A stretch of 64,000 nucleotides of DNA from contig RPFO01000059.1 in assembly GCA_009746045.1 (NCBI GenBank), forward strand, positions 1,805,716 through 1,869,715. The letters run 5' to 3'. The notes under the pieces are model-generated. The model ran no database searches, had not been told where the DNA came from, and saw nothing but the letters and a program-made list of their open reading frames with translations. The DNA comes from Mesostigma viride (lineage: Eukaryota > Streptophyta > Mesostigmatophyceae > Mesostigmatales > Mesostigmataceae). Within the stretch, counting starts at the first letter, position 1. Each line of letters begins with the position of its first letter. A program made the position numbers and the translations under genes. Shown here one piece after another: positions 1 through 64,000 of the stretch.

Positions 1-334
1 ACCACGTCCAACATGGTCACACAACCAGGGATTTTATTAGCATGCAACAGGTTGGTTACAGAGAATATATACAAATGTACAGCAACCTGTTAGAGCCAAC
101 ACTTGGGCTGCCCTTGCAGGGTCCATTCCATGAAGACCCAAGGCCCATTACAAAGTCCTTAAGACTCTTCTGCAGCTCCATGACAGAGCCAGGCGAAATT
201 CTCAGCCAGGGGAGTGACTCCACCCTGACCCCTGTCCAGCAGAGTGTGTCTGAACTCTGAAGGACCTGCTGTCAGCCACCACGTGGCTGCCCAGCCCACT
301 GGGATGCCTCCCACCTAGAGCAAGGCTGTTTGGT
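1..334 (-). other. Cop1 3' untranslated region
   Basis: No coding signal after the RNase H stop at 335. In Cop2 and Cop3 the equivalent region holds a tRNA T-arm-like block and a polypurine tract. Neither is seen here, so they probably lie before position 1. Confidence 0.5.
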
Positions 335-692
335 CTACTCTGGCCCTCCCCCCTTGGAGGCCATGAGCCCACGAAGCAAAGGGTATTGCAGCTCAGCCTT
401 CTCCTCCAGCTTGGTGAGAGCATCTGCAGGGTTGTCCACGCCAGCCACATGTTCAATGTTAGCTAAGCAAGACATTTCCTTGAGCAACAAATAATCAAGG
501 TCCCTGCTCCTGGCCAGCTGCCTGTGCACAAACTGCACCATGCCCATGCTGTCAGTTCTTACCAGTGTGTGCATCTGCAACCGACAGGAAGCCACTTGAC
601 ATAGCTGGTAAAATAGCTCCCTCAAGTAAAGAGCAGTATGAAGCCCTTCACAGATTGCCCTGCACTCAGCAATGTCACTGCTGGGAGTTACC
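335..692 (-). pseudogene. Cop1 RNase H C-terminal part
   Basis: Carries the end of the Copia-type RNase H, which removes the RNA strand of the RNA-DNA hybrid during reverse transcription. Visible motifs are RTDSMGMVQFVHRQ (third acidic residue), ARSRDLDYLLLKE, and the terminal NPADALTKL that corresponds to ADxxTK at the end of Copia pol. It is separated from the preceding RT/RNase H frame by a one-base shift near 692. Upstream of the first Met the frame still reads PSSDIAECRAICEGLHTALYL, so coding begins at the shift and not at that Met. Strongly similar to the same regions of Cop2 and Cop3 in this window. Confidence 0.75.
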
Positions 693-1596
693 CTGTTTGC
701 AACCGACTGTACCAGCAGACCAGAGAGGACTGTTCCTGCACCAGGGATATTAATGCTGCTGCACGGCCCCTGACCTCTGTGACCTTCCTACTATCCATAG
801 AACTGTCCACATAGAGCATCATGTCAAAAGGCCTGTACAAATCCAAAGGACCCAGCATGAGAGGGGGAGACATGCGAACAGCCTCTACCACTCTCTCAGC
901 ACCCACCTCAACCAGTTGGGAATCGGTCAACCGACTCAGTACCAACAGGTCAGGAGCACAAATGCTGGCCAGCCATGCCAACATACCTCGTATTGTTGCA
1001 CATCTGGCCTGGGTGATGGGCTCCTGCAAGGCATCTATGATCTGCTGAGGATAATCCTTACCACCCTCCAGCTGGATGGACCATGTACCCTGCTGATGGA
1101 CCAAGGTCGCCTGCATTCCACAAAACACCATGGGCTCATTCTCAACCATGTACTGGATCTTACCCAGTTCAAACCGTTTCTGGATCCTGGCCAGAGTCAA
1201 CTCTTGCCAAGTGGGATGGCCCAGGAGATGCAGATCATCACCATGCAGGGAGGCAAACGCTGGCAGCCCCTCATAGCTACCCTGAAACAGACAAGGATCA
1301 ACTGGAGAGACTGAGAGACCACAGACAGACCTGAGGTACTTCTCCAAGCTCTTCCTCCAGATGATGGGACTCGATCTAAGGCCTTCCACGCCTTTGAGAA
1401 TCCTCAAATACCTCGTCTTCAGCTCTGCCCTCCACACTGCAGGCACCTTAACAAAGAAAGGGGGTATTGTGCGCCAAGTATCCTGTGCTTCCTGCTGATC
1501 ACCCTTAAGAAAAGCCCTCTTGAAATCTACCAACACAGAGCTATAGGGTATCCCCTTCTGCAGAAAAGACAATAAATGCACAACAAAATCCTCCAT
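688..1596 (-). pseudogene. Cop1 reverse transcriptase core and RNase H N-terminal part
   Basis: Copia-type RT. Palm motifs in order: VLVDFKRAFLKGD (first catalytic Asp), LKGVEGLRSSPIIW, then ASLHGDDLHLLG at the place of the usual YVDD box. RNase H begins at MLYVDSSMDSRKVTEVRG (first Asp). The frame starts by a one-base shift from the upstream frame, which already contains the RT start (LMFVLKLKEVDG, ELYTPGMLHDTWR). It ends at SRLQTG followed by a stop, and RNase H continues one frame over near 692. The HGDD box is shared with both other Copia copies, so it is a family trait and not damage. Confidence 0.8.
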
Positions 1597-3920
1597 GTAT
1601 CATGCAGCATCCCTGGTGTGTAAAGCTCCTCATCTGCTAACTGTCCAGTGCCATGGTACTCAGTCACAACTGGTCTAACATGTGGCACCTGCACGCCATC
1701 TACCTCCTTGAGCTTGAGGACAAACATCAATCTGAGCAGCTGGTGATCCTCAGGGAGGACATCCACAGGCTCTGCACAGTTGGCAACTATCCACTCATGC
1801 CCAGAAGCAACAAAGCCAAGAGTCCATGCCTTAGCCATCTTGGGGCTTTGCATCATCTCCACTAGCTTGCGCCAAGGTACAGGACTCGTTCCTGGGATCT
1901 GGTACCTCTGCACACCCAACTCACGTGGGTCAAACGTAGTAGGGAGGATCAGCAGGTCCCCAGCAATGGGCTCCTTTGTATCAGGACCCTCTGCCTCTAG
2001 ACCCCTCACAGCCCTTACAGCCACACTAAGACCCTGGGAGTAGCGATATCTCTGCAAGGGAAGGCGGCCCTGCCCTTCTAATGCTAGCTCCTCAGAGGAT
2101 ATCCTCACCCCTGGTAAGCACAAGAAGTTCTGACCTAGAATGGCAGGCCCCTGATACCCTTCAACCACACTGAACGTGGTGGGCACCCCCAGGATAGGCA
2201 CACTCACTTCTCCCAAGATCTTCATGGACACATTCCCAGAGAAATCAGACACAGCTAGGCAGCTAGGGGATGACCACTGCAAGCCTGCAGCATCCTCTAC
2301 CCTTAGAATGGACACCTGTGAGTTGGTATCCACTTCTAGTGCTGGTGCCCCACATGACCCCCATCCCGTGAGCTTAGATACCTTGGGATCACGCTTGCTG
2401 TTCTGCAGAGCTCGAATGATGTCCGCCATAAGCAGCCCCCTGGACTGTGGTGCAGCCCTGGCCACCTCTGGCCTTGTGACAGACGTCTCAGCAGACTCCT
2501 GCTCACCCTCATCCATCCAGGACAGACCATAATCCAAGCATGGTGGGTTAGCATCTGCTGCCTGGCTCTCATCCTGCTCATCTCCCTCCAAGGGAGGATC
2601 AGGGCCGTCTTCAGGCCAGATTGCAGTTGGCCTTCTCTCCTTGACGTGAGCCCAGGATAGCCTGTACACGTGCTTGGGATTACTCTCCAAAGCCACCAGA
2701 CAAGAATGGTTAGCTTCCTCAACATGGGTTACCTGCCCATCTTGCCACTTGCCACGCTTGCCTGGTAATGACGGTTCCTTCCACATCCTGACCCTCAGTC
2801 CCACCTGGGGCCTCAGCATTTTCCAACCCTTGTCCTTACGCCTCAATCTGGAAAACACCCTGTCTGCCTTCTTCAGGCAGGCTGCCACCACGTCCTGTGA
2901 TAGCATACCAAACTGCAATGCCAGGGGAGAGACTGCCACACCATCATAGTAATAGGTTACCCTGTGGTTAAGCTGCTCCTCAATCCCCTTACACCAAGCT
3001 GCTTTCTCTAGAGCTGATGCCACAACAGGCACACTCCTAGCTGCTAGCACCACTGTTTTTACTTCACGTATAGATCTCTCTACAGCTCCCTGCTGCCCAT
3101 GGCATTCCCTAGGGACCACTACCAACTTACAAGGAAGCTGGTCAGCCAGCTTGATCAAGCAGTCAAACTGCAAGTCAGCTTGCACCTTGGTGTACACCCC
3201 AAAGCCTGGCAACAAAGACTGGAGACCCATCAACAGCTGATGCTCCTGCATTCCAGGAAGAATGGTCAGCAACCTATATCTGCTAAACCTATCCACCCCC
3301 ACCAACAGATACATGCCCCTGATGTGTTGGATGTCCACCTGGATATCCCCCCGCTCTCTAGCAGGTTCTCTGGCATGGGACTGTGGGAGGCGAACAGCAT
3401 TCTCCTGACAGACACAATTCTGAGCAGCTGCACTGCAGGCCTCTAGCAAAGGCTCCTTGCCAATCTTCCAAGCAAACATCTCTGCCTGCTTAGAGTGGCC
3501 AAAGATATGGTGTAGAGTGTTTCCAGCCTGAGCATAGCTCAACCCCCTGTCAGCCTGGCTGCACAGAGAGGAACGTGACAAAGACTGTGTGCTTGGGATA
3601 GCACGACCCACCTGCTGTTCTCTTGCTCCAGGGACCTCCTCCAAGGTAGCTCGGCTCCCAGAGCCAGCCCCGGTTCCCACAGAAGCTGCAGGTCCTTCCA
3701 GTCTGGCGGCTTGACTCCCAGAGTCAACCCCAACAACTGGAGACCCTGCACCTGCCACAGGCACAGGGAATTCCACTGCTGCAGCAGCGTTATTGCAATC
3801 ATTGAGTGGAAGCACCTCATCATTCCCAACCCCTTGCTGCTGCACAAGAGGGACACCCCCATTACTATGTACAACTGTTCGTCCCACTAGGGGTGATTGA
3901 CTATTTACAGGGGACAACAT
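1527..3920 (-). CDS. Cop1 pol: integrase, protease-like domain, start of RT
   Basis: Long open frame of 797 codons. Residues about 1-125 are a low-complexity linker. A zinc-binding H/C segment with HHIFGH and CVCQ follows, then the integrase triad: DIQVDIQHIRG (Asp), QADLQFD (Asp), and ECHGQQGAVERSIREVK (Glu). A GKWQDGQV segment marks the integrase C-terminal part. Next comes ALEVDTNSQVSIL with AILGQNFL about 75 residues later, the spacing and hydrophobic pattern of a retropepsin (DTG ... ILG), although the active site reads DTN. RT begins at LMFVLKLKEVDG. The frame is preceded in phase by the gag stop TGA at 3927-3929 with only CTT GAG between, so this is probably a readthrough product of gag. 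It ends by frameshift near 1575. Confidence 0.8.
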   Translation of the reverse strand: MLSPVNSQSPLVGRTVVHSNGGVPLVQQQGVGNDEVLPLNDCNNAAAAVEFPVPVAGAGSPVVGVDSGSQAARLEGPAASVGTGAGSGSRATLEEVPGAREQQVGRAIPSTQSLSRSSLCSQADRGLSYAQAGNTLHHIFGHSKQAEMFAWKIGKEPLLEACSAAAQNCVCQENAVRLPQSHAREPARERGDIQVDIQHIRGMYLLVGVDRFSRYRLLTILPGMQEHQLLMGLQSLLPGFGVYTKVQADLQFDCLIKLADQLPCKLVVVPRECHGQQGAVERSIREVKTVVLAARSVPVVASALEKAAWCKGIEEQLNHRVTYYYDGVAVSPLALQFGMLSQDVVAACLKKADRVFSRLRRKDKGWKMLRPQVGLRVRMWKEPSLPGKRGKWQDGQVTHVEEANHSCLVALESNPKHVYRLSWAHVKERRPTAIWPEDGPDPPLEGDEQDESQAADANPPCLDYGLSWMDEGEQESAETSVTRPEVARAAPQSRGLLMADIIRALQNSKRDPKVSKLTGWGSCGAPALEVDTNSQVSILRVEDAAGLQWSSPSCLAVSDFSGNVSMKILGEVSVPILGVPTTFSVVEGYQGPAILGQNFLCLPGVRISSEELALEGQGRLPLQRYRYSQGLSVAVRAVRGLEAEGPDTKEPIAGDLLILPTTFDPRELGVQRYQIPGTSPVPWRKLVEMMQSPKMAKAWTLGFVASGHEWIVANCAEPVDVLPEDHQLLRLMFVLKLKEVDGVQVPHVRPVVTEYHGTGQLADEELYTPGMLHDTWRILLCIYCLFCRRGYPIALCW

Positions 3921-3926
3921 CTCAAG

Positions 3927-4684
3927 TCATGGCTTACCCACCTGGCCAGAGCCTGCTCCAGCAGACTTGGCCTGGTCTGGGCAGTCACGTCGCCAATGAC
4001 CCGTCCTGCCACATCCAAAGCACTTGTCATCCTTCCCAGCAGCAGCCTTCTTCAGGCCACCCTGGTTCTGGCTGCTCTGACTGGCCTGGGTGCCCTGGCC
4101 CTGGCTCTTGCCTTGCCCTTGGCCACCCTTGTTCTGCTGACCACCCTGGTGACCACCAGCCTGCTGCTGACCCTTGCCTTTGGATCCCTGCTGCTGGCCC
4201 TTGCCACCCTGGTTACCATTCTGCCTGCGCCTGTTAGCCCTCTGACGCCTACTAGGTCTGGTTTCTCCCTGAGCACCCTGCCCAGGGGCGTCACCATGGA
4301 CCTGATGAGCGGAGGCTGAAGGGGCACCAGTCACCTGGATTGCCTTGCAAGCAGCATTGTCAGATGGACGGATATTGAAAATAACCTTTTGCAAGGCTGG
4401 CCACGTCCCATCTGTCTGATCAGCAAACATCCTAGCTGCATTTCTCCCATCCACACTCAGCCCCATGCGATCCAGGAAGTAATCTGCCACTGCTCTATCA
4501 GTCAGATTGAAGCCATGCTTGGCCCCCTTCTCCCTGATGCGTGTGAGCCGCTGCAGCTCCTCAGCTATTGTGCCCTTGATCTCAAAGGTATCATAGCTGA
4601 GCTTATAGTGATTAGTGAGGTTGAGTACCTTATCAGAAAACTCCTGACGTAGGCCCTCTAGGAACTGAGACCAAGTCAGCTTGT
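3927..4684 (-). CDS. Cop1 gag, C-terminal part with zinc knuckle
   Basis: Nucleocapsid part of gag. After an alpha-helical capsid segment (ADYFLDRMG, WPALQKVIFNIRPSD) there is a basic Q/G-rich stretch and one CCHC knuckle, CFGCGRTGHWRRDCP. The frame is open upstream of the first Met to about 4684, where a one-base shift breaks it from the N-terminal part. It ends GKP-TGA, and the next codons (CTT GAG ATG) run directly into the pol frame in the same phase. Cop3 shows the same in-frame TGA-CT arrangement. Confidence 0.75.
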
Positions 4685-5274
4685 CCTTGACAGCTGCCTA
4701 GCCTTGTCCCTCACCCGCTCACTTGAATCCCTATTAGTCGTGGATGTGTGGAATACCTGCACAAGGTTGACAGTGGGATCTACAGAGCATGAAACTAGCT
4801 CCATATCCTCCAACCACTTGTCTAGCTCTTCCTGTCCCACAGGAGGCTTGAGAGGCTTCTGGCCATTCATCACAGCCACAGCACTCATATGAGGTCTAGT
4901 CCCAGGCAAAGCACGAGGGTCACTGCCAATGACAGCAGCTCCTACTGGTGCTAATGGCGCAGGAACATAGCTGCAGGAACACCAGACGGAGGCACACATG
5001 GTCTCTTACCAGGTGCTTGCCGTTCAGCATCATTCTGGCCCTCCCCCGTCAGCACCACGCCGTCGGTTGGCCACCCTGCACGCTCCTCCCCTTGTGCCAC
5101 CTCTTTCCTCTTCCGGTTGGATGCCCTCCTGCCATTGACGCCCTCTGCCGTTGGGATTGCCTGTCCCTCTGGCACGACGTTGGCGGGGCCTCCCGTGTCT
5201 GCCCTTGCCTCACCCCCGCCATCCTCCGCTCCCGCCCCGCTCCCGCTGCCGCCCCCGCGCGTGTTACGAAGCAT
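4676..5274 (-). pseudogene. Cop1 gag, N-terminal part
   Basis: Two overlapping frames together look like the gag N-terminus: a G/A/E-rich start (MLRNTRGGGSG from 5274), then after a shift near 4960 the segment VGAAVIGSDPRALPGTRPH and a helical part (EELDKWLEDMELVSCSV, VNLVQVFHTSTTNRDSSERV). A second shift near 4685 leads to the zinc-knuckle part. No known domain is recognised here; assignment rests on position between the extra ORF and the CCHC motif. Confidence 0.5.
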
Positions 5275-5336
5275 TATAGAATACCACAGAAAACACACGC
5301 AGATATGGCTGCTGGAACCCTCTCAGGCTCACGCAC

Positions 5337-6464
5337 TTACTCCAGACGAGGCCGCCTCCTGGCTTGCACTCGCCTGCCCCTCCTCACGGTCTGGACGCTG
5401 CTCAACACCCTCAGCAACCGGGTGGCTGCTGCTGCCTCTGCGACAATCTGGAGGTCTGGGTTAAACTCTCCCAGCACGCAGGTCACAGGTCGCCCGTCTT
5501 CCTTGCGTTCGACTGGATGTTGTGTCTCACCTGGGTTGCGATGCCAAGCAAGATCGCGTACCCACCGCTTACCGCCGCCGACAAGCTCGTTCTGCTCGCC
5601 TCGGCCGTAACGATCATACTCGTGAGTCACCTCACGAGGGATATGCAGATCAGCTCTCTGCCTTGCCTCGTAGGTCTCGGTAGTGCCGTCGCCCTCGTTT
5701 ATCTGCTGGGCTGAGCGCTTGACGGAGCCCTCTGGCTTGTCAGTCCACTCAAAATGGACGTCTTCAGGCGTCTTCTCGACCCCTGTGACAATCTCCACCT
5801 CCGGACCCCACGCAGTGGTGGTTTCCGGCCTCGGTGTATCAAGCCTGGAGTACACTCCGAAAGGCTGCGTGGTAATATAGAACCTGTCTGCGTACCCTCT
5901 CGACTCTTGCAAAAGGACAGCAACAAGATTCTCAATGGTTTGGGCAAATACCTCCGCCGTGCTCCAAGGATTCACCGCCTCCCGAGCACGCGCGTTCCGG
6001 ATGATGTCGGCGTCTGGTACCCCCTCTCCTAGCACTGCTGTCGCCACCCAGTGGTTGAACAGTCTGGTGCTGCCGAGCGCTGTTGCCACGATCTGGCTAA
6101 GCGCCTCCCTGGCTAGGTCGAGACCGGCAAGCGTGATATGGGCGCCCTGATAAGCGACCTCCACACGATTAGCAGTTTCAGCTAGCGCGTCACGAATGCG
6201 CACCAACTCTTCCACCGCCACTCGCCCCGTCTCACCTGGAGAAATCACGACGCGAGCCCGTTGTATAATCGGGTCCGCCGCCGCTGGCCTGCTGCCTCCC
6301 CCACTCACCGCCACCCACCCCTCTTCTGCCAAGTGCCTCGCTACGTAGGCCGCTTGCACGAATGTTGGAGCGTTTGCTTGGTTACGGTAGGGGAAAAACG
6401 CTTGCGCGTCTCTCTGCTCGTTCGCCTCACCAGCACCGTGGCTGCTTGACGATGAACCAGACAT
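5337..6464 (-). CDS. Cop1 ORF0, unknown protein upstream of gag
   Basis: An intact frame of about 375 codons between the 5' leader and gag, same strand. It may start at 6464 (MSGSSSSSHGAG) or six codons earlier at 6482. The middle is helical and Ala/Val-rich (RVAVEELVRIRDALAETANR, EALSQIVATALGSTRLFNHW); the C-terminal third is charged and ends Arg-rich. No signal peptide, membrane segment or catalytic motif is visible. Cop3 also has an ORF here (11639-12424), but I see no clear residue-level similarity. It could be an extended matrix-like part of gag or an acquired accessory gene. Function unknown. Confidence 0.6.
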   Translation of the reverse strand: MSGSSSSSHGAGEANEQRDAQAFFPYRNQANAPTFVQAAYVARHLAEEGWVAVSGGGSRPAAADPIIQRARVVISPGETGRVAVEELVRIRDALAETANRVEVAYQGAHITLAGLDLAREALSQIVATALGSTRLFNHWVATAVLGEGVPDADIIRNARAREAVNPWSTAEVFAQTIENLVAVLLQESRGYADRFYITTQPFGVYSRLDTPRPETTTAWGPEVEIVTGVEKTPEDVHFEWTDKPEGSVKRSAQQINEGDGTTETYEARQRADLHIPREVTHEYDRYGRGEQNELVGGGKRWVRDLAWHRNPGETQHPVERKEDGRPVTCVLGEFNPDLQIVAEAAAATRLLRVLSSVQTVRRGRRVQARRRPRLE

Positions 6465-6482
6465 GAAAGCGCTTGGAAGCAA

Positions 6483-7045
6483 TAGTACGATTTGCGCAGC
6501 AACTCGTCAGCAGAGCTTGTGAGCTCCTGGTCCTTGCCGGCTGGAATGACCCTAGGCTGCTGGCTAGCAACCTTTATCCTCACACCAGGCCTACGACCCT
6601 CGATAGGCTCGCCACTCGTCGTGACGACCAAGGTTCGTGTGTGAAGACGCTCGTTGCCTCGTTGAGCCTCGAGCTATATGCAACCTCGTTCCATCCTTGT
6701 TCCTCGGTCATGAGCAACGCTGGGCAACGCTACATTGCCAGAGCCTCGTATCGCTGCCCTGCATCCTCGTTGCATGAGCATACAGGAATCTCTGGCTATC
6801 CTGTGTCTAGGACAGCACAGTACCTGCCACAGTCCTGCAAGGACTTACATCCTTGCAGACCTGCTGGCTGGCTACTGGCTTCTACTAGCCACAGTACCGT
6901 TGAGCCCTCAGTACACTGTGTCCCAGTCACGTGAGAGTACAGGCTAAGCCTGTGCAGGCACGGCCTGCCACGTGTCCTGTCCACTATGCCCTGAGTGTGC
7001 CCCGCCCTCGCCCACCGGTCGGCAGTACTTCGGGACTTGATAACT
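6483..7045 (-). other. Cop1 leader and probable 5' LTR, boundaries unresolved
   Basis: No convincing coding sequence. By position it should contain the 5' LTR and primer site of Cop1, but without the 3' LTR for comparison I cannot place its ends. Confidence 0.35.
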
Positions 7046-7533
7046 TTCTAGTCCCTTGTCTGTTCTAGGCGGTTGACACGGCGTTGGAAAGGTCTCCTCA
7101 ACCTGCATCCATCTAGCACATTGGTGCCCCAATATGCTAACTGATGCAGCACCTCATCCTCCTGCAGGTGACTAGTGACTAGATGCTTGGATGACAGAAC
7201 ATCAGCCACAGGCGTACGTGACTTTCCCTTGATCTCAGCTGCCAAACCCCTGGACTTGGACAGCATCCCTGGCTCCAGTATCCATTTCCTGGGCCTCCCC
7301 CTCCCCCTCTTGTGATTCTCTGCTCTTGGCTGCATTGTGGGAGTGGACTGGCTACCAACAGAACCCCCCCTAGGACTGCCTTGCAGTGACTGGCCACCCA
7401 CCTGGACGCCTGTCAACCCTGGGACAGAGCCCTGGTCAATGAGCATCTCGTGACTAGAACTAGCCTCTACAGGGGGTGGACCCAGCTGGGAGGTTTGCTG
7501 ACTAGCTGTCTGTGCTCTAGTGACAGCACCACA
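7046..7533 (-). pseudogene. Copia pol linker fragment with AT-hook-like motif
   Basis: Open minus-strand frame running out of the Cop2 LTR. It is low-complexity, rich in Q/S/G, with the basic motif HKRGRGRPRKW resembling an AT-hook, then SRGLAAEIKGKSRTPVADV and VLHQLAYWGTNVLDG. The last part resembles the linker before the protease-like domain in Cop1 and Cop3 (for example KVAKLRWHGNLGLD), so I read it as a piece of another Copia copy trapped between Cop1 and Cop2. The similarity is weak; an unrelated origin is possible. Confidence 0.4.
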
Positions 7534-8167
7534 AGTTAAAGAAACTGTGGCTGAACTGTGGTTCAGCCTGCACTGATTAATATCTACAGAGGAAGTAGTT
7601 ATATTAATCAATAGGTTTACGTTGCTGGTTATGTCCAGATACCAGCACAGAATGCACGAGGCACGTGAGAACGGTCGCCGAAGGTGCGAGGACACAGGTG
7701 CAGGGAAAGTGGTGCTACCAAGTGGCAGCGCCCTGCTCGTTATATACTAATTGTGACGCAGTCACATCCAGATGACTGATAGGACATGGATCATCTCACA
7801 ATATTGCTGTCCTTCACTCTGGACCGGCAGATCTCGACTCGTTATCCATAAATAGTCACATCAATGTCCTGTCGCACAAGTCCTGTCACTATTTGTTACG
7901 TCTAATCCATAGCATTGAATAGACCGCAGTGTCGGAGACTAAATGTCCTATCGTACACTGTGACAAGACGCCGTATGCCACGCGTCACTTGAAGAACCAC
8001 CGTAGAATCACCGAATCCAAGTAGAATGTAGTAGAACAGTATCTTGCTCATATCTCGAGCAATACTCATAAGAATGAACCCGTTTCTGGATTGTAGTAAC
8101 CGGAAGTAGAATCTCTACAAGCTAAGTAGCTTAGTAGAATAATATTGCTTGCCAGGCAATATTAACT
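7534..8167 (-). repeat. Cop2 3' LTR
   Basis: About 634 bp, repeated at 62775-63406 with few differences (small indels near 7640 and 7785). On the + strand it starts AGTTAAAG and ends TATTAACT, so the LTR ends are AGTT/AACT and not TG/CA. A purine-rich tract on the minus strand (aaagggctggag) abuts it at 8168, as expected of a 3' LTR. Confidence 0.85.
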
Positions 8168-8951
8168 CCAGCCCTTTCTTCTCTTTTAGAGCTTGGACGT
8201 AACAGCCATATTAACTCCAGCCCTTTCTTTCTTTTAGAGCTGTTAGGCTTGGCAACACATATATAGAACAACATGCATAGCACTTGACATCCCTCCCAGC
8301 TCTCTGTAGTCTCTGCTCGGGATTAATCAAGCACCAGATCACAACACATCTCAGCCATGACGAATTACAATGAATTCCCTATCCATTGGAAGTAGAAAGC
8401 CAAGTGTTTGGAATAGCAGCTTGTGGCTAACCAGAATAATGACCAAAATGGAATCATCACCATAATGGCTCCTGATAATTGGAACCCCACAAGTTACCCA
8501 CAAGACCTTATCAGGTAGACATTGATAGTTATCAGAACTGGCGCCCACCATGGACTGAGAAATAGCACATCACAGAATATACTAAGCACATGACAAACTA
8601 CCTTCCTCTGTCTGGGACAAAACTAGGAGGACCTGTCGCCACCTCACCAGCAAGGTTGATGGGCCAGCCAATCCGGGAAAATCCGCCTCCAGATAAGCAG
8701 CCCCAGGGAATCGAACCCTGCCCTATAAAATCCCTTTGGTTGAGACAAACCTCAAATTGAGGACAAACCCCCAACCAACATCATGCTCCATGACTGAGCA
8801 TTACATAGAATACAGTATTATACATATATGTACACAGAGTATTACTGCCCTCAGAGCATCACAGCTCTCAGCATAACAGAGCCCAGCTCTATGTTAGCTC
8901 TTCTCACCCAATCAGTCACCAAACTCAAAGCTCAAACTGGAATTGCTCAAC
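8168..8951 (-). other. Cop2 3' UTR with duplicated polypurine tract and T-arm-like block
   Basis: Next to the LTR, the LTR-edge/polypurine segment is duplicated (8160-8193 and 8208-8241). At 8703-8734 the minus strand reads tttatagggcagggttcgat followed by tccctgg, a tRNA B-box-like motif (GGTTCGATTCC) also found in the Cop3 3' UTR. No coding sequence recognised. Confidence 0.55.
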
Positions 8952-10419
8952 TCACACAGAGGAGCTCATCAGCTTATAAAGAAGCTTGTATTGCTCAGGA
9001 GACTTGTGAGGCAACTTGGTCAAGGCATCAGCAGGATTTTCAGAACCTGGAAGATGTTGAATATCTACCAGACCTGCCAACTCCTTCAACAGGAGATAAT
9101 CCAGATCTCTGCTTCTGGCCAACTGCTTGTGCACAAACTGGACCATGCCCATGTTATCTGAAAGTATCAAGGTCTCCAGCTGAAGAGTATGAGGAGTCAC
9201 TGAAGCCATAGCTAGCAACAGCTCCTTGATGTACAAACTGGACTGAATCCCTTCACAAATGGCTCTGCACTCAGAGACATCTGAACTCACAGCAACCCTT
9301 CTTTGAAGACGACTGTACCAGCCAGGCCACAAGACTATAGGCCTATGTTGTTGAAGCACAAACAAGCCAGCTGACCTGCCTCTGACCTTAGAAACTTGCC
9401 TGCTATCCATGGAGCTATCAACATAGATATCCAAGGAAAATGGCAAAGACAAATCAATCCCAGCTAAAGTAATACCAGGAGACTTGTTAACATGTGCAAT
9501 AATCTGGGAAGGCTCCTCCAGAATCAGCACATCATCAGGGGATCTGCTATGGACCATCATGTCAGGCCCACAAATGCTGCCATACCAGGCCAACTTGCCT
9601 TTCAGCTCAGGTGCAATGGATGACGTCATGACCTCTGGAACAGATTGAAGAATGGTACTCTTGTAGTTATTGCCCGCCTGCAACTTGATCAGCCACTGAC
9701 TCCCCTCCTGAACCAATGTAGCCTGCATTCCACAGAACGTGACAGCCTCTCCAGGCTTCTGCCACAATTCTTTTCCCAAAGGAAATGCATCATTAATGAT
9801 GGGCACAAACTGACTCAACCACTTAGTGGGAGCAATCAAGTGCAAGTCATCACCATGCAGGCTAGCATATACAGGTAAATCATGCCACCTACCCGGCAAT
9901 AAACATGGGTCCACAGATGACACCTTCAACCCACAGTGCTTAGTCAAGAAGTCTTCCAGGGTGAGCCTCCAAATGATGGGACTGGACCTGAGACCTTCTA
10001 GACCCTTCAAAATCAGCAGGTAGCTTGACTGAAGCTCTGCCTGCCAGGCTACAGGAACTGGCACATGAAATGGAGTTTCACAATGCCACACCTGCTGAGC
10101 CACACTGGGATCACCCTTCAGAAATGCTCTCTTGAAATCTAGCAGAACTGAAGACATATCAGCACCCTGGTTCAGCATACCGACATACAGGCACAATAAA
10201 ATACGCCATGTATCATGTAGCATCCCAGGTGTATACAACTCCTCGCCCAGAAGATCCCCAGTACCACGGTATTCATTGAGAACTGGACGCACATGGGGAA
10301 TAGACACCCCCTCCACCTCCTTCTGCTTGATGACGAATCTGAGCTTCAACCCTGACAGTACTGTATGGGGGAACTTCATTCACAGGCTGACAGCAGTCAA
10401 ACTGCAACCACTCCTCGCC
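8952..10419 (-). CDS. Cop2 reverse transcriptase and RNase H
   Basis: The cleanest RT-RNase H frame of the Copia family here, 475 codons from 10379 to 8952. RT motifs: LRFVIKQKEVEG, ELYTPGMLHDTWRILL, VLLDFKRAFLKGD (Asp), LKGLEGLRSSPIIWR, ASLHGDDLHLI (catalytic box HGDD), CGMQATLV. RNase H: IYVDSSMDSRQ (Asp), SSDVSECRAICEGI (Glu), LSDNMGMVQFVHKQ (Asp), ENPADALTKL (end). Homology continues upstream of the Met to about 10419 one frame over (CCQPVNEVPP), so the N-terminus is shifted and then truncated at the palindromic element. Would copy element RNA into cDNA if expressed with an intact gag. Confidence 0.85.
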
Positions 10420-10551
10420 GGTATCTATTCCGCGTTAACTTCACGTGAACGTGGCGCGGAATTGATACCGGCGAGTGGTTTTCGCCGGATAAATAGTGAC
10501 GGACCTAATTGCCCAAGTGGCAAAAAGGTTCCGTCACTATTTGTAATAACT
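10412..10551. repeat. PAL1 left outer palindrome, truncated
   Basis: Right half and centre of the P unit, ending ttgtaataact. The left arm is missing at the junction with Cop2 RT. Confidence 0.65.
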
Positions 10552-10749
10552 AAAACGTCGTAGTGTGGGGGCCGATATCTATCATACCGCTGATGCCTAC
10601 TGCAGTACCGAATCTCGCCTTAACGATATTCCAACCGGGCATATTTTCCCTTCTGGCACTTTCGTTTGGCCTTCTGGTATCAATTCCTTCCGGTATTCGG
10701 AAATACCCGTGTCACCACAGGGATTCGAACCCCCGACTTACGAGGTCTT
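10552..10749 (-). repeat. PAL1 spacer with tRNA T-arm-like (B box) motif
   Basis: Minus strand begins aagacctcgtaagtcggggg, then ttcgaatccctg, matching the RNA polymerase III B box GGTTCGANTCC. It is inverted relative to 59572-59768. Only a 3'-half-like tRNA piece is visible; no full cloverleaf. Confidence 0.5.
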
Positions 10750-10850
10750 AGTTATTATAAATAGTGACGGAACCTTTTTGCCACTTGGGCAATTAGGTCC
10801 GTCACTATTTATCCGGCGAAAACCACTCGCCGGTATCTATTCCGCGTTAA
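10750..10850. repeat. PAL1 central palindrome, left arm
   Basis: Left half of the central P, running to the TTAA at 10847-10850. It continues at 59455 on the other side of pB. Confidence 0.7.
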
Positions 10851-10995
10851 CCCATAGTCCGGGAATGGGTTTTTGGCATTTTTAGACCCCTGAAAATGCA
10901 AAAAATCATAACTCATAGGCCACAACTCCAAATACCCCCAACCAAGGTGCTAGGAGTATCTACACTTCAAGGGCTTTCAGAAAATGCAATAATAT

Positions 10996-11611
10996 AGTTA
11001 ACGTAAAGGATTTACGTTAGATGGATAGAGATTGTTACGCTCTTTCCAACGGCACCTTGAACGCCTCATTTGGTTACGGGACGTAAAAGTTATGACGTTT
11101 CCTAGGCTGTGCCGACAGTACCCGGCGCGCCACTGGGGGCGCGTACGGACACAGGATGTACAAGTGTCACTTTGATCGTCCGCAGGACGTTGACAGGACT
11201 TGTACGGGACTTGATGGTCAATTGATAGGTAGGCGTGCTGTAGCGCGCCAGGACCTATGAGACAATTGATGCTGAGTAGTGTACGGATAGGTCCACAGGA
11301 CTAGCCGTATAGACAATTGATAGATCTGCGCGCCAAAGGCGTGCCAGAGTCTGTGTAATCAATTGATTGACAGTTCAGCTGTGACAGTACAGCTGAATAC
11401 TTGGACGCGTCCCTAGCAAGCTATATGTGTGACTTGGTCGCACCGGGACGCTAGCTCTTGCGTGCACGCTCTCTTGGCACAACGACCCTGTCGTCTGTGC
11501 TACGTGCAGTCTCGGACTTGACGTGACTTACGTCTGTGTTTGCTTATTATAATAAAGGCAACTTTCCTGCAAGAGCCATGGATTCCCTCGGGGTTAAACT
11601 CTCACTCAACT
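10996..11611 (+). repeat. Cop3 5' LTR
   Basis: Begins AGTTAACGTAAAGG and ends CTCACTCAACT, so its termini are AGTT/AACT. An inverted pair TAACGTAAA/TTTACGTTA lies at the start. Confidence 0.85.
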
Positions 11612-11638
11612 CGTATTACAATCTTCGTAACAAGAAAA
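11612..11638 (+). promoter_or_regulatory. Cop3 presumed primer-binding region
   Basis: Directly after the LTR the sequence reads cgtattacaatcttcg. Cop2 has cgaattacaatcgag at the same place. It lacks the TGG that pairs with tRNA 3' CCA, so priming from an internal tRNA region, as in Drosophila copia, is possible but unproven. Confidence 0.35.
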
Positions 11639-12424
11639 ATGCCGGACTCGATGGAGTTCCGCATACCGAGGGATTCTGAAATTTTGGGCAGTCCAGCGGA
11701 CATCGCCGAATCTCCGGCTGGTCCTTCGACGACTCCTGTTCGTGAAGATCGTCCGGTTCTTAATCCGGCGTGGCAGCGTGTTGTTGACCAGGCGGTAGCG
11801 TCCAGCTCGGAGCTACGCGCTCAGCAGCAGGCACTGCTGCAAGGCTTACGACTGCCACCCCCGCCTCCGCAACCTTCGATTGTTTCGGGGTTTCGCGATT
11901 ATCTCGATTCCATTCGAGCTTTGCTTGCGGACTTCGAAGTCCATACCCGGGCGGGGTTGCAAGCGCCCAGCGCGGTTGCCGAGGTCTCTGAGGAGATCGA
12001 CAACGCGGTTTCATCACTTACAGGTTATCAGCGCAATCTCGCTAACTGGCTGTCGGTTCGTTCGGGCGTCATTCCGACGATCACAACCAACCTGTTTCAA
12101 GACCTTGCGATTCTGCAGTTGCTGTCGCGAGGCTTTCGGACGCGAGAGCGGCAATTGCTGCTCAACCTTGTCGCGTTCTTGTCTGCATTGCGAGAGTGGG
12201 CGCCGGACGGGTGGGATTTTCTAACGATTCTTACCAACCCGCTCCGCATCGTCACCCGCCGCCGTCGTCGCCGCATTGATCCGGTGACGGGCCGTCGGTT
12301 GGACCCCATCGTCATCGAAACTCCGGTGACGATTGAGGTAGGGCAAGGCCAGGAGGGGCCTGCGCCTGTCGTCAACGATCCAATTTACGACTACGACTAC
12401 TGCGATTTTCGTGGTCTCGACTGA
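11639..12424 (+). CDS. Cop3 ORF0, unknown protein upstream of gag
   Basis: 261 codons, beginning 27 bp after the 5' LTR (MPDSMEFRIPRDSE) and ending before gag. The same frame is open back into the LTR, but 11639 is the first Met in the internal region. The middle is helical (VVDQAVASSSELRAQQQALL, FRDYLDSIRALLADFEVHT), followed by RRRRRRIDPVTGRRLDP and an acidic Tyr/Asp end (DPIYDYDYCDF). No known catalytic motif. It occupies the same place as Cop1 ORF0, but the two are not clearly alike in sequence. Codon third positions are GC-rich compared with the following gag. It might be a nucleic-acid-binding or assembly factor, but this is only inference. Confidence 0.6.
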   Translation: MPDSMEFRIPRDSEILGSPADIAESPAGPSTTPVREDRPVLNPAWQRVVDQAVASSSELRAQQQALLQGLRLPPPPPQPSIVSGFRDYLDSIRALLADFEVHTRAGLQAPSAVAEVSEEIDNAVSSLTGYQRNLANWLSVRSGVIPTITTNLFQDLAILQLLSRGFRTRERQLLLNLVAFLSALREWAPDGWDFLTILTNPLRIVTRRRRRRIDPVTGRRLDPIVIETPVTIEVGQGQEGPAPVVNDPIYDYDYCDFRGLD

Positions 12425-12549
12425 ATTCGGCATGGTGGCGCGGTCGGCACCGGGGCAGGCGGCTTTTTGACAGATTGTACATATATACCTGTCTTTTGTT
12501 TTACAAGCTGCTTTGCTCAGGTCTATACATACAGCTAGTGTAGTGCATC

Positions 12550-12942
12550 ATGGCAGACGGGCGACGTAGCAAGGGCGCCCCAGCCAGTGGGAATAATGGT
12601 GGTGCTGGTAGTGGGACAGCTCACGTAGATGACGTGGGTGTCACCGGTGAAATAACCACTATACATCACAATAATAATAATGCACAAGCTGTTCATGGTT
12701 TTGACCTTACCACTCAGGGCTTATTAATTGTTAATCAGCTGCAACCTGTAACATCAGACTCCAAGCCTAAGCAGGCTGAAGAGTTTGTACGGGAAGGGTT
12801 TCCTAGTTTGTACGGGGGTACCAACTACTATCAGATCTGGATAGGCAGCAGCACGTTTGGCAAGTGCACTGATCAGATCAAGGACCTAACCAGGGAATGC
12901 AAGGTACTGCCAAGGCCAACAAGGCCTGGGCAGTATATGTAG
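12550..12942 (+). CDS. Cop3 gag, N-terminal part
   Basis: Starts MADGRRSKGAPASG, low-complexity G/N-rich, then a folded part (DLTTQGLLIVNQLQPVTSDS, FVREGFPSLYGGTNYYQIWI). The true frame leaves this one near 12900, where a one-base shift joins it to the downstream capsid and nucleocapsid part. No motif specific to a named family; assigned by position and continuity. Confidence 0.6.
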   Translation: MADGRRSKGAPASGNNGGAGSGTAHVDDVGVTGEITTIHHNNNNAQAVHGFDLTTQGLLIVNQLQPVTSDSKPKQAEEFVREGFPSLYGGTNYYQIWIGSSTFGKCTDQIKDLTRECKVLPRPTRPGQYM

Positions 12943-13661
12943 CTGAGCTGAAGGAGTTGCTTGAAGACCAGCGCAAGAAGGTCGGCATCCATTGGCACGA
13001 CAAGTATCAAGGGTGGGAGGTCAAGGGGGATCTCATCCAGAATTTCCTTAGCTATTGCAAAATGGTTGAGGAAGGCAGGGCCCACGGTTTCAACGTGGCA
13101 GACAACATAGCCCTGACCAACTGGTTGAAGGTCTCTGGGCTGGATAAGGCCACACGTGGATCTTTAAAAGTCATGTGTGCCCCACACTCAACCCTCAAGG
13201 CCTACAAGGTCATAATCAAACAAGCACTCGAGGCAGAGGAGCTGTTTGAGGGTGGAGTGCCAGCAGTGAAGGCAACCCAGGCAGGTGGGCGTACCCAGGG
13301 GGGCTCCAAATCGTCTGAGGCTGACAGAAGCCAAGGAGGGCGTAGGGGCAACCACAACAAGCGGAAGGCCAATCATTCACCCGACCCTGACGGGAGGTCA
13401 CACTCCAAGTCGGTGTTCAGGCGGGTGGGTGGTCAGCCCAAGCAGGGCAACGCATCTGACAACGGGGGCGGTGGCCAGGGCAAGTCAAAGATCCAATGCT
13501 ACCTGTGCAAGGGGTGGGGGCACATCAAGAAGGAGTGTCCCAGCTTCAAGAAGACCCAGGGCCAGGGCAGCAACAAGAAAAACAACAACAAGAACAACAA
13601 CAAGTCCCAGGCAGGCCAGCCTTCAAAGGGCAGTCAACAAGAAGAAAACAAGGAGCAGTGA
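12897..13661 (+). CDS. Cop3 gag, capsid and zinc-knuckle part
   Basis: 254 codons. The capsid-like helices (VYVAELKELLEDQRKK, ALTNWLKVSGLDKATRGSL) are followed by a basic region and one CCHC knuckle, CYLCKGWGHIKKECP, for RNA packaging, then an N/K/Q-rich tail. It ends EEQ-TGA at 13659-13661 with CTG next. The same frame stays open through the following 141 bp into pol, so pol may be made by UGA readthrough. The Met at 12897 is probably not a real start; a frameshift joins it to the N-terminal part. Confidence 0.75.
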   Translation: MQGTAKANKAWAVYVAELKELLEDQRKKVGIHWHDKYQGWEVKGDLIQNFLSYCKMVEEGRAHGFNVADNIALTNWLKVSGLDKATRGSLKVMCAPHSTLKAYKVIIKQALEAEELFEGGVPAVKATQAGGRTQGGSKSSEADRSQGGRRGNHNKRKANHSPDPDGRSHSKSVFRRVGGQPKQGNASDNGGGGQGKSKIQCYLCKGWGHIKKECPSFKKTQGQGSNKKNNNKNNNKSQAGQPSKGSQQEENKEQ

Positions 13662-15470
13662 CTGTCTGAGGCAACCCCTACACACCTTAATTCACCCAAG
13701 GGGGAGGCCAGGTGCTCCAATGCAGATTTTATATCTGGGCAACAAGAGGGTGATCTCCAGGTTCAGGATGGCCCCAGGTCACCTGGAGAGGTACAGGTTC
13801 CTATGAAGACGTCCTTGACAGCTGGTGCAGCTGTAAGAATGTCTGACCCCATGCATCCTCGTGCTGAGCACGAGGGTGGACCTCTCATTTTGAGAGAAAC
13901 CAATGTACAACCACAGAGGGGTGTGAAGGCCTCTGGTGGTATGCATGTGGTCCCTGCTGGCGGTCCAGGTGTTGGGCATGAGCAGGGTGACTCAGGCTCT
14001 GAGTCAGAACAGGATGGAAGTCAGCATGGTGATGCTGGACAACCTGACAGCACAGTCCTGACTGTGCCAGGGACTGCTTCCTCTGTGTACCAGGAGTTGG
14101 GTGCCCGAATCCACAACATGTTTGGGCATGCCACTTCTCTGTCAAACAACTTTGCCTTCCGTATGGGCAGGGCACCCCTTCTTAAGGCGTGTCAGCAAGC
14201 TGCCTCACGGTGTAAGTGCCAGTTGTCCTCCAACAAGCCCAGGAAATCACATGCCAAAGCTCTACCTCAGAGCATTGGTGATCTGCAGTGTGATATCCAA
14301 CACATCAGGGGCATGCAACTGTTGGTGTGCGTGGACAGGTACACAAAATACAAGGTGCTGGAGCATTTACCTTCTATGAAGAACAGGTACTTGCTGGCTG
14401 CCCTGCAGAATGTAAGAGCCAAGTTTCCTACCACAAGGATCCAGGTGGACATGCAGTTTCAGCATCTCAAGGGTGATCCCACCCTTCCTGAGTTGCTGGT
14501 TACACCTAGGGAGGCTCATGGGCAGCAGGGTGCTATCGAGAGGGCAATCCAGGAGGTCAAGAAATTGATCATCTCTGAAGACTGGGTACCCTTGTCTGCA
14601 CCTGCACTTGTCAGGAGTGCATGGCTGAGGAACGTGGAGCAGCAGCTGAACAGCAGGGTTAACTTCTACTATGATGGAGTTGCTGTCAGCCCAATGGGTC
14701 TATATCATGGCCTGTGCCCACCACATGTGCTGGAGGGCTGGAAACATGCTGCACATGTCACCTTTGCCAAGCTGAGGGAGAAGGACCGGGGTTGGAAGAT
14801 GCTGGAGCCACAAGTGGGTCAGAAGGTCCTAGCTTGGAAGGAACCTAGCCTTTATGGCAAACGTGGTAGCTGGAGTCCTGGGGTGGTTACCCAGGTTGAT
14901 GAAGCTAGCCACGCATGCTTGGTCAGCATGGAGGACGAACCAAAGCATGTGCACCGGCTGAGTTGGTCATATGTCAAGCCTAACCTGATGAATGAGGGCA
15001 GTCAGGCACAAGGCTCACAGGACCTGCAGGATTTTCAGGTCCCAAGTGACATCACTGACGCAACGACCACATCTGTTGCAGGGGAATCTGTCAGCCCTGG
15101 CCAGGTTGCAGAGGTACCTGTTGAACAGGCTGCAAGGTCAACAGCTGGGGAGTCAACTGTCAAGCCCAAGGCTCTAACCAAGCCCAGGGGGACAAGTTTG
15201 GCTGGATTGATTGGGGCTCTGCAAAGGGCCAAGAAGCAGCCCAAGGTAGCCAAGCTCAGGTGGCATGGCAATCTGGGGCTGGACACTGCCTTAGAGGTAG
15301 ACACTAATTCTCAGGTTTCCATCATTGGGACCAGAGCTGCAGCAGGGTACAGCATGACTGAACCCAGCTATCAGTTTGTGTCTGACTTCAGTGGCGGGGT
15401 ACACGTGAAGGTACTGGGTGAGGTATCATTCCTATCCTTGGACAGGACACTGCTTTTTGTGTCTTGGAGG
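13662..15470 (+). CDS. Cop3 pol: integrase and protease-like domain (in frame after gag stop)
   Basis: No stop between the gag TGA and the first Met at 13803. After an acidic linker, the integrase zinc-binding part has HNMFGH and CKC. The catalytic residues lie in LQCDIQHIRGMQ (Asp), IQVDMQFQH (Asp) and EAHGQQGAIERAIQEVKK (Glu). GSWSPGVVTQVDEA marks the C-terminal beta-rich region. Then LEVDTNSQVSIIGT begins the protease-like segment; its second half (GYQGPALLGQNFL) continues in the next frame after a shift near 15465. Integrase inserts cDNA into the genome; the protease-like part would process Gag-Pol if active, but the active site reads DTN, not DTG. Nothing resembling DSGA/DTGA precedes the integrase. 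Confidence 0.8.
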
Positions 15471-16540
15471 GCTATCAGGGACCTGCTCTTCTGGGGCAGA
15501 ATTTCCTATGCCAGGATGGGGTAGTGATCACGTCCTCTCTCCTGACTAAGGAAGGGGCTGGTCAGGTCCCACTGATTAATTTCAGGACCACTCACCTATC
15601 ACGTGCAGTAACCAGGACGGTTAAGCGTGTGCAAGTGTGCCAGGGGCAGGAGCCCTTGGTTGATGACCTCATATTGCCAGCTGCTAGTCATCCAAGCAGT
15701 TTGGGCATTGGTCCTCACTCACTTGCTGGACACAGCCCTATCAACTACCAAGGCCTGGTGAAGCTCATGTCCTCTCCCATTATGTGTCCCCAGGTCACAC
15801 TGGGTCTGATTAAATCTGGGGAGGACTGGATCTCCAAGAAATGCGTGGAACCTGTCAATGACCTGCCTCCTGCACGACGTCTACTCAAGCTCAAGTTTGT
15901 CATCAAGATGAAGGAGGTGGACGGGGTCAAGGTACCACATGTCAGGCCAGTGCTGAATGAGTTCAAGGGTACTGGTGAGTGCACTGCTGAGGAGTTGTAT
16001 ACCCCTGGCATGCTGCATGACACTTGGAGGCTGCTGCTGTGTGTATTTCTAGGCCTTCTCAACAAGGGCTTGGACTATGGCTCAGTGGTGGTAGACTTCA
16101 AGAGGGCATTTCTGGAGGGGGATGCAGATGTGGCACAGGAAAAGTGGGAGGGCAAGACGCCTTTCTATGTCAGGGTGCCTGCTGTATGGAAAAGGGACAT
16201 TCACACTGAGTTCCTTAAAATCCTCAAGGGCCTGGAGGGCCTGAGGTCAAGTCCAATAATCTGGAGGGAGACTCTCAACCGTTTCCTGAAGGAGCATTGC
16301 AACTTGAAGGTCTCTCCTGTAGACCCCTGTCTGTTTCTGGGGCAATGGGAAGGCCTACCAGTGTATGCTTCGCTGCACGGGGATGACCTACATCTGATAG
16401 CTCCCACGTCGTGGCTTAAGGAGCTGATCTCCATCATTAAGTCCAAGTTTCCTCTGGGTAGGGAGCAATGGCAGGTGGAGAATGAGCCTCTGCTGTTTGT
16501 GGGCATGGAGGCCACACTGGTGAAGAAGGGGGGGAGTGGC
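15464..16540 (+). CDS. Cop3 pol: end of protease-like domain and reverse transcriptase
   Basis: Begins with GYQGPALLGQNFL, the C-terminal hydrophobic turn of the protease-like domain, then a linker and RT: LKFVIKMKEVDGVKVPHV, ELYTPGMLHDTWRLLL, VVVDFKRAFLEGD (catalytic Asp), LKGLEGLRSSPIIWRE, VDPCLFLGQW, ASLHGDDLHLI (HGDD box), FVGMEATLV. The frame is lost at the G run near 16530 (KKGG), after which homology continues one frame over. Copies element RNA to cDNA. Confidence 0.85.
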
Positions 16541-16542
16541 GT

Positions 16543-17286
16543 ATGCTGCTGGTGGGGGGCAATGATTATCAAGAGACCCTCATTAGCAAGCTTCCTCCAG
16601 TCATCACACAGGCACTGTGTCCCATGGTGAGGGGCATGGTTGCTTGGGTGGCAGGCATTTCCAGGCCAGACCTTATGGTCATAGCCAGGTTGCCTGATGA
16701 CATGCTGATGGAGCTAGGGTCTGCCAAGGTGGCTGATCAGGTCAGGGCTTCATCTGGCATTCTGTTGTCTGCAGTGGATTTATCACAACCCATTTGCATG
16801 GAGCTGTATGTGGATAGCTCAATGGACAGCAGGCAGGTCTCCAAGGTCAGGGGCAGGGCTGCAGGGCTCTTTGTGCTCAGACAGGAAGGCCTGGGGAGTT
16901 TGGTGAGCTGGTTTAGTCGCCTGCACAAACGGGTGGCTGTCAGCAGTGATGTGGCAGAATGCAGGGCTATTTGTGAAGGCATTCACACAAGCCTTTATCT
17001 GAAGGAGTTGCTTCATCAGATGACTTCTAACACTCCTTGGCCACTTCAGGTTACCACTCTTCTCAAAACAGACTCCATGGGGATGGTGCAGTTTGTGCAC
17101 AGGCAGATGGCCAGAAGTAGGGACTTGGATTATCTCCTTCTTAAGGAATTGTCCTCCTTGGCCAATATTGAGCATATCCCTGGGGTTGACAATCCTGCTG
17201 ATGCTTTGACCAAGCTAGTGCAGAAGGCAGCAGTGCAATACAAGGTTCTTCAGTCTCTGATGGACCCATCTCAGCAAGCTGTCTAA
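16543..17286 (+). CDS. Cop3 pol: RT connection and RNase H
   Basis: 247 codons, continuing pol after the frameshift. RNase H residues: MELYVDSSMDSRQVSKVRG (Asp), VAVSSDVAECRAICEGI (Glu), LKTDSMGMVQFVHRQMARS (Asp) and the terminal DNPADALTKL. Complete to the stop codon. Closest in the window to Cop2 and Cop1 RNase H. Confidence 0.85.
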   Translation: MLLVGGNDYQETLISKLPPVITQALCPMVRGMVAWVAGISRPDLMVIARLPDDMLMELGSAKVADQVRASSGILLSAVDLSQPICMELYVDSSMDSRQVSKVRGRAAGLFVLRQEGLGSLVSWFSRLHKRVAVSSDVAECRAICEGIHTSLYLKELLHQMTSNTPWPLQVTTLLKTDSMGMVQFVHRQMARSRDLDYLLLKELSSLANIEHIPGVDNPADALTKLVQKAAVQYKVLQSLMDPSQQAV

Positions 17287-18236
17287 GCTGGTGCCTGGTT
17301 ATAGGGCATTGGAGAGCAGATTGTGTGGTAGTGTCAGCATTGTGACTGGCATAATACCTGTATTTTAGTCTGTACTAAGGCTCATGGACCATGGTACACT
17401 CACTCTGATTTTAATCAGGATACAGCCAGGTTTTGGCTGGGGTTCATGCTGTTGACTACACAAGGTTGACAGGTCCATTACAGACCATGTATTCTATTTT
17501 AAAAGAAATGTATATTTGTACATACCTCTCACAATGGTCTGGGAACCTTTATTCTGGGGTTTATAGGGCGGGGTTCGATTCCCTGGTATTATGTTTCTAC
17601 AAGCTGGCCTGCTCAGGTGTTTTACCTGTTCAGACTTCCCTAGTTCCCCAGGGCAGGATTTAATTGTTGCCTATGTGTTTCATTTTGTCATTTGTTTGCT
17701 GTGGCAATTTATCATCTGACAAGTAGACGGGCGCCATAAGACGGGCGCCAATACTAACCTGTTGAGAGTATGACGGGGAAACTATTGTAATACGTCTTAC
17801 TTTGTCAAGTGGTATTTAATTGTCATGGATTTATTATGCTTATATTGAATATGTACTGGGTTTTATGGGATTAGTATCTGGGATTAATGTAACTCACCGC
17901 CAGAAGGTCATTGTACTGGAGGCTCTACCGAGGTGATGGGATTAATTCCTGGAGAAGACCTCATAGAATTAACCTGTATGTATTTAATTTTGTGTGTTTC
18001 TAATATCTGGTGGTACTCTGTAATGCCACTTCCATAGGTTTTTATCCATTTCTCATGGAATGGTTTTCCCTGTGGCAGATCTGTTTCTTTTCCAGTTCCT
18101 TAAAAGAAAGGGCTGGGGGAATGGCAATGGCCATTAAAGACATCTGTTCAAGCTTCAAGCTGGAGTGAAGGACATTTCAAGCTACTTCAAGGGTCCCTGG
18201 CAGGGGATGTGATCCCTAAAGAAAAGAAGGGATTGG
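17287..18236 (+). other. Cop3 3' UTR with T-arm-like block and polypurine tract
   Basis: No coding sequence. At 17556-17588 it holds tttatagggcggggttcgat followed by tccctgg, shared with the Cop2 3' UTR and matching a tRNA B box. A purine tract (gaaaagaagggattggag) ends at 18238 on the edge of the 3' LTR. A short direct repeat agacgggcgcca occurs near 17725-17752. Confidence 0.6.
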
Positions 18237-18852
18237 AGTTAACGTAAAGGATTTACGTTAGATGGATAGAGATTGTTACGCTCTTTCCAACGGCACCTTG
18301 AACGCCTCATTTGGTTACGGGACGTAAAAGTTATGACGTTTCCTAGGCTGTGCCGACAGTACCCGGCGCGCCACTGTGGGCGCGTACGGACACAGGATGT
18401 ACAAGTGTCACTTTGATAGTCCGCAGGACGTTGACAGGACTTGTACAGGACTTGATGGTCAATTGATAGGTAGGCGTGCTGTAGCGCGCCAGGACCTATG
18501 AGACAATTGATGCTGAGTAGTGTACGGATAGGTCCACAGGACTAGCCGTATAGACAATTGATAGATCTGCGCGCCAAAGGCGTGCCAGAGTCTGTGTAAT
18601 CAATTGATTGACAGTTCAGCTGTGACAGTACAGCTGAATACTTGGACGCGTCCCTAGCAAGCTATATGTGTGACTTGGTCGCACCGGGACGCTAGCTCTT
18701 GCGTGCACGCTCTCTTGGCACAACGACCCTGTCGTCTGTGCTACGTGCAGTCTCGGACTTGACGTGACTTACGTCTGTGTTTGCTTATTATAATAAAGGC
18801 AACTTTCCTGCAAGAGCCATGGATTCCCTCGGGGTTAAACTCTCACTCAACT
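18237..18852 (+). repeat. Cop3 3' LTR
   Basis: Copy of 10996-11611. Differences noticed: G/T near 18377, C/A near 18417, G/A near 18447. Confidence 0.85.
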
Positions 18853-18885
18853 AATACAGTATCCCGAGTCCATTCAGTGCTTTGC

Positions 18886-19458
18886 TGTTACGCCCAGGCT
18901 CTACTCGATCCCAAACCCCGCGCCTAACCTTACCTAAACTAGTGAGGGTACCTAGCGATGAGGAGCTGTATTGGCTATAAGACCTAGGACGCGACGACTC
19001 TGCTCTCAATGCATTCCGATACATGCGGTTACTGTACGCCATATACCAAATAATGCCGGGACACTACGAAGTAAACACTGGTAAATTCACGACCCAAAAC
19101 GATGTATTACAATTCCATAATACACGCCGAGTGCGATTCACGAAGGACAACCGCTGCATAAATGATCGCCGACATGCGTGTATGCTCGGGCCGACACCGA
19201 CCCTCGCCTACAGGACCAACGCATGTCCACAAGGTTCAAACGGAGGATAAAGGACCACTACTAAAGTACGCAGCGCGGCGCGACTGCACCAAGCCACCAT
19301 ACTGTACGATTGCCACGTCACAAGGCCCGGTACCAACCGGCCAAAAAGGTCCTAACTACACGTAAGCTTAAGAAAGTCAATGGACTGTCTCGAAATGGCT
19401 GAGGCACAAAGGACCTAATTTACGTCCGTAACAACAACAAAAGTTACGCGACGTAACA
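18886..19458 (-). repeat. GypA 3' LTR
   Basis: TG...CA ends. A C8 run (cctcccccccc, minus-strand polypurine tract) abuts it at 19459, marking this as the 3' LTR of a minus-strand element. Confidence 0.9.
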
Positions 19459-19599
19459 CCTCCCCCCCCACAAAGGTAGGGAGCCCTCGCCCTACGTACA
19501 CGGAGGAAACCAAACGAGAAGGAGGATCTAAAGCACCCAACAAAGCCTAACACAATCGACAGGCCATCCAAGGTACAAAGCACCAACATGTTAACTCGG
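19459..19599 (-). other. GypA polypurine tract and end of 3' UTR
   Basis: Minus-strand G-rich tract next to the LTR, then UTR interrupted by GypC at CTCGG (19595-19599). The UTR resumes at 32950. Confidence 0.7.
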
Positions 19600-20186
19600 T
19601 GTTACGTCCCGGCCCTTTAGGACCGTCGGACGTAACAATGGAATAAATTACTAAGGCCTTGTGGCCGTTGTACTAAGTTTTAGGGACGTTGGTTATTGTG
19701 TGAATTGGACTAGTTATCTTGGTCCTAGGTTGCCCTTTTAGGAGCCGGTGCTGTGGCGCCGCGCCAGTTCTGAGTCTGTCCGAAGTACTAGACGTGGATC
19801 CTGTAGTTGAGGGTCGATGTCGGCCCGGATCCTACGTGGAATGATTGGCTTGGATTGTTCCAGGGAAATTGGCGTGTATCTGCGCCGCAATCAACCTAGG
19901 TTAAATTGGTCCGAGGACGAGAGTCTCGTCCTCTTGGTTTGATGAATGATAAGTGCGAATACGCCTACACATTGAACCCGGGGCAATTATCCATTTGTAT
20001 TTGGTGTTGCTAGCCATTATAAGTGTGTACTAATTAGCTTGGCATCAAGCCGTGATGCCAGATATCTCACGACTCACGTCGTGAAGCGCAACCTACTTTA
20101 GGCTACCTTGAATTATTCCTAATTCCGGCAAGAAGGGTCTTTCGCTACGTAGCTCAGGCTAGGTGTGTCTGGGCTGGGACGTAACA
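19600..20186 (+). repeat. GypC 5' LTR
   Basis: 587 bp, TGTTACG...CGTAACA, flanked on the left by CTCGG. Confidence 0.9.
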
Positions 20187-20187
20187 C

Positions 20188-20200
20188 TGGTTATCGGAGG
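20188..20200 (+). promoter_or_regulatory. GypC primer-binding site
   Basis: TGGTTATCGGAGG one base after the LTR would pair with a tRNA ending CCUCCGAUAACCA. GypA (TGGTATCGGAGG) and GypB (TGGTTCCGGAGG) have similar sites, close to the classical initiator-Met site TGGTATCAGAGC. Confidence 0.65.
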
Positions 20201-20935
20201 AAATGTGCTGGAAAGGTTAGCTAACTCTCGCGGAGAGGGTTAGTGAGCCAATTAGGATACCAAGGCTGAGTTTGACGTAGGTAGAGGTTCCGGAATTCAA
20301 CGACTGCTGACTGGTCGGCGGCCAGCCCGTAAAGGGATTCAACGACGACCTAGCCAGCAAGCGGCCAGTCTGGGATACTCGGCGCGGGGCTAGCAATAGT
20401 CCTGTGGTGAGGTGCTGTAAACGATAGCGTTCAGCTCTCCTGCTTTCAACGACACCTAGTGGCGGCCAGGGCTTGCCTTCAACGACACCGGGTGGCGGCC
20501 AGCTCAGGAGGATTTAACGTCATCGAATATGGTTCGTCCCCTAGATAGGTTCTTTTCTTTGCAAGCGATGCCTGTGGAAGGCTAGCTGGCGTGCTTGCCT
20601 TCTCTCCGGGACCGCACGCGTAGGGGGTTCTTGTTATACGTTGTGCTTCTATAGGTTCGTTGTGAATGTCGTTGGTGCCAATGGAAGTCGCGGATGACGA
20701 CCATTCGTTGTTTTACATGTTGTGGGGGTGAATACCGTCTGGCTGTTGCCGACTGTGTTGACGGTGTTTACCTCCGTGTAATCATTGTATAGCCCCTTTG
20801 CCGCGGAAGGCTAGGGGCGTGTGCTGTGCTACACTCCGTGCTCTCTCCTCGTTTGTTTAAGGTCACTGCATTAGAGGTAGCCTGGGTTTCCCCTTTCTCT
20901 CCTGCTTGCAAGCCGCTGCCAGACTATGATGTAAC
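20201..20935 (+). other. GypC leader with repeated TTCAACGAC...GCGGCCAG motif
   Basis: Untranslated leader of about 735 bp. TTCAACGAC followed within about 25 bp by GCGGCCAG occurs four times, starting near 20296, 20338, 20445 and 20478. Packaging or translation-control RNA structure is conceivable. No coding signal. Confidence 0.5.
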
Positions 20936-21274
20936 ATGCCACGACGTAAAATAAACAAGGGTGGACAGTCTGGATTTCCTTACTACGCAGTAGCTCACGA
21001 CGGGGATAAGGGTAGACCCGCTATATTCTACAGCTGGAAGACTTGTGAGGAACACATTAAAGATAAGATATTGTCCCAAGGCTCTAGTGCTAAGTGGAAA
21101 GGGTTTGATAACATCGCAGATGCAGATAGGTTTGTTAGGGAATACATGCCATTGCCTGAGGGGATGCACATCACACGTGAATGCTCCAAGACACCCACGC
21201 TCAGCAGCCAGGGGGAGGGAACCGCAGTTACAGTTACCTTCTCTCAGTTGACCATTGGCCCTAGCAAACAGTAG
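20936..21274 (+). CDS. GypC ORF1: viroplasmin / RNase H1 N-terminal-like small protein
   Basis: 112 codons, first ORF after the leader. Residues about 16-70 fit the small fold shared by the RNase H1 N-terminal hybrid-binding domain and caulimovirus viroplasmin: FPYYAVAHDG, then IFYSWKTCEEHI, then KWKGFDNIADADRFV (pattern YaV..G...GiY.sW.eC ... yKkF...eeA). Known members bind RNA-DNA hybrid or double-stranded RNA. I infer a role in reverse transcription or RNA protection. GypB has a homologue at 52572-52964 and GypA a broken one. The C-terminal 40 residues are S/T-rich, ending VTVTFSQLTIGPSKQ; GypB ends with a similar LEFGSLSITVV. No signal peptide or membrane segment. Confidence 0.65.
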   Translation: MPRRKINKGGQSGFPYYAVAHDGDKGRPAIFYSWKTCEEHIKDKILSQGSSAKWKGFDNIADADRFVREYMPLPEGMHITRECSKTPTLSSQGEGTAVTVTFSQLTIGPSKQ

Positions 21275-21401
21275 AGGATACTATTACTAGGAAGCAATAC
21301 TAGGTTCTATATCTATAGATCCATAGCACGTGGTTGCTCTTTCTCTCTCTCTTCTTCCTGGGGAGGTGATGCCTGCTGTGTAAGGTACCGGTACGAGCAC
21401 C

Positions 21402-23672
21402 ATGCCAACACGGTACCAAACAAGGAACGCCAGAGAGACAGAAGACGAGCTTAGGGAGAGAGATTCAGATAATAGAGAGATAGAACCGGTAGACAACCAC
21501 GAGCACGGTACAGAAGGGCTAAAGGTACCACCACTAGTAGAGACAGGTACAGGTGAGGTCATGGAGAGACCTGTGGAAGGCTCCCTACGATCCAGACCTA
21601 GCTCCCCAGCGGATGGGGACAATTTAGACGCCTTGACAAGGCAGGAAGAGGACAGAAGTGACCAAGAGATACTCCAGGGGGGCTCGCAGCAGCAGCAACA
21701 GCAGCAGCAGCCGCAGCAACGACAGCAACAGCAGCAGCAGCAGCAACGACCGCAGCAGCAGCAGCAGCAACCACAGCAGCAGCAGCAGCAACAACGGCAA
21801 CCCCGGTTACAGCAACAACAACTCCAGACGAGACCACAATGGCCACCATCGGACCCTGAGCAGCAGGGGGACGAGCATGAAGATACCCTGCACTACCGCC
21901 ATCAGCATCCAGCCACCGGGCGGCCAACGCATCCTTGGGCAGGTCGGGGGCGGCCCCAGGGACCTCCACCGGGCCCCACACACCGGGGCAGACGCAGAGT
22001 GTCCTTCGGCAGCACGTCTCTGTTACCCACGGCGCTCTGGTATTCGGATGAGGAAGGGGAGATCCCAGGGGCAGATGGCGAGTTCGATGACCTGGAAGGG
22101 ACTAACGAGGCGGACGAGGGAACTGTCACGCAGGGCCCGCCCGTTGGTACTCATAGACCACGGACCAGCCCAGGGGAGACCAGGAGCAGTGTCACCACCA
22201 GAGACGAGGAGACTCACACGCCAGTCCAGCGCCAGGCACCTCAACCGCAGCGCCCACGGGTGCTTGACCAAAGCGCGGTCCCCTCGCCAGTGCCTGCTGG
22301 CAACCTCAGTTTCAGCAGGGTGGCCTTGGATGACCCGGGGTACGAACACCCCTCATCCGTCCAGGTGCGGCGGACTCATGGTACGCCGCCCAGATCCAGC
22401 TCTCGCCCCCGATCGCAGCCCCCCGACCTCGGCGATATCCCCCACGTAGACGTCGGTGGGCCCGTCACCGCCGCGGTAAAGGCCCCACCGATGCCCAATT
22501 TCAAGAATGTACCCAAGCTGCACGCGGACATGAAACCGCGCGAGGTAGAGGAATGGGGACGCATGTGGCGACGGCAGTATACCATCTGGCGCAACCATCA
22601 CAACTGGCAGCTGGCCACCAGCGACCTGATTGATCTCGTGATTAACTCCTGTATGGACCCCTCGGTGATAAGCATCTTGAACTGTGAGAGCATCGCGTCC
22701 CAGTCATACCCGCAAACCTTGGCGGAACTGATGGACCGAGTGCGTCGCAAGCTGGTGCCCCCAGATGCTACACTCCACGAGCGGATGGCCTTCAGCAAGC
22801 TGCGCCAGGGGACCACCCCATATCGCGAGTTTCTGTCTAAGTTCGAGTCCAGCGCCGCCTACCTGGCTGACATGACCTGGTACGAGTACAAGAGCAGGTT
22901 CATCGAGGCACTCTGCCCCGAGCTGCAGGACGAGGTATTCAAGCACTATGCTGATGTCCCTTGGGAAGAGTGGGACATCTTGAATATCCAGAGGTATCTC
23001 CTACAGGTGGCCGACGTAGTGGCTCGCGGGCGTGCCCCCTCAGTGCGCCGTTTCTTCAGACCTGCTCCCCCGCGACGGGTGAATCAGATGTACTCCACTG
23101 ATTTCGCCGGCGAGGAGGAGGACGAGTACCTCGACGACCCTGACGAGGGCTACACTGACCATGGCGTCAACGCGATCGACGCTAGCAAGGCGCGCTGCTT
23201 CATGTGCAGCGAGGTGGGGCACCTCAAGCGCGACTGCCCCAAGCTCCGGGGCAAGAACGCCAGTCGTGGGACAGGAGAAGGGACACCCAGTGTTCGTTTC
23301 TCCGGCCCGGCCTTCGGCAGCCGCCCCGACTCCTCCGGTCCTCGGGACCGACCCCGCAACGCGGGTGAGCGTGCGGCTCGCCTGCAGCACGCCAGACAGG
23401 TCCCGACGCAGTACCAGCAGCCGCGACCACCCGCGACCAGCTCTACCAAGGGTGTGTTGCGCGCGGTCAACGAGATTGAGGCGCGGCGACAGTCCTCCTC
23501 TTCCGGCCAAACGCAGGCAGTGGCTGGCTACGAGTATGACGACGAGGAGGGGGCTGACGAAGAGGAGGAGGGGGGGAAGAGGGCGGGTGGTCGGGCGAGG
23601 CGGCCTCCCGTCCCACCGCTCCTCGGGAGTAGTAGCCCTGCCCATGGGCTTGGGTCCCGGGGTAGGGGATAG
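21402..23672 (+). CDS. GypC gag with polyglutamine tract and zinc knuckle
   Basis: 756 codons, intact. The N-terminal half is disordered: a Gln-rich tract at about residues 96-150 (CAG/CAA repeats, 21688-21830), then Pro/Arg-rich linkers. Capsid-like region from about residue 375: PKLHADMKPREVEEWGRMW, IDLVINSCMDPSVISILNC, LRQGTTPYREFLSKFESSA, the Gypsy retrotransposon-gag pattern. One CCHC knuckle near residue 600, CFMCSEVGHLKRDCP. It ends at 23672; pol begins one frame over, overlapping by about 29 bp if the ATG at 23644 is used. It forms the virus-like particle and packages RNA. GypA and GypB gags are shorter and have an Asn tract in place of Gln. Confidence 0.85.
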   Translation: MPTRYQTRNARETEDELRERDSDNREIEPVDNHEHGTEGLKVPPLVETGTGEVMERPVEGSLRSRPSSPADGDNLDALTRQEEDRSDQEILQGGSQQQQQQQQPQQRQQQQQQQQRPQQQQQQPQQQQQQQRQPRLQQQQLQTRPQWPPSDPEQQGDEHEDTLHYRHQHPATGRPTHPWAGRGRPQGPPPGPTHRGRRRVSFGSTSLLPTALWYSDEEGEIPGADGEFDDLEGTNEADEGTVTQGPPVGTHRPRTSPGETRSSVTTRDEETHTPVQRQAPQPQRPRVLDQSAVPSPVPAGNLSFSRVALDDPGYEHPSSVQVRRTHGTPPRSSSRPRSQPPDLGDIPHVDVGGPVTAAVKAPPMPNFKNVPKLHADMKPREVEEWGRMWRRQYTIWRNHHNWQLATSDLIDLVINSCMDPSVISILNCESIASQSYPQTLAELMDRVRRKLVPPDATLHERMAFSKLRQGTTPYREFLSKFESSAAYLADMTWYEYKSRFIEALCPELQDEVFKHYADVPWEEWDILNIQRYLLQVADVVARGRAPSVRRFFRPAPPRRVNQMYSTDFAGEEEDEYLDDPDEGYTDHGVNAIDASKARCFMCSEVGHLKRDCPKLRGKNASRGTGEGTPSVRFSGPAFGSRPDSSGPRDRPRNAGERAARLQHARQVPTQYQQPRPPATSSTKGVLRAVNEIEARRQSSSSGQTQAVAGYEYDDEEGADEEEEGGKRAGGRARRPPVPPLLGSSSPAHGLGSRGRG

Positions 23673-25385
23673 GGTAGAAAAATCAGATGGTAGCCCAGAC
23701 GCGGAGTCAACTAGAGTAGAGGTAGACGTCAATAACGTGGCCGCAGACGCGTCCACCCAACCGGCGGCGCGTGCATCTCAAGGAGATTCGCGGCATCTGT
23801 TTCTTTTCAGCGGAGGGTTACTGGTCCCTCCCACCGTCCTTGATCCGTATTTGAAGGAGAAAACGATCATGGACGTGAAGTTCCTGGTCGACACCGGCGC
23901 CTCCACGTCCTTCATCAACGAGGCCCTGGTGCGTCGGCTGGGCCTGGTACCCCGACCTCACACCACGGCAGTATATGTCACATACTCAGACGGTCGGCGA
24001 CACCAATCGCCGGGCCTAGCAGACATCAAGGGTGTACTGCAGGGCACGCCGGTGGACCTGGTGGCGACTATTGCGCCGTTGGGCGCTGCCGACATCATCA
24101 TTGGAGTGGACTGGCTGGACAAGCAGGATGTGGACATCAGTGTGCGCCGGCGGGTAGTTTGGTTTCCGGATGGTTCATTCTGGTGCCCAGACAGCGAGTA
24201 TAGGGCACAGGCCGCGGAGGTCCATAACATTACACACGAGCGCTCGGCGGACGGGCCCCGACCAGCGTCCCAGATCCTGATGAGTAGCAAGACGCTGGCG
24301 CGCCAGCTCCGGAAGGGCAAGGAGTACGCGATGTATCGCATAGACCTGGACAGCACTCAGGCTCTGCTTAACGAGATTGGTGCCGGTTTCACACCGGACG
24401 AGCTGGCGCGGTTCAATGCCGTCCTGGAGAAGCGCACTGCCCTCTTCGCAGATCGCACCCCCCAGTTCCCTCCCAATCGATCGGTGTTACATCGTGTCCA
24501 GCTCCAGGAGGGTTCCGGGCCTACTGTGTCTCCCATGTACCGCATGGGCCCAGTCGAGCTGGTGGAGCTCAAGAAGATCCTCATTTCACTACTCGACGCT
24601 GGGCTCATTGAACCCAGCAACAGCCCCTTCTCAGCGGGCGTGCTGCTCGTTCCCAAGCCAGGGGGCAAGTGGCGTCTGGTGACTGATTACCGGAAGCTGA
24701 ACGCCATCACCGTCAAGTCCCGGTATCCTCTACCGCGGATCGACGACATCTTCAACCGTGTCCAGGGGGCTACGTGTTTCACCGTCATCGACTGTGCGGA
24801 CGGGTTTTGGCAGCTGCGCATCGCGCCAGAAGACTGCCACAAGACCGCGTTCGCTACGCCCTTCGGTCACTATCAGTTTCGGGTGGCGGCAATGGGGCTG
24901 TGTAATTCGCCTGCGTCCTTCCAGATGCTGATGAATGACATCCTCCGTCCGGTGATGGGCACAGCCCACTTGCCGCAGGTCTCCCAGGACCTGGCGGACC
25001 CGCAGAAGGGGGCGCGCCCGCCCTGGACCTACAAGCGCACGTGCGCGCTGGCGTATCTGGACGACATCCTGGTGTACTCCAAGACGTTCGAGGAGCACCT
25101 GGAGGATGTGGACGCCGTGCTGCAGATCATGGAGGATGAGCACCTTTCGGCGCGGAAGGCCAAGGTGCGCGCCGGTCGCTGCGTGCCGTTTCTGGGCCAT
25201 ACCCTGTCCGCGGACGGCATCGCGACCGACCCTGAGAAGATCGAGTCCGTCCAGCAATGGCCTGTCCCTACGGACGTGAAAGGGGTACGCAGCTTCCTGG
25301 GATTGGCATCTTACTACCGACGGTTCATCCCGCGGTTTGCCACCATCGCCGCCCCGATCAACGCTCTTCTCAAGAAGGGTACCCG
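23644..25385 (+). CDS. GypC pol: protease and reverse transcriptase
   Basis: The open frame extends back to 23161, but that part is gag read in another phase; 23644 is the Met nearest the gag end. Protease: KFLVDTGASTSFINEALVRR (active site DTG) and DIIIGVDWLD. RT: VSPMYRMGPVELVELKKI, LIEPSNSPFSAGVLLVPKPG, WRLVTDYRKLNAITVKSRYP, DCADGFWQLRI (catalytic Asp), FGHYQFRVAAMGLCNSPASF, LAYLDDILVYSKTF (YLDD box), SFLGLASYYRRFIPRF (thumb). The frame breaks at a GGG run near 25380. Expression could need a +1 shift from gag or reinitiation; the sequence does not decide this. Confidence 0.85.
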
Positions 25386-26095
25386 TTCCTTTGGGCTGAG
25401 CAGTGCCAACAGGCTTTCGAGGCGCTCAAGCGCCACCTCACCACAGCGCCAGTCCTTATCCTGCCGGACCCGGCCCTTCCTTTCGTCGTGGCTACGGACG
25501 CCAGCAAGGTGGCCATCGGGGGTGTTCTCCTGCAGGACCACGGCAAGGGCCTTCAGCCCATCGAGTACATCTCACGAACGATGATTCCGGCGGAGCGGAA
25601 TTATCCAGTGCATCAGCAGGAACTCCTGGCAGTCGTCTACAGCTGCCACACGTGGCGTCATCATCTCTTGGGGGCCCAGTTTTCGGTGGCCATCAGTGAG
25701 CAGGGGGATCTCGACCCCCATCGCCTGGTGATCCACACGGACCACCGGCCGCTCACCCACCTCCTGGTGCAGCCCAACTTGACGCCCCGCCAGGCGCGGT
25801 GGATGGAGTACCTGTCACAGTTCGCGCCGTTCAAGATCCAATATGTCAAGGGCGCGGACAATGTGGTGCCCGACGCTCTCTCGCGACGGGCGGACTATTG
25901 GTTCTACGAGGACATGGACGTGCTGCATACCACCTGTGTCCCAGTGGCCGCCCCGGGGACCGCCTACGGTGTGGAACCACGGTCTCCCCAGGCCCGCCAC
26001 TTGTTTCATCTTGGGCACACCACCATGGATGACCTGTCACCCCTCCCGGAGGAGACGGTTCACCAAGAGCCCACGAGGACGTGGACACCCCCGGG
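25378..26095 (+). CDS. GypC pol: RNase H
   Basis: Continues pol after the shift. RNase H acidic residues: PFVVATDASKVAIGGVLLQD (Asp), HQQELLAVVYSCHTWRHHL (Glu), LVIHTDHRPLTHLL (Asp), NVVPDALSRRAD (Asp). A linker to integrase follows. Homology passes to another frame in the G-rich stretch near 26090. All four catalytic positions are present. Confidence 0.8.
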
Positions 26096-26475
26096 GAGGG
26101 GGAGGGGTCGCATGCGCGCGTGCCCCTTAGTCATGTGGTGCCGCCCCAGGGAATTTTTCAGCTTCAGCCGCTCGGCCCTCCCACAGTCTTCTCAGAATTC
26201 GTCAACCAGGCGGGTACGGATGCGGCAGAACCGGCTGCGGACGCGTTCACAGTCACGTCGGACTTGGAGATGCTGATCAGCCGTTTCACAATCACGGAGG
26301 AAGCAGCACTTGAAGCCATCCGGGCACATCCCCAGCAGATGGGGGCCTATCCTTGCAAGTTCCAGGAGGGGAAACTGTTCGTGAGTCCCCAGCCGGAGGA
26401 ATGGCGGCTGTATGTTCCTGAGCTCTGTAGGGCTGCCTTGCTTCACGAGCTCCATGATTCTCTTTGGGCGGACAT
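26081..26475 (+). pseudogene. GypC pol: RNase H-integrase linker and start of integrase
   Basis: Short frame bridging two shifts. SDLEMLISRFTITEEAAL and YPCKFQEGKLFV, WRLYVPELCRAALLHELHD match GypA and GypB at the N-terminal edge of integrase. The zinc-binding histidines follow in the next frame. Broken at about 26470. Confidence 0.7.
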
Positions 26476-27777
26476 CAGGGAAGTCACCGTCTCCTTCCCC
26501 GGGCACGTAAGCACTTCTACTGGCCAGGGATGAAGGAGTATATCGAGACGTATGTGCGCCAGTGCCCCTCGTGTCAGATCATGAAGTCCAGGAACACGGG
26601 CTCTCAGGCCGTCCCTAAGACGCTGCCGGATCCTATGGGTCCTTGGGATTCTATCATGATGGACTTCATCGGCCCGTTCAAGAAGACGAAGAACGGCAAC
26701 AGCATGGTCTTGGTGTTTGTGGACCGCCTGACGCGCATGTGTCACCTGGCCCCGTGTCCGGTCGACCTCACAGCGGAGGAGTGCGCCAAGATATACCTGA
26801 CGCACGTGTTTCGGTTTCACGGGCTCAGCCGGCAGTTCATCTCTGACCGCGACAAGCTCTTCACGGCCAAATTCTGGCAGGAGTTCTTCGAGCAACTGGG
26901 CACCAAGGTGTCGCTGGGCACGGCCTACCACAGCTCGTCGTCGCACCTGGTGGAGCGGTTGAACCGCACGGTGCAAGAGACCATGCGACACTACACCGAC
27001 ACGGTGGGCAGCAATTGGGAAGAACTTCTGGGCTTGGTGGAGTTTTCCCTGAACAATGCCCCCCAGGCCGCCCATGGGTTCACCCCCTTTTTCCTCAACT
27101 CCGGCCGACACCCTCTCACACCGCTCGACTTGCTTGGGAGCCACGAACTGGGAGAGGATCAGGTCAAGCTGGATACCCTGCAAGGGGTCGAGCGGTTGCT
27201 GCAGCGGATGCACCAAGCGCATAACAGCGCGGTTCAGGGCTATCGCGCAGCGGCAGCGCGGTATCTGGAGAGGACAGCCGGCAAGCGGGATCACAGGGCG
27301 CCGTCCATCGAGGTGGGCGATTGGGTCCTGGTTGAGGGCCCGCAGATCGGGCGATTTTCGCACAAGGTGGAGAAGGAGCTGAAGACTAAGCTCCGACCCA
27401 TGTTCCTGGGACCCTACAAGGTCCTCACCAAGTTCGATGATGTCATGTTCCAGGTGGACATTCCAGTGTCATGGAACCTCACGTCCAACCGTTTCCACCG
27501 TGACCAGCTCAAGTTGTATCACCAGAACACCATTCAGGGTAGGGTCAATCCCCCAGCCCCACTGGAGTTCAATCCGGATACGGGGGAACAGGAGGACGAG
27601 GTGGCCGCAATCGTGGGTCACCGGGATGTCAAACGGGGACGAGGGGTCCAGCGACAATATCGGGTGCGATGGCGATTCGCACAACACGAGTCTGAGGACT
27701 CCTGGCGCACCGCTACCGAGTTAGCGGGGTGCGCCCGCTTACTAGAAGCATACAAGAAGACGCACCAGTTGCGTTAG
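26464..27777 (+). CDS. GypC pol: integrase and chromodomain
   Basis: 437 codons. Zinc-binding H2C2: GGHQGSHRLLP then CPSCQIMK. Catalytic core: IMMDFIGPFKK (Asp), QFISDRDKLFT (Asp), SSSHLVERLNRTVQETM (Glu). GPY/F-type module LRPMFLGPYKVLTK. The C-terminus reads VAAIVGHRDVKRGRG, QYRVRWRF, EDSWRTATELAGCARLLEAY, the pattern of a chromodomain, which in chromoviruses is thought to steer integration to marked chromatin. Ends 26 bp before ORF4. The first Met is not the true start; the domain enters by frameshift from 26081-26475. Confidence 0.85.
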   Translation: MGGHQGSHRLLPRARKHFYWPGMKEYIETYVRQCPSCQIMKSRNTGSQAVPKTLPDPMGPWDSIMMDFIGPFKKTKNGNSMVLVFVDRLTRMCHLAPCPVDLTAEECAKIYLTHVFRFHGLSRQFISDRDKLFTAKFWQEFFEQLGTKVSLGTAYHSSSSHLVERLNRTVQETMRHYTDTVGSNWEELLGLVEFSLNNAPQAAHGFTPFFLNSGRHPLTPLDLLGSHELGEDQVKLDTLQGVERLLQRMHQAHNSAVQGYRAAAARYLERTAGKRDHRAPSIEVGDWVLVEGPQIGRFSHKVEKELKTKLRPMFLGPYKVLTKFDDVMFQVDIPVSWNLTSNRFHRDQLKLYHQNTIQGRVNPPAPLEFNPDTGEQEDEVAAIVGHRDVKRGRGVQRQYRVRWRFAQHESEDSWRTATELAGCARLLEAYKKTHQLR

Positions 27778-27802
27778 CAGACCACAGCCGGTAGGGTGTA
27801 GG

Positions 27803-28620
27803 GTGAGGGTGGTGCGTGAGCCAGGTATTTGGTACGCGTCGACTAACGCCCTGACATCTTGTGTGTGGGCTGTGCAGGGGGACGCCGCGGAGGCGCTTCC
27901 CAGAGACCAGACTCCCGTCGGCGCCGTGGAGGCTGCTGACGCAGGATTCCGGGTTGCAGATGGGGAGTCCAGTGAGGGGGATTTGGTCGACATGGATATA
28001 CCCGACGATCCGGAGGTCCCAGAACCGGAAGTGGGGGTAAGGACGCAGATAGCTCGTGGAGAGCCTGCGGTCCGAAGGGATGCACCAGGGGCCGGGGGCT
28101 CGAGAGACGGTGGCGGACAGATGGGGCCCTCCTCTAGTCGCGAGCGCCGGCAAGAAACCTCGTCAAGGCCGGGAGCACCGGACGCGCGTACGTTGGAGCT
28201 GGTAAAGGAGCTGCACGAGGAGACGTTCAATCCCCGGGTGTTCTTGCGAGACTACGGTCGGGAGGGGGAAGCCCTGGTGGAACGACGACGGCGTCGTCGT
28301 AACCAAATGTCGTCGCATCTCCGCGCTGATTCTATCATGGCGCGGGTCGGCCCTGTGCAGATGGAGACTTTTCGGGGGTTCGTGCGGCGCAACGTGAGGT
28401 TCCGGATCGAGACCCGCACGGCTGCGCGCAACGGTGTGGTGGTCGGGACCGACTGGGAAACACATGAGCGGGAATGTGCCTGTCACGGGTGCATGAACAC
28501 GCTGGAAGCGGGTCTGGCATTCCCACGGCTCCTTCTCCTCTTACTTCCACCCCCAGTGCGGAAGCTGCTGGGATACCACTTCCCCCGGTATCTTCCACCA
28601 GAGGGGGCGCTACAGGGTGA
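27803..28620 (+). CDS. GypC ORF4 (post-pol, env position), N-terminal part
   Basis: Begins 26 bp after pol. Acidic, disordered first third (EGDLVDMDIPDDPEVPEPE), then a basic patch VERRRRRRNQMSS and a Cys/His cluster HERECACHGC, followed by a hydrophobic run RLLLLLLPPPVRKLLGYHF. GypA and GypB ORF4 have a comparable W...H...C...GC segment followed by IEAVL/IDAVL helices. Homology passes to the next frame near 28615. No convincing viral glycoprotein signal. Function unknown; env-like position alone does not make it an envelope. Confidence 0.6.
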
Positions 28621-30365
28621 AAATTGCCTGCGAGAAGGGCAGCCGGTATTCGTTGCGGCAGGCTCTGGATCGCATCGTGGCGATGGATGATGAGGACCAG
28701 GATGATGGGAGTGAGGGGTATGACTCCGGTTCCGACGACGACCATCCTCCACACCCTCCCTCTCGTTCCCCCCCGCGGGATCCGCCTTCTCGGGGTTCCC
28801 AGGGGAGCGGCGGAAGAAGCCGTCCTGCGCCTCGTTCTGAGGCGCCACCGCCGGCGACGGGCTGGGGGCGACCTTCAGGGCGCGAGACGCGGAGTCTTCC
28901 GAGGGCTACCGGATGGGGTGGGGGCAGCCAAGCCGCTCCTCGACGTGTTCCGGAGTGGCCGGCACGTCGTCGCTCGCCATCTCCGCCCTCCCGTTCGCGT
29001 TCCCACTCGGACTCCGGGACTGATGTACGCCCCGCTCGCCACGCGTCGCCACCACCTCGCCGACTAGAGGATCGGCAATGGGAGCGCACGTGGGGGTCGG
29101 CGGTGGAGTTGGAGCAAGAGCGAGAGAATCGGCGACGGCGCACGGATCCAACAGAGACCGCGGTGGCCAGGGCCGAACGGCCGGCTAGAGAGGAGCCGAT
29201 TGATGAGGTTCCCGCTAACAACCCGCCCGAGACGGGCCAAGAAGAGACTACCTTCCATGTCTCCCTGGAGCCTCGCTCCCGAGTGGAAGAGGTCCCATCG
29301 GAGCCCCACTTCCTGGTTTCCTTGGAGCCTCGTCACCGGCCTGCCCAGGACGGATCGTCGATGTCACGTCCTGCGGAGGGACCGAGCTTACCTAGTACCG
29401 TACAGAATGCCGCGGAGGGTCCTAGTGTGGCGGGTGTCATGGTGCCGGCGGAACCCGTGGTTACCCTTGAGACGCTCGTGGCAGCGGTGCAATCAGGGCA
29501 GGGTCTCATGCAGCGGATGCTGGACCAGCTCGGGCGCCAGGGCGATCACTCAGTCGCCACCTCAGTAGGCTACGAGGCCGCTTCCCGGGCAGCCTCACAC
29601 GAGGAGTGGTCGCTGGGGGACTTCATACGAACCATTCCGGGAAGGACCGTAAGACACGGTGGGCCGGGGCCTCGAACGGAGAAGTTGTGTGTGGTGTTCG
29701 AGGGACCCTCGTTCCCGGTCCCTCCTGGTATGCACCTGCCAGCCCCTTTGGTTTTTCAAGCGGGCCCTTGGTGCGCGGTTGACCGTGGTGCTTACTGGGA
29801 ACAACTAGAGATCACCTTCTTCCCACAGGCGCCGCTGCCCTTGCCGCAACCTGACGACCTTCGTTTTCCCCGGACGGTGGGCCACACGGTGCGGTTCGGT
29901 ACCGAGGATTGGTGGGATTGGAGGTATCAGGTGGATGGGGTGGGGCACGTGGTTACGCCGCCCAAGGTGGCCCCGGCGGAAGGGCGTGCCTTCCTGGAAC
30001 GGGTGGTGCCGGACATTGTAGGGGCCCCTAGGGCGACCATCCTTGAGGATCACGTGCGCACCGAGGTATTTATGATGGGGGTGAAGTTTGTTCGTGATCA
30101 CCGCTGTGGGGTGGCGGATTGGTTGGCGCTGACCCTTCTCTTTACCCACCCCCAGTATCTCGCTGGGTTCCTGGCCATGTGGCCCCGGGGCACGTGGGTG
30201 GAGCTGTCCCGGTTGGGTCGGCAGAAGACGTCCCCATATCAGATCGCCTTCGAGGTGGACCTATGTGCGCATCCAGGGGTGATGACTCATATTATGACCC
30301 CCGTGGGGCGACGGGCTCTCCTTGAGGCCCAGCAGCTGCGGCGGACTACTAGCGGCGGACGCTAG
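28617..30365 (+). CDS. GypC ORF4, C-terminal part
   Basis: 582 codons. It starts in the conserved helix SLRQALDRIVAMDDEDQDD (GypA: LVRAVEFMEREDE), then a long R/S/P-rich disordered region, then a folded C-terminal half. The best conserved block is VKFVRDHRCGVADWLALT, YLAGFLAMWPRGTWVEL, matching FVRQFQCGFLDWARGQ, YWAFLGMYPDGVWEDV in GypA and the same in GypB. So three separate families keep this protein after pol. I recognise no named domain. Conservation across diverged elements suggests a real protein used in the element's life cycle. Confidence 0.65.
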   Translation: MKIACEKGSRYSLRQALDRIVAMDDEDQDDGSEGYDSGSDDDHPPHPPSRSPPRDPPSRGSQGSGGRSRPAPRSEAPPPATGWGRPSGRETRSLPRATGWGGGSQAAPRRVPEWPARRRSPSPPSRSRSHSDSGTDVRPARHASPPPRRLEDRQWERTWGSAVELEQERENRRRRTDPTETAVARAERPAREEPIDEVPANNPPETGQEETTFHVSLEPRSRVEEVPSEPHFLVSLEPRHRPAQDGSSMSRPAEGPSLPSTVQNAAEGPSVAGVMVPAEPVVTLETLVAAVQSGQGLMQRMLDQLGRQGDHSVATSVGYEAASRAASHEEWSLGDFIRTIPGRTVRHGGPGPRTEKLCVVFEGPSFPVPPGMHLPAPLVFQAGPWCAVDRGAYWEQLEITFFPQAPLPLPQPDDLRFPRTVGHTVRFGTEDWWDWRYQVDGVGHVVTPPKVAPAEGRAFLERVVPDIVGAPRATILEDHVRTEVFMMGVKFVRDHRCGVADWLALTLLFTHPQYLAGFLAMWPRGTWVELSRLGRQKTSPYQIAFEVDLCAHPGVMTHIMTPVGRRALLEAQQLRRTTSGGR

Positions 30366-32366
30366 AGTAAATAGTTCAGTTTCGGGATGGATAGCGGAGT
30401 CCAATCCCCAAAGTTTTGGCTACTACGTCAGTGTCCAAAAGCCTGCAAAAAGTCCTAAATTTAGGACGCTGGGGAATGCGTATTTAATCATGTAAACAGT
30501 AACATTTGACCCTGCCATTTGTGCCACTGAGAAATAATATAGTTTTTTAATTTCTATCAAAGACCTAGGTTCAAATAACGACGTTTAGTACCAAAACTGG
30601 CCCTGCCCCATGGGAGACCTCGAACGAAAAAAATGGCCCAAAATTGAAACTAGGACTTTTTAGGACCACCATGTATATCACCCATCACCACGCCACCCAC
30701 ACAGTCCCATGAGCTTCTTACCAATCCTCAGGGCCCCACGGGACCCTACGCGGCCTTGGGGAGGTGGGGCAGCGTATAACAAGGCCGTACCGTGCTGTGG
30801 CTGCACGTATATATACGCGTGCCTAACGGTGTCACAGATGGGGCAGATCATGCAATATAAGGTTGTATGGTTGCTGAGGTTGCCTGGCTTGAACATGACC
30901 CACCCCTTACGGCAAACTCTCTCCAAGCATATACCATAGCTTGTTTAATGTCACGGGCATGCTGGCCACCACCCAGGAAGGAGAGGACACCACATTTGTA
31001 TGGCAACTTACACAGGATAGCAGCCAGATGAAGTTGTTAAAGGGCACTGTCCAACATGCCACACTTTGCATGCATTCTAGGGGGGGGGGGAGCTGTAAAA
31101 GCATCACATATAGGCAGCATAAGAACAGCTAGAACAACTGCAAGCAATGGGCCCATGGCTGATAATGAACGCAACCGTAACATAGCTGGGAAGCATGCGT
31201 AACTTGGCAGCAGCGAACAAGGAAGCTTGCGACGATAGAAGGTACATGCCGTAAACCAACTACGTAAGCCATGTACATGCACAGAAACTGTCCTGTCTTT
31301 CAGGCATAGCCGGCTGACACTTACTGCTACGACTACGCTACCCCTTACACCTAACCACAGAGAGAACCCGGCACAAACCTGCTTGTTACGTCGCCACGTC
31401 CAGGTGGATGCATTAAGAATCGCGGATATCCGCAGCCAGCCAGCTTTCCGGCACAAGAACGCAGCCAAACTTACAAAATGGTTCGAAAGTAACGTAAGAC
31501 ACGCCGGAGCATTGTTCTAGGCCCAAGAGAGATCAAAAGACAAGTCCTCTCACGTGCGCTCGCTACCCAGCCTTGACGTTCTGTAAAATGGTCGACAGTA
31601 AACTTCGGGCAAGAACACCCAGGCCCGGGCGCTCCCTTGTCAGATATACCGTTTCCAAACTCTATACTACGATTAAAATCAAGCGCAAAAACTGCCTGGC
31701 CTGCTGCGGGCAACGTTTCCTCACGCACTGACATGTTTGTGCTCAAAATCGACCGTCCGGGCGCAGGCGATCTGTGACCTACTCATGTTGAGCAGCCGTG
31801 CTACACATGCAAACGCAAATAATTTCGTAACCAAATTAAGACCCTTTAAGCATAAGTACCAAGCTTTCGTTCTTGCTACTGGGCGCCCAAAACGATAAGC
31901 TCACGTGAAAATGCCGCCCATATTTGTCAGGTCGCCATATCCGCCGCACATCATTCCCGCACCCACTTTTTTGGCCCAAAATCTCTGTATTTTTGGTCGA
32001 GGTACGTACATTCCCGCGCATCTACCCGGTACCCGGTACGGAATCCGGGTACGATGTACCAGTATCACGGGTAGAGTACATCTTGGAGGTCACGGTCCAC
32101 TAGGGGTATGGACCATATAGTGACCCCCCCTGCCCAGTACCTCAGTTATAGTGACCTTAGGACTTTTTAGGACGAAGTCCTAAATTTAGGACGGCCGGCT
32201 GATTAACATCAGGGTTGGGCATGTGTATCAACCTCTAGAGGAACTGGCATTACTGATCTGCGGGTGAACCGAGGTTGGGACATAGTACTCTTATAGTAGT
32301 CTTGTTTTGTGATCCTATTCTACCTTTGTACGGTAGGGACTACCGACCCCCGTGGGGGGGGAGGAG
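30366..32366 (+). other. GypC long 3' UTR, possible insertion, and polypurine tract
   Basis: About 2 kb without a supported gene. The 18 bp palindrome AGTCCTAAATTTAGGACG occurs at 30451-30468 and 32176-32193 and may mark the ends of a 1.7 kb inserted element. No matching duplication found. A G8 polypurine tract (cgtggggggggaggag) ends at 32366 against the LTR. A minus-strand frame at 31037-31468 is probably chance. Confidence 0.5.
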
Positions 32367-32949
32367 TGTTACGTCCCGGCCCTTTAGGACGGACGTAACA
32401 ATGGAATAAATTACTAAGGCCTTGTGGCCGTTGTACTAAGTTTTAGGGACGTTGGTTATTGTGTGAATTGGACTAGTTATCTTGGTCCTAGGTTGCCCTT
32501 TTAGGAGCCGGTGCTGTGGCGCCGCGCCAGTTCTGAGTCTGTCCGAAGTACTAGACGTGGATCCTGTAGTTGAGGGTCGATGTCGGCCCGGATCCTACGT
32601 GGAATGATTGGCTTGGATTGTTCCAGGGAAATTGGCGTGTATCTGCGCCGCAATCAACCTAGGTTAAATTGGTCCGAGGACGAGAGTCTCGTCCTCTTGG
32701 TTTGATGAATGATAAGTGCGAATACGCCTACACATTGAACCCGGGGCAATTATCCATTTGTATTTGGTGTTGCTAGCCATTATAAGTGTGTACTAATTAG
32801 CTTGGCATCAAGCCGTGATGCCAGATATCTCACGACTCACGTCGTGAAGCGCAACCTACTTTAGGCTACCTTGAATTATTCCTAATTCCGGCAAGAAGGG
32901 TCTTTCGCTACGTAGCTCAGGCTAGGTGTGTCTGGGCTGGGACGTAACA
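32367..32949 (+). repeat. GypC 3' LTR
   Basis: 583 bp copy of the 5' LTR, followed by the target duplication CTCGG at 32950-32954. Confidence 0.9.
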
Positions 32950-33185
32950 CTCGGTTCCACCACCACGCCGGGTGGTGTAGGGTTAGCCAGCACCAAGCCT
33001 GGTGGGAGGTTCCCCTAACTGCCTGGAACAGAGTCCTTGCCGGGGGGGGACGGCACTGGGCAGGACACACAGAGTAAACAAATCAGTACCAAGGACCAAG
33101 AACGACCAATCAACTGGCCAGAATCTGAGGGCGACTCTATATACCGGAGGGACAACACCCTCAGGTCGGGCCTAGAGCCCTCTGT
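32950..33185 (-). other. GypA 3' UTR, second part
   Basis: Continues the UTR interrupted by GypC. It matches GypB 43999-44220 (accaccacgcc, ggttcccctaactgcctgga). Confidence 0.7.
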
Positions 33186-35434
33186 CTACACACCAGTAGC
33201 CTGAAAAGTACCACGGGTGGCCAAAAGCACATCCAGGTACGCCCGGTGATGAGCAACATCAGCAGGGTTATCATGCCTGTCTACATGGAGGAACACATCC
33301 TCCCAGACGCCATCAGGATACATGCCGAGGAAAGCCCAGTAGTAACGATGCTGTGTCAGGACCACCTGTCCACGGGCCCAGTCAAGGAACCCACACTGAA
33401 ACTGTCGCACGAAGGGCTCTGCCGACAGCAGAAGGAGGGCGCGCAGGAGGAACCGATGGAAGACCAGCTCACCACGAGCAACAGAGGTGAAAAACAAATC
33501 CAGGAAACGTTCCACGTTGCCGGGCCACAGACGCACGTGCCGAATCTCACGACCCTGCCAGCGGCGCAAGCACTGACGGGAGCCGTAAGTCGACAGGTGG
33601 GTACCCGTCGTACGCGGAGGCTGGAACCCAGGCTCATCCAGCCCCTGACCCGGAAGGGGCGCAGGGCGACAAGCATCCCACTGCAGGCCCGGCTGGATGC
33701 GCAGGGAGTAGAGAGCACCCGCAGGGACAGGACGACTGAAGTACATGGCATCCGAGGGCATGATCCACAGGGGCTGAGGATACGCCCACTGGACATCACC
33801 ATAGGTATAGCAAGGATCGTTAGCAGCCCGCGCCCAACGATATATGACCCTCTGCGCCCGCACCTCACCATCAAACAACGGATCGGCCAGCACCACCATA
33901 TTAAACGGAGGCCTATCCGTCTCTAGTGGGAGGTTCATCTCCTGAGGTAACGAGGAGGCGTAGCAAAACTGAGACGATGACACCGTGTTGGTAACTACAC
34001 TGGCCACACGAGGGAGAGCCACAGCCCGACAGAGGGCGGCGGACATGGCCAGTCCAGCGACCGCAACATCGGACACCTGCGGATCTAGATGGGCCACTGT
34101 CGGAAAACGCTCACGGTCCGCGGCGGACAACACACTGAGCAGTTCTACCGCCCTGACATGCCGGAACTCTACCTCACTGACACGCGTGACCGAAGCCGAG
34201 GACGCCGCAACAGGAGCAACGCGCGGTCGGTGGACGACGGCGGAGGCAGGCGCGACAGAAGAGGCGGTGGCGGCGGAAGTGGCGACAGGGGAAAACGTTG
34301 TGGCCGGTCGGGCGGAGGTCCAATCACCCATGGCCGAATCATACGCATCCTCGGTAGTGTCAAACACCCACTTGCCCGTCGACGCCTTGCCCAAATCTGG
34401 ATGACGCTGAGGCTCGGTCGGCTGAGCAGGCGCGGCGGCGGCCGCCACGGACAGAGCGACAGCGGCCGGCTGAACAGGCGTGACGGAGGGCTCCACAGAC
34501 GGAGCGACAGCCGCCGGCTGAACAGGCGTGACGGAGGGCTCCACAGACGGAGCGACAGCGACCGGCTGGACAGGTGTGACGGAGGGCTCCACTGGCGGAA
34601 GGTGGGCGACCGGTTGAACAGGCGCAACGGAGGACGCCACGGACACAGGTCCGACAGCCGGTCGAACAGGCGCGACGGAGGACACCACGGACGGAGGCTC
34701 GACGGCTGGCTGAGCGGGAACCGCAGACGGAGGTGCCGCGGTGAATGCAGTGAATGCCGACAACAACGCCTGGAATTGCGCTTGCATCTCCACGACGACG
34801 GTCGAGAGACTGGCGACAGCAGGGTCAACGGCGGAGGAAGAGACTCTGCAACCGAGGAGACCGTCACCGACGACCCTGGACCAGAGGAACCCGGCCGCCC
34901 GAGGTCCGGAGGAAGATCCGTGAGGGGCATGGAAGCTAGAACCTCCGCAGCCACGGCTGGTGGAGCTGAGGTTGCCTCATCTTCACGCTCCATGAATTCA
35001 ACAGCCCTCACGAGGTCACAAGGGAACTCATCGAGCTCCGCATCCCCCTCAGCCGGAAGCCAGGGAAAAATATCCCTAATGCGCGCACGCCCATCCGGAG
35101 TCGATAGGTATGAAAAAATGCGCGGGCCCTGCAGCACGGCCTCTATCTGTGCAAGCGCAGGACAGCGTGAGCCACACCCGAGGACACAACGGCCAGCGTC
35201 ATCGAAGCTATGCACAGCTAGATGTTGGCCCAGAGGGTCGGAGGCATGCCACGAAATACCGCACAGCGCTGTCCGGACTAAGGCCGCTCGGTCAGGCGTG
35301 AGGGCCGCATGCACGCGGCCGCCCGGGAAGCAGCTCCGCGAGACCCATCGGCCTGGGAGCACCTCGTGGAATAACTGAGGATCTGGAGACGGAGGAGCAG
35401 CCAGGCGCTCCTCGTGAGGAGTAAGCGTCGCCAT
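33186..35434 (-). CDS. GypA ORF4 (post-pol, env position), one frameshift
   Basis: The N-terminal frame probably starts at 35434 (MATLTPHEERL), equivalent to the GypB start MTEPTPP; the frame is open 25 codons upstream with a hydrophobic stretch. Conserved N-terminal parts: LPGRWVSRSCFPGG, HSFDDAGRCVLGCGSRC, FPWLPAEGDAELDE, CDLVRAVEFMERED. A one-base shift near 34800 leads to the second frame (34793-33186): a Pro/Val repeat region, then LETDRPPFNMVVLADPLFDG, YRWARAANDP, PAPLPGQGLD, FVRQFQCGFLDWARGQ, YWAFLGMYPDGVWEDVFL and VDRHDNPADVAHHRAYLDV. It lies about 75 bp after the pol stop on the same strand. Unknown function; conserved with GypB and, more distantly, GypC. Confidence 0.65.
34440..34690 (-). 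repeat. In-frame minisatellite inside GypA ORF4
   Basis: Near-repeats of about 48-66 bp encode variants of PSVEPSVTPVQPAAVA. Neighbouring copies are nearly identical, so the length probably varies between element copies. Confidence 0.6.
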
Positions 35435-35509
35435 GAAGGCTGTGGAGGGGGGGGACAACCATCCGCCCCATACACAAAAGGAAGAACATAAGGCAAGGAG
35501 GACAAACAA

Positions 35510-38500
35510 CTAGAGATGGTGCAGGTTTTTGTACTCCCTCAAGAGGCGACTACACCCATCTAACTCCGACTCGGAGTACCATACTCTATCTACCTCCCCA
35601 CGGGCATACAACCACTTAACCTTGTACTGGCGTTGAGTACCGCGGCCCCTTTTTACATCTCTGTGGGCCACGATACTCTCTACCTCATCCTCTACTTCAC
35701 CAGTGTCAGGGTTATGTTCCAAGGGAGCAGGAGCTAACTCTCTACCAGCAAACGTACTCTGATGATACAGTTTGAGCTGACTCCTATGGAAAGAGCGAGA
35801 GTGGGTCTGCCAAGAGGAGGGAATATCTATTTCATAGAGGAAATTGCCTACTCTAGAAAGCACACGGAAAGGGCCAAGGAAAGCGGGCCTAAGCTTCACC
35901 TTCAGCTCCGCCTCAAACTTATGGGCGAAGCGCCCCACACGAGGGCCTTCTACCAATACGAGGTCGCCTACTTCTATCTCTGGGGCCCTTCTATCCAGTG
36001 AGGAACGCAGCCTATCTAAGTATTTGGCCTGTGCCTTGTGGTATCCTGCGATGGCCTGGTCATGAGCGTTTTTCATCTTAGACAGCAATTCATGAACACC
36101 AGCAATCGTTTCACGAGACACAGTATCCTTATCACGGAGAGGACTAGCTAAAAGAGAGGTGGGGGTTAAGGGTTGACGACCAGTGTCAAGGAAGAAAGGG
36201 GTCAATCCATGCGCAGCTTGAGGACAGTTGTTCAAAGAAAATTCAACCAAACATAGGTAATCTTCCCAGTCACTACCAGACCCATTTACATAATGTCTGA
36301 GGGCTTCTTCTACCACTCTATTTAAACGCTCTACTAGGTGTGAGGAGGAGGAATGGTACGCAGTGCCAAACGTCACTTTAGTACCAATAGCAGCAAAGAA
36401 CTCTGTCCAAAAGTCTGAGGTAAACAACTTGTCCTTATCAGAGATAAACTGCCTGCTCAACCCATGGTAACGATAAACATTCTGAAGGTACAGCTGGGCA
36501 CAGTCACGAGCAGTAAGCTCCAAGGGACAAGGGACAAGATGACAACGTCTAGTAAGGCGGTCTACAAACACGAGGATCTGCGCATTGCCTTTAGGATTCT
36601 TTTTAAAGGGACCCACAAAATCCATCATAATGGAATCCCAAGGCATTATAGGATCAGGGAGGGTACGAGGTTCTGCTATCTGACCCACATTACTAGGTTT
36701 CATTTCCTGGCATGACTGACATGTCCTAACATATTCATCCACATCACTGAGGAGGGAGGGCCAGAAGTATGAACGGGTTACCAAATCCCGCACACGCTTC
36801 CCGCCCTGGTGAGCAGCTAGATCATGTAACTCAAACAACAAGGAGGAGCGGCAAATCGGAGGAACATACAAACGCCATTGCGGAGGATCATCCTTTAACA
36901 GCACATACAAGAAGCCACCCACAAACTTGCACGGGTACTTCCCAAATTTTTGAGGGTGTGAGGAGATTGCGGTCAAGGCTTCCGGCTCAGTGGCCGTAAA
37001 TCTACTGATGAGACGCTCTAAATCCGACGTAGGATTGGCTACCGAGGTATCTACAGAGGGTTTGAACAAGTCACCCACAGCTTTACCGAAAAGGAGGGGT
37101 GGACCAGAAGGAACAACATTACCATACGACTTCCCAGCCCTAGTGGAAACATGACTTAGGGGACAAGAAATAATTTTATTAGTATCCTCCCCCTCCCCCA
37201 AGGTGACAGGTGTGCCCTCACACCGCAGAGAAAGGCCTACATGGGAGAGGAGATCGGGAAAACGGACAGAGGTATGGAAAAGGTAGGTATACTGCCCGTC
37301 ATCAGGGACGTCACCATAGGGGAAAACACCAAGAGGAGTAGGAACGAGGGTGGTAGTGAGGACATCTAGATCCTCGAAAAAGGAATAGTCAGGACGTCGG
37401 GATAAAGCATCAGGGACTATATTATCTACGCCCTTGACGTATTGCAATTTAAATGGGGCGAATTGCGCAAGGAATTCCATCCACCGCGCTTGCCGAGGAG
37501 TGAGGTTAGGTTGTGACAGGAGGTGAATCAGAGGACGATGGTCGGTTTGAATAATCAACCGGTAAGGGTCAGCATCACAAGGTTCGCAGATACAGACATC
37601 GAACTGGGCCCCTTTGAGGAAATGTTGCCAAGAGTGACAGCAATATACCACAGCTAATAACTCTTGTTGATGAACTGGGTAGTTGCGTTCAGCAGGTAAC
37701 ATAGTCCTAGAGATGTATTCGATGGGTTGCAAACCATGACCCTGGTCTTGGAGGAGAACACCCCCAATCGCTACCTTACTAGCGTCAGTAGCTACTACAA
37801 ATGGTCGTGAGGTATCGGGCAAGACGAGGACCGGAGGCGAGAGTAAAAGAGACTTGAGGGTTGTAAAAGCTTGTTGGCACTCAAGGCCCCAAACAAAAGG
37901 AATATCCTTCTTCAGCAGGTGGTTAATAGGAGCCGCGATAGTCGTGAACCGAGGAATAAAACGTCGGTAATAGGAGGCAAGACCGAGGAAGGGAACACTA
38001 CGACCAGACCGCACTTTAGCTCGCCTAGCCCACAAGGAATTAGCGGCCATAATATCTAGAACCTTTTTGAGGTCCACGAGATGGGTTTCGAAGTCAGGGG
38101 AATAAATAAGGATATCGTCTAGGTAAGCTTGTGCGCAAGAACGATCATGTTCAGAGATTTGAACCGAGGAAAAAGTGGGATCTTTGAGGTCAGAGGAGAC
38201 TTGAGGTAGGTGTGAGGTACCCATGACGGGTCTGAGGATGTCATTCATAAGCATCTGGAAGGAGGAGGGAGAATTGCATAAACCCATTGCCGCAACCCTA
38301 AACTGGTAGTGTCCGAAAGGAGTGGCAAAGGCAGTTTTGTGGCAATCCTCCGGAGCTATCCGCAACTGCCAAAACCCATCCGCGCAATCAAGGACAGTGA
38401 AACAGGAGGAACCCTTAACTTTATTAAAAATATCGTCTATTCTAGGCAAGGGGTATTTAGATTTTACAGTAATGTCATTCAATTTACGATAATCAGTAAC

Positions 38501-38738
38501 CAGGCGGAACTTGCCATTTGGCTTAGGAACTAGCAAAACACCAGCGGAATATGGGGAATTGCTGGGTTCTATTAAACCTGCCTCTAAAAGGTCTACGAGA
38601 ATCTGCTTTAATTCTTTAAGCTCTGTAGGGCCCATTCTATACATAGGGGAGTGCGTAGGAACAGCACCATCTTTAATCACAACACGATGCAAAACAGGAC
38701 GCGGAGGAGGGTATGAGGGGGTCTTTTCTTCAAAGACC
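35510..38738 (-). CDS. GypA pol: RT, RNase H, integrase, chromodomain
   Basis: One open frame of over 1060 codons, the longest pol here. RT: MYRMGPTELKELKQIL, WQLRIAPEDCHKTAF, AYLDDILIYSPDF (YLDD). RNase H: FVVATDASKVAIGG, QQELLAVVYCCHSW, IQTDHRPLIHLL, NIVPDALSRRPD. Integrase: HDLAAHQGGKRV and CQSCQEMKP (H2C2), IMMDFVGPFKK, FISDKDKLFTS, SSSHLVERLNRVVEEAL. Module LRPAFLGPFRVLSRVG, then chromodomain ESIVAHRDVKRGRG, QYKVKWLY. The frame is cut at 38738 by the TT insertion; protease lies beyond it. RT reads SVPFLG directly followed by LASYYRR; GypB has 35 more residues between two FLG triplets, so a repeat-mediated in-frame deletion removed part of the RT thumb region. RT activity is doubtful. Confidence 0.85.
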
Positions 38739-38742
38739 TTAG

Positions 38743-40441
38743 CCCCTAAATGGTCTGGCTGCCGATTTTCCGCCTAAAACTGAGTTACAGCCGACACGTC
38801 GGCCCCTTCTCGGGGGACCAAATGCCGCGAAAACTATTGAGAATTAGGAAACGTTTAGCTGAGAAGATCGAAAGTTTATAATTTTCCTCACAGCATGGTA
38901 CTAGGGTTTGCATACTTCTGACAAAGTTATAGAGGTGTTCTGGCCGGTCAAAGTACAAGGGGTCAGGGTACTTTTTCACGTACAACGTGCATTCCGGAAA
39001 ACGACGACCTGGCCATGGCGGCTTGCGCCCACGCATGGCATTTACGTTTGCGTTCGAATTTTCTGACCAAACTCAGGAAATTGATTTTATACGTCCTAAA
39101 GATGATACAGGCCAAGTTTTGGGTCGCGGGAATGCCATTTGATAGGTGTCGGCAGCGTTCTTGCTGGAAAAAACTGCGATCAGGCCGGACGATAGAAACG
39201 TTGACAGCAATACCTTTCCGGCGTATTTTAAAGGATATATTGGTTTCTTTGTACTTTTTATGATACATAGTAGTCGTAAACGTGCAAGGGTGGCCAGAAT
39301 TCGCCGAATCCAGCGACCATGCTGCACAACTTTGGTGTGCCGAAATGCGCCATTTTGCGGCCACCGCCTGGGCCAAGGTAACGCCATCTATGCCTGGTAA
39401 AGCTTAAGCATCGTTTTCATATCGATGTTTGACGTTTATATATACGTTTTAGCTTGTGTAGCACATTCTTTTTGCATTATTCATGCTCTTTCTTGACCCT
39501 GGCCTGGCCCCTTTCTAAAACACCCTTCTTAGATGCTTCCCTCAGTCAGTTGACCTGCCACAGGGTGATGGTGATAAGTTTTAGAGGCTGTATGGGTTTG
39601 AATACCTCCATATATGTTTGTTATACATTTCCCACACACATATTGCATGAGTGTGAGGCAGTTGGCTGGTCTCTGTGGCATCATCAAGCATGTAACCGGT
39701 GAGTAGAAGCTTCCCATTGTCAGCATGTGCCACCAGGTGTGCTGGCCATCACCTGGCAAGCTATAGCAGCTTAGGCCTAGTTTATCCTTGCTAGGGCAAG
39801 CTGAAATAGGCTTAAAATCACTAGTTTGTTGGTGGCTGCCTCCTAGAATGCATGCCTTGCGTAGGGTATCCGTACCACGTTACCTACGTGCATGGACAAG
39901 GTGGCACCTGCACATAGGTGCCATGTAAGGGCAGTGTGATGATGCAGTTATGTTTCCCCATCATTGTGGAAGGGAAATGTATTGTGTGGCATAGTTGGGG
40001 GCCATATTAGTAGGTATTAGTAGGTAGTATGCCCACTCCTACCCCCTTGGTTGCTTTTTACCAACGGTACCCCTATGGGCTGTACTGGGTGTAACTGCTG
40101 GTATACCCACCCAAATGATGACCCCAATGGCTCAAACTGTTCAGCAACTAATTGTTTATCATCCCTGAAGTGGTAGGTGCCTAGCTCTTACAACATAACT
40201 CAAAATGCACATTCTACCAAAAATGAAAACGCTCGTCTTGACCCCCCTGACTTTGACGGCAGTTATACATGGCCTACCCTGCATATATGTAAGGTTGTGA
40301 TATACCAACCCGAAGGGCAACTCATGGACATGCTTGGCCCCCAAGGACAGCCATTGGATATGGGTGGGTTGGATGGCATCTGGTTTGCAAAATTGTGAAG
40401 TTACAGCCGATGCATCGGCAGTATTTCTGCCCATTTAGGGG
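38743..40441. mobile_element. TT: 1.7 kb terminal-inverted-repeat element inside GypA pol
   Basis: Ends CCCCTAAATGG and the inverse CCATTTAGGGG, flanked by TTAG on both sides (38739-38742, 40442-40445). Removing it restores the pol frame and matches GypB at MAVIDSS...KVFEEKTP. Near each end is GTTACAGCCGA followed by a palindromic partner (near 38784 and 40400). No transposase recognised, so probably non-autonomous. The superfamily is uncertain: C-rich ends and a 4 bp TTAG duplication resemble piggyBac, but TTAA would be expected. Confidence 0.75.
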
Positions 40442-40445
40442 TTAG

Positions 40446-41157
40446 AGGAATCAATAACAGCCATGTAGCGGGCTAACTCCGTTTTGTCAAACCCTACTCC
40501 TATTGCATTGGGTTTATCAGGATCTATTCCCACATTATTAATAGGTATTTCTTGTATTTCCAATAGGAGGAACATACATAATAAATATCCATTTTCCATT
40601 AGTTCTGCTCGTAATTGATCTTTAGTCATTATGACATCAGTTATACTACGCCTAGGAGGAGGCTGAGGAGGAGGCGGAGGAGTAATATCCACCAAGGAAA
40701 GATTTTCTACCTTATAGTGTCGTTCAGGCACCCAATAAGAATTGTCAGGGAACCAGATAACCATAGTGTCATAATTAATAGTGATTTTGTGGTCTTGATG
40801 CCAATCTAAGCCCAACAATATATCCGCAGTCGTTATAGGACCTATGGTCGCCACCAATTTAATCTGGCGACCCTGAATGAGGAGTGGTAAGGATACAGTC
40901 CCAGGAGAGTGACTGGTGCGACCATCAGCATAGTGTACAGTCACTGGAGAGGCATGAGGGGTAGATACTAATCCTAGTCTCCTAACAAGGGCCTCACTTA
41001 CAAAGGAGCTGGCAGCCCCACTATCTACGAGGACAGAAACATTGAGGATATCATGAGGACGCAGAAAAGGGTCTACCACGGTAGTAGGAACGGTAAGGCC
41101 ACCATTTAGAAACATCAAAGGACGCACACGCAGGGGTGCAGAGGATGCAGCATCCAC
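40446..41157 (-). CDS. GypA pol: protease part, cut by TT
   Basis: Retropepsin: NVSVLVDSGAASSFVSEALV (active site DSG) and DILLGLDWHQDHK, followed by YDTMVIWFPDNSYW. It releases mature proteins from Gag-Pol. It is closely similar to GypB 50597 and downstream. The start is uncertain because no Met is conserved at the gag-pol junction; the first clear Met in frame is near 41157. The frame stops inside TT, and continues at 38738. Confidence 0.75.
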
Positions 41158-41243
41158 AGTAGTGACAAAAACAGGTAAACAAAAATTTTCAGGGCTTGGG
41201 GTACTAGCTGAGGACCTGACCAGGCTACCCCCTGCTGACAGGT

Positions 41244-41361
41244 CTACTGTTTTCCCTCCCCCCCTACATCATCCAAGGGAACGAACCCCGGAGGAAACCC
41301 GGGTGAGAAGGCCATTGCTGGAGAATCACGCGGGTATTGAGAGGGGACGGCATCCTGATCA
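41244..41361 (-). pseudogene. GypA gag, C-terminal end, separated by U and GypB
   Basis: Encodes YPRDSPAMAFSPGFPPGFV and GGEGKQ-TAG, equal to the end of GypB gag (LPRDPPAVAFSPGSSSGLV). The rest of gag lies at 54299-55601 beyond the inserted unit. Confidence 0.75.
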
Positions 41362-42899
41362 GAATCGGATTTCTCTGAAAATAGTTTATTAAACAGAATG
41401 CGGGAAAGAAAGGGCCGCCACAACCTTGTGGCTGTACATGCAGAGAGGCTTGTTAGACGAATGGGGACGACTTGTTGTTTACCGGGGAATCCTACTGGCA
41501 ACTAGCTTTACCTTTTGTAAGTCAGGCGCCGTTTGTTTGAACGGCCGGCCATGTGTGGAATGCTGACGGAAGTTGCGTCAAAAAGCTGTAATAAAATCTG
41601 ATGTAACCAGCACTCACCAATTGATTGGTGTGCTGCTTGGTTGGGTAGTGTGTTCAGGGTTGCATTCGAAGAGTACACATGGCCTGACAGCTCAGAGGTG
41701 TGACAGATGAGCTGGCTGGCTGAATTATTAAATTGTCAGCGTTAGGATATTTCTGGTTTTGCCGTTTTCCATTTTGACGGTAGGCTTGATAAGCATGGTC
41801 GGCGGGTTGTGACCCGTAGTAATTGTTTCTTTGAATGTGCTCACTGAAGCAGTATGAGCGGCCTCGCTGCTATGGCGGCGGGGCTAAAGAAAATTAGGCA
41901 AAGACCCCGTCCTTGCCTGCTATGAAGTCGCGGGCTATGCGACTTTACGGCAGGTAGGGGCGGTTTGAACGGAACGGAAATTTCACGTTACCAATGTGCC
42001 AAGTGGTTCTGGTTGGCACCTTGCTGGGCAGCGTCTCGGTGGTCATAGAAAGTGGGCTGGGCGCCCCGCCCCGGCTGCTGGTAATTCCAGCAGCGGAGCC
42101 AATCATGTCGACTAAGAAGTCCGCAGCTAATGCGGAAACTGTGCGAAGGTCAATAGATTAATTTGGATTCCATGAGACTGCGCTGGTAGTCAGTCAGCGG
42201 CCCACAGCCTAGGGCGCTGCATGGCGCTGCCTTCGGCTTGGTGCGCGGCCCTTTTTTGTTATGGGCCAGCGAGGGATATAAGGGTGACGCGCGGCCGGCT
42301 AATTTCTTGCGTTCCGGAAGAAAATATATTTGCAAAATTCCCACAAAAGGAACCGAGTATCGGAAAGGCGTCTCGGCTGGCAGTGGCAGTGCCTGGCCTT
42401 GTCGTCTCTCCCTGCTCAGCACCCGGCAGGTAGCGGTTCAAACCCTGGTGGCGTCGGAATGCGAATTTTCTGGGTTTTTATCTGGAAAAATATTTTGCTG
42501 AGGCGGCTCCGCGGATTCGCTAACCTTTTATCGTCGGGCCCCTTAGAGGGTTATTATAGCCTTGTGCGGGCTGAGTCGCCATGAAGGAGATGTTGCGACA
42601 CGCCCCACTTTGTGGTCTTTTTATGGAAGCGGCTACCCTCGAGGCTGCCTGGAAGAGGGGGGGGGATTCTTCTTCTTTTCTTTGTTCACTGTTATTGGGG
42701 CAACAGTGATCCTATCAAGTTTTGTTTCCTGAACGGCGACAGTGCGGGGGAGGAGGGCAATGGCGCCAGGGACTGGGGTGGATCGGGGGGCTCTTGCTCG
42801 TGCATGCGAGGGAGACGAGATGACTACTTAAACCTGCCTTTGGCAGGGGCTCTACTCATTGTTTTCAATCAAATGCTGGTTTTCTTGGGAGCTCAAGTG
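41362..42899. repeat. U copy 1, full-length unit
   Basis: 1538 bp without a supported gene. It contains a perfect hairpin GCTGCTGG-TAATT-CCAGCAGC near 42069-42090. Boundaries come from the comparison with copy 2. Confidence 0.6.
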
Positions 42900-43281
42900 T
42901 CATAATCGGATTTCTCTGAAAATAGTTTATTAAACAGAATGCGGGAAAGAAAGGGCCGCCACAACCTTGTGGCTGTACATGCAGAGAGGCTTGTTAGACG
43001 AATGGGGACGGCTTGTTGTTTACCGGGGAATCCTACTGGCAACTAGCTTTACCTTTTGTAAGTCAGGCGCCGTTTGTTTGAACGGCCGGCCATGTGTGGA
43101 ATGCTGACGGAAGTTGCGTCAAAAAGCTGTAATAAAATCTGATGTAACCAGCACTCACCAATTGATTGGTGTGCTGCTTGGTTGGGTAGTGTGTTCAGGG
43201 TTGCATTCGAAGAGTACACATGGCCTGACAGCTCAGAGGTGTGACAGATGAGCTGGCTGGCTGAATTATTAAATTGTCAGC

Positions 43282-43858
43282 TGTTACGCCGCGGATATCT
43301 ACCTCCACCTCTACCTCTAATGGGCCTGATACTACCTAAACTGGTCAGGCCTCCTCTACTTAACCCTCTGGCGAAAGACGAACGTGACGGAGCTGATCTC
43401 AATGCATTAACGTAAGTGTTACTATAATACGCCATACAACCATTTATCAAAACCCGTTTACTCCAGGAATAGAGGAAGGAAACACAACTACACTGCCGTG
43501 ACCCAAGCCTAAATGTGTCAATTCACTTAACACACGCCGAGTGCACACACAAGGGGTAGAACGCGCATAAATGGTCACCAACGGTCCAACACGTGCGCTC
43601 GGGCCGACATGGCCCTCGCCTACAGATGCACGCTGGTCCACTAAATCTACTGATGCACGCTGGTCCACTACATTCTGCCACAGGATCAGGACCACTAATA
43701 AAGTACGCGGCGCGGCGCCCAACGGCACCCAATGTACCACAGTACTGTTACGAGGACAATAATGTCCCGGTAGGAGCCTAAACGTAAACCTAGGGACAAC
43801 CGAGGCAAAAGACCTAATTTACGTCCGTAACTACAACGAATTGTTACGCGACGTAACA
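43282..43858 (-). repeat. GypB 3' LTR
   Basis: 577 bp with TG...CA ends. A C8 run (minus-strand polypurine tract) abuts it at 43859. Confidence 0.9.
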
Positions 43859-44224
43859 CCTCCCCCCCCACAAAGGTAGGGAGCCCTCTCCCTACGTACA
43901 GGGAGGAAAACAAGGGGTAGGAAACCTAATGCACCCAGCACACACTAACACAGTCAGCAGCCATCCAAGATACAAGGCACCAATAGTTCACACGGTCTCC
44001 ACCACCACGCCTGGAGGTGTAGGGTTAGCCAGCACCAAGCCTGGTGGTAGGTTCCCCTAACTGCCTGGAACGGAGTCCTTGCCGGGGGGAACGGCACTGG
44101 GCAGGACACACAGAGTAAACCAATCAGCCAAGGACCAAGAACGACCAGTCAACTGGCCAGAACATGAGGGCGACTCTACATACCGGAGGGACAACACCCT
44201 CAGGTCGGGCCTAAGGCCCTCTAT
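43859..44224 (-). other. GypB polypurine tract and 3' UTR
   Basis: Minus-strand tgtggggggggagg at the LTR edge, then UTR similar to that of GypA. No gene. Confidence 0.7.
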
Positions 44225-46503
44225 CTAATGGCCATCCGTCTGGTAGGTACCACGGGAGGCCAGCAGGACATCCAGGTAGGCCTGGTAATGGGCCACATCC
44301 TCAACATTGTCATGCCTATCTACGGTGAGGAAAACATCGGCCCACACGCCGTCAGGAAAAAGGCCCAGAAAGGCCCAGTAATACCTATGCTGAGTAAGAA
44401 CGACCTGGCCCCGGGCCCAGTCCAGGAAACCGCAGGCAAAGAGGCGTAGGAAAGGCTCTACCGCGATCAGGCAGAGAGCCCGAAGGAGCAGGCGATGATA
44501 CCGGATCCGAGGGCGCATACCCGTCGGGAAAAACAGATCTACCAGGGGCTCCACGTTGGACGGCCACAACCGGATGTGCCACCGACGCGTACACTGGCGC
44601 GACCCGAATGTCTCTAGGTAGTCGCTGGCCCGAGGAGGAGGGTGACCGCGGGAGTCTAGACCCTGGCCCGGGAGGGGCGCCGGACGCCGGGCATCCCACT
44701 CGAGGATGGGCTGGAGGACCGTGGTGTACGTAACACCCGGCACCGCAGGAAACTCTACCGTAAGGGCATCCGAAGCCATAATGCCCAGAGGCGGAGGGTA
44801 AGCCCACTGGAACCCACCGTAGGTGTCCAAGTCGTTGTGGCGCCTAGCCCAGCGATACAGAACGCGCCGAACCAGGATCTCACCCTGGAACACAGGATCA
44901 GCTAAAATAACCATGTCGAAAGGAGGCCGATCAGTCTCAATGGGTAGGCCACGATCCCGAGGCGCCCGACACACCTGGGAAAACCCGTAGGACATGGGCG
45001 AGATGGCAAGCTCGGCGGAGGCGCGCGGCAGGTCACACTGGCGGCAGGCGAGTGCGGACATACCACATCCAGGCACGGGCGTGTCGCGCGACTCCGGCGT
45101 CGCATGCACCACAGAAGGAGCCCTGTCCCGATCACCCTGGGACAACTCCCGGAGGGAGTCGGAAGCGCGGGTAGCGCGAGGATCCTGGCCGGTGGACCGA
45201 ACAACCGCAGCCAAGGACAGAGAGGCCGAAGGGGCAGGGGCCGAAGCAGGGGCAGGAGCCGACACCGACGCAGGTGACACTGGTACAGCAGACGGTCGCG
45301 CCGGACCCGAAGCCAGGGGGCCGTGACGGACCCGCCACCGAAGCTGGCGCGCCGGTCTCGGTGGCCGGTGCACCCTCAGGCCACATGTTAAAAATGGGGC
45401 CCGTAGGGACAGGCAGTCCTGCATAAGATTGACTACCATCCAGGCTCCAGTCAGGAACCGGAATCCTCTGCGGGGGACCACCCTCCCAAAGCCTGGGCAG
45501 TCCGCTAGTGTCGCCAAAGAAGCCCCGCGACGGCTGCGACTGAGCTGGTGGAGGCTCGGAAGCAGCGACAGCGGGCGCGGTCACAGGGGCAGGGGACTCG
45601 CGCGTAGGCGCAGGTACAGCGGTCACAGGCGCAGAGGCAGCAGGAGTCGCAGCAGCCGCCGGAACCACAGCGACCGCGGGCGCAGCGGGGGCGCGGGCGA
45701 AGCCGTAGTCGCCGGGGCAACAGAAGGGGTAGGAGGCGCGGATCCAGCTGGCGTAGCCGGGACCTGCGCCTGGGCCGCCAGGAAGGCCCCAAACGCCGTG
45801 GTCAGGGACTGGATCTGAGCCTGCATAGCCGAGACCGTCGCCGAAAGAGGATCAGGCAAACCCGAAGGGGTAGGCTCCACTGCAACACCCCGGGTCGACC
45901 GAGGGGACGACGGGACCGGAGAGGGAGGAACAGACGCCGAGGAGGCGGACGCAGCGCTCGAGGCAGAATAATCTGGAGTATAATGTACCTCGGCTGGGGC
46001 GCCCGAAGGGGCAGGACCATCAACCGCTAGTCCCGCCGCCTGATCAGCTATCTCCATGAATTCTACGGCCCGTAAAAGGTCGCAGGGGTTCTCATCTACC
46101 TCAGCATCACCCTCAGCCGGAAGCCAAGGAAACACCTCCCGTAGGCAGGTACGGCCCACAGGGGTAGAGAGGTAGGAGAACACACGGCAGCACCGGAGAA
46201 CCGCATCTATCTGTTCCAAGGCGGGACAGCGGAACCACACCCCAACAAACAGTGTCCGGCATCGTCGAACCCGTGCAGGACAAGCTGGTGCGGCTCATTA
46301 GGGGAAGGACCATACCACGTGACCCCGAAGAGGGCCGCCCTGACTAAGCTCGCATGTTGGGCCTGAAGGGCCGGCTGCACAACGCCACCCCGGTAACATG
46401 ATCGCGACACCCAGCGGCCCGGAAGGGCCTCGAAATACAGCTCAGGGTCCGGTAGGGGCAGGGACGGCAGCGGGCTCTCAGCCGGAGGGGTAGGCTCTGT
46501 CAT
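44225..46503 (-). pseudogene. GypB ORF4 (post-pol, env position), three frameshifts
   Basis: Same protein as GypA ORF4. The probable start at 46503 (MTEPTPP) is chosen by alignment with GypA. N-terminal blocks ALPGRWVSRSCYRGG and HGFDDAGHCLLGCG; after a shift near 46230, FRCPALEQIDAVL and FPWLPAEGDAEVDE; after a shift near 45680, an A/P/T-rich linker; after a shift near 45330, the long C-terminal frame with LPIETDRPPFDMVILADPVF, YRWARRHNDLDTYG, PAPLPGQGLDSRG, RLFACGFLDWARGQ and YWAFLGLFPDGVWADVFL. Conserved in spite of shifts. No named domain recognised. Confidence 0.65.
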
Positions 46504-46579
46504 GACGGCTGCGGAGGGGAGGGGACAACCAACCACCCGTCGACAGCAGACATAACATAAGAGAGGAGAAGGCCTACGA

Positions 46580-47880
46580 CTAGAGCTTGTGCAGGGTTTT
46601 ATATTCCTGCAGCAGGCGACTACACCCATCTAGCTCACTCTCCGTATACCAAACCTTATCTACTTCACTACGAGCATACATCCACTTCACTTTATACTGA
46701 CGCTGGGTACCGCGGCCCTTTTTGATATCTCGATGGGCCACGATGCTTTCTACTTCGTCTTCTACTTCCCCAGTGTCAGGATTATGCTCTAAAGGGGCAG
46801 GCGCTAACTCCCTGCCAGCGAACGTACTAGGGTGGTACAGTTTAAGCTGGCTCCTATGGAAGGTGTTTGAATGCGTTTGCCAAGAGGTAGGGATATCGAC
46901 TTTATACAAGAAATTTCCTACCCTAGACAACACATGGAAGGGTCCTAAGAAGGCAGGCCTAAGTTTGACCTTCAGTTCTGCTTCAAACTTATGAGCAAAA
47001 CGGCCAACACGGGGGCCTTCTACTAATACTAGATCTCCTACTTCTATCTCAGGTGCTCGTCTATCTAAGGAGGCACGCAACCTAGCAAGGTACTTAGCCT
47101 GAGCTTTTTGATACCCTGAGATCGCGTGGTCATGAGCAGTTTTCATTCTATCTAGTAAGGACTGTACACCTTCTACAGTATCTCGGGACACATCATCCTT
47201 GTCCCGTAGAGGACTAGCTAAGAGAGAGGTAGGGGTAAGGGGCTGTCTCCCAGTATCTAAGAAGAAGGGCGTATATCCATGCGCAGCTTGGGGACAATTG
47301 TTGAGGGAGAACTCTACCAAACATAAATAATCCTCCCAATCACTACCCGAGCCATTAACATAGTGCCTAAGCGCTTCTTCTACTACTCTATTAAGACGCT
47401 CTACTAAATGAGAGGAGGAGGAGTGGTAGGCAGTACCGTAGGTAACCTTGGTACCGATGGCAGCGAAAAACTGCTGCCAAAAATCTGAGGTAAATAATTT
47501 ATCCTTATCACTAATAAACTGCCTACTCAATCCATGATATCTATATACATTATTGAGGTATAGGCGTGCGCAATCACGTGCGGTGAGTTCTAAAGGACAC
47601 GGCACAAGATGGCACATACGAGTAAAACGATCTATGAACACAAGGATTTGGGCATTGCCCCTATCATTCTTTCTAAAAGGTCCTACAAAATCCATCATGA
47701 TAGAATCCCAAGGCATGATAGGGTCAGGCAAGGTCCTAGGTTCTGCTATCTGTCCTACATTATTGGGTTTCATTTCCTGGCAAGATTGACAAGTTCTAAC
47801 ATACTCATCCACATCCTTATAAAGGGAAGGCCAGTAATAAGAGCGGGCTACTAGGTCCCGTACCCGTTTACCACCCTGTG
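46580..47880 (-). CDS. GypB pol: integrase and chromodomain
   Basis: From the CC part of the zinc motif (CQSCQEMKP) through the catalytic core: IMMDFVGPFRKN (Asp), FISDKDKLFTS (Asp), SSSHLVERLNRVVEEAL (Glu). The module LRPAFLGPFHVLSRVG follows. The C-terminus DEVESIVAHRDIKKGRG, QYKVKWMYAR, LDGCSRLLQEYK is a chromodomain. The histidine half of the zinc motif is in the neighbouring frame: compared with GypA a single G is missing near 47879. Ends about 77 bp before ORF4 starts. Confidence 0.85.
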
Positions 47881-48170
47881 AGCAGCTAAGTCATGCAACT
47901 CAAAGAGCAAGGAGGAGCGACAGATAGGAGGGACATACAGGCGCCATTGAGGGGGAGAATCTGCTATCTGCACATATAAAAACCCACCTACAAATTTACA
48001 AGGGTGCTTGCCTAATTGTTGGGGATGTGCAGCAATGGCAGCTAATGCTTCCGGCTCAGTGGCCGTAAATCTACTAATAAGGCGTTCAAGATCAGAGGTA
48101 GGCATCGCTACAGAAGTATCCAGAACAGGTTTAAAGAGATCTCCTACCGCCTTGCCGAAGAGAAGGGGAG
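47851..48170 (-). pseudogene. GypB pol: RNase H-integrase linker
   Basis: Bridges two one-base shifts (near 48177 and 47879). Motifs TSDLERLISRFTATEPEAL, CKFVGGFLYVQIAD and CRSSLLFELHDLAAH match GypA in one continuous frame there. Confidence 0.75.
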
Positions 48171-48173
48171 GTC

Positions 48174-50597
48174 CTAGGGGACTACGTTTTCATAAGACTT
48201 TCCTGACCTAGTCGCTATATGGCTAAGCGGTATAGAAATTTTATTTTTCCCCTCCCCCCCCACCGAGGCCACAGGAAGGGCCTCACACGGGAGAGAGAGT
48301 CCTACGTGAGAAAGGAGATCAGGCATGCGAACAGCTGTATGAAAGAGGTAGGCATAGGAATCATCATCAGGTAGTTCACCATAAGGGGTTACACCCATAG
48401 TAGTAGGAACTAGAGTAGTATTGAGAACATCAAGGTCCTCGAAGAAGGAATAGTCTGCACGACGAGAGAGTGCATCTGGTACTATGTTATCTACACCCTT
48501 GACATACTGAAGTTTAAAAGGGGAAAACTGTGCTAAAAATTCCATCCAGCGCGCTTGCCGAGGGGTAAGGTTGGGTTGGGAGAGAAGATGGGTAAGGGGA
48601 CGATGATCCGTTTGGATAACTAACCTATAAGGATCTAGCTCACAGGGTTCATTCAGGCAGACATCAAATTGAGCACCTTTAAGGAAGTGCTGCCACGCGT
48701 GGCAACAATACACCACAGCTAAGAGTTCCTGCTGGTGGACGGGATAGTTACGCTCCGCAGGGAGCATTGTCCTAGAGATATACTCAATTGGCTGTAAGCC
48801 CTGACCCTGATCCTGGAGAAGGACACCACCTATAGCTACTTTACTAGCATCTGTAGCCACAACAAAGGGTTTAGTAGTATCCGGTAGGATGAGTACAGGA
48901 GGGGAAAGGAGTAGGGATTTTAGGCACTGAAAAGCAGACTGACACTCACTACTCCAAACAAAGGGGATATCCTTCTTTAATAAATGATTAATAGGGGCTG
49001 CTATAGTTGCGAAACGCGGGATAAAACGCCTATAGTAAGAAGCAATTCCTAGGAAACTACGTACACCTTTAACGTCGGTAGGAGTAGGCCATTCCTGAAT
49101 TGACTTAGTTTTATCCGGGTCGGTAGCGACCCCGGCATCTGACAGAACGTGCCCTAAAAATGGGACACTCCTACCCGAACGCACTTTAGCACGGCGCGCC
49201 CACAAAGAATTTTCAGCCATTATTTCTAATACTTTCTTTAAATCACGTAGGTGCGTTTCAAAATCAGGAGAGTAAATAAGAATATCATCTAAGTAAGCTT
49301 GAGCACAAGAACGGTCATGCTCAGATAAAGAAACAGAGGAGAAGGAGGGATCCTTTAGATCAGAGGACACCTGAGGAAGATGAGAATTTCCCATAACAGG
49401 TCTAAGCACTTCATTCATTAACATTTGAAAAGAGGCAGGCGAGTTACAGAGTCCCATAGCCGCTACTCTAAACTGGTAATGACCAAAAGGGGTAGCAAAG
49501 GCGGTTTTATGGCAATCCTCAGGAGCTATCCGCAACTGCCAAAAACCATCCGCACAATCCAGTACTGTGAAACAAGTGGAACCTTTAACCTTATTAAATA
49601 TATCATCAATACGAGGTAGAGGGTATTTAGATTTCACAGTAATATCATTCAACTTCCTATAATCAGTAACTAGGCGAAACTTGCCATTTGGCTTAGGAAC
49701 TAACAGGACACCAGCTGAGTAGGGGGAGTTACTAGGCTCTATCAATCCTGCTTCTAATAATGACACTAAAATCTGTTTTAGTTCCTTTAACTCGGTAGGG
49801 CCCATTCTATACATCGGAGAGTGCGTAGGAACTGCACCGTCCTTGATAACTACACGGTGTAAAACAGAACGAGGAGGAGGATAAGAAGGAGTCTTTTCTT
49901 CAAATACTTTTGAGGAATCTATCACAGCCATGTATCTTACTATTTCATTTTCAGTAAATCCTACTCCTATTGTATCCACTGTATTTACATCTATATCCAC
50001 ACTATTATTAGTGATAGGTATCTCTTGTACTTCTAACTGAAGGAACATACATAATAGGTATCCATTTTGCTTTAATTCAGAACGTAATTCGTCATTTGAC
50101 ATTAATACTTCAGGTATAGGTCTTACAGGAGGATCAACAGGTGTAGGAGGAGTAATATCTACCAAGGATAAATTTTCCAATCTATAATGACGTTCAGGTA
50201 CCCAGTAAGAGCTATCTGGAAACCAAATGACCATGGTATCATAATTAATAGTAATCTTATTATCCTGGTGCCAATCTAATCCTAGTAATACATCAGCGGT
50301 AGTGATAGGGCCTATAGTGGCCGTCAGGTTGACAGTACGTCCTTGTATAACCATGGGAAGGGACACCGTACCCGGGGAATGACTGGTGCGACCATCAGCA
50401 TAATGAACAGTAACGGGTTTGGTGTGAGGGGTAGGGACTAGTCCTAAACGTCTAACTAGGGCCTCGCTCACAAAGGAGCTAGCCGCACCGCTATCTACCA
50501 ACACAGAGACATTCAAGAGTTCATCAGCATGCAAGAAGGGGTCTACAACAGTGTGAGGGACGGTTAAACCACCATTCAAGAACATAAGAGGACGCAC
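48174..50597 (-). CDS. GypB pol: protease, reverse transcriptase, RNase H
   Basis: 807 codons. The frame is open from just after a TAA near 50660 and has no conserved Met; it can begin at GTG 50597 or ATG 50585, or be reached by recoding from gag. Protease SVLVDSGAASSFVSEALV and DVLLGLDWHQD. RT MYRMGPTELKELKQIL, DCADGFWQLRIAPED, AYLDDILIYSPDF (YLDD), and the full thumb VPFLGHVLSDAGVATDPDK. RNase H FVVATDASKVAIGG, QQELLAVVYCCHAW, IQTDHRPLTHLL, NIVPDALSRRAD. The frame ends at a premature TAG caused by one missing base near 48177, compared with GypA. Confidence 0.9.
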   Translation of the reverse strand: MRPLMFLNGGLTVPHTVVDPFLHADELLNVSVLVDSGAASSFVSEALVRRLGLVPTPHTKPVTVHYADGRTSHSPGTVSLPMVIQGRTVNLTATIGPITTADVLLGLDWHQDNKITINYDTMVIWFPDSSYWVPERHYRLENLSLVDITPPTPVDPPVRPIPEVLMSNDELRSELKQNGYLLCMFLQLEVQEIPITNNSVDIDVNTVDTIGVGFTENEIVRYMAVIDSSKVFEEKTPSYPPPRSVLHRVVIKDGAVPTHSPMYRMGPTELKELKQILVSLLEAGLIEPSNSPYSAGVLLVPKPNGKFRLVTDYRKLNDITVKSKYPLPRIDDIFNKVKGSTCFTVLDCADGFWQLRIAPEDCHKTAFATPFGHYQFRVAAMGLCNSPASFQMLMNEVLRPVMGNSHLPQVSSDLKDPSFSSVSLSEHDRSCAQAYLDDILIYSPDFETHLRDLKKVLEIMAENSLWARRAKVRSGRSVPFLGHVLSDAGVATDPDKTKSIQEWPTPTDVKGVRSFLGIASYYRRFIPRFATIAAPINHLLKKDIPFVWSSECQSAFQCLKSLLLSPPVLILPDTTKPFVVATDASKVAIGGVLLQDQGQGLQPIEYISRTMLPAERNYPVHQQELLAVVYCCHAWQHFLKGAQFDVCLNEPCELDPYRLVIQTDHRPLTHLLSQPNLTPRQARWMEFLAQFSPFKLQYVKGVDNIVPDALSRRADYSFFEDLDVLNTTLVPTTMGVTPYGELPDDDSYAYLFHTAVRMPDLLSHVGLSLPCEALPVASVGGEGKNKISIPLSHIATRSGKSYENVVP

Positions 50598-50709
50598 ACG
50601 TAGTGGTAGGGAAGATTCAGCTCCTACAGAGGTTATAAAAACAGGCAGGCAAAAATTTTATCTGGGGTACTATCTAAGGACCTGTCCAGGTTACCCCCGG
50701 CTGACAGGC

Positions 50710-51744
50710 CTACTGTTCCCCCTCCCCCCCCAAATCCATAGGAACTAACCCCGAAGAAGACCCTGGCGAAAAAGCCACTGCTGGAGGGTCACGAGGGAGC
50801 GAAGAGGGTGCGGGAGCCTGATTATCATAGGGGAACCCTGGGGATCCTGTCTGCACAGCATTCAGCCTACTAGGGGTAGCTGAAGGAATGCGTCCTGAAG
50901 TAGGACGAATAGGAGCACGCTGAGGGGTACGAGGAGGGCGAGCGTCGGGATGAGGGGGAGCACCCGAAAGGAACTTGGGGCACTCACGTTTAAGATGACC
51001 TACTTCCTTACAATGATAGCATGTGATATGAGAGACATCAAGGGCTGAAAGGTCAGTAACACAGATATCTAATTCTTCTACATAGGAGTTCTCCTCCTCA
51101 GGGGTAAGGATAATATTATTAATACGGGAACGGGTAGGAAGAGAAGGGGTGGTGAAGAAATCTGCTACACGCAAGAGATGCTGGCGCACATGCTTGAGGG
51201 GCAGATCAGTAAAACGGTAGGCAGAGAACTGGCGCTTGACTTCACGTAATAAGGGTCTACTGAGGCCTTGGAGGAAGCGAGCACGTACTTCTGCACCCGA
51301 CAAATCCCTAATTCGTACCATCTGAGCATCAAACTCTTTCATATACTCCTTAAATGATTTAGTACCCTGCTGCAAGGTACCAAAGGCTAATCTATCCTGC
51401 CAATCTGAATCAGGAGGGACTAAATGGTTCTCTAAACGCTTAAACAATTCTGCTACAGAGTTAGGGTAGGCATGAGAGGCCAAAGACTCACACTGAATGA
51501 GGTTAGCAAGCTCAGGAGTAATACAGGTTGTGAGATAGTGAGGAACTAATACAGCATCAGAAAGACGCCATCTATTATGATTCTGCCACGACTCCGTGTT
51601 CTGGGTAAGCAACATAATAAAGGTGAAAAACTGTTGAGGGGTAGACTTGACATCCAGCTTGGGAAGGTTAGCAAAGAGGGGAAGAGCAGGGGGCTTAGGG
51701 GGATTAGAAGAGTCAGTTTTTCCCATAGGGCCACTATCTTCCAC
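50710..51744 (-). CDS. GypB gag, capsid and nucleocapsid part
   Basis: 344 codons. Capsid pattern: FANLPKLDVKSTPQQFFTFI, LTTCITPELANLIQCESLAS, FGTLQQGTKSFKEYMKEFDA, RARFLQGLSRPLLREVKRQF. One CCHC knuckle CYHCKEVGHLKRECP. It ends GGEGEQ-TAG. The preceding N-terminal part is one frame away, with a shift near 51800. It forms particles and packages RNA. Confidence 0.85.
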   Translation of the reverse strand: MEDSGPMGKTDSSNPPKPPALPLFANLPKLDVKSTPQQFFTFIMLLTQNTESWQNHNRWRLSDAVLVPHYLTTCITPELANLIQCESLASHAYPNSVAELFKRLENHLVPPDSDWQDRLAFGTLQQGTKSFKEYMKEFDAQMVRIRDLSGAEVRARFLQGLSRPLLREVKRQFSAYRFTDLPLKHVRQHLLRVADFFTTPSLPTRSRINNIILTPEEENSYVEELDICVTDLSALDVSHITCYHCKEVGHLKRECPKFLSGAPPHPDARPPRTPQRAPIRPTSGRIPSATPSRLNAVQTGSPGFPYDNQAPAPSSLPRDPPAVAFSPGSSSGLVPMDLGGEGEQ

Positions 51745-51746
51745 TG

Positions 51747-52448
51747 CTACATAAGCGGGATAGAAGGAAGGAAGAGGAAAAGTCTTGGGTAGGGGTCTAG
51801 AGGGGCCACCGTTTCAGGCTGGTGCCCATAAGAGAAGGGGACAGTATATTGCTCACGAAGAGAGGAATAGGCAAAATGATCATAATTTCTGTCATCTAAG
51901 GGCATGGTGCTGAAATCACTATTAACTTCTAAATCAGCCACACGGGTAGGGACCTGGGCTGCCTCATAGGCCGTCTCAGGGTAGGACCAGGAAGCAGGTG
52001 GGTAAAAGGGAACTGCACTAGGGCGCCCAGAAGGACCGACAGGGGCAGAGGCACGACCCGTGTTAAGAGCAGGCATGGAAGGAACAGGGTGGGAAGGAGG
52101 CCTAAAAACATTGTTAGTTAGTGAGGACCTGCTGGAGGGTTGAGCCAAGGTTGCAGGAGGGGCAGGGGCCTGGTTCAGGGTAAGGGAAGGGTCATCACTA
52201 AATCTGACTTGCATACGTTGACGTTGTTCATAGGTAGGAGGGGTAAGTGAGGGACGACGGCGACCATCAGCAAGAGGAGAAGGAGGTGAGGCACGAAGAT
52301 TACCTTGAGGAGTGAGATGGTGCACCGTTTCAAGTGAGTCCCGTCGGTTACCACGATTGTTGTTATGGTTGTTATTATTATTATTATTATTACTCATAGT
52401 AGGAGTATTGGTAGGTATAGGCGACATGTTACCACCCACTGGATCCAT
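51747..52448 (-). CDS. GypB gag, N-terminal part with Asn tract
   Basis: Starts MDPVGGNMSPIPTN, then a run of Asn, then a Pro/Ser-rich disordered part ending DRNYDHFAYSSLREQYTVPF. GypA reads through the equivalent junction in a single frame, so a one-base shift near 51800 breaks this copy. Confidence 0.75.
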   Translation of the reverse strand: MDPVGGNMSPIPTNTPTMSNNNNNNNNHNNNRGNRRDSLETVHHLTPQGNLRASPPSPLADGRRRPSLTPPTYEQRQRMQVRFSDDPSLTLNQAPAPPATLAQPSSRSSLTNNVFRPPSHPVPSMPALNTGRASAPVGPSGRPSAVPFYPPASWSYPETAYEAAQVPTRVADLEVNSDFSTMPLDDRNYDHFAYSSLREQYTVPFSYGHQPETVAPLDPYPRLFLFLPSIPLM

Positions 52449-52571
52449 TTTTGTTTAAGTAAATGATCAAAAATCTAACTGAAAGCAACAAGGATAAAGG
52501 ACAAGGCCTAATATAAGGCAAGGAAAGAAAAGGAAAAGATTTTAATGGCTTAAAAGAAGGAACAATTTAAA

Positions 52572-52964
52572 TCAATCCTTTTTAACAACAGTAATGGATA
52601 GGGAACCGAATTCTAAGGTGAGAGGAGTATCTAAGCTAGATGAGGATGCAGCCCTCTTAGGGGGAGACGAAGGAGGGGTAGCAAAATCTAGAGCTTCTAC
52701 AGGAGGGCGACCATGAGGAGTAGAACGTACGTGTAGGCCTAGATCTGATACGCTATGGTCTATAAGGAATTGTTGAGCTTCCTCGAAGGTAACAAATTTC
52801 TTATACCTAATTACATTATATGTACGGTTTTGCACTATCTTCCTAGCATCTGACCAAGAGAGGAAAATGGCTGACCATTGAGGGGTAATAACTACGTAAT
52901 ACTTAGCTAAACTATTATCACTAGATGAATGGGAAGGCGCAGTAAAAACACGACGTTGACTCAT
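52572..52964 (-). CDS. GypB ORF1: viroplasmin / RNase H1 N-terminal-like protein
   Basis: 130 codons, upstream of gag on the same strand. AKYYVVITPQWSAIFLSWSD, then KIVQNRTYNVIRYKKFVTF and EEAQQFLIDHS, follow the Y.V...(I)F.SW...(20)YKkF.t.eeA pattern of viroplasmin and the RNase H1 hybrid-binding domain. The C-terminus is S/P-rich and ends LTLEFGSLSITVVKKD, similar to the end of GypC ORF1. It is intact, unlike the GypA copy. Confidence 0.65.
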   Translation of the reverse strand: MSQRRVFTAPSHSSSDNSLAKYYVVITPQWSAIFLSWSDARKIVQNRTYNVIRYKKFVTFEEAQQFLIDHSVSDLGLHVRSTPHGRPPVEALDFATPPSSPPKRAASSSSLDTPLTLEFGSLSITVVKKD

Positions 52965-53483
52965 GATAACTCACCTGGCGTGTCTTGTGATGTCAAGCTA
53001 GACGAGGTAGGGGTAGGCGACTTAGCTTGACGATCTGGATCACCGAAAGAAGAAGGAGGGCGGGAGTTTCCAGCTCTCGTCCTAAGTCAGCGGCCGGATA
53101 TCCAGCGCTCGTCCTAACACAGCGCCCCGTAACTCTGCGGGTGCGGCCGTCTAATAAAGCAGCAGCACAAGGAAAAAGGTGTAGGTACTGCGACGCTAAT
53201 CGTCTCCGAACAGTAATACTCCCCTATCTAAGACAGGAAACAACCGTAAGCAGGAAAACAAGGCGAAGGACAGGCTAACTACGAAAGGATTTATCCGCTG
53301 TGAGCAGGTCTAGCTTCTAGGTAGAGCGTGTCCCGAAACGGGCAGCACGACTCTCCTAGCTTGAAGGCGACCCGCCCATTACCTATCAAGGAAGTGTCGA
53401 CTTCTTGTTCCTGGACGCGGAAGGGGTCTTGAAAAGGTGTATGTGGCAAGGGATAGTCGTCTCGTTCACTACCTACTGAAGTT
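52965..53483 (-). other. GypB leader
   Basis: Untranslated leader between primer site and ORF1; no gene. It shares stretches with the GypA leader (ttatccgctgtgagcaggtc, gcgtgtcccg). Confidence 0.6.
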
Positions 53484-53495
53484 CCTCCGGAACCA
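53484..53495 (-). promoter_or_regulatory. GypB primer-binding site
   Basis: Minus strand TGGTTCCGGAGG, one base from the LTR, expected to pair with a tRNA 3' end. Confidence 0.6.
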
Positions 53496-53496
53496 T

Positions 53497-54069
53497 TGTT
53501 ACGCCGCGGATATCTACCTCCACCTCTACCTCTAATGGGCCTGATACTACCTAAACTGGTCAGGCCTCCTCTACTTAACCCTCTGGCGAAAGACGAACGT
53601 GACGGAGCTGATCTCAATGCATTAACGTAAGTGTTACTATAATACGCCATACAACCATTTATCAAAACCCGTTTACTCCAGGAATAGAGGAAGGAAACAC
53701 AACTACACTGCCGTGACCCAAGCCTAAATGTGTCAATTCACTTAACACACGCCGAGTGCACACACAAGGGGTAGAACGCGCATAAATGGTCACCAACGGT
53801 CCAACACGCTCGGGCCGACATGGCCCTCGCCTACAGATGCACGCTGGTCCACTAAATCTACTGATGCACGCTGGTCCACTACATTCTGCCACAGGATCAG
53901 GACCACTAATAAAGTACGCGGCGCGGCGCCCAACGGCACCCAATGTACCACAGTACTGTTACGAGGACAATAATGTCCCGGTAGGAGCCTAAACGTAAAC
54001 CTAGGGACAACCGAGGCAAAAGACCTAATTTACGTCCGTAACTACAACGAATTGTTACGCGACGTAACA
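53497..54069 (-). repeat. GypB 5' LTR
   Basis: 573 bp. Lacks the 4 bp GTGC-type segment present in 43282-43858. Followed by TCAGC. Confidence 0.9.
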
Positions 54070-54298
54070 TCAGCGTTAGGATATTTCTGGTTTTGCCGTT
54101 TTCCATTTTGACGGTAGGCTTGATAAGCATGGTCGGCGGGTTGTGACCCGTAATTGTTTCTTCCCACCCATCCCACCCTTGGGGGGCTCTTGCTCCTGCA
54201 TGCGAGGGAGACGAGATGACTACTTAAACCTGCCTTTGGCAGGGGCTCTACTCATTGTTTTCAATCAAATGCTGGTTTTCTTGGGATCTCAAGTGTCA

Positions 54299-55601
54299 TA
54301 ATGGGGATTCACTAAGGAGCCTGTCTGTACAGCATTTAACCGAGAGGGTTGAGGAGCAGAAGAGGAACGACCAGAGGGTGGGCGAAGGGGAGAGGCCCGC
54401 TGAGGAGTACGCGATAAGCAGAAAACTGTTTCTTAACTTCACGCAAGAGGTTTTTATTAAGACCTTGCAAGAAGCGAGCACGGACTTCCGCACCCGAGAG
54501 GTCTCGAATGGGTACCATCTGGGCATCAAATTCGCGTTGATATTCCCTATAAGTTTTATTGCCTTGCTCAAGGGATCCAAAGCTAAGGCGTTCTTGCCAA
54601 TCAGCGTCTGGAGGCACTACATGATTTTCCAATCTCCTAAACAATTCTGCTACTGAGTTAGGGTATGCATGTGACGCGAGGGACTCACATTGAATAAGGG
54701 TGACAAGGGCAGGAGCCACACACGTGGTAAGGTAATGAGGGACAAGAACAACATCAGGAAGTTTCCACCTATAATACTGTTCCCAAGAGGCCGTCTGCTG
54801 AGTGAGGAGCATAAGAAAGGTGAAAAACTGCTGAGGAGTGGAACTGGTATCTAACTTAGGCACACTAGTAAAGGTGGGAAGGGGAGGGGGCTTAGATGCA
54901 CGAGAAGGATCAGTTTTATCCATAGGCCCACTCTTTTCCACAGGCACATACTCAGGCAGTAACCAATTATGAGGAGCAGGATAGGTCTTAGGAAGAGGAC
55001 GTGAGGGCGCCACAGAGTCAGGTTGGTGACCCGAGGTGTGAGGAACAGTATAGGCTTCTCTCATTGTGGAATAGGAAAAATGATCATAGTTTTTATCATG
55101 GAGAGGCATGGTGCTAAAATCCTGATTAATCTCTAATTCTGCTACACGCGACGGGAATTGGGCTGCTTCATAGGCCGTATCAGGGTATGCCCAGGAAGCA
55201 GGAGGATGTGTAGGAATGGCAGTAGGATACCCAGTAGGGCCCACAGGAGCGAGACTACGTACACCACGAGGGGCTGACACCTGAGGAGCCTGAGAGGGTA
55301 CAGACACAGAGGGATTCCCAGCACTACCAGGAGGAATAGCAGAGGATGGGGCATTAGCCCTAGTACGCGCCTCAAACGTAGGAGGAGGAATAATAGGTGA
55401 ACGGTGAAAGGACGGAGTAGAGGGAGTACTGTCAGAACGTACACTCTGAGGCGGAGGAGTCAAGTGATGGACAGTGTCCAAGGAATCACGTCTATTACCC
55501 ATAGCCAACTGAGGAGTACCAGGATTAACACCAGGAGTAACACCTGAGGAACGTTGGTTAATGGGAGACATACCCCCACCAAGAGACGGTTGAGAGGACA
55601 T
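54299..55601 (-). CDS. GypA gag, N-terminal and capsid part, zinc knuckle deleted
   Basis: 421-codon frame. N-terminus MSSQPSLGGGMSPINQRS, a P/S-rich linker, then FTSVPKLDTSSTPQQFFTFL, LTTCVAPALVTLIQCESLAS, FGSLEQGNKTYREYQREFDA and FLQGLNKNLLREVKKQFSAY. At FSAYR the frame jumps into sequence that aligns, one frame over, with GypB downstream of the CCHC motif. About 90 residues including the zinc knuckle are therefore missing, and the frame ends early at 54336. Particles might form but RNA packaging should be impaired. Confidence 0.75.
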
Positions 55602-55840
55602 GTTTGAGGTGCAAAGGAAAGAAATACACTGGACGAGGAAAAGTTAAAAAGCTGAACAAGGATACGACAAAAATCTGGTCAAGGACCGAACAAAAATCTG
55701 ACCACAACTAAAATAAAATCAGATCAAGGATAAAAGAAAATCAGGTCAAAAAGAAAATAAATTCAGGTCAAATGGGGCATGACCAAGAAAACAAAGGGAA
55801 GTGGCATCCACTTTAGCAAGGAAAAAGGAAAGAACAATCT
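55602..55840 (-). other. GypA gag-ORF1 spacer
   Basis: A-rich on the + strand with repeated caggtcaa-type motifs; no gene. Confidence 0.5.
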
Positions 55841-55843
55841 AGC

Positions 55844-56280
55844 TCACTCCTTCTTGGTCACGGTGATTGACAAGGAACCAAATTCCACGGTAAGAGGGGT
55901 TTCAATAGAGGAGGAAGAAGACCCACGTTCATGGGTAGGATCGAGAAGGTAAAGGAGTAAGGAAGCTGTCAGGGATATGAGGAGGAGAAATATCTGCAGT
56001 GGGAATTTCAGGAGGAGGACGTGCATGTAGGGCGAGAATGGAGTCCTATGTCGGTTTGACTATACCAAAGGCAAAACTGTTGTGCTTCTTCAAAGAGGTG
56101 AAACTTCCTATATCTAAGAACAGGAACAGAGGAATTATTAATCACGGAACATCAGCCCAAGAAAGGAAAATACAAGACCAAGAAGAGGTGATGACCGCAT
56201 AGTATTTAGCACGGCTATTATTACTAGAGGAACTGGAACGAGGACGGTTAGAAAAACGCTGGCGCCCAGCACCCTGCATG
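55844..56280 (-). pseudogene. GypA ORF1, viroplasmin-like, broken
   Basis: Starts at 56280 MQGAGRQRFSNRPRSS, then RAKYYAVITSSWSCIFLSWA, clearly the GypB ORF1 family, but a stop follows near 56145 and later parts are in other frames. The C-terminal frame retains LTVEFGSLSITVTKKE at 55844. The product would be truncated within the domain. Confidence 0.65.
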
Positions 56281-56783
56281 GTACGTACCTTGTTTAGGTG
56301 ACTCTGAGGGACTAGACTTTACAGTAGGTGTAGGCTCGGCTGTCGTTGCCGGGTCTGAAAGCAGAATCCAGAAAGTAGACGAGGAAGCCAGCACCGGTTT
56401 AATTGTATGTGAGCAGGCGGCTCAAGGCTCTGCACGAGAAATCATCTAAACAAACGCAGCAGCAAGCACGGAAAAGAGGTGGAGTCTTCCGAGACGCTAT
56501 TCGTCTCGCTAACCGGCACAACGGAACCGGCCAACCCACTATCTAACGTCAAACAGCACCCAGCAAGGAAATGCACACACAGAAGGAAGAGGAAAAGAAC
56601 TATCTACGTGAGGAGTTATCCGCTTTGAGCAGGTCTAACTTCTAAGCAGGGCGTGTCCCGGATCGGGCAGCACTACCCCCCTAGCTTGCAGGCGACCCGC
56701 CCCTTACCTGTCAAGAGGATGTCTTCTTCTGTGCCCTGGCCGCGGAAGGCCTCTGGCGTATAGTGCTGCAAGGGAGCTTCGTC
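56281..56783 (-). other. GypA leader
   Basis: Leader similar to GypB (ttatccgctttgagcaggtc). Interrupted by PAL2 after GCGTC. No gene. Confidence 0.6.
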
Positions 56784-56788
56784 GCGTC

Positions 56789-57670
56789 AGTTACGTTAAA
56801 TAGTGACGGAACCTTTTGCCGCCTGAGGCAAATCGGTCCGTAACACTATTTTGCCCGGAATAACCACTTCCGAGCACCCAAGTTAATTCGGCCGAATTAA
56901 CTTGGGTGCTCGGAAGTGGTTATTCCGGGCAAAATAGTGTTACGGACCGATTTGCCTCAGGCGGCAAAAGGTTCCGTCACTATTTAACGTAACTAAAACC
57001 TGGCCTCGTGGAGGGGGGACGAAGAGCCCGAGACATCCGCCTAGGCCGCTGAGCACGCACCACTAAATGCGCCGGAGCTGCCTCAGTGAGGATTCGAACC
57101 CCTGACCTCCAAGGTGCACGGGTTTTAGTTACGTTAAATAGTGACGGAACCTTTTGCCGCCTGAGGCAAATCGGTCCGTAACACTATTTTGCCCGGAATA
57201 ACCACTTCCGAGCACCCAAGTTAATTCGGCCGAATTAACTTGGGTGCTCGGAAGTGGTTATTCCGGGCAAAATAGTGTTACGGACCGATTTGCCTCAGGC
57301 GGCAAAAGGTTCCGTCACTATTTAACGTAACTAAAACCCGTGCACCTTGGAGGTCAGGGGTTCGAATCCTCACTGAGGCAGCTCCGGCGCATTTAGTGGT
57401 GCGTGCTCAGCGGCCTAGGCGGATGTCTCGGGCTCTTCGTCCCCCCTCCACGAGGCCAGGTTTTAGTTACGTTAAATAGTGACGGAACCTTTTGCCGCCT
57501 GAGGCAAATCGGTCCGTAACACTATTTTGCCCGGAATAACCACTTCCGAGCACCCAAGTTAATTCGGCCGAATTAACTTGGGTGCTCGGAAGTGGTTATT
57601 CCGGGCAAAATAGTGTTACGGACCGATTTGCCTCAGGCGGCAAAAGGTTCCGTCACTATTTAACGTAACT
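56789..57670. mobile_element. PAL2: 882 bp palindromic composite P-S-P-S'-P
   Basis: Three copies of a 206 bp palindrome P (56789-56994, 57127-57332, 57465-57670; ends AGTTACGTTAAATAGTGACG) alternate with two inverted 132 bp spacers (56995-57126 and 57333-57464). The whole 882 bp is therefore one palindrome centred near 57229/57230. The 5 bp duplication GCGTC flanks it (56784-56788, 57671-57675), so the composite inserted as one unit. No ORF. Spacers contain a tRNA B-box-like motif. Confidence 0.85.
56995..57126 (-). repeat. PAL2 spacer S with tRNA 3'-half-like sequence
   Basis: On the minus strand, directly after P, it reads aaaacccgtgcaccttggag then gtcaggggttcgaatcctca. The hairpin ACCT-TGG-AGGT resembles a class II variable arm and GGTTCGAATCC the B box. 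The inverse copy is 57333-57464. Confidence 0.5.
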
Positions 57671-57683
57671 GCGTCTACCTAAA

Positions 57684-57695
57684 CCTCCGATACCA
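57684..57695 (-). promoter_or_regulatory. GypA primer-binding site
   Basis: Minus strand TGGTATCGGAGG one base from the LTR end; close to the initiator-Met site TGGTATCAGAGC. Confidence 0.65.
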
Positions 57696-57696
57696 T

Positions 57697-58269
57697 TGTT
57701 ACGCCCAGGCTCTACTCGATCCCAAACCCCGCGCCTAACCTTACCTAAACTAGTGAGGGTACCTAGCGATGAGGAGCTGTATTGGCTATAAGACCTAGGA
57801 CGCGACGACTCTGCTCTCAATGCATTCCGATACATGCGGTTACTGTACGCCATATACCAAATAATGCCGGGACACTACGAAGTAAACACTGGTAAATTCA
57901 CGACCCAAAACGATGTATTACAATTCCATAATACACGCCGAGTGCGATTCACGAAGGACAACCGCTGCATAAATGATCGCCGACATGCGTGTATGCTCGG
58001 GCCGACACCGACCCTCGCCTACAGGACCAACGCATGTCCACAAGGTTCAAACGGAGGATAAAGGACCACTACTAAAGTACGCAGCGCGGCGCGACTGCAC
58101 CAAGCCACCATACTGTACGATTGCCACGTCACAAGGCCCGGTACCAACCGGCCAAAAAGGTCCTAACTACACGTAAGCTTAAGAAAGTCAACGGACTGTC
58201 TCGAAATGGCTGAGGCACAAAGGACCTAATTTACGTCCGTAACAACAACAAAAGTTACGCGACGTAACA
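57697..58269 (-). repeat. GypA 5' LTR
   Basis: 573 bp, one base different from 18886-19458 (T/C near 19378/58190). Followed by TTTGC. Confidence 0.9.
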
Positions 58270-59454
58270 TTTGCAAGATATTTACTGCCAAAGTTGGACA
58301 AAAGACGATCATTTTCAGGCAAGGGAAATCCCCTTAGTAGTTTACCCCTGCAGGGAGGGTTCTAAAAAATTATTCTGGGGTTGGAAAATGTCAATAGATA
58401 GTGCCACCATGCTTTCCTTGGGTCAGACCGCACGGATAGCCCATCTGACCTATATAATGCGCTCACTTACGTGTGTGGGTTACGCGCGCGTAAGCAGCCA
58501 TCCATGAAATGCCACACACTTATGCATTGTATACAGCCACATAGGACTGTGAAAAGTGCTGGGAAACAAAGAAGTGCTAAACCAGCACTAACGGAATGGC
58601 ATCCTCCAAAGAAACACCACAAACTGAGCAGATTTGTTTGGGGCTAATAGCACTCATACAGCAGGCATGGAAACCTGCTGCAAGAGGCACTGATACACTC
58701 GTGTAAAATGGATGTATAAACGACAGATTCCCGTGCAAACGACATGCAAACACGTTGCCGTACCTGGCTTGATCACGACCTTTCCGGGTTCTGCTGGCCG
58801 GGACCCTCATATCTCACACTGGCTAATGCTTTCCAGGCATAGGCCGCCTTAGCCGCATAATGCATGCATCCGACATGATTACCAGGTTGATGTTCTGTGC
58901 AAAGATGACCTATAAACGCATCCGAATTCACAGGGACGCTGCTGCGGATGTCCCGTACCAAAACTGGGTGCTCGGGCTGGCGCAGACTGCCGGGCCATAA
59001 GAAGAAAATCGAAATATGGCATGCCATTACTCATCTGGTACTGACGACCAAGAAAGCAGTAATGTCCTACCTGTATTTTACCAATGCTATACATCTGGCC
59101 ACCCCTGACCTACGAAAATCACGCATCATCATTCTGAGCAACATTCTGAACCATTACAAGCCGCGAGATGCAAAATTTCCTTGATAACGGCACGCTAGCA
59201 GCCATATCTCGTTACGCGCGCGCGCGAGTGAAAATTTCCCGCCAAAGTCACGTGATACTGTCTCAATACACGTTGTATTTACCAGGCTATGGCGAATATT
59301 ACCCCCAAACCTATGCATCACCTTCGTCCTTAAGTGTTCCCAGACCCACCGGACCACTGACATCCGTCACAGGTGGCGCGGCGCTCCGGGAATTGAGCGC
59401 CGCGCCACCGGGGGTCAAACAGGGCGATATATCGCCCTGTTTCCGGACTATGGG
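58270..59454. other. pB right part
   Basis: No transposase frame that I can support. A minus-strand ICSVCGVSLE near 58610 recalls the Cys pairs at the end of piggyBac transposases, but this is too short to trust. The right end carries two strong hairpins: 14 bp arms at 59372-59385/59396-59409, and a 24 bp perfect palindrome at 59418-59441. Confidence 0.5.
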
Positions 59455-59571
59455 TTAAGTTCACGTGAACGTGGCGCGGAATCGATACCGGCGAGTGGTT
59501 TTCGCCGGATAAATAGTGACGGACCTAATTGCCCAAGTGGCAAAAAGGTTCCGTCACTATTTATAATAACT
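59455..59571. repeat. PAL1 central palindrome, right arm
   Basis: TTAA (59455-59458) then gttcacgtgaacgtggcgcg and the remaining arm; completes 10750-10850. Confidence 0.7.
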
Positions 59572-59768
59572 AAGACCTCGTAAGTCGGGGGTTCGAATCC
59601 CTGTGGTGACACGGGTATTTCCGAATACCGGAAGGAATTGATACCAGAAGGCCAAACGAAAGTGCCAGAAGGAAAAAATGCCCGGTTGGAATATCGTTAA
59701 GGCGAGATTCGGTACTGCAGTAGGCATCAGCGGTACGATAGATATCGGCCCCCACACTACGACGTTTT
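59572..59768 (+). repeat. PAL1 spacer S' with tRNA T-arm-like motif
   Basis: aagacctcgtaagtcggggg then ttcgaatccctg; inverse of 10552-10749. Confidence 0.5.
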
Positions 59769-59983
59769 AGTTATTATAAATAGTGACGGAACCTTTTTGC
59801 CACTTGGGCAATTAGGTCCGTCACTATTTATCCGGCGAAAACCACTCGCCGGTATCAATTCCGCGCCACGTTCACGTGAACTTAACGCGGAATAGATACC
59901 GGCGAGTGGTTTTCTCCGGATAAATAGTGACGGACCTAATCATGCCACTTGGCAAAAAGGTTCCGTCACTATTTATAATAACT
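59769..59983. repeat. PAL1 right outer palindrome
   Basis: About 215 bp, AGTTATTATAAATAG to CTATTTATAATAACT. Within each arm a second inverted pair (AAATAGTGACGG / CCGTCACTATTT) gives nested stems. Confidence 0.75.
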
Positions 59984-60905
59984 CAGGGGTCTGGCCAGGA
60001 CTTACCTGGGGATTACTTCCAGCCGGAACGTGATGATCAGGGATGACGTCATGACCAACTGGCAAGGTTGTCACATCAGGAGTTACTGCCTCTGCTTCAG
60101 CACCCCTTAGACGTACATATGACCACGACAGACGGTGCACATTCTGGGGAGGATCCTCCATCTTCACCCAGCACTTGTGCCCAGCTAGTTCCACCCTGGT
60201 CACTACTCCAGGGTGCCAGCTACCACGCTTGTCTGCAAGCTTGGGCTCTTTCCACACAATTACCCTTTGGCCAACAACAGGTTTCAGAACACTCCAGCCC
60301 TTGTCTTTCTGCCTCAACTTGGCAAACTTGAACATAAGGCTATCTTTCCAGGCTTGCTCAACCTCTGACAGTAGGGAGCTCCCGAAGATGCAATGATAAT
60401 GGAGTCACAGGGACCTCTCCAACATACATGGATGCCCTGACATTCAACCCGTCCTCAACTGACCACAACCAGGCGGTCTTGATAATAGCTGGAACCAATC
60501 TGGGAATCTTCTTCTCCGTCAGCAGAATAGTCTTGAGTTCTCTGATTGTTCTCTCCACCACTCCTTGACTGCCATGGGACTCCCTGTGTACAACAAATAA
60601 CTCAGGGAGGTCTTCATGCCCCATGCAGCACTCAAATTCTAAATCACACTGCAGCTGGATTACTGGTTTCATTCTGGATCTGATAGCCTGGAGCCCAGCC
60701 ACCAAACATGGCTTAGACTTGTCTTGCAACAGCTCCAGCACCTTGTACTTGGTGTATCTGTCAACACCAATTACCAACAAAATCAGTTTCTATTTCTTGG
60801 ATATCACATTGCACATATCCAGGCTGCAACACAGGTTGTCTGACACATGAGACTTCTTAGGCTTGGGAGCAACCAGCCTACAGGAACAAGCCTCAGCAAT
60901 TACCT
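59984..60905 (-). pseudogene. Cop2 integrase
   Basis: Several frames joined by shifts: CSCRLVAPKPKKSH (end of zinc part), VQCDIQEIE (first Asp), VIGVDRYTKYKVLELL, LQCDLEFE (second Asp), ESHGSQGVVERTIRELK (Glu), then after a shift near 60380 FKFAKLRQKDKGWSVL and KRGSWHPGVVTRVELAG (C-terminal part). The His half of the zinc motif is deleted. It ends at PAL1; the protease-like domain that should follow is absent. Clearly the family of Cop1 and Cop3. Confidence 0.75.
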
Positions 60906-61274
60906 GCTGTACTGCTTAGGTGATGTGCTTTGATCAGCACTATCACTTACAACCATGCTCCCCATTGCATCATTCAGGCCATCAGCCTCACCCTCCTCCT
61001 CTAAAGGAGCCTCCTGCCCTAAGGTAGGACTTTCACCCTCCAACATTGAAGGAGTACGCAAATTACCTCCAAGAGCCTTGTGGGAACGTTGTTGCCTTGT
61101 GGTAACTGCTTTCACCATGGTGACGTGGGAAGACCCAGTCACTACCCCATTGTGTTCTTCCTCCATGGATGCACTCTCAACCTGACAGTGCAGGGAGACT
61201 CTCAACCTCAAGTGGGAGACTCTCAACCTGTGCAGGGAGCAAATCAACTTCATCCAGAGTAATGGGGGGGTCAC
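60900..61274 (-). pseudogene. Cop2 gag-pol linker
   Basis: 124-codon frame, Ser/Glu-rich (EEEGEADGLNDAMGSMVVSD), in the position of the acidic linker before the Cop3 integrase. No domain; assignment by position only. Confidence 0.4.
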
Positions 61275-62774
61275 TCTTAGCCCCCTCCCTGGCGGACCCT
61301 AGCAAGCCCAGGGAAGGCAGAATCCGTCAGGTTGGGTTAAATTAATATACCCACCTCGGTTCACTTGCCAGTGCCAAAGAGGGCAATATGACCCTGTTTG
61401 CATGGCAGAAATAACATGTTACCCTGCGCTGCACCGCAGATCCAGGTGCTCCCCACTGGGCACCTACCCTGTTGAAGTGATTATCAAATAAATCACAACC
61501 TTGCTTGCAAGTGCGCCTTCACGCCAGGCTGCACTTCATGCAACAAAGGTATCAACAGTAACTCCACTTGTTGTTGCGTATAGCATTAAATCGTTTGCGA
61601 CACTCGCTGGCGACTGCTCACGATGAATTAACTGCACACTGGTGAAGCCTTCGCTCCCAACACGCTCAGCAGCTGCATTGAAGACCTTCATTGTCGATGG
61701 CGACAAATTCTGACAGCAGCTTGCGACATTTATGCTCTCTCCCGCTCTTGACAGCGTTACTCGTGCTCATTCCAGATCGCTGGCGACATTCGCAGCTGCC
61801 CGATCACTTCAGCACTCGCAGCCTCTCGCAATCAGCGCTTCATTTGCCTTCAGCGACACAGTTCGCTTGCTGCGACTGCGCGGGCGACCCGGCCACGCTT
61901 TCGCCTTCAATATCGACCTTGCAAACAAGTCATTACTCATTAACATGCAGCATTAATAATGCAAATGCATTAATTAGCATGAGCTTGTTCTGCACAAGAA
62001 AAATTTATACCGCATAATAAACCTTGGCATAATCATCATCGACATATATAGGACAAATATCCGACATGCCCTGCTAGCAATGCCAATGTTGTCATAGTGA
62101 CAACACTTAACTCCGCTGCATACGAAATTATATATAATTTTTCGTATCAATGCTTCCATCACAACTGCGCATATGCAGCAGCCAACATAAAATATTGAAC
62201 TAATTGCGCAATTCTGGCACAAAACAAACTTCGTATTACATTCGCAAAAGCGCAACACATCTGGACCAGGCCCCACCGACTCCATATTCGTAACTACGTT
62301 TTTCGTATAGCATACGTAATTACAACAACATATTTTCACGAAACCAAAAACCAGTTTCGCAGCACAAAATCCCGGCCTTGAAACAATAAAATCCAAAGCT
62401 TTTATTGCGAAGTCCGTGCACAAAAATCAGGCCAGAAACGGAATACAAAAGTCCGCTACAACATTCCCGTAAAATTCAGATCATAAAACTGAAATCCACT
62501 GCACGCGCAACTTAACTTTCATATATGGCGCATCCTGCTGCAGGCCGATTCGTACGTATACGTAGATGCTTGCCGACGATCTTCGAGATAACAAATTCGA
62601 CAACTGCTCCGCTGACGTTGAAATTGAGGCTTGACGAAGGATCCACCGCGCCTCCAGAGATGGTTCACGAAATTCACGCGTGCTTCCCATATTATAATGG
62701 AACAACACCGTAGACTTTGACGACACCAGAAATCAATGCCGTAATCAGTAGATTACGAACTCGATTGTAATTCG
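61275..62774 (-). other. Cop2 leader region, gag not found
   Basis: 1.5 kb between 5' LTR and pol linker. No zinc knuckle or ORF0-like frame seen. Next to the LTR (62758-62774) is ctcgattgtaattcgag, a 5 bp stem and 7-base loop also partly present in Cop3. Confidence 0.45.
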
Positions 62775-63406
62775 AGTTAAGGAAACTGTGGCTGAACTGT
62801 GGTTCAGCCTGCACTGATTAATATCTACGGAGGAAGTAGTTATATTAATCAATAGGTTTACGTTGCTGGTTATGGATACCAGCACAGAATGCACGAGGCG
62901 TGTGAGAACCGTCGCCGAAGGTGCGAGGACACAGGTGCAGGGAAAGTGGTGCTACCAAGTGGCAGCGCCCTGCTCGTTATATACTAATTGTGACGCTGCC
63001 AGTCACATCCAGATGACTGATAGGACAGATCATCTCACAATGTTGCTGTCCTTCACTCTGGACCGGCAGATCTCGACTCGTTATCCATAAATAGTCACAT
63101 CAATGTCCTGTCGCACAAGTCCTGTCACTATTTGTTACGTCTAATCAATAGCATTGAATAGACCGCAGTGTTGGAGACTAAATGTCCTATCGTACACTGT
63201 GACAAGACGCCGTATGCCACGTGTCACTTGAAGAACCACCGTAGAATCACCGAATCCAAGTAGAATGTAGTAGAACAGTATCTTGCTCATATCTCGAGCA
63301 ATACTCATAAGAATGAACCCGTTTCTGGATTGTAGTAACCAGAAGTAGAATCTCTACAAGCTAAGTAGCTTAGTAGAATAATATTGCTTGCCAGGCAATA
63401 TTAACT
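62775..63406 (-). repeat. Cop2 5' LTR
   Basis: 632 bp copy of 7534-8167, AGTTAAGG...TATTAACT. Confidence 0.85.
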
Positions 63407-64000
63407 GCTATAGTGGCGAAACGAGGAATAAAACGCCTATAATACGAGGCAATACCTAGGAAGCTACGTACACTCTTAACATCGGTAGGGGTAGGCCAGT
63501 CCTGAATAGATTTGGTTTTATCCGGGTCAGTAGCGACTCCGGCATCTGATAACACATGACCTAAAAAGGGTACACTCCTACCGGAGCGCACTTTAGCATG
63601 GCGAGCCCACAAAGAATTTTCAGCCATTATTTCTAAAACCTTCTTTAAATCACGGAGGTGTGTTTCAAAATCTGGAGAATAAATAAGAATATCATCTAAA
63701 TAGGCCTGGGCGCACGATCTGTCGTGCTCAGTCAAGGAAACAGAGGAGAAGGAAGGATCTTTTAAATCAGAGGACACCTGGGGAAGGTGAGAATCGCCCA
63801 TAACAGGCCTAAGAACTTCATTCATTAGCGTCTGAAAGGAAGCAGGGGCATTACATAATCCCATAGCAGCTACTCTAAACTGGTAATGGCCAAAAGGGGT
63901 AGCGAAAGCAGTTTTATGACAATCTTCAGGCGCTATTCGCAACTGCCAAAAGCCGTCTGCACAATCTAACACAGTGAAACACGTCGAACCCTTAACCTTA
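63407..64000 (-). pseudogene. GypF: Gypsy reverse transcriptase fragment
   Basis: Minus-strand RT closely like GypB: DCADGFWQLRIAPEDCHKTA, GHYQFRVAAMGLCNAPASF, AYLDDILIYSPDF (YLDD), VPFLGHVLSDAGVATDPDK, FLGIASYYRRFIPRFATIA. It is cut at 63407 by the Cop2 LTR just after ATIA, and the upstream part runs beyond the window end. The remainder is not found on the other side of Cop2 (7533 and leftwards is Copia-like). Confidence 0.85.

Follow-up and report, generated by a model that had tools for sequence, protein, structure and literature searches.

The element described here is a non-autonomous mobile element within a 64,000-nucleotide stretch of Mesostigma viride DNA, hereafter the window (Table 1). 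All 882 bases of 56789–57670 match the reverse complement of the same stretch, and the architecture is P-S-P-S'-P, in which P is a loop-free 206-bp palindrome composed of two 103-bp arms and S is 132 bp long. Being palindromic, P is both a direct and an inverted terminal repeat. The window element (W) contains only P and S, without a unique middle domain, and carries the end motif AGTTANNNTAAAYAGTG; its termini are AGTTA...TAACT, not TG...CA. The initial annotation of this DNA, which described three 206-bp palindromes separated by inverted 132-bp spacers, an 882-bp overall palindrome and a flanking 5-bp duplication, GCGTC, is borne out in each of these respects: self-complementarity is complete, and the duplication is exact on both sides. 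A simple hairpin MITE with a single P is rejected for this copy, and no solo P was found in the window or in 24 loci fetched from the genome. An origin of the central palindrome, P2, as a later insertion into an older S-S' palindrome was rejected because the flanking GGTTTT and AAAACC form an inverted rather than a direct pair. Matches of microRNA models to P (mir-3145 and others) reflect hairpin shape only; they lie below the gathering scores, and mir-3145 matches both strands.

The flanks of the element have a diverged paralogue elsewhere in the window that lacks the element and thus approximates an empty site. At the corresponding position, the paralogue reads ...CGTCTCGTTCACTACCTA..., and the joined flanks read ...CGTCGCGTC/GCGTCTACCTA... 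(the slash marks the junction). This alignment appears compatible with a 5-bp duplication, weakly so because the paralogue is diverged. The paralogue takes in one LTR of the pair at 43282–43858 and 53497–54069, and the element is therefore embedded in an old sequence related to this LTR element.

Table 1. Positions in the window of the element, its parts and other repeats
Feature	Position	Strand	Remarks
Left target-site duplication, GCGTC	56784–56788	.	exact copy of 57671–57675
P1, left terminal perfect palindrome	56789–56994	.	206 bp; ends AGTTACG...CGTAACT
S, leftward-pointing	56995–57126	-	132 bp
P2, central palindrome	57127–57332	.	dyad of whole element; centre GG/CC at 57229/57230
S, rightward-pointing	57333–57464	+	132 bp; reference orientation
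P3, right terminal palindrome	57465–57670	.	
Right target-site duplication, GCGTC	57671–57675	.	exact copy of 56784–56788
tRNA-like stretch over P2/S junction	57292–57380	+	Rfam tRNA model, full length, 18.3 bits, below gathering score 29
Mirror of tRNA-like stretch	57079–57167	-	identical by symmetry; follows from palindromy
B-box-like GGTTCGAATCC	57359–57369	+	assigned from sequence; mirror at 57090–57100 (-)
TTTT, outer end of S, directly before terminal P	57461–57464	+	possible Pol III stop (putative function)
Diverged paralogue of flanks, element-free (approximate empty site)	53133–54086	+	alignment to joined flanks
Copia-like LTR element	10996–18852		LTRs 99.5% identical (young); starts AGTTAACG, ends CAACT
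LTR pair	43282–54069		ends like extended inverted repeats TGTTACG...CGTAACA; 5-bp duplication TCAGC
LTR pair	19599–32956		ends like extended inverted repeats TGTTACG...CGTAACA
Second-family copies	59449–59986; 10409–10860		boundaries approximate
Short hairpins adjoining a second-family copy	59366–59444		GGCGATATATCGCC; GGCGCGGCGCTC...GAGCGCCGCGCC; weak matches to unrelated bacterial RNA families

Block insertion and the orientation of array ends

A search of the 439.9-Mb, 2243-contig genome with S as the query, scoring 40 of 1173 first-look candidates, returned at least 42 matches at at least 24 other sites (the window copy was not among the matches listed). Among PDB entries, the rbcL product of this genome is most similar to green-type Rubisco, headed by 1gk8, an entry from Chlamydomonas. 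Twenty-four sites were fetched, one of which (L049) contains two elements, giving a sample of 26 elements with W included; the family is probably larger than this, because only 40 of the 1173 candidates were scored. The P/S grammar is common to all 24 fetched sites, with a usual pitch of 338 bp. Arrays range from 1 to 7 S units, in keeping with the monomers and higher multimers that the initial annotation had predicted. Read as strings of S orientations, they are - (L037, L038), -+ (W, L032, L035, L036, L040, L041, L043, L045, L050, L052, L054 and the second element of L049), ++ (L051), -++ (L034, L044, L047), --+ (L048 and the first element of L049), --++ (L039), -+++ (L046), -+-+ (L033, L053), --+-+ (L042) and --+-+++ (L031). 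Shortened S variants with several deletions and substitutions occur in L033, L041 and L042, only in arrays that also hold ordinary S; one deletion-bearing variant is common to L033 and L042, and a related variant is present in L041. At four loci (L032, L034, L037, L046), long minisatellites with in-frame CTHTYTHRARKG-like peptide repeats are found, and CTTGTC-type minisatellite arrays are present at L035 and L044. The element end patterns had no match in a viral contig set, nor did 56789–57332 match any phage in a search for distant relatives. Among the titles and opening lines of abstracts returned by searches of an open-access library, no description of this element was found.

Exact 5-bp duplications flank 22 of the 26 elements, in arrays of 1, 2, 3, 4, 5 and 7 units, and comprise 21 different pentamers, GGCGG occurring twice. 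All 22 elements in which both terminal P's are intact carry one, whatever their length, with the termini AGTTA...TAACT at the P edge. Since exact duplication is independent of array length, whole arrays insert as single blocks, which supports for the family the one-unit insertion claimed earlier for this locus. The four elements without a duplication are L032, which has a run of N at its left end, and L039, L048 and L051, in which the left P is damaged by loss of much or all of one arm. Duplications in repetitive sequence are worth less: the match extends to 7 bases in L034 and to 11 in L035, and L038 is located within a tandem repeat.

Perfect palindromes are a familiar hazard of assembly and sequencing, and a fold-back artefact is one candidate explanation. 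It is scarcely credible for 26 elements of varied lengths and variants with 22 exact duplications of 21 sequences, and arrays with differing variants among their units answer it in part. Moreover, if the host is strain NIES-296, the read N50 of 11.2 kb given in the available part of the assembly report (PMC6947507) far exceeds the length of the arrays.

The outer units of the arrays follow a rule of orientation. In 23 of the 24 multi-unit arrays, the leftmost visible S points '-' and the rightmost '+' (binomial probability 2.6e-13 at 1/4 per array), a tally that includes L032, with its left end unread, and L039 and L048, with damaged left P's. The rule is the same whichever strand is read. Its sole exception among multi-unit arrays, L051 (++), has a damaged left end. 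The lone units L037 and L038 carry exact duplications and necessarily have one inward end each.

Beyond block insertion and this end rule, we infer the mechanism. The best explanation, which we hold tentatively at somewhat under even chances, is that the family is non-autonomous and mobile, with the inverted dimer P-S-P-S'-P as its moving unit, kept symmetric by hairpin copying. Presumably linear double-stranded DNA would be integrated by an integrase or transposase that would be supplied in trans. If this enzyme needs the 3' end of S in front of P, the inverted dimer would be the smallest unit to carry everything required, and single P-S-P copies would be deletion products or poor substrates.

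Mirror symmetry and irregular joints

Arms of P were compared through the positions at which each departs from the majority arm. Within a P, one arm is the same as the other in 44 of 48 terminal P's, 26 of them non-consensus (shuffled pairing gives a mean of 8.5 and a maximum of 17), in 17 of 24 central -P+ palindromes (shuffle mean 5.4, maximum 12) and in 6 of 17 other internal P's (mean 1.4, maximum 6). P's differ between elements: all six arms of W carry C18A and all six arms of L054 carry G15A, variants that are also present in some other elements. Mirror differences over whole elements number 0 in L035, L040 and W, 1 in L045, L054 and the second element of L049, 3 in L050 and 5 in L052. 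The second element of L049 differs from L035 at 19 positions and from its own mirror image at one. Values of 23 to 31 are found in L036, L041 and L043, the last of which has a deletion, and the 158.5 of L032 refers to an element cut by a gap. With the slippage-prone C109 deletion set aside, S pairs across a -P+ centre have non-consensus variants in common in 6 of 13 informative cases, versus 0 of 11 for other neighbours (Fisher p 0.013). For far arms, agreement is found in 6 of 19 mirror pairs versus 1 of 12 for other neighbours, a weak difference (Fisher p 0.14). Element-wide symmetry is thus common, not universal, because variants are unshared in the other 7 of the 13 informative pairs, the far-arm test is weak and three elements (L036, L041 and L043) are highly asymmetric. 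A mirror pair is thus often a unit of descent, with frequent recombinants.

In the preferred mechanism, hairpin intermediates, either snap-back or cruciform, would let one arm or half template the copying or correction of the other, so that P arms would stay identical and mirror halves would share variants. The hairpin or snap-back intermediates suggested in the initial annotation are consistent with, rather than demonstrated by, the mirror-image sharing of variants. Its head-to-head dimers are recognizable in the inverted S pairs, but directly repeated S units are present too, and many arrays are chimeras of lineages.

Chimerism extends to the array ends. Of the 22 exactly duplicated elements, 8 (L036, L041, L042, L044, L046, L047, L050, L052) carry unlike arms at their two outer ends, one to seven changes apart, and multimers were therefore probably joined before insertion. 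This is the simplest reading of the mixed lineages; the chimeric ends could instead stem from conversion after insertion. In the preferred mechanism, P's of different copies would recombine or be end-joined before integration, often at their centres, to give longer, chimeric arrays.

These data also bear on a more conventional origin, that of a foldback- or MITE-type DNA transposon moved by a terminal-inverted-repeat transposase that makes 5-bp duplications, its symmetry due to ordinary gene conversion and its units added by unequal exchange after insertion, without hairpin replication. The long inverted terminal arms contain tandem sub-repeats in variable number, for example in --++, -+++ and -++, and outward tandem units in both halves (--++, -+++) resemble the arms of the non-coding foldback element Tetris of Drosophila virilis, as these are portrayed in the available part of its description (PMC4079207). 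Hybrid P's within arrays fit exchange between P's. In contrast, post-insertion crossing-over between sites would break the duplications that enclose the eight elements with arms of different lineages, whereas conversion would not; W lacks a unique middle domain such as the same text assigns to Tetris, and the Tetris duplications are given there as 8–10 bp, compared with 5 bp here. We regard this origin as rather unlikely, if serious.

The P/S grammar is broken at nine joints (L031, L034, L039 twice, L043, L048 twice, L049 and L051). On one side, eight of the nine lie no more than about 5 bp from the P centre, GG/CC, a placement with a chance probability of 1.1e-11 for a single side, or by hand calculation about 3e-9 when both sides of a joint are counted, and in L034, L048 and L049 a P centre is fused exactly to a P/S boundary. 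Breakage at palindrome tips combined with cutting at P/S boundaries, also at internal P's, would explain these joints. The breaks at P centres may represent either hairpin opening before integration or later damage.

Breaks that look like opened hairpins are likewise expected of an integrated hairpin-ended replicon of dumbbell or rolling-hairpin type, with parvovirus-like logic, in which P would be a replicated telomere and the arrays captured concatemers. The mostly identical arms of terminal P's, the identity of several mirror halves and the joining of a centre-to-centre fragment of about 338 bp in L048 are in line with such a replicon. In addition, the P's that flank a mirror pair agree with each other, and the central P differs, in the outer pair of L031, the inner pair of L042, L043, L046 and the first pair of L053, as a dumbbell would give. 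Nevertheless, flanking P's differ in L036, L041, L050 and L052, the points of integration are the ends of P, marked by exact 5-bp duplications, and not the hairpin tips, strict -+-+ alternation is seen in just 2 of 11 arrays of more than two units (L033 and L053), and there is no replication protein candidate; we regard this origin as quite improbable.

A further alternative, judged unlikely, combines hairpin replication with integration. A nuclear element would multiply as hairpin-ended linear DNA with the P-S half as template, and snap-back at the P centre would make the inverted dimer and rewrite all arms to one sequence. Free copies would then recombine to concatemers, and a finished concatemer would be inserted, with its 5-bp duplication, by a borrowed Copia-type integrase. 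If true, DNA hairpin replication would be coupled to a retrotransposon integrase.

Candidate promoter and integrase donor

The Rfam tRNA model spans the P2/S junction at an E-value of 0.19, a figure that refers to all 4227 Rfam families in 221 bases, and it also fits 59553–59611, in a second palindrome-spacer family, with 17.4 bits (E 0.39), below the threshold of 29. Divided per family, as for a single prior hypothesis, both E-values fall below 1e-4 by our own arithmetic. A wider Rfam search of 56700–60100 (E-value limit 10) did not include the match at 57292–57380 among those listed. ARAGORN finds no tRNA in the window, nor any in P/S combinations with introns allowed, and the junction is therefore not called a tRNA gene. 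Both S types contain GGTTCGAATCC near P, 26 bases away in the main family and 18 in the second, and TTTT against the next P; the GGTTCGAATCC at 57359–57369 is B-box-like. Based on these features, we infer a putative tRNA-derived Pol III promoter with its 5' half in P and its 3' half in S, from which transcription would run outward from the centre. In the preferred mechanism, each P/S junction would hold a promoter from which Pol III would make a short RNA that crosses S and ends at the outer TTTT.

Among possible sources of the integrase, the Copia-like element in the window ranks first, although we think this role less likely than not. Its reading frames contain, in Copia order, matches to rve (E 0.015) and RVT_2 (E 8e-7) that stay below the Pfam cut-off. 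The flanking repeat is AATAT/AATAC, matching at 4 of 5 bases and thus not exact, and no primer-binding site was recognized by eye after the LTR. AGTT...AACT ends are also present in parts of two other Copia-like copies, at L036 and L037. LTRs usually terminate in TG...CA, and the AGTT...AACT ends in common are unusual because of this. Beyond AGTTA, P matches the Copia-like LTR loosely, and 0.3% of random 30-mers from the window score at least as well. TGTTACG, which resembles P after the first base, stands at or beside the start of the other two close LTR pairs of the window. The Copia link is accordingly held low, because the longer similarity is slight and the TGTTACG ends also resemble P; the Gypsy-type LTR elements with ends TGTTACG...CGTAACA constitute a weaker alternative partner. 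The autonomous relative anticipated in the initial annotation has a partial counterpart here: the Copia-like element has AGTTA.../...CAACT ends, and no autonomous relative with the full AGTTA...AAATAGTGACGG end was found in the window or the fetched loci, where no such end lies outside the known arrays. A test for Polinton/Maverick polymerase B (PF03175) gave 0 matches, as it did in all 14 control genomes.

A Copia-like partner in the same window also raises the idea that the P-sharing arrays are LTR-LTR recombinants mobilised by it, in the manner of a Helenus TRIM. The 5-bp duplication, the 206-bp repeats around a 132-bp spacer, the repeat common to adjacent units, the tRNA-like A/B-box region and the AGTT...AACT ends of the Copia-like element would all suit such an origin. 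We consider it improbable, given that S occurs in both directions between P's and that flipping of S through palindromic P's predicts common inward ends, whereas 23 of 24 multi-unit arrays point outward. Furthermore, inspection by eye revealed neither a primer-binding site nor a polypurine tract in the parts of S that border P (AAAACCCGTGCACC and CCAGGTTTT), nor any likeness between these stretches and the one that follows the Copia-like LTR. The tRNA-like unit lies over P/S rather than in the repeat, the TTTT might terminate transcription short of the following P, and P begins with AG and ends with CT.

Relation to known elements and a second family

Judged by their descriptions, the closest known systems are foldback elements, Helenus TRIMs and the (M1-M2)n-M1 arrays of pithoviruses; none fits fully. 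Foldback elements also include FB and Galileo. Unlike in foldback elements, what separates the repeats here is a perfect palindrome of the same kind as the ends, and a putative tRNA-like promoter is present. As with Tetris, the copies are modular and rearranged and the partner is unknown, according to the available text on that element (PMC4079207).

The part of the account of Helenus/TRIMp3 that is available (PMC10886601) presents small, non-coding elements of fungi and plants with tRNA-derived A and B boxes and 5-bp duplications, similar in size, lack of coding sequence and duplication length to the family described here, where such boxes are putative, and proposes a Copia partner for fungal Helenus. 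There, the tRNA promoter lies inside the LTR, whereas here the tRNA-like unit is split over P and S; P is palindromic and lacks the orientation of an LTR, the spacers occur in both orientations and the ends are AG...CT. Cassandra TRIM arrays likewise consist of short elements bearing Pol III promoters in a repeat-internal-repeat order, although they are described, in the available portion of the report, as tandem, with ordinary LTRs, and 5S-derived, and no mirror-image arrangement is apparent in that portion (PMC7215508).

Pithovirus arrays, as outlined in the available part of their description, alternate, have the same palindrome at both ends, show local homogenisation and are MITE-like without a sure transposase (PMC10664404). 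In that outline, M1 and M2 are both palindromic with a putative TA duplication, as opposed to a directional S and an exact 5-bp duplication here, and the host is a giant virus there and a nuclear alga here. MITE multimers, cited in the same text as 11% of rice MITEs, resemble the family in that short inverted-repeat elements occur as multimers; they are presented there as MITEs transposing side by side, unlike the arrays here, in which adjoining units share one P within a single duplication.

Long perfect palindromes are normally unstable. In this family, palindromes form the body of a mobile element, their symmetry apparently renewed between mutations and their ends under an orientation rule. 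The family may preserve, legible in the sequence itself, a natural record of copying through hairpins and of the building of concatemers ahead of integration, and may suit studies of the copying and movement of hairpin DNA. It is also relevant to the idea that small, non-coding, tRNA-like Pol III elements ride on Copia-type integrases, and it makes palindrome repair, TRIM origin and foldback origin testable on a single family.

The second palindrome-spacer family in the window has a similar outer end, AGTTATTATAAATAGTGACGG, with AGTTATTACAAATAGTGACGG at one end, and a palindrome core other than that of the main family; the spacer of its first copy is 197 bp long. In each of its copies, one end lies close to a palindrome centre and borders CCGGACTATGGGTTAA there.
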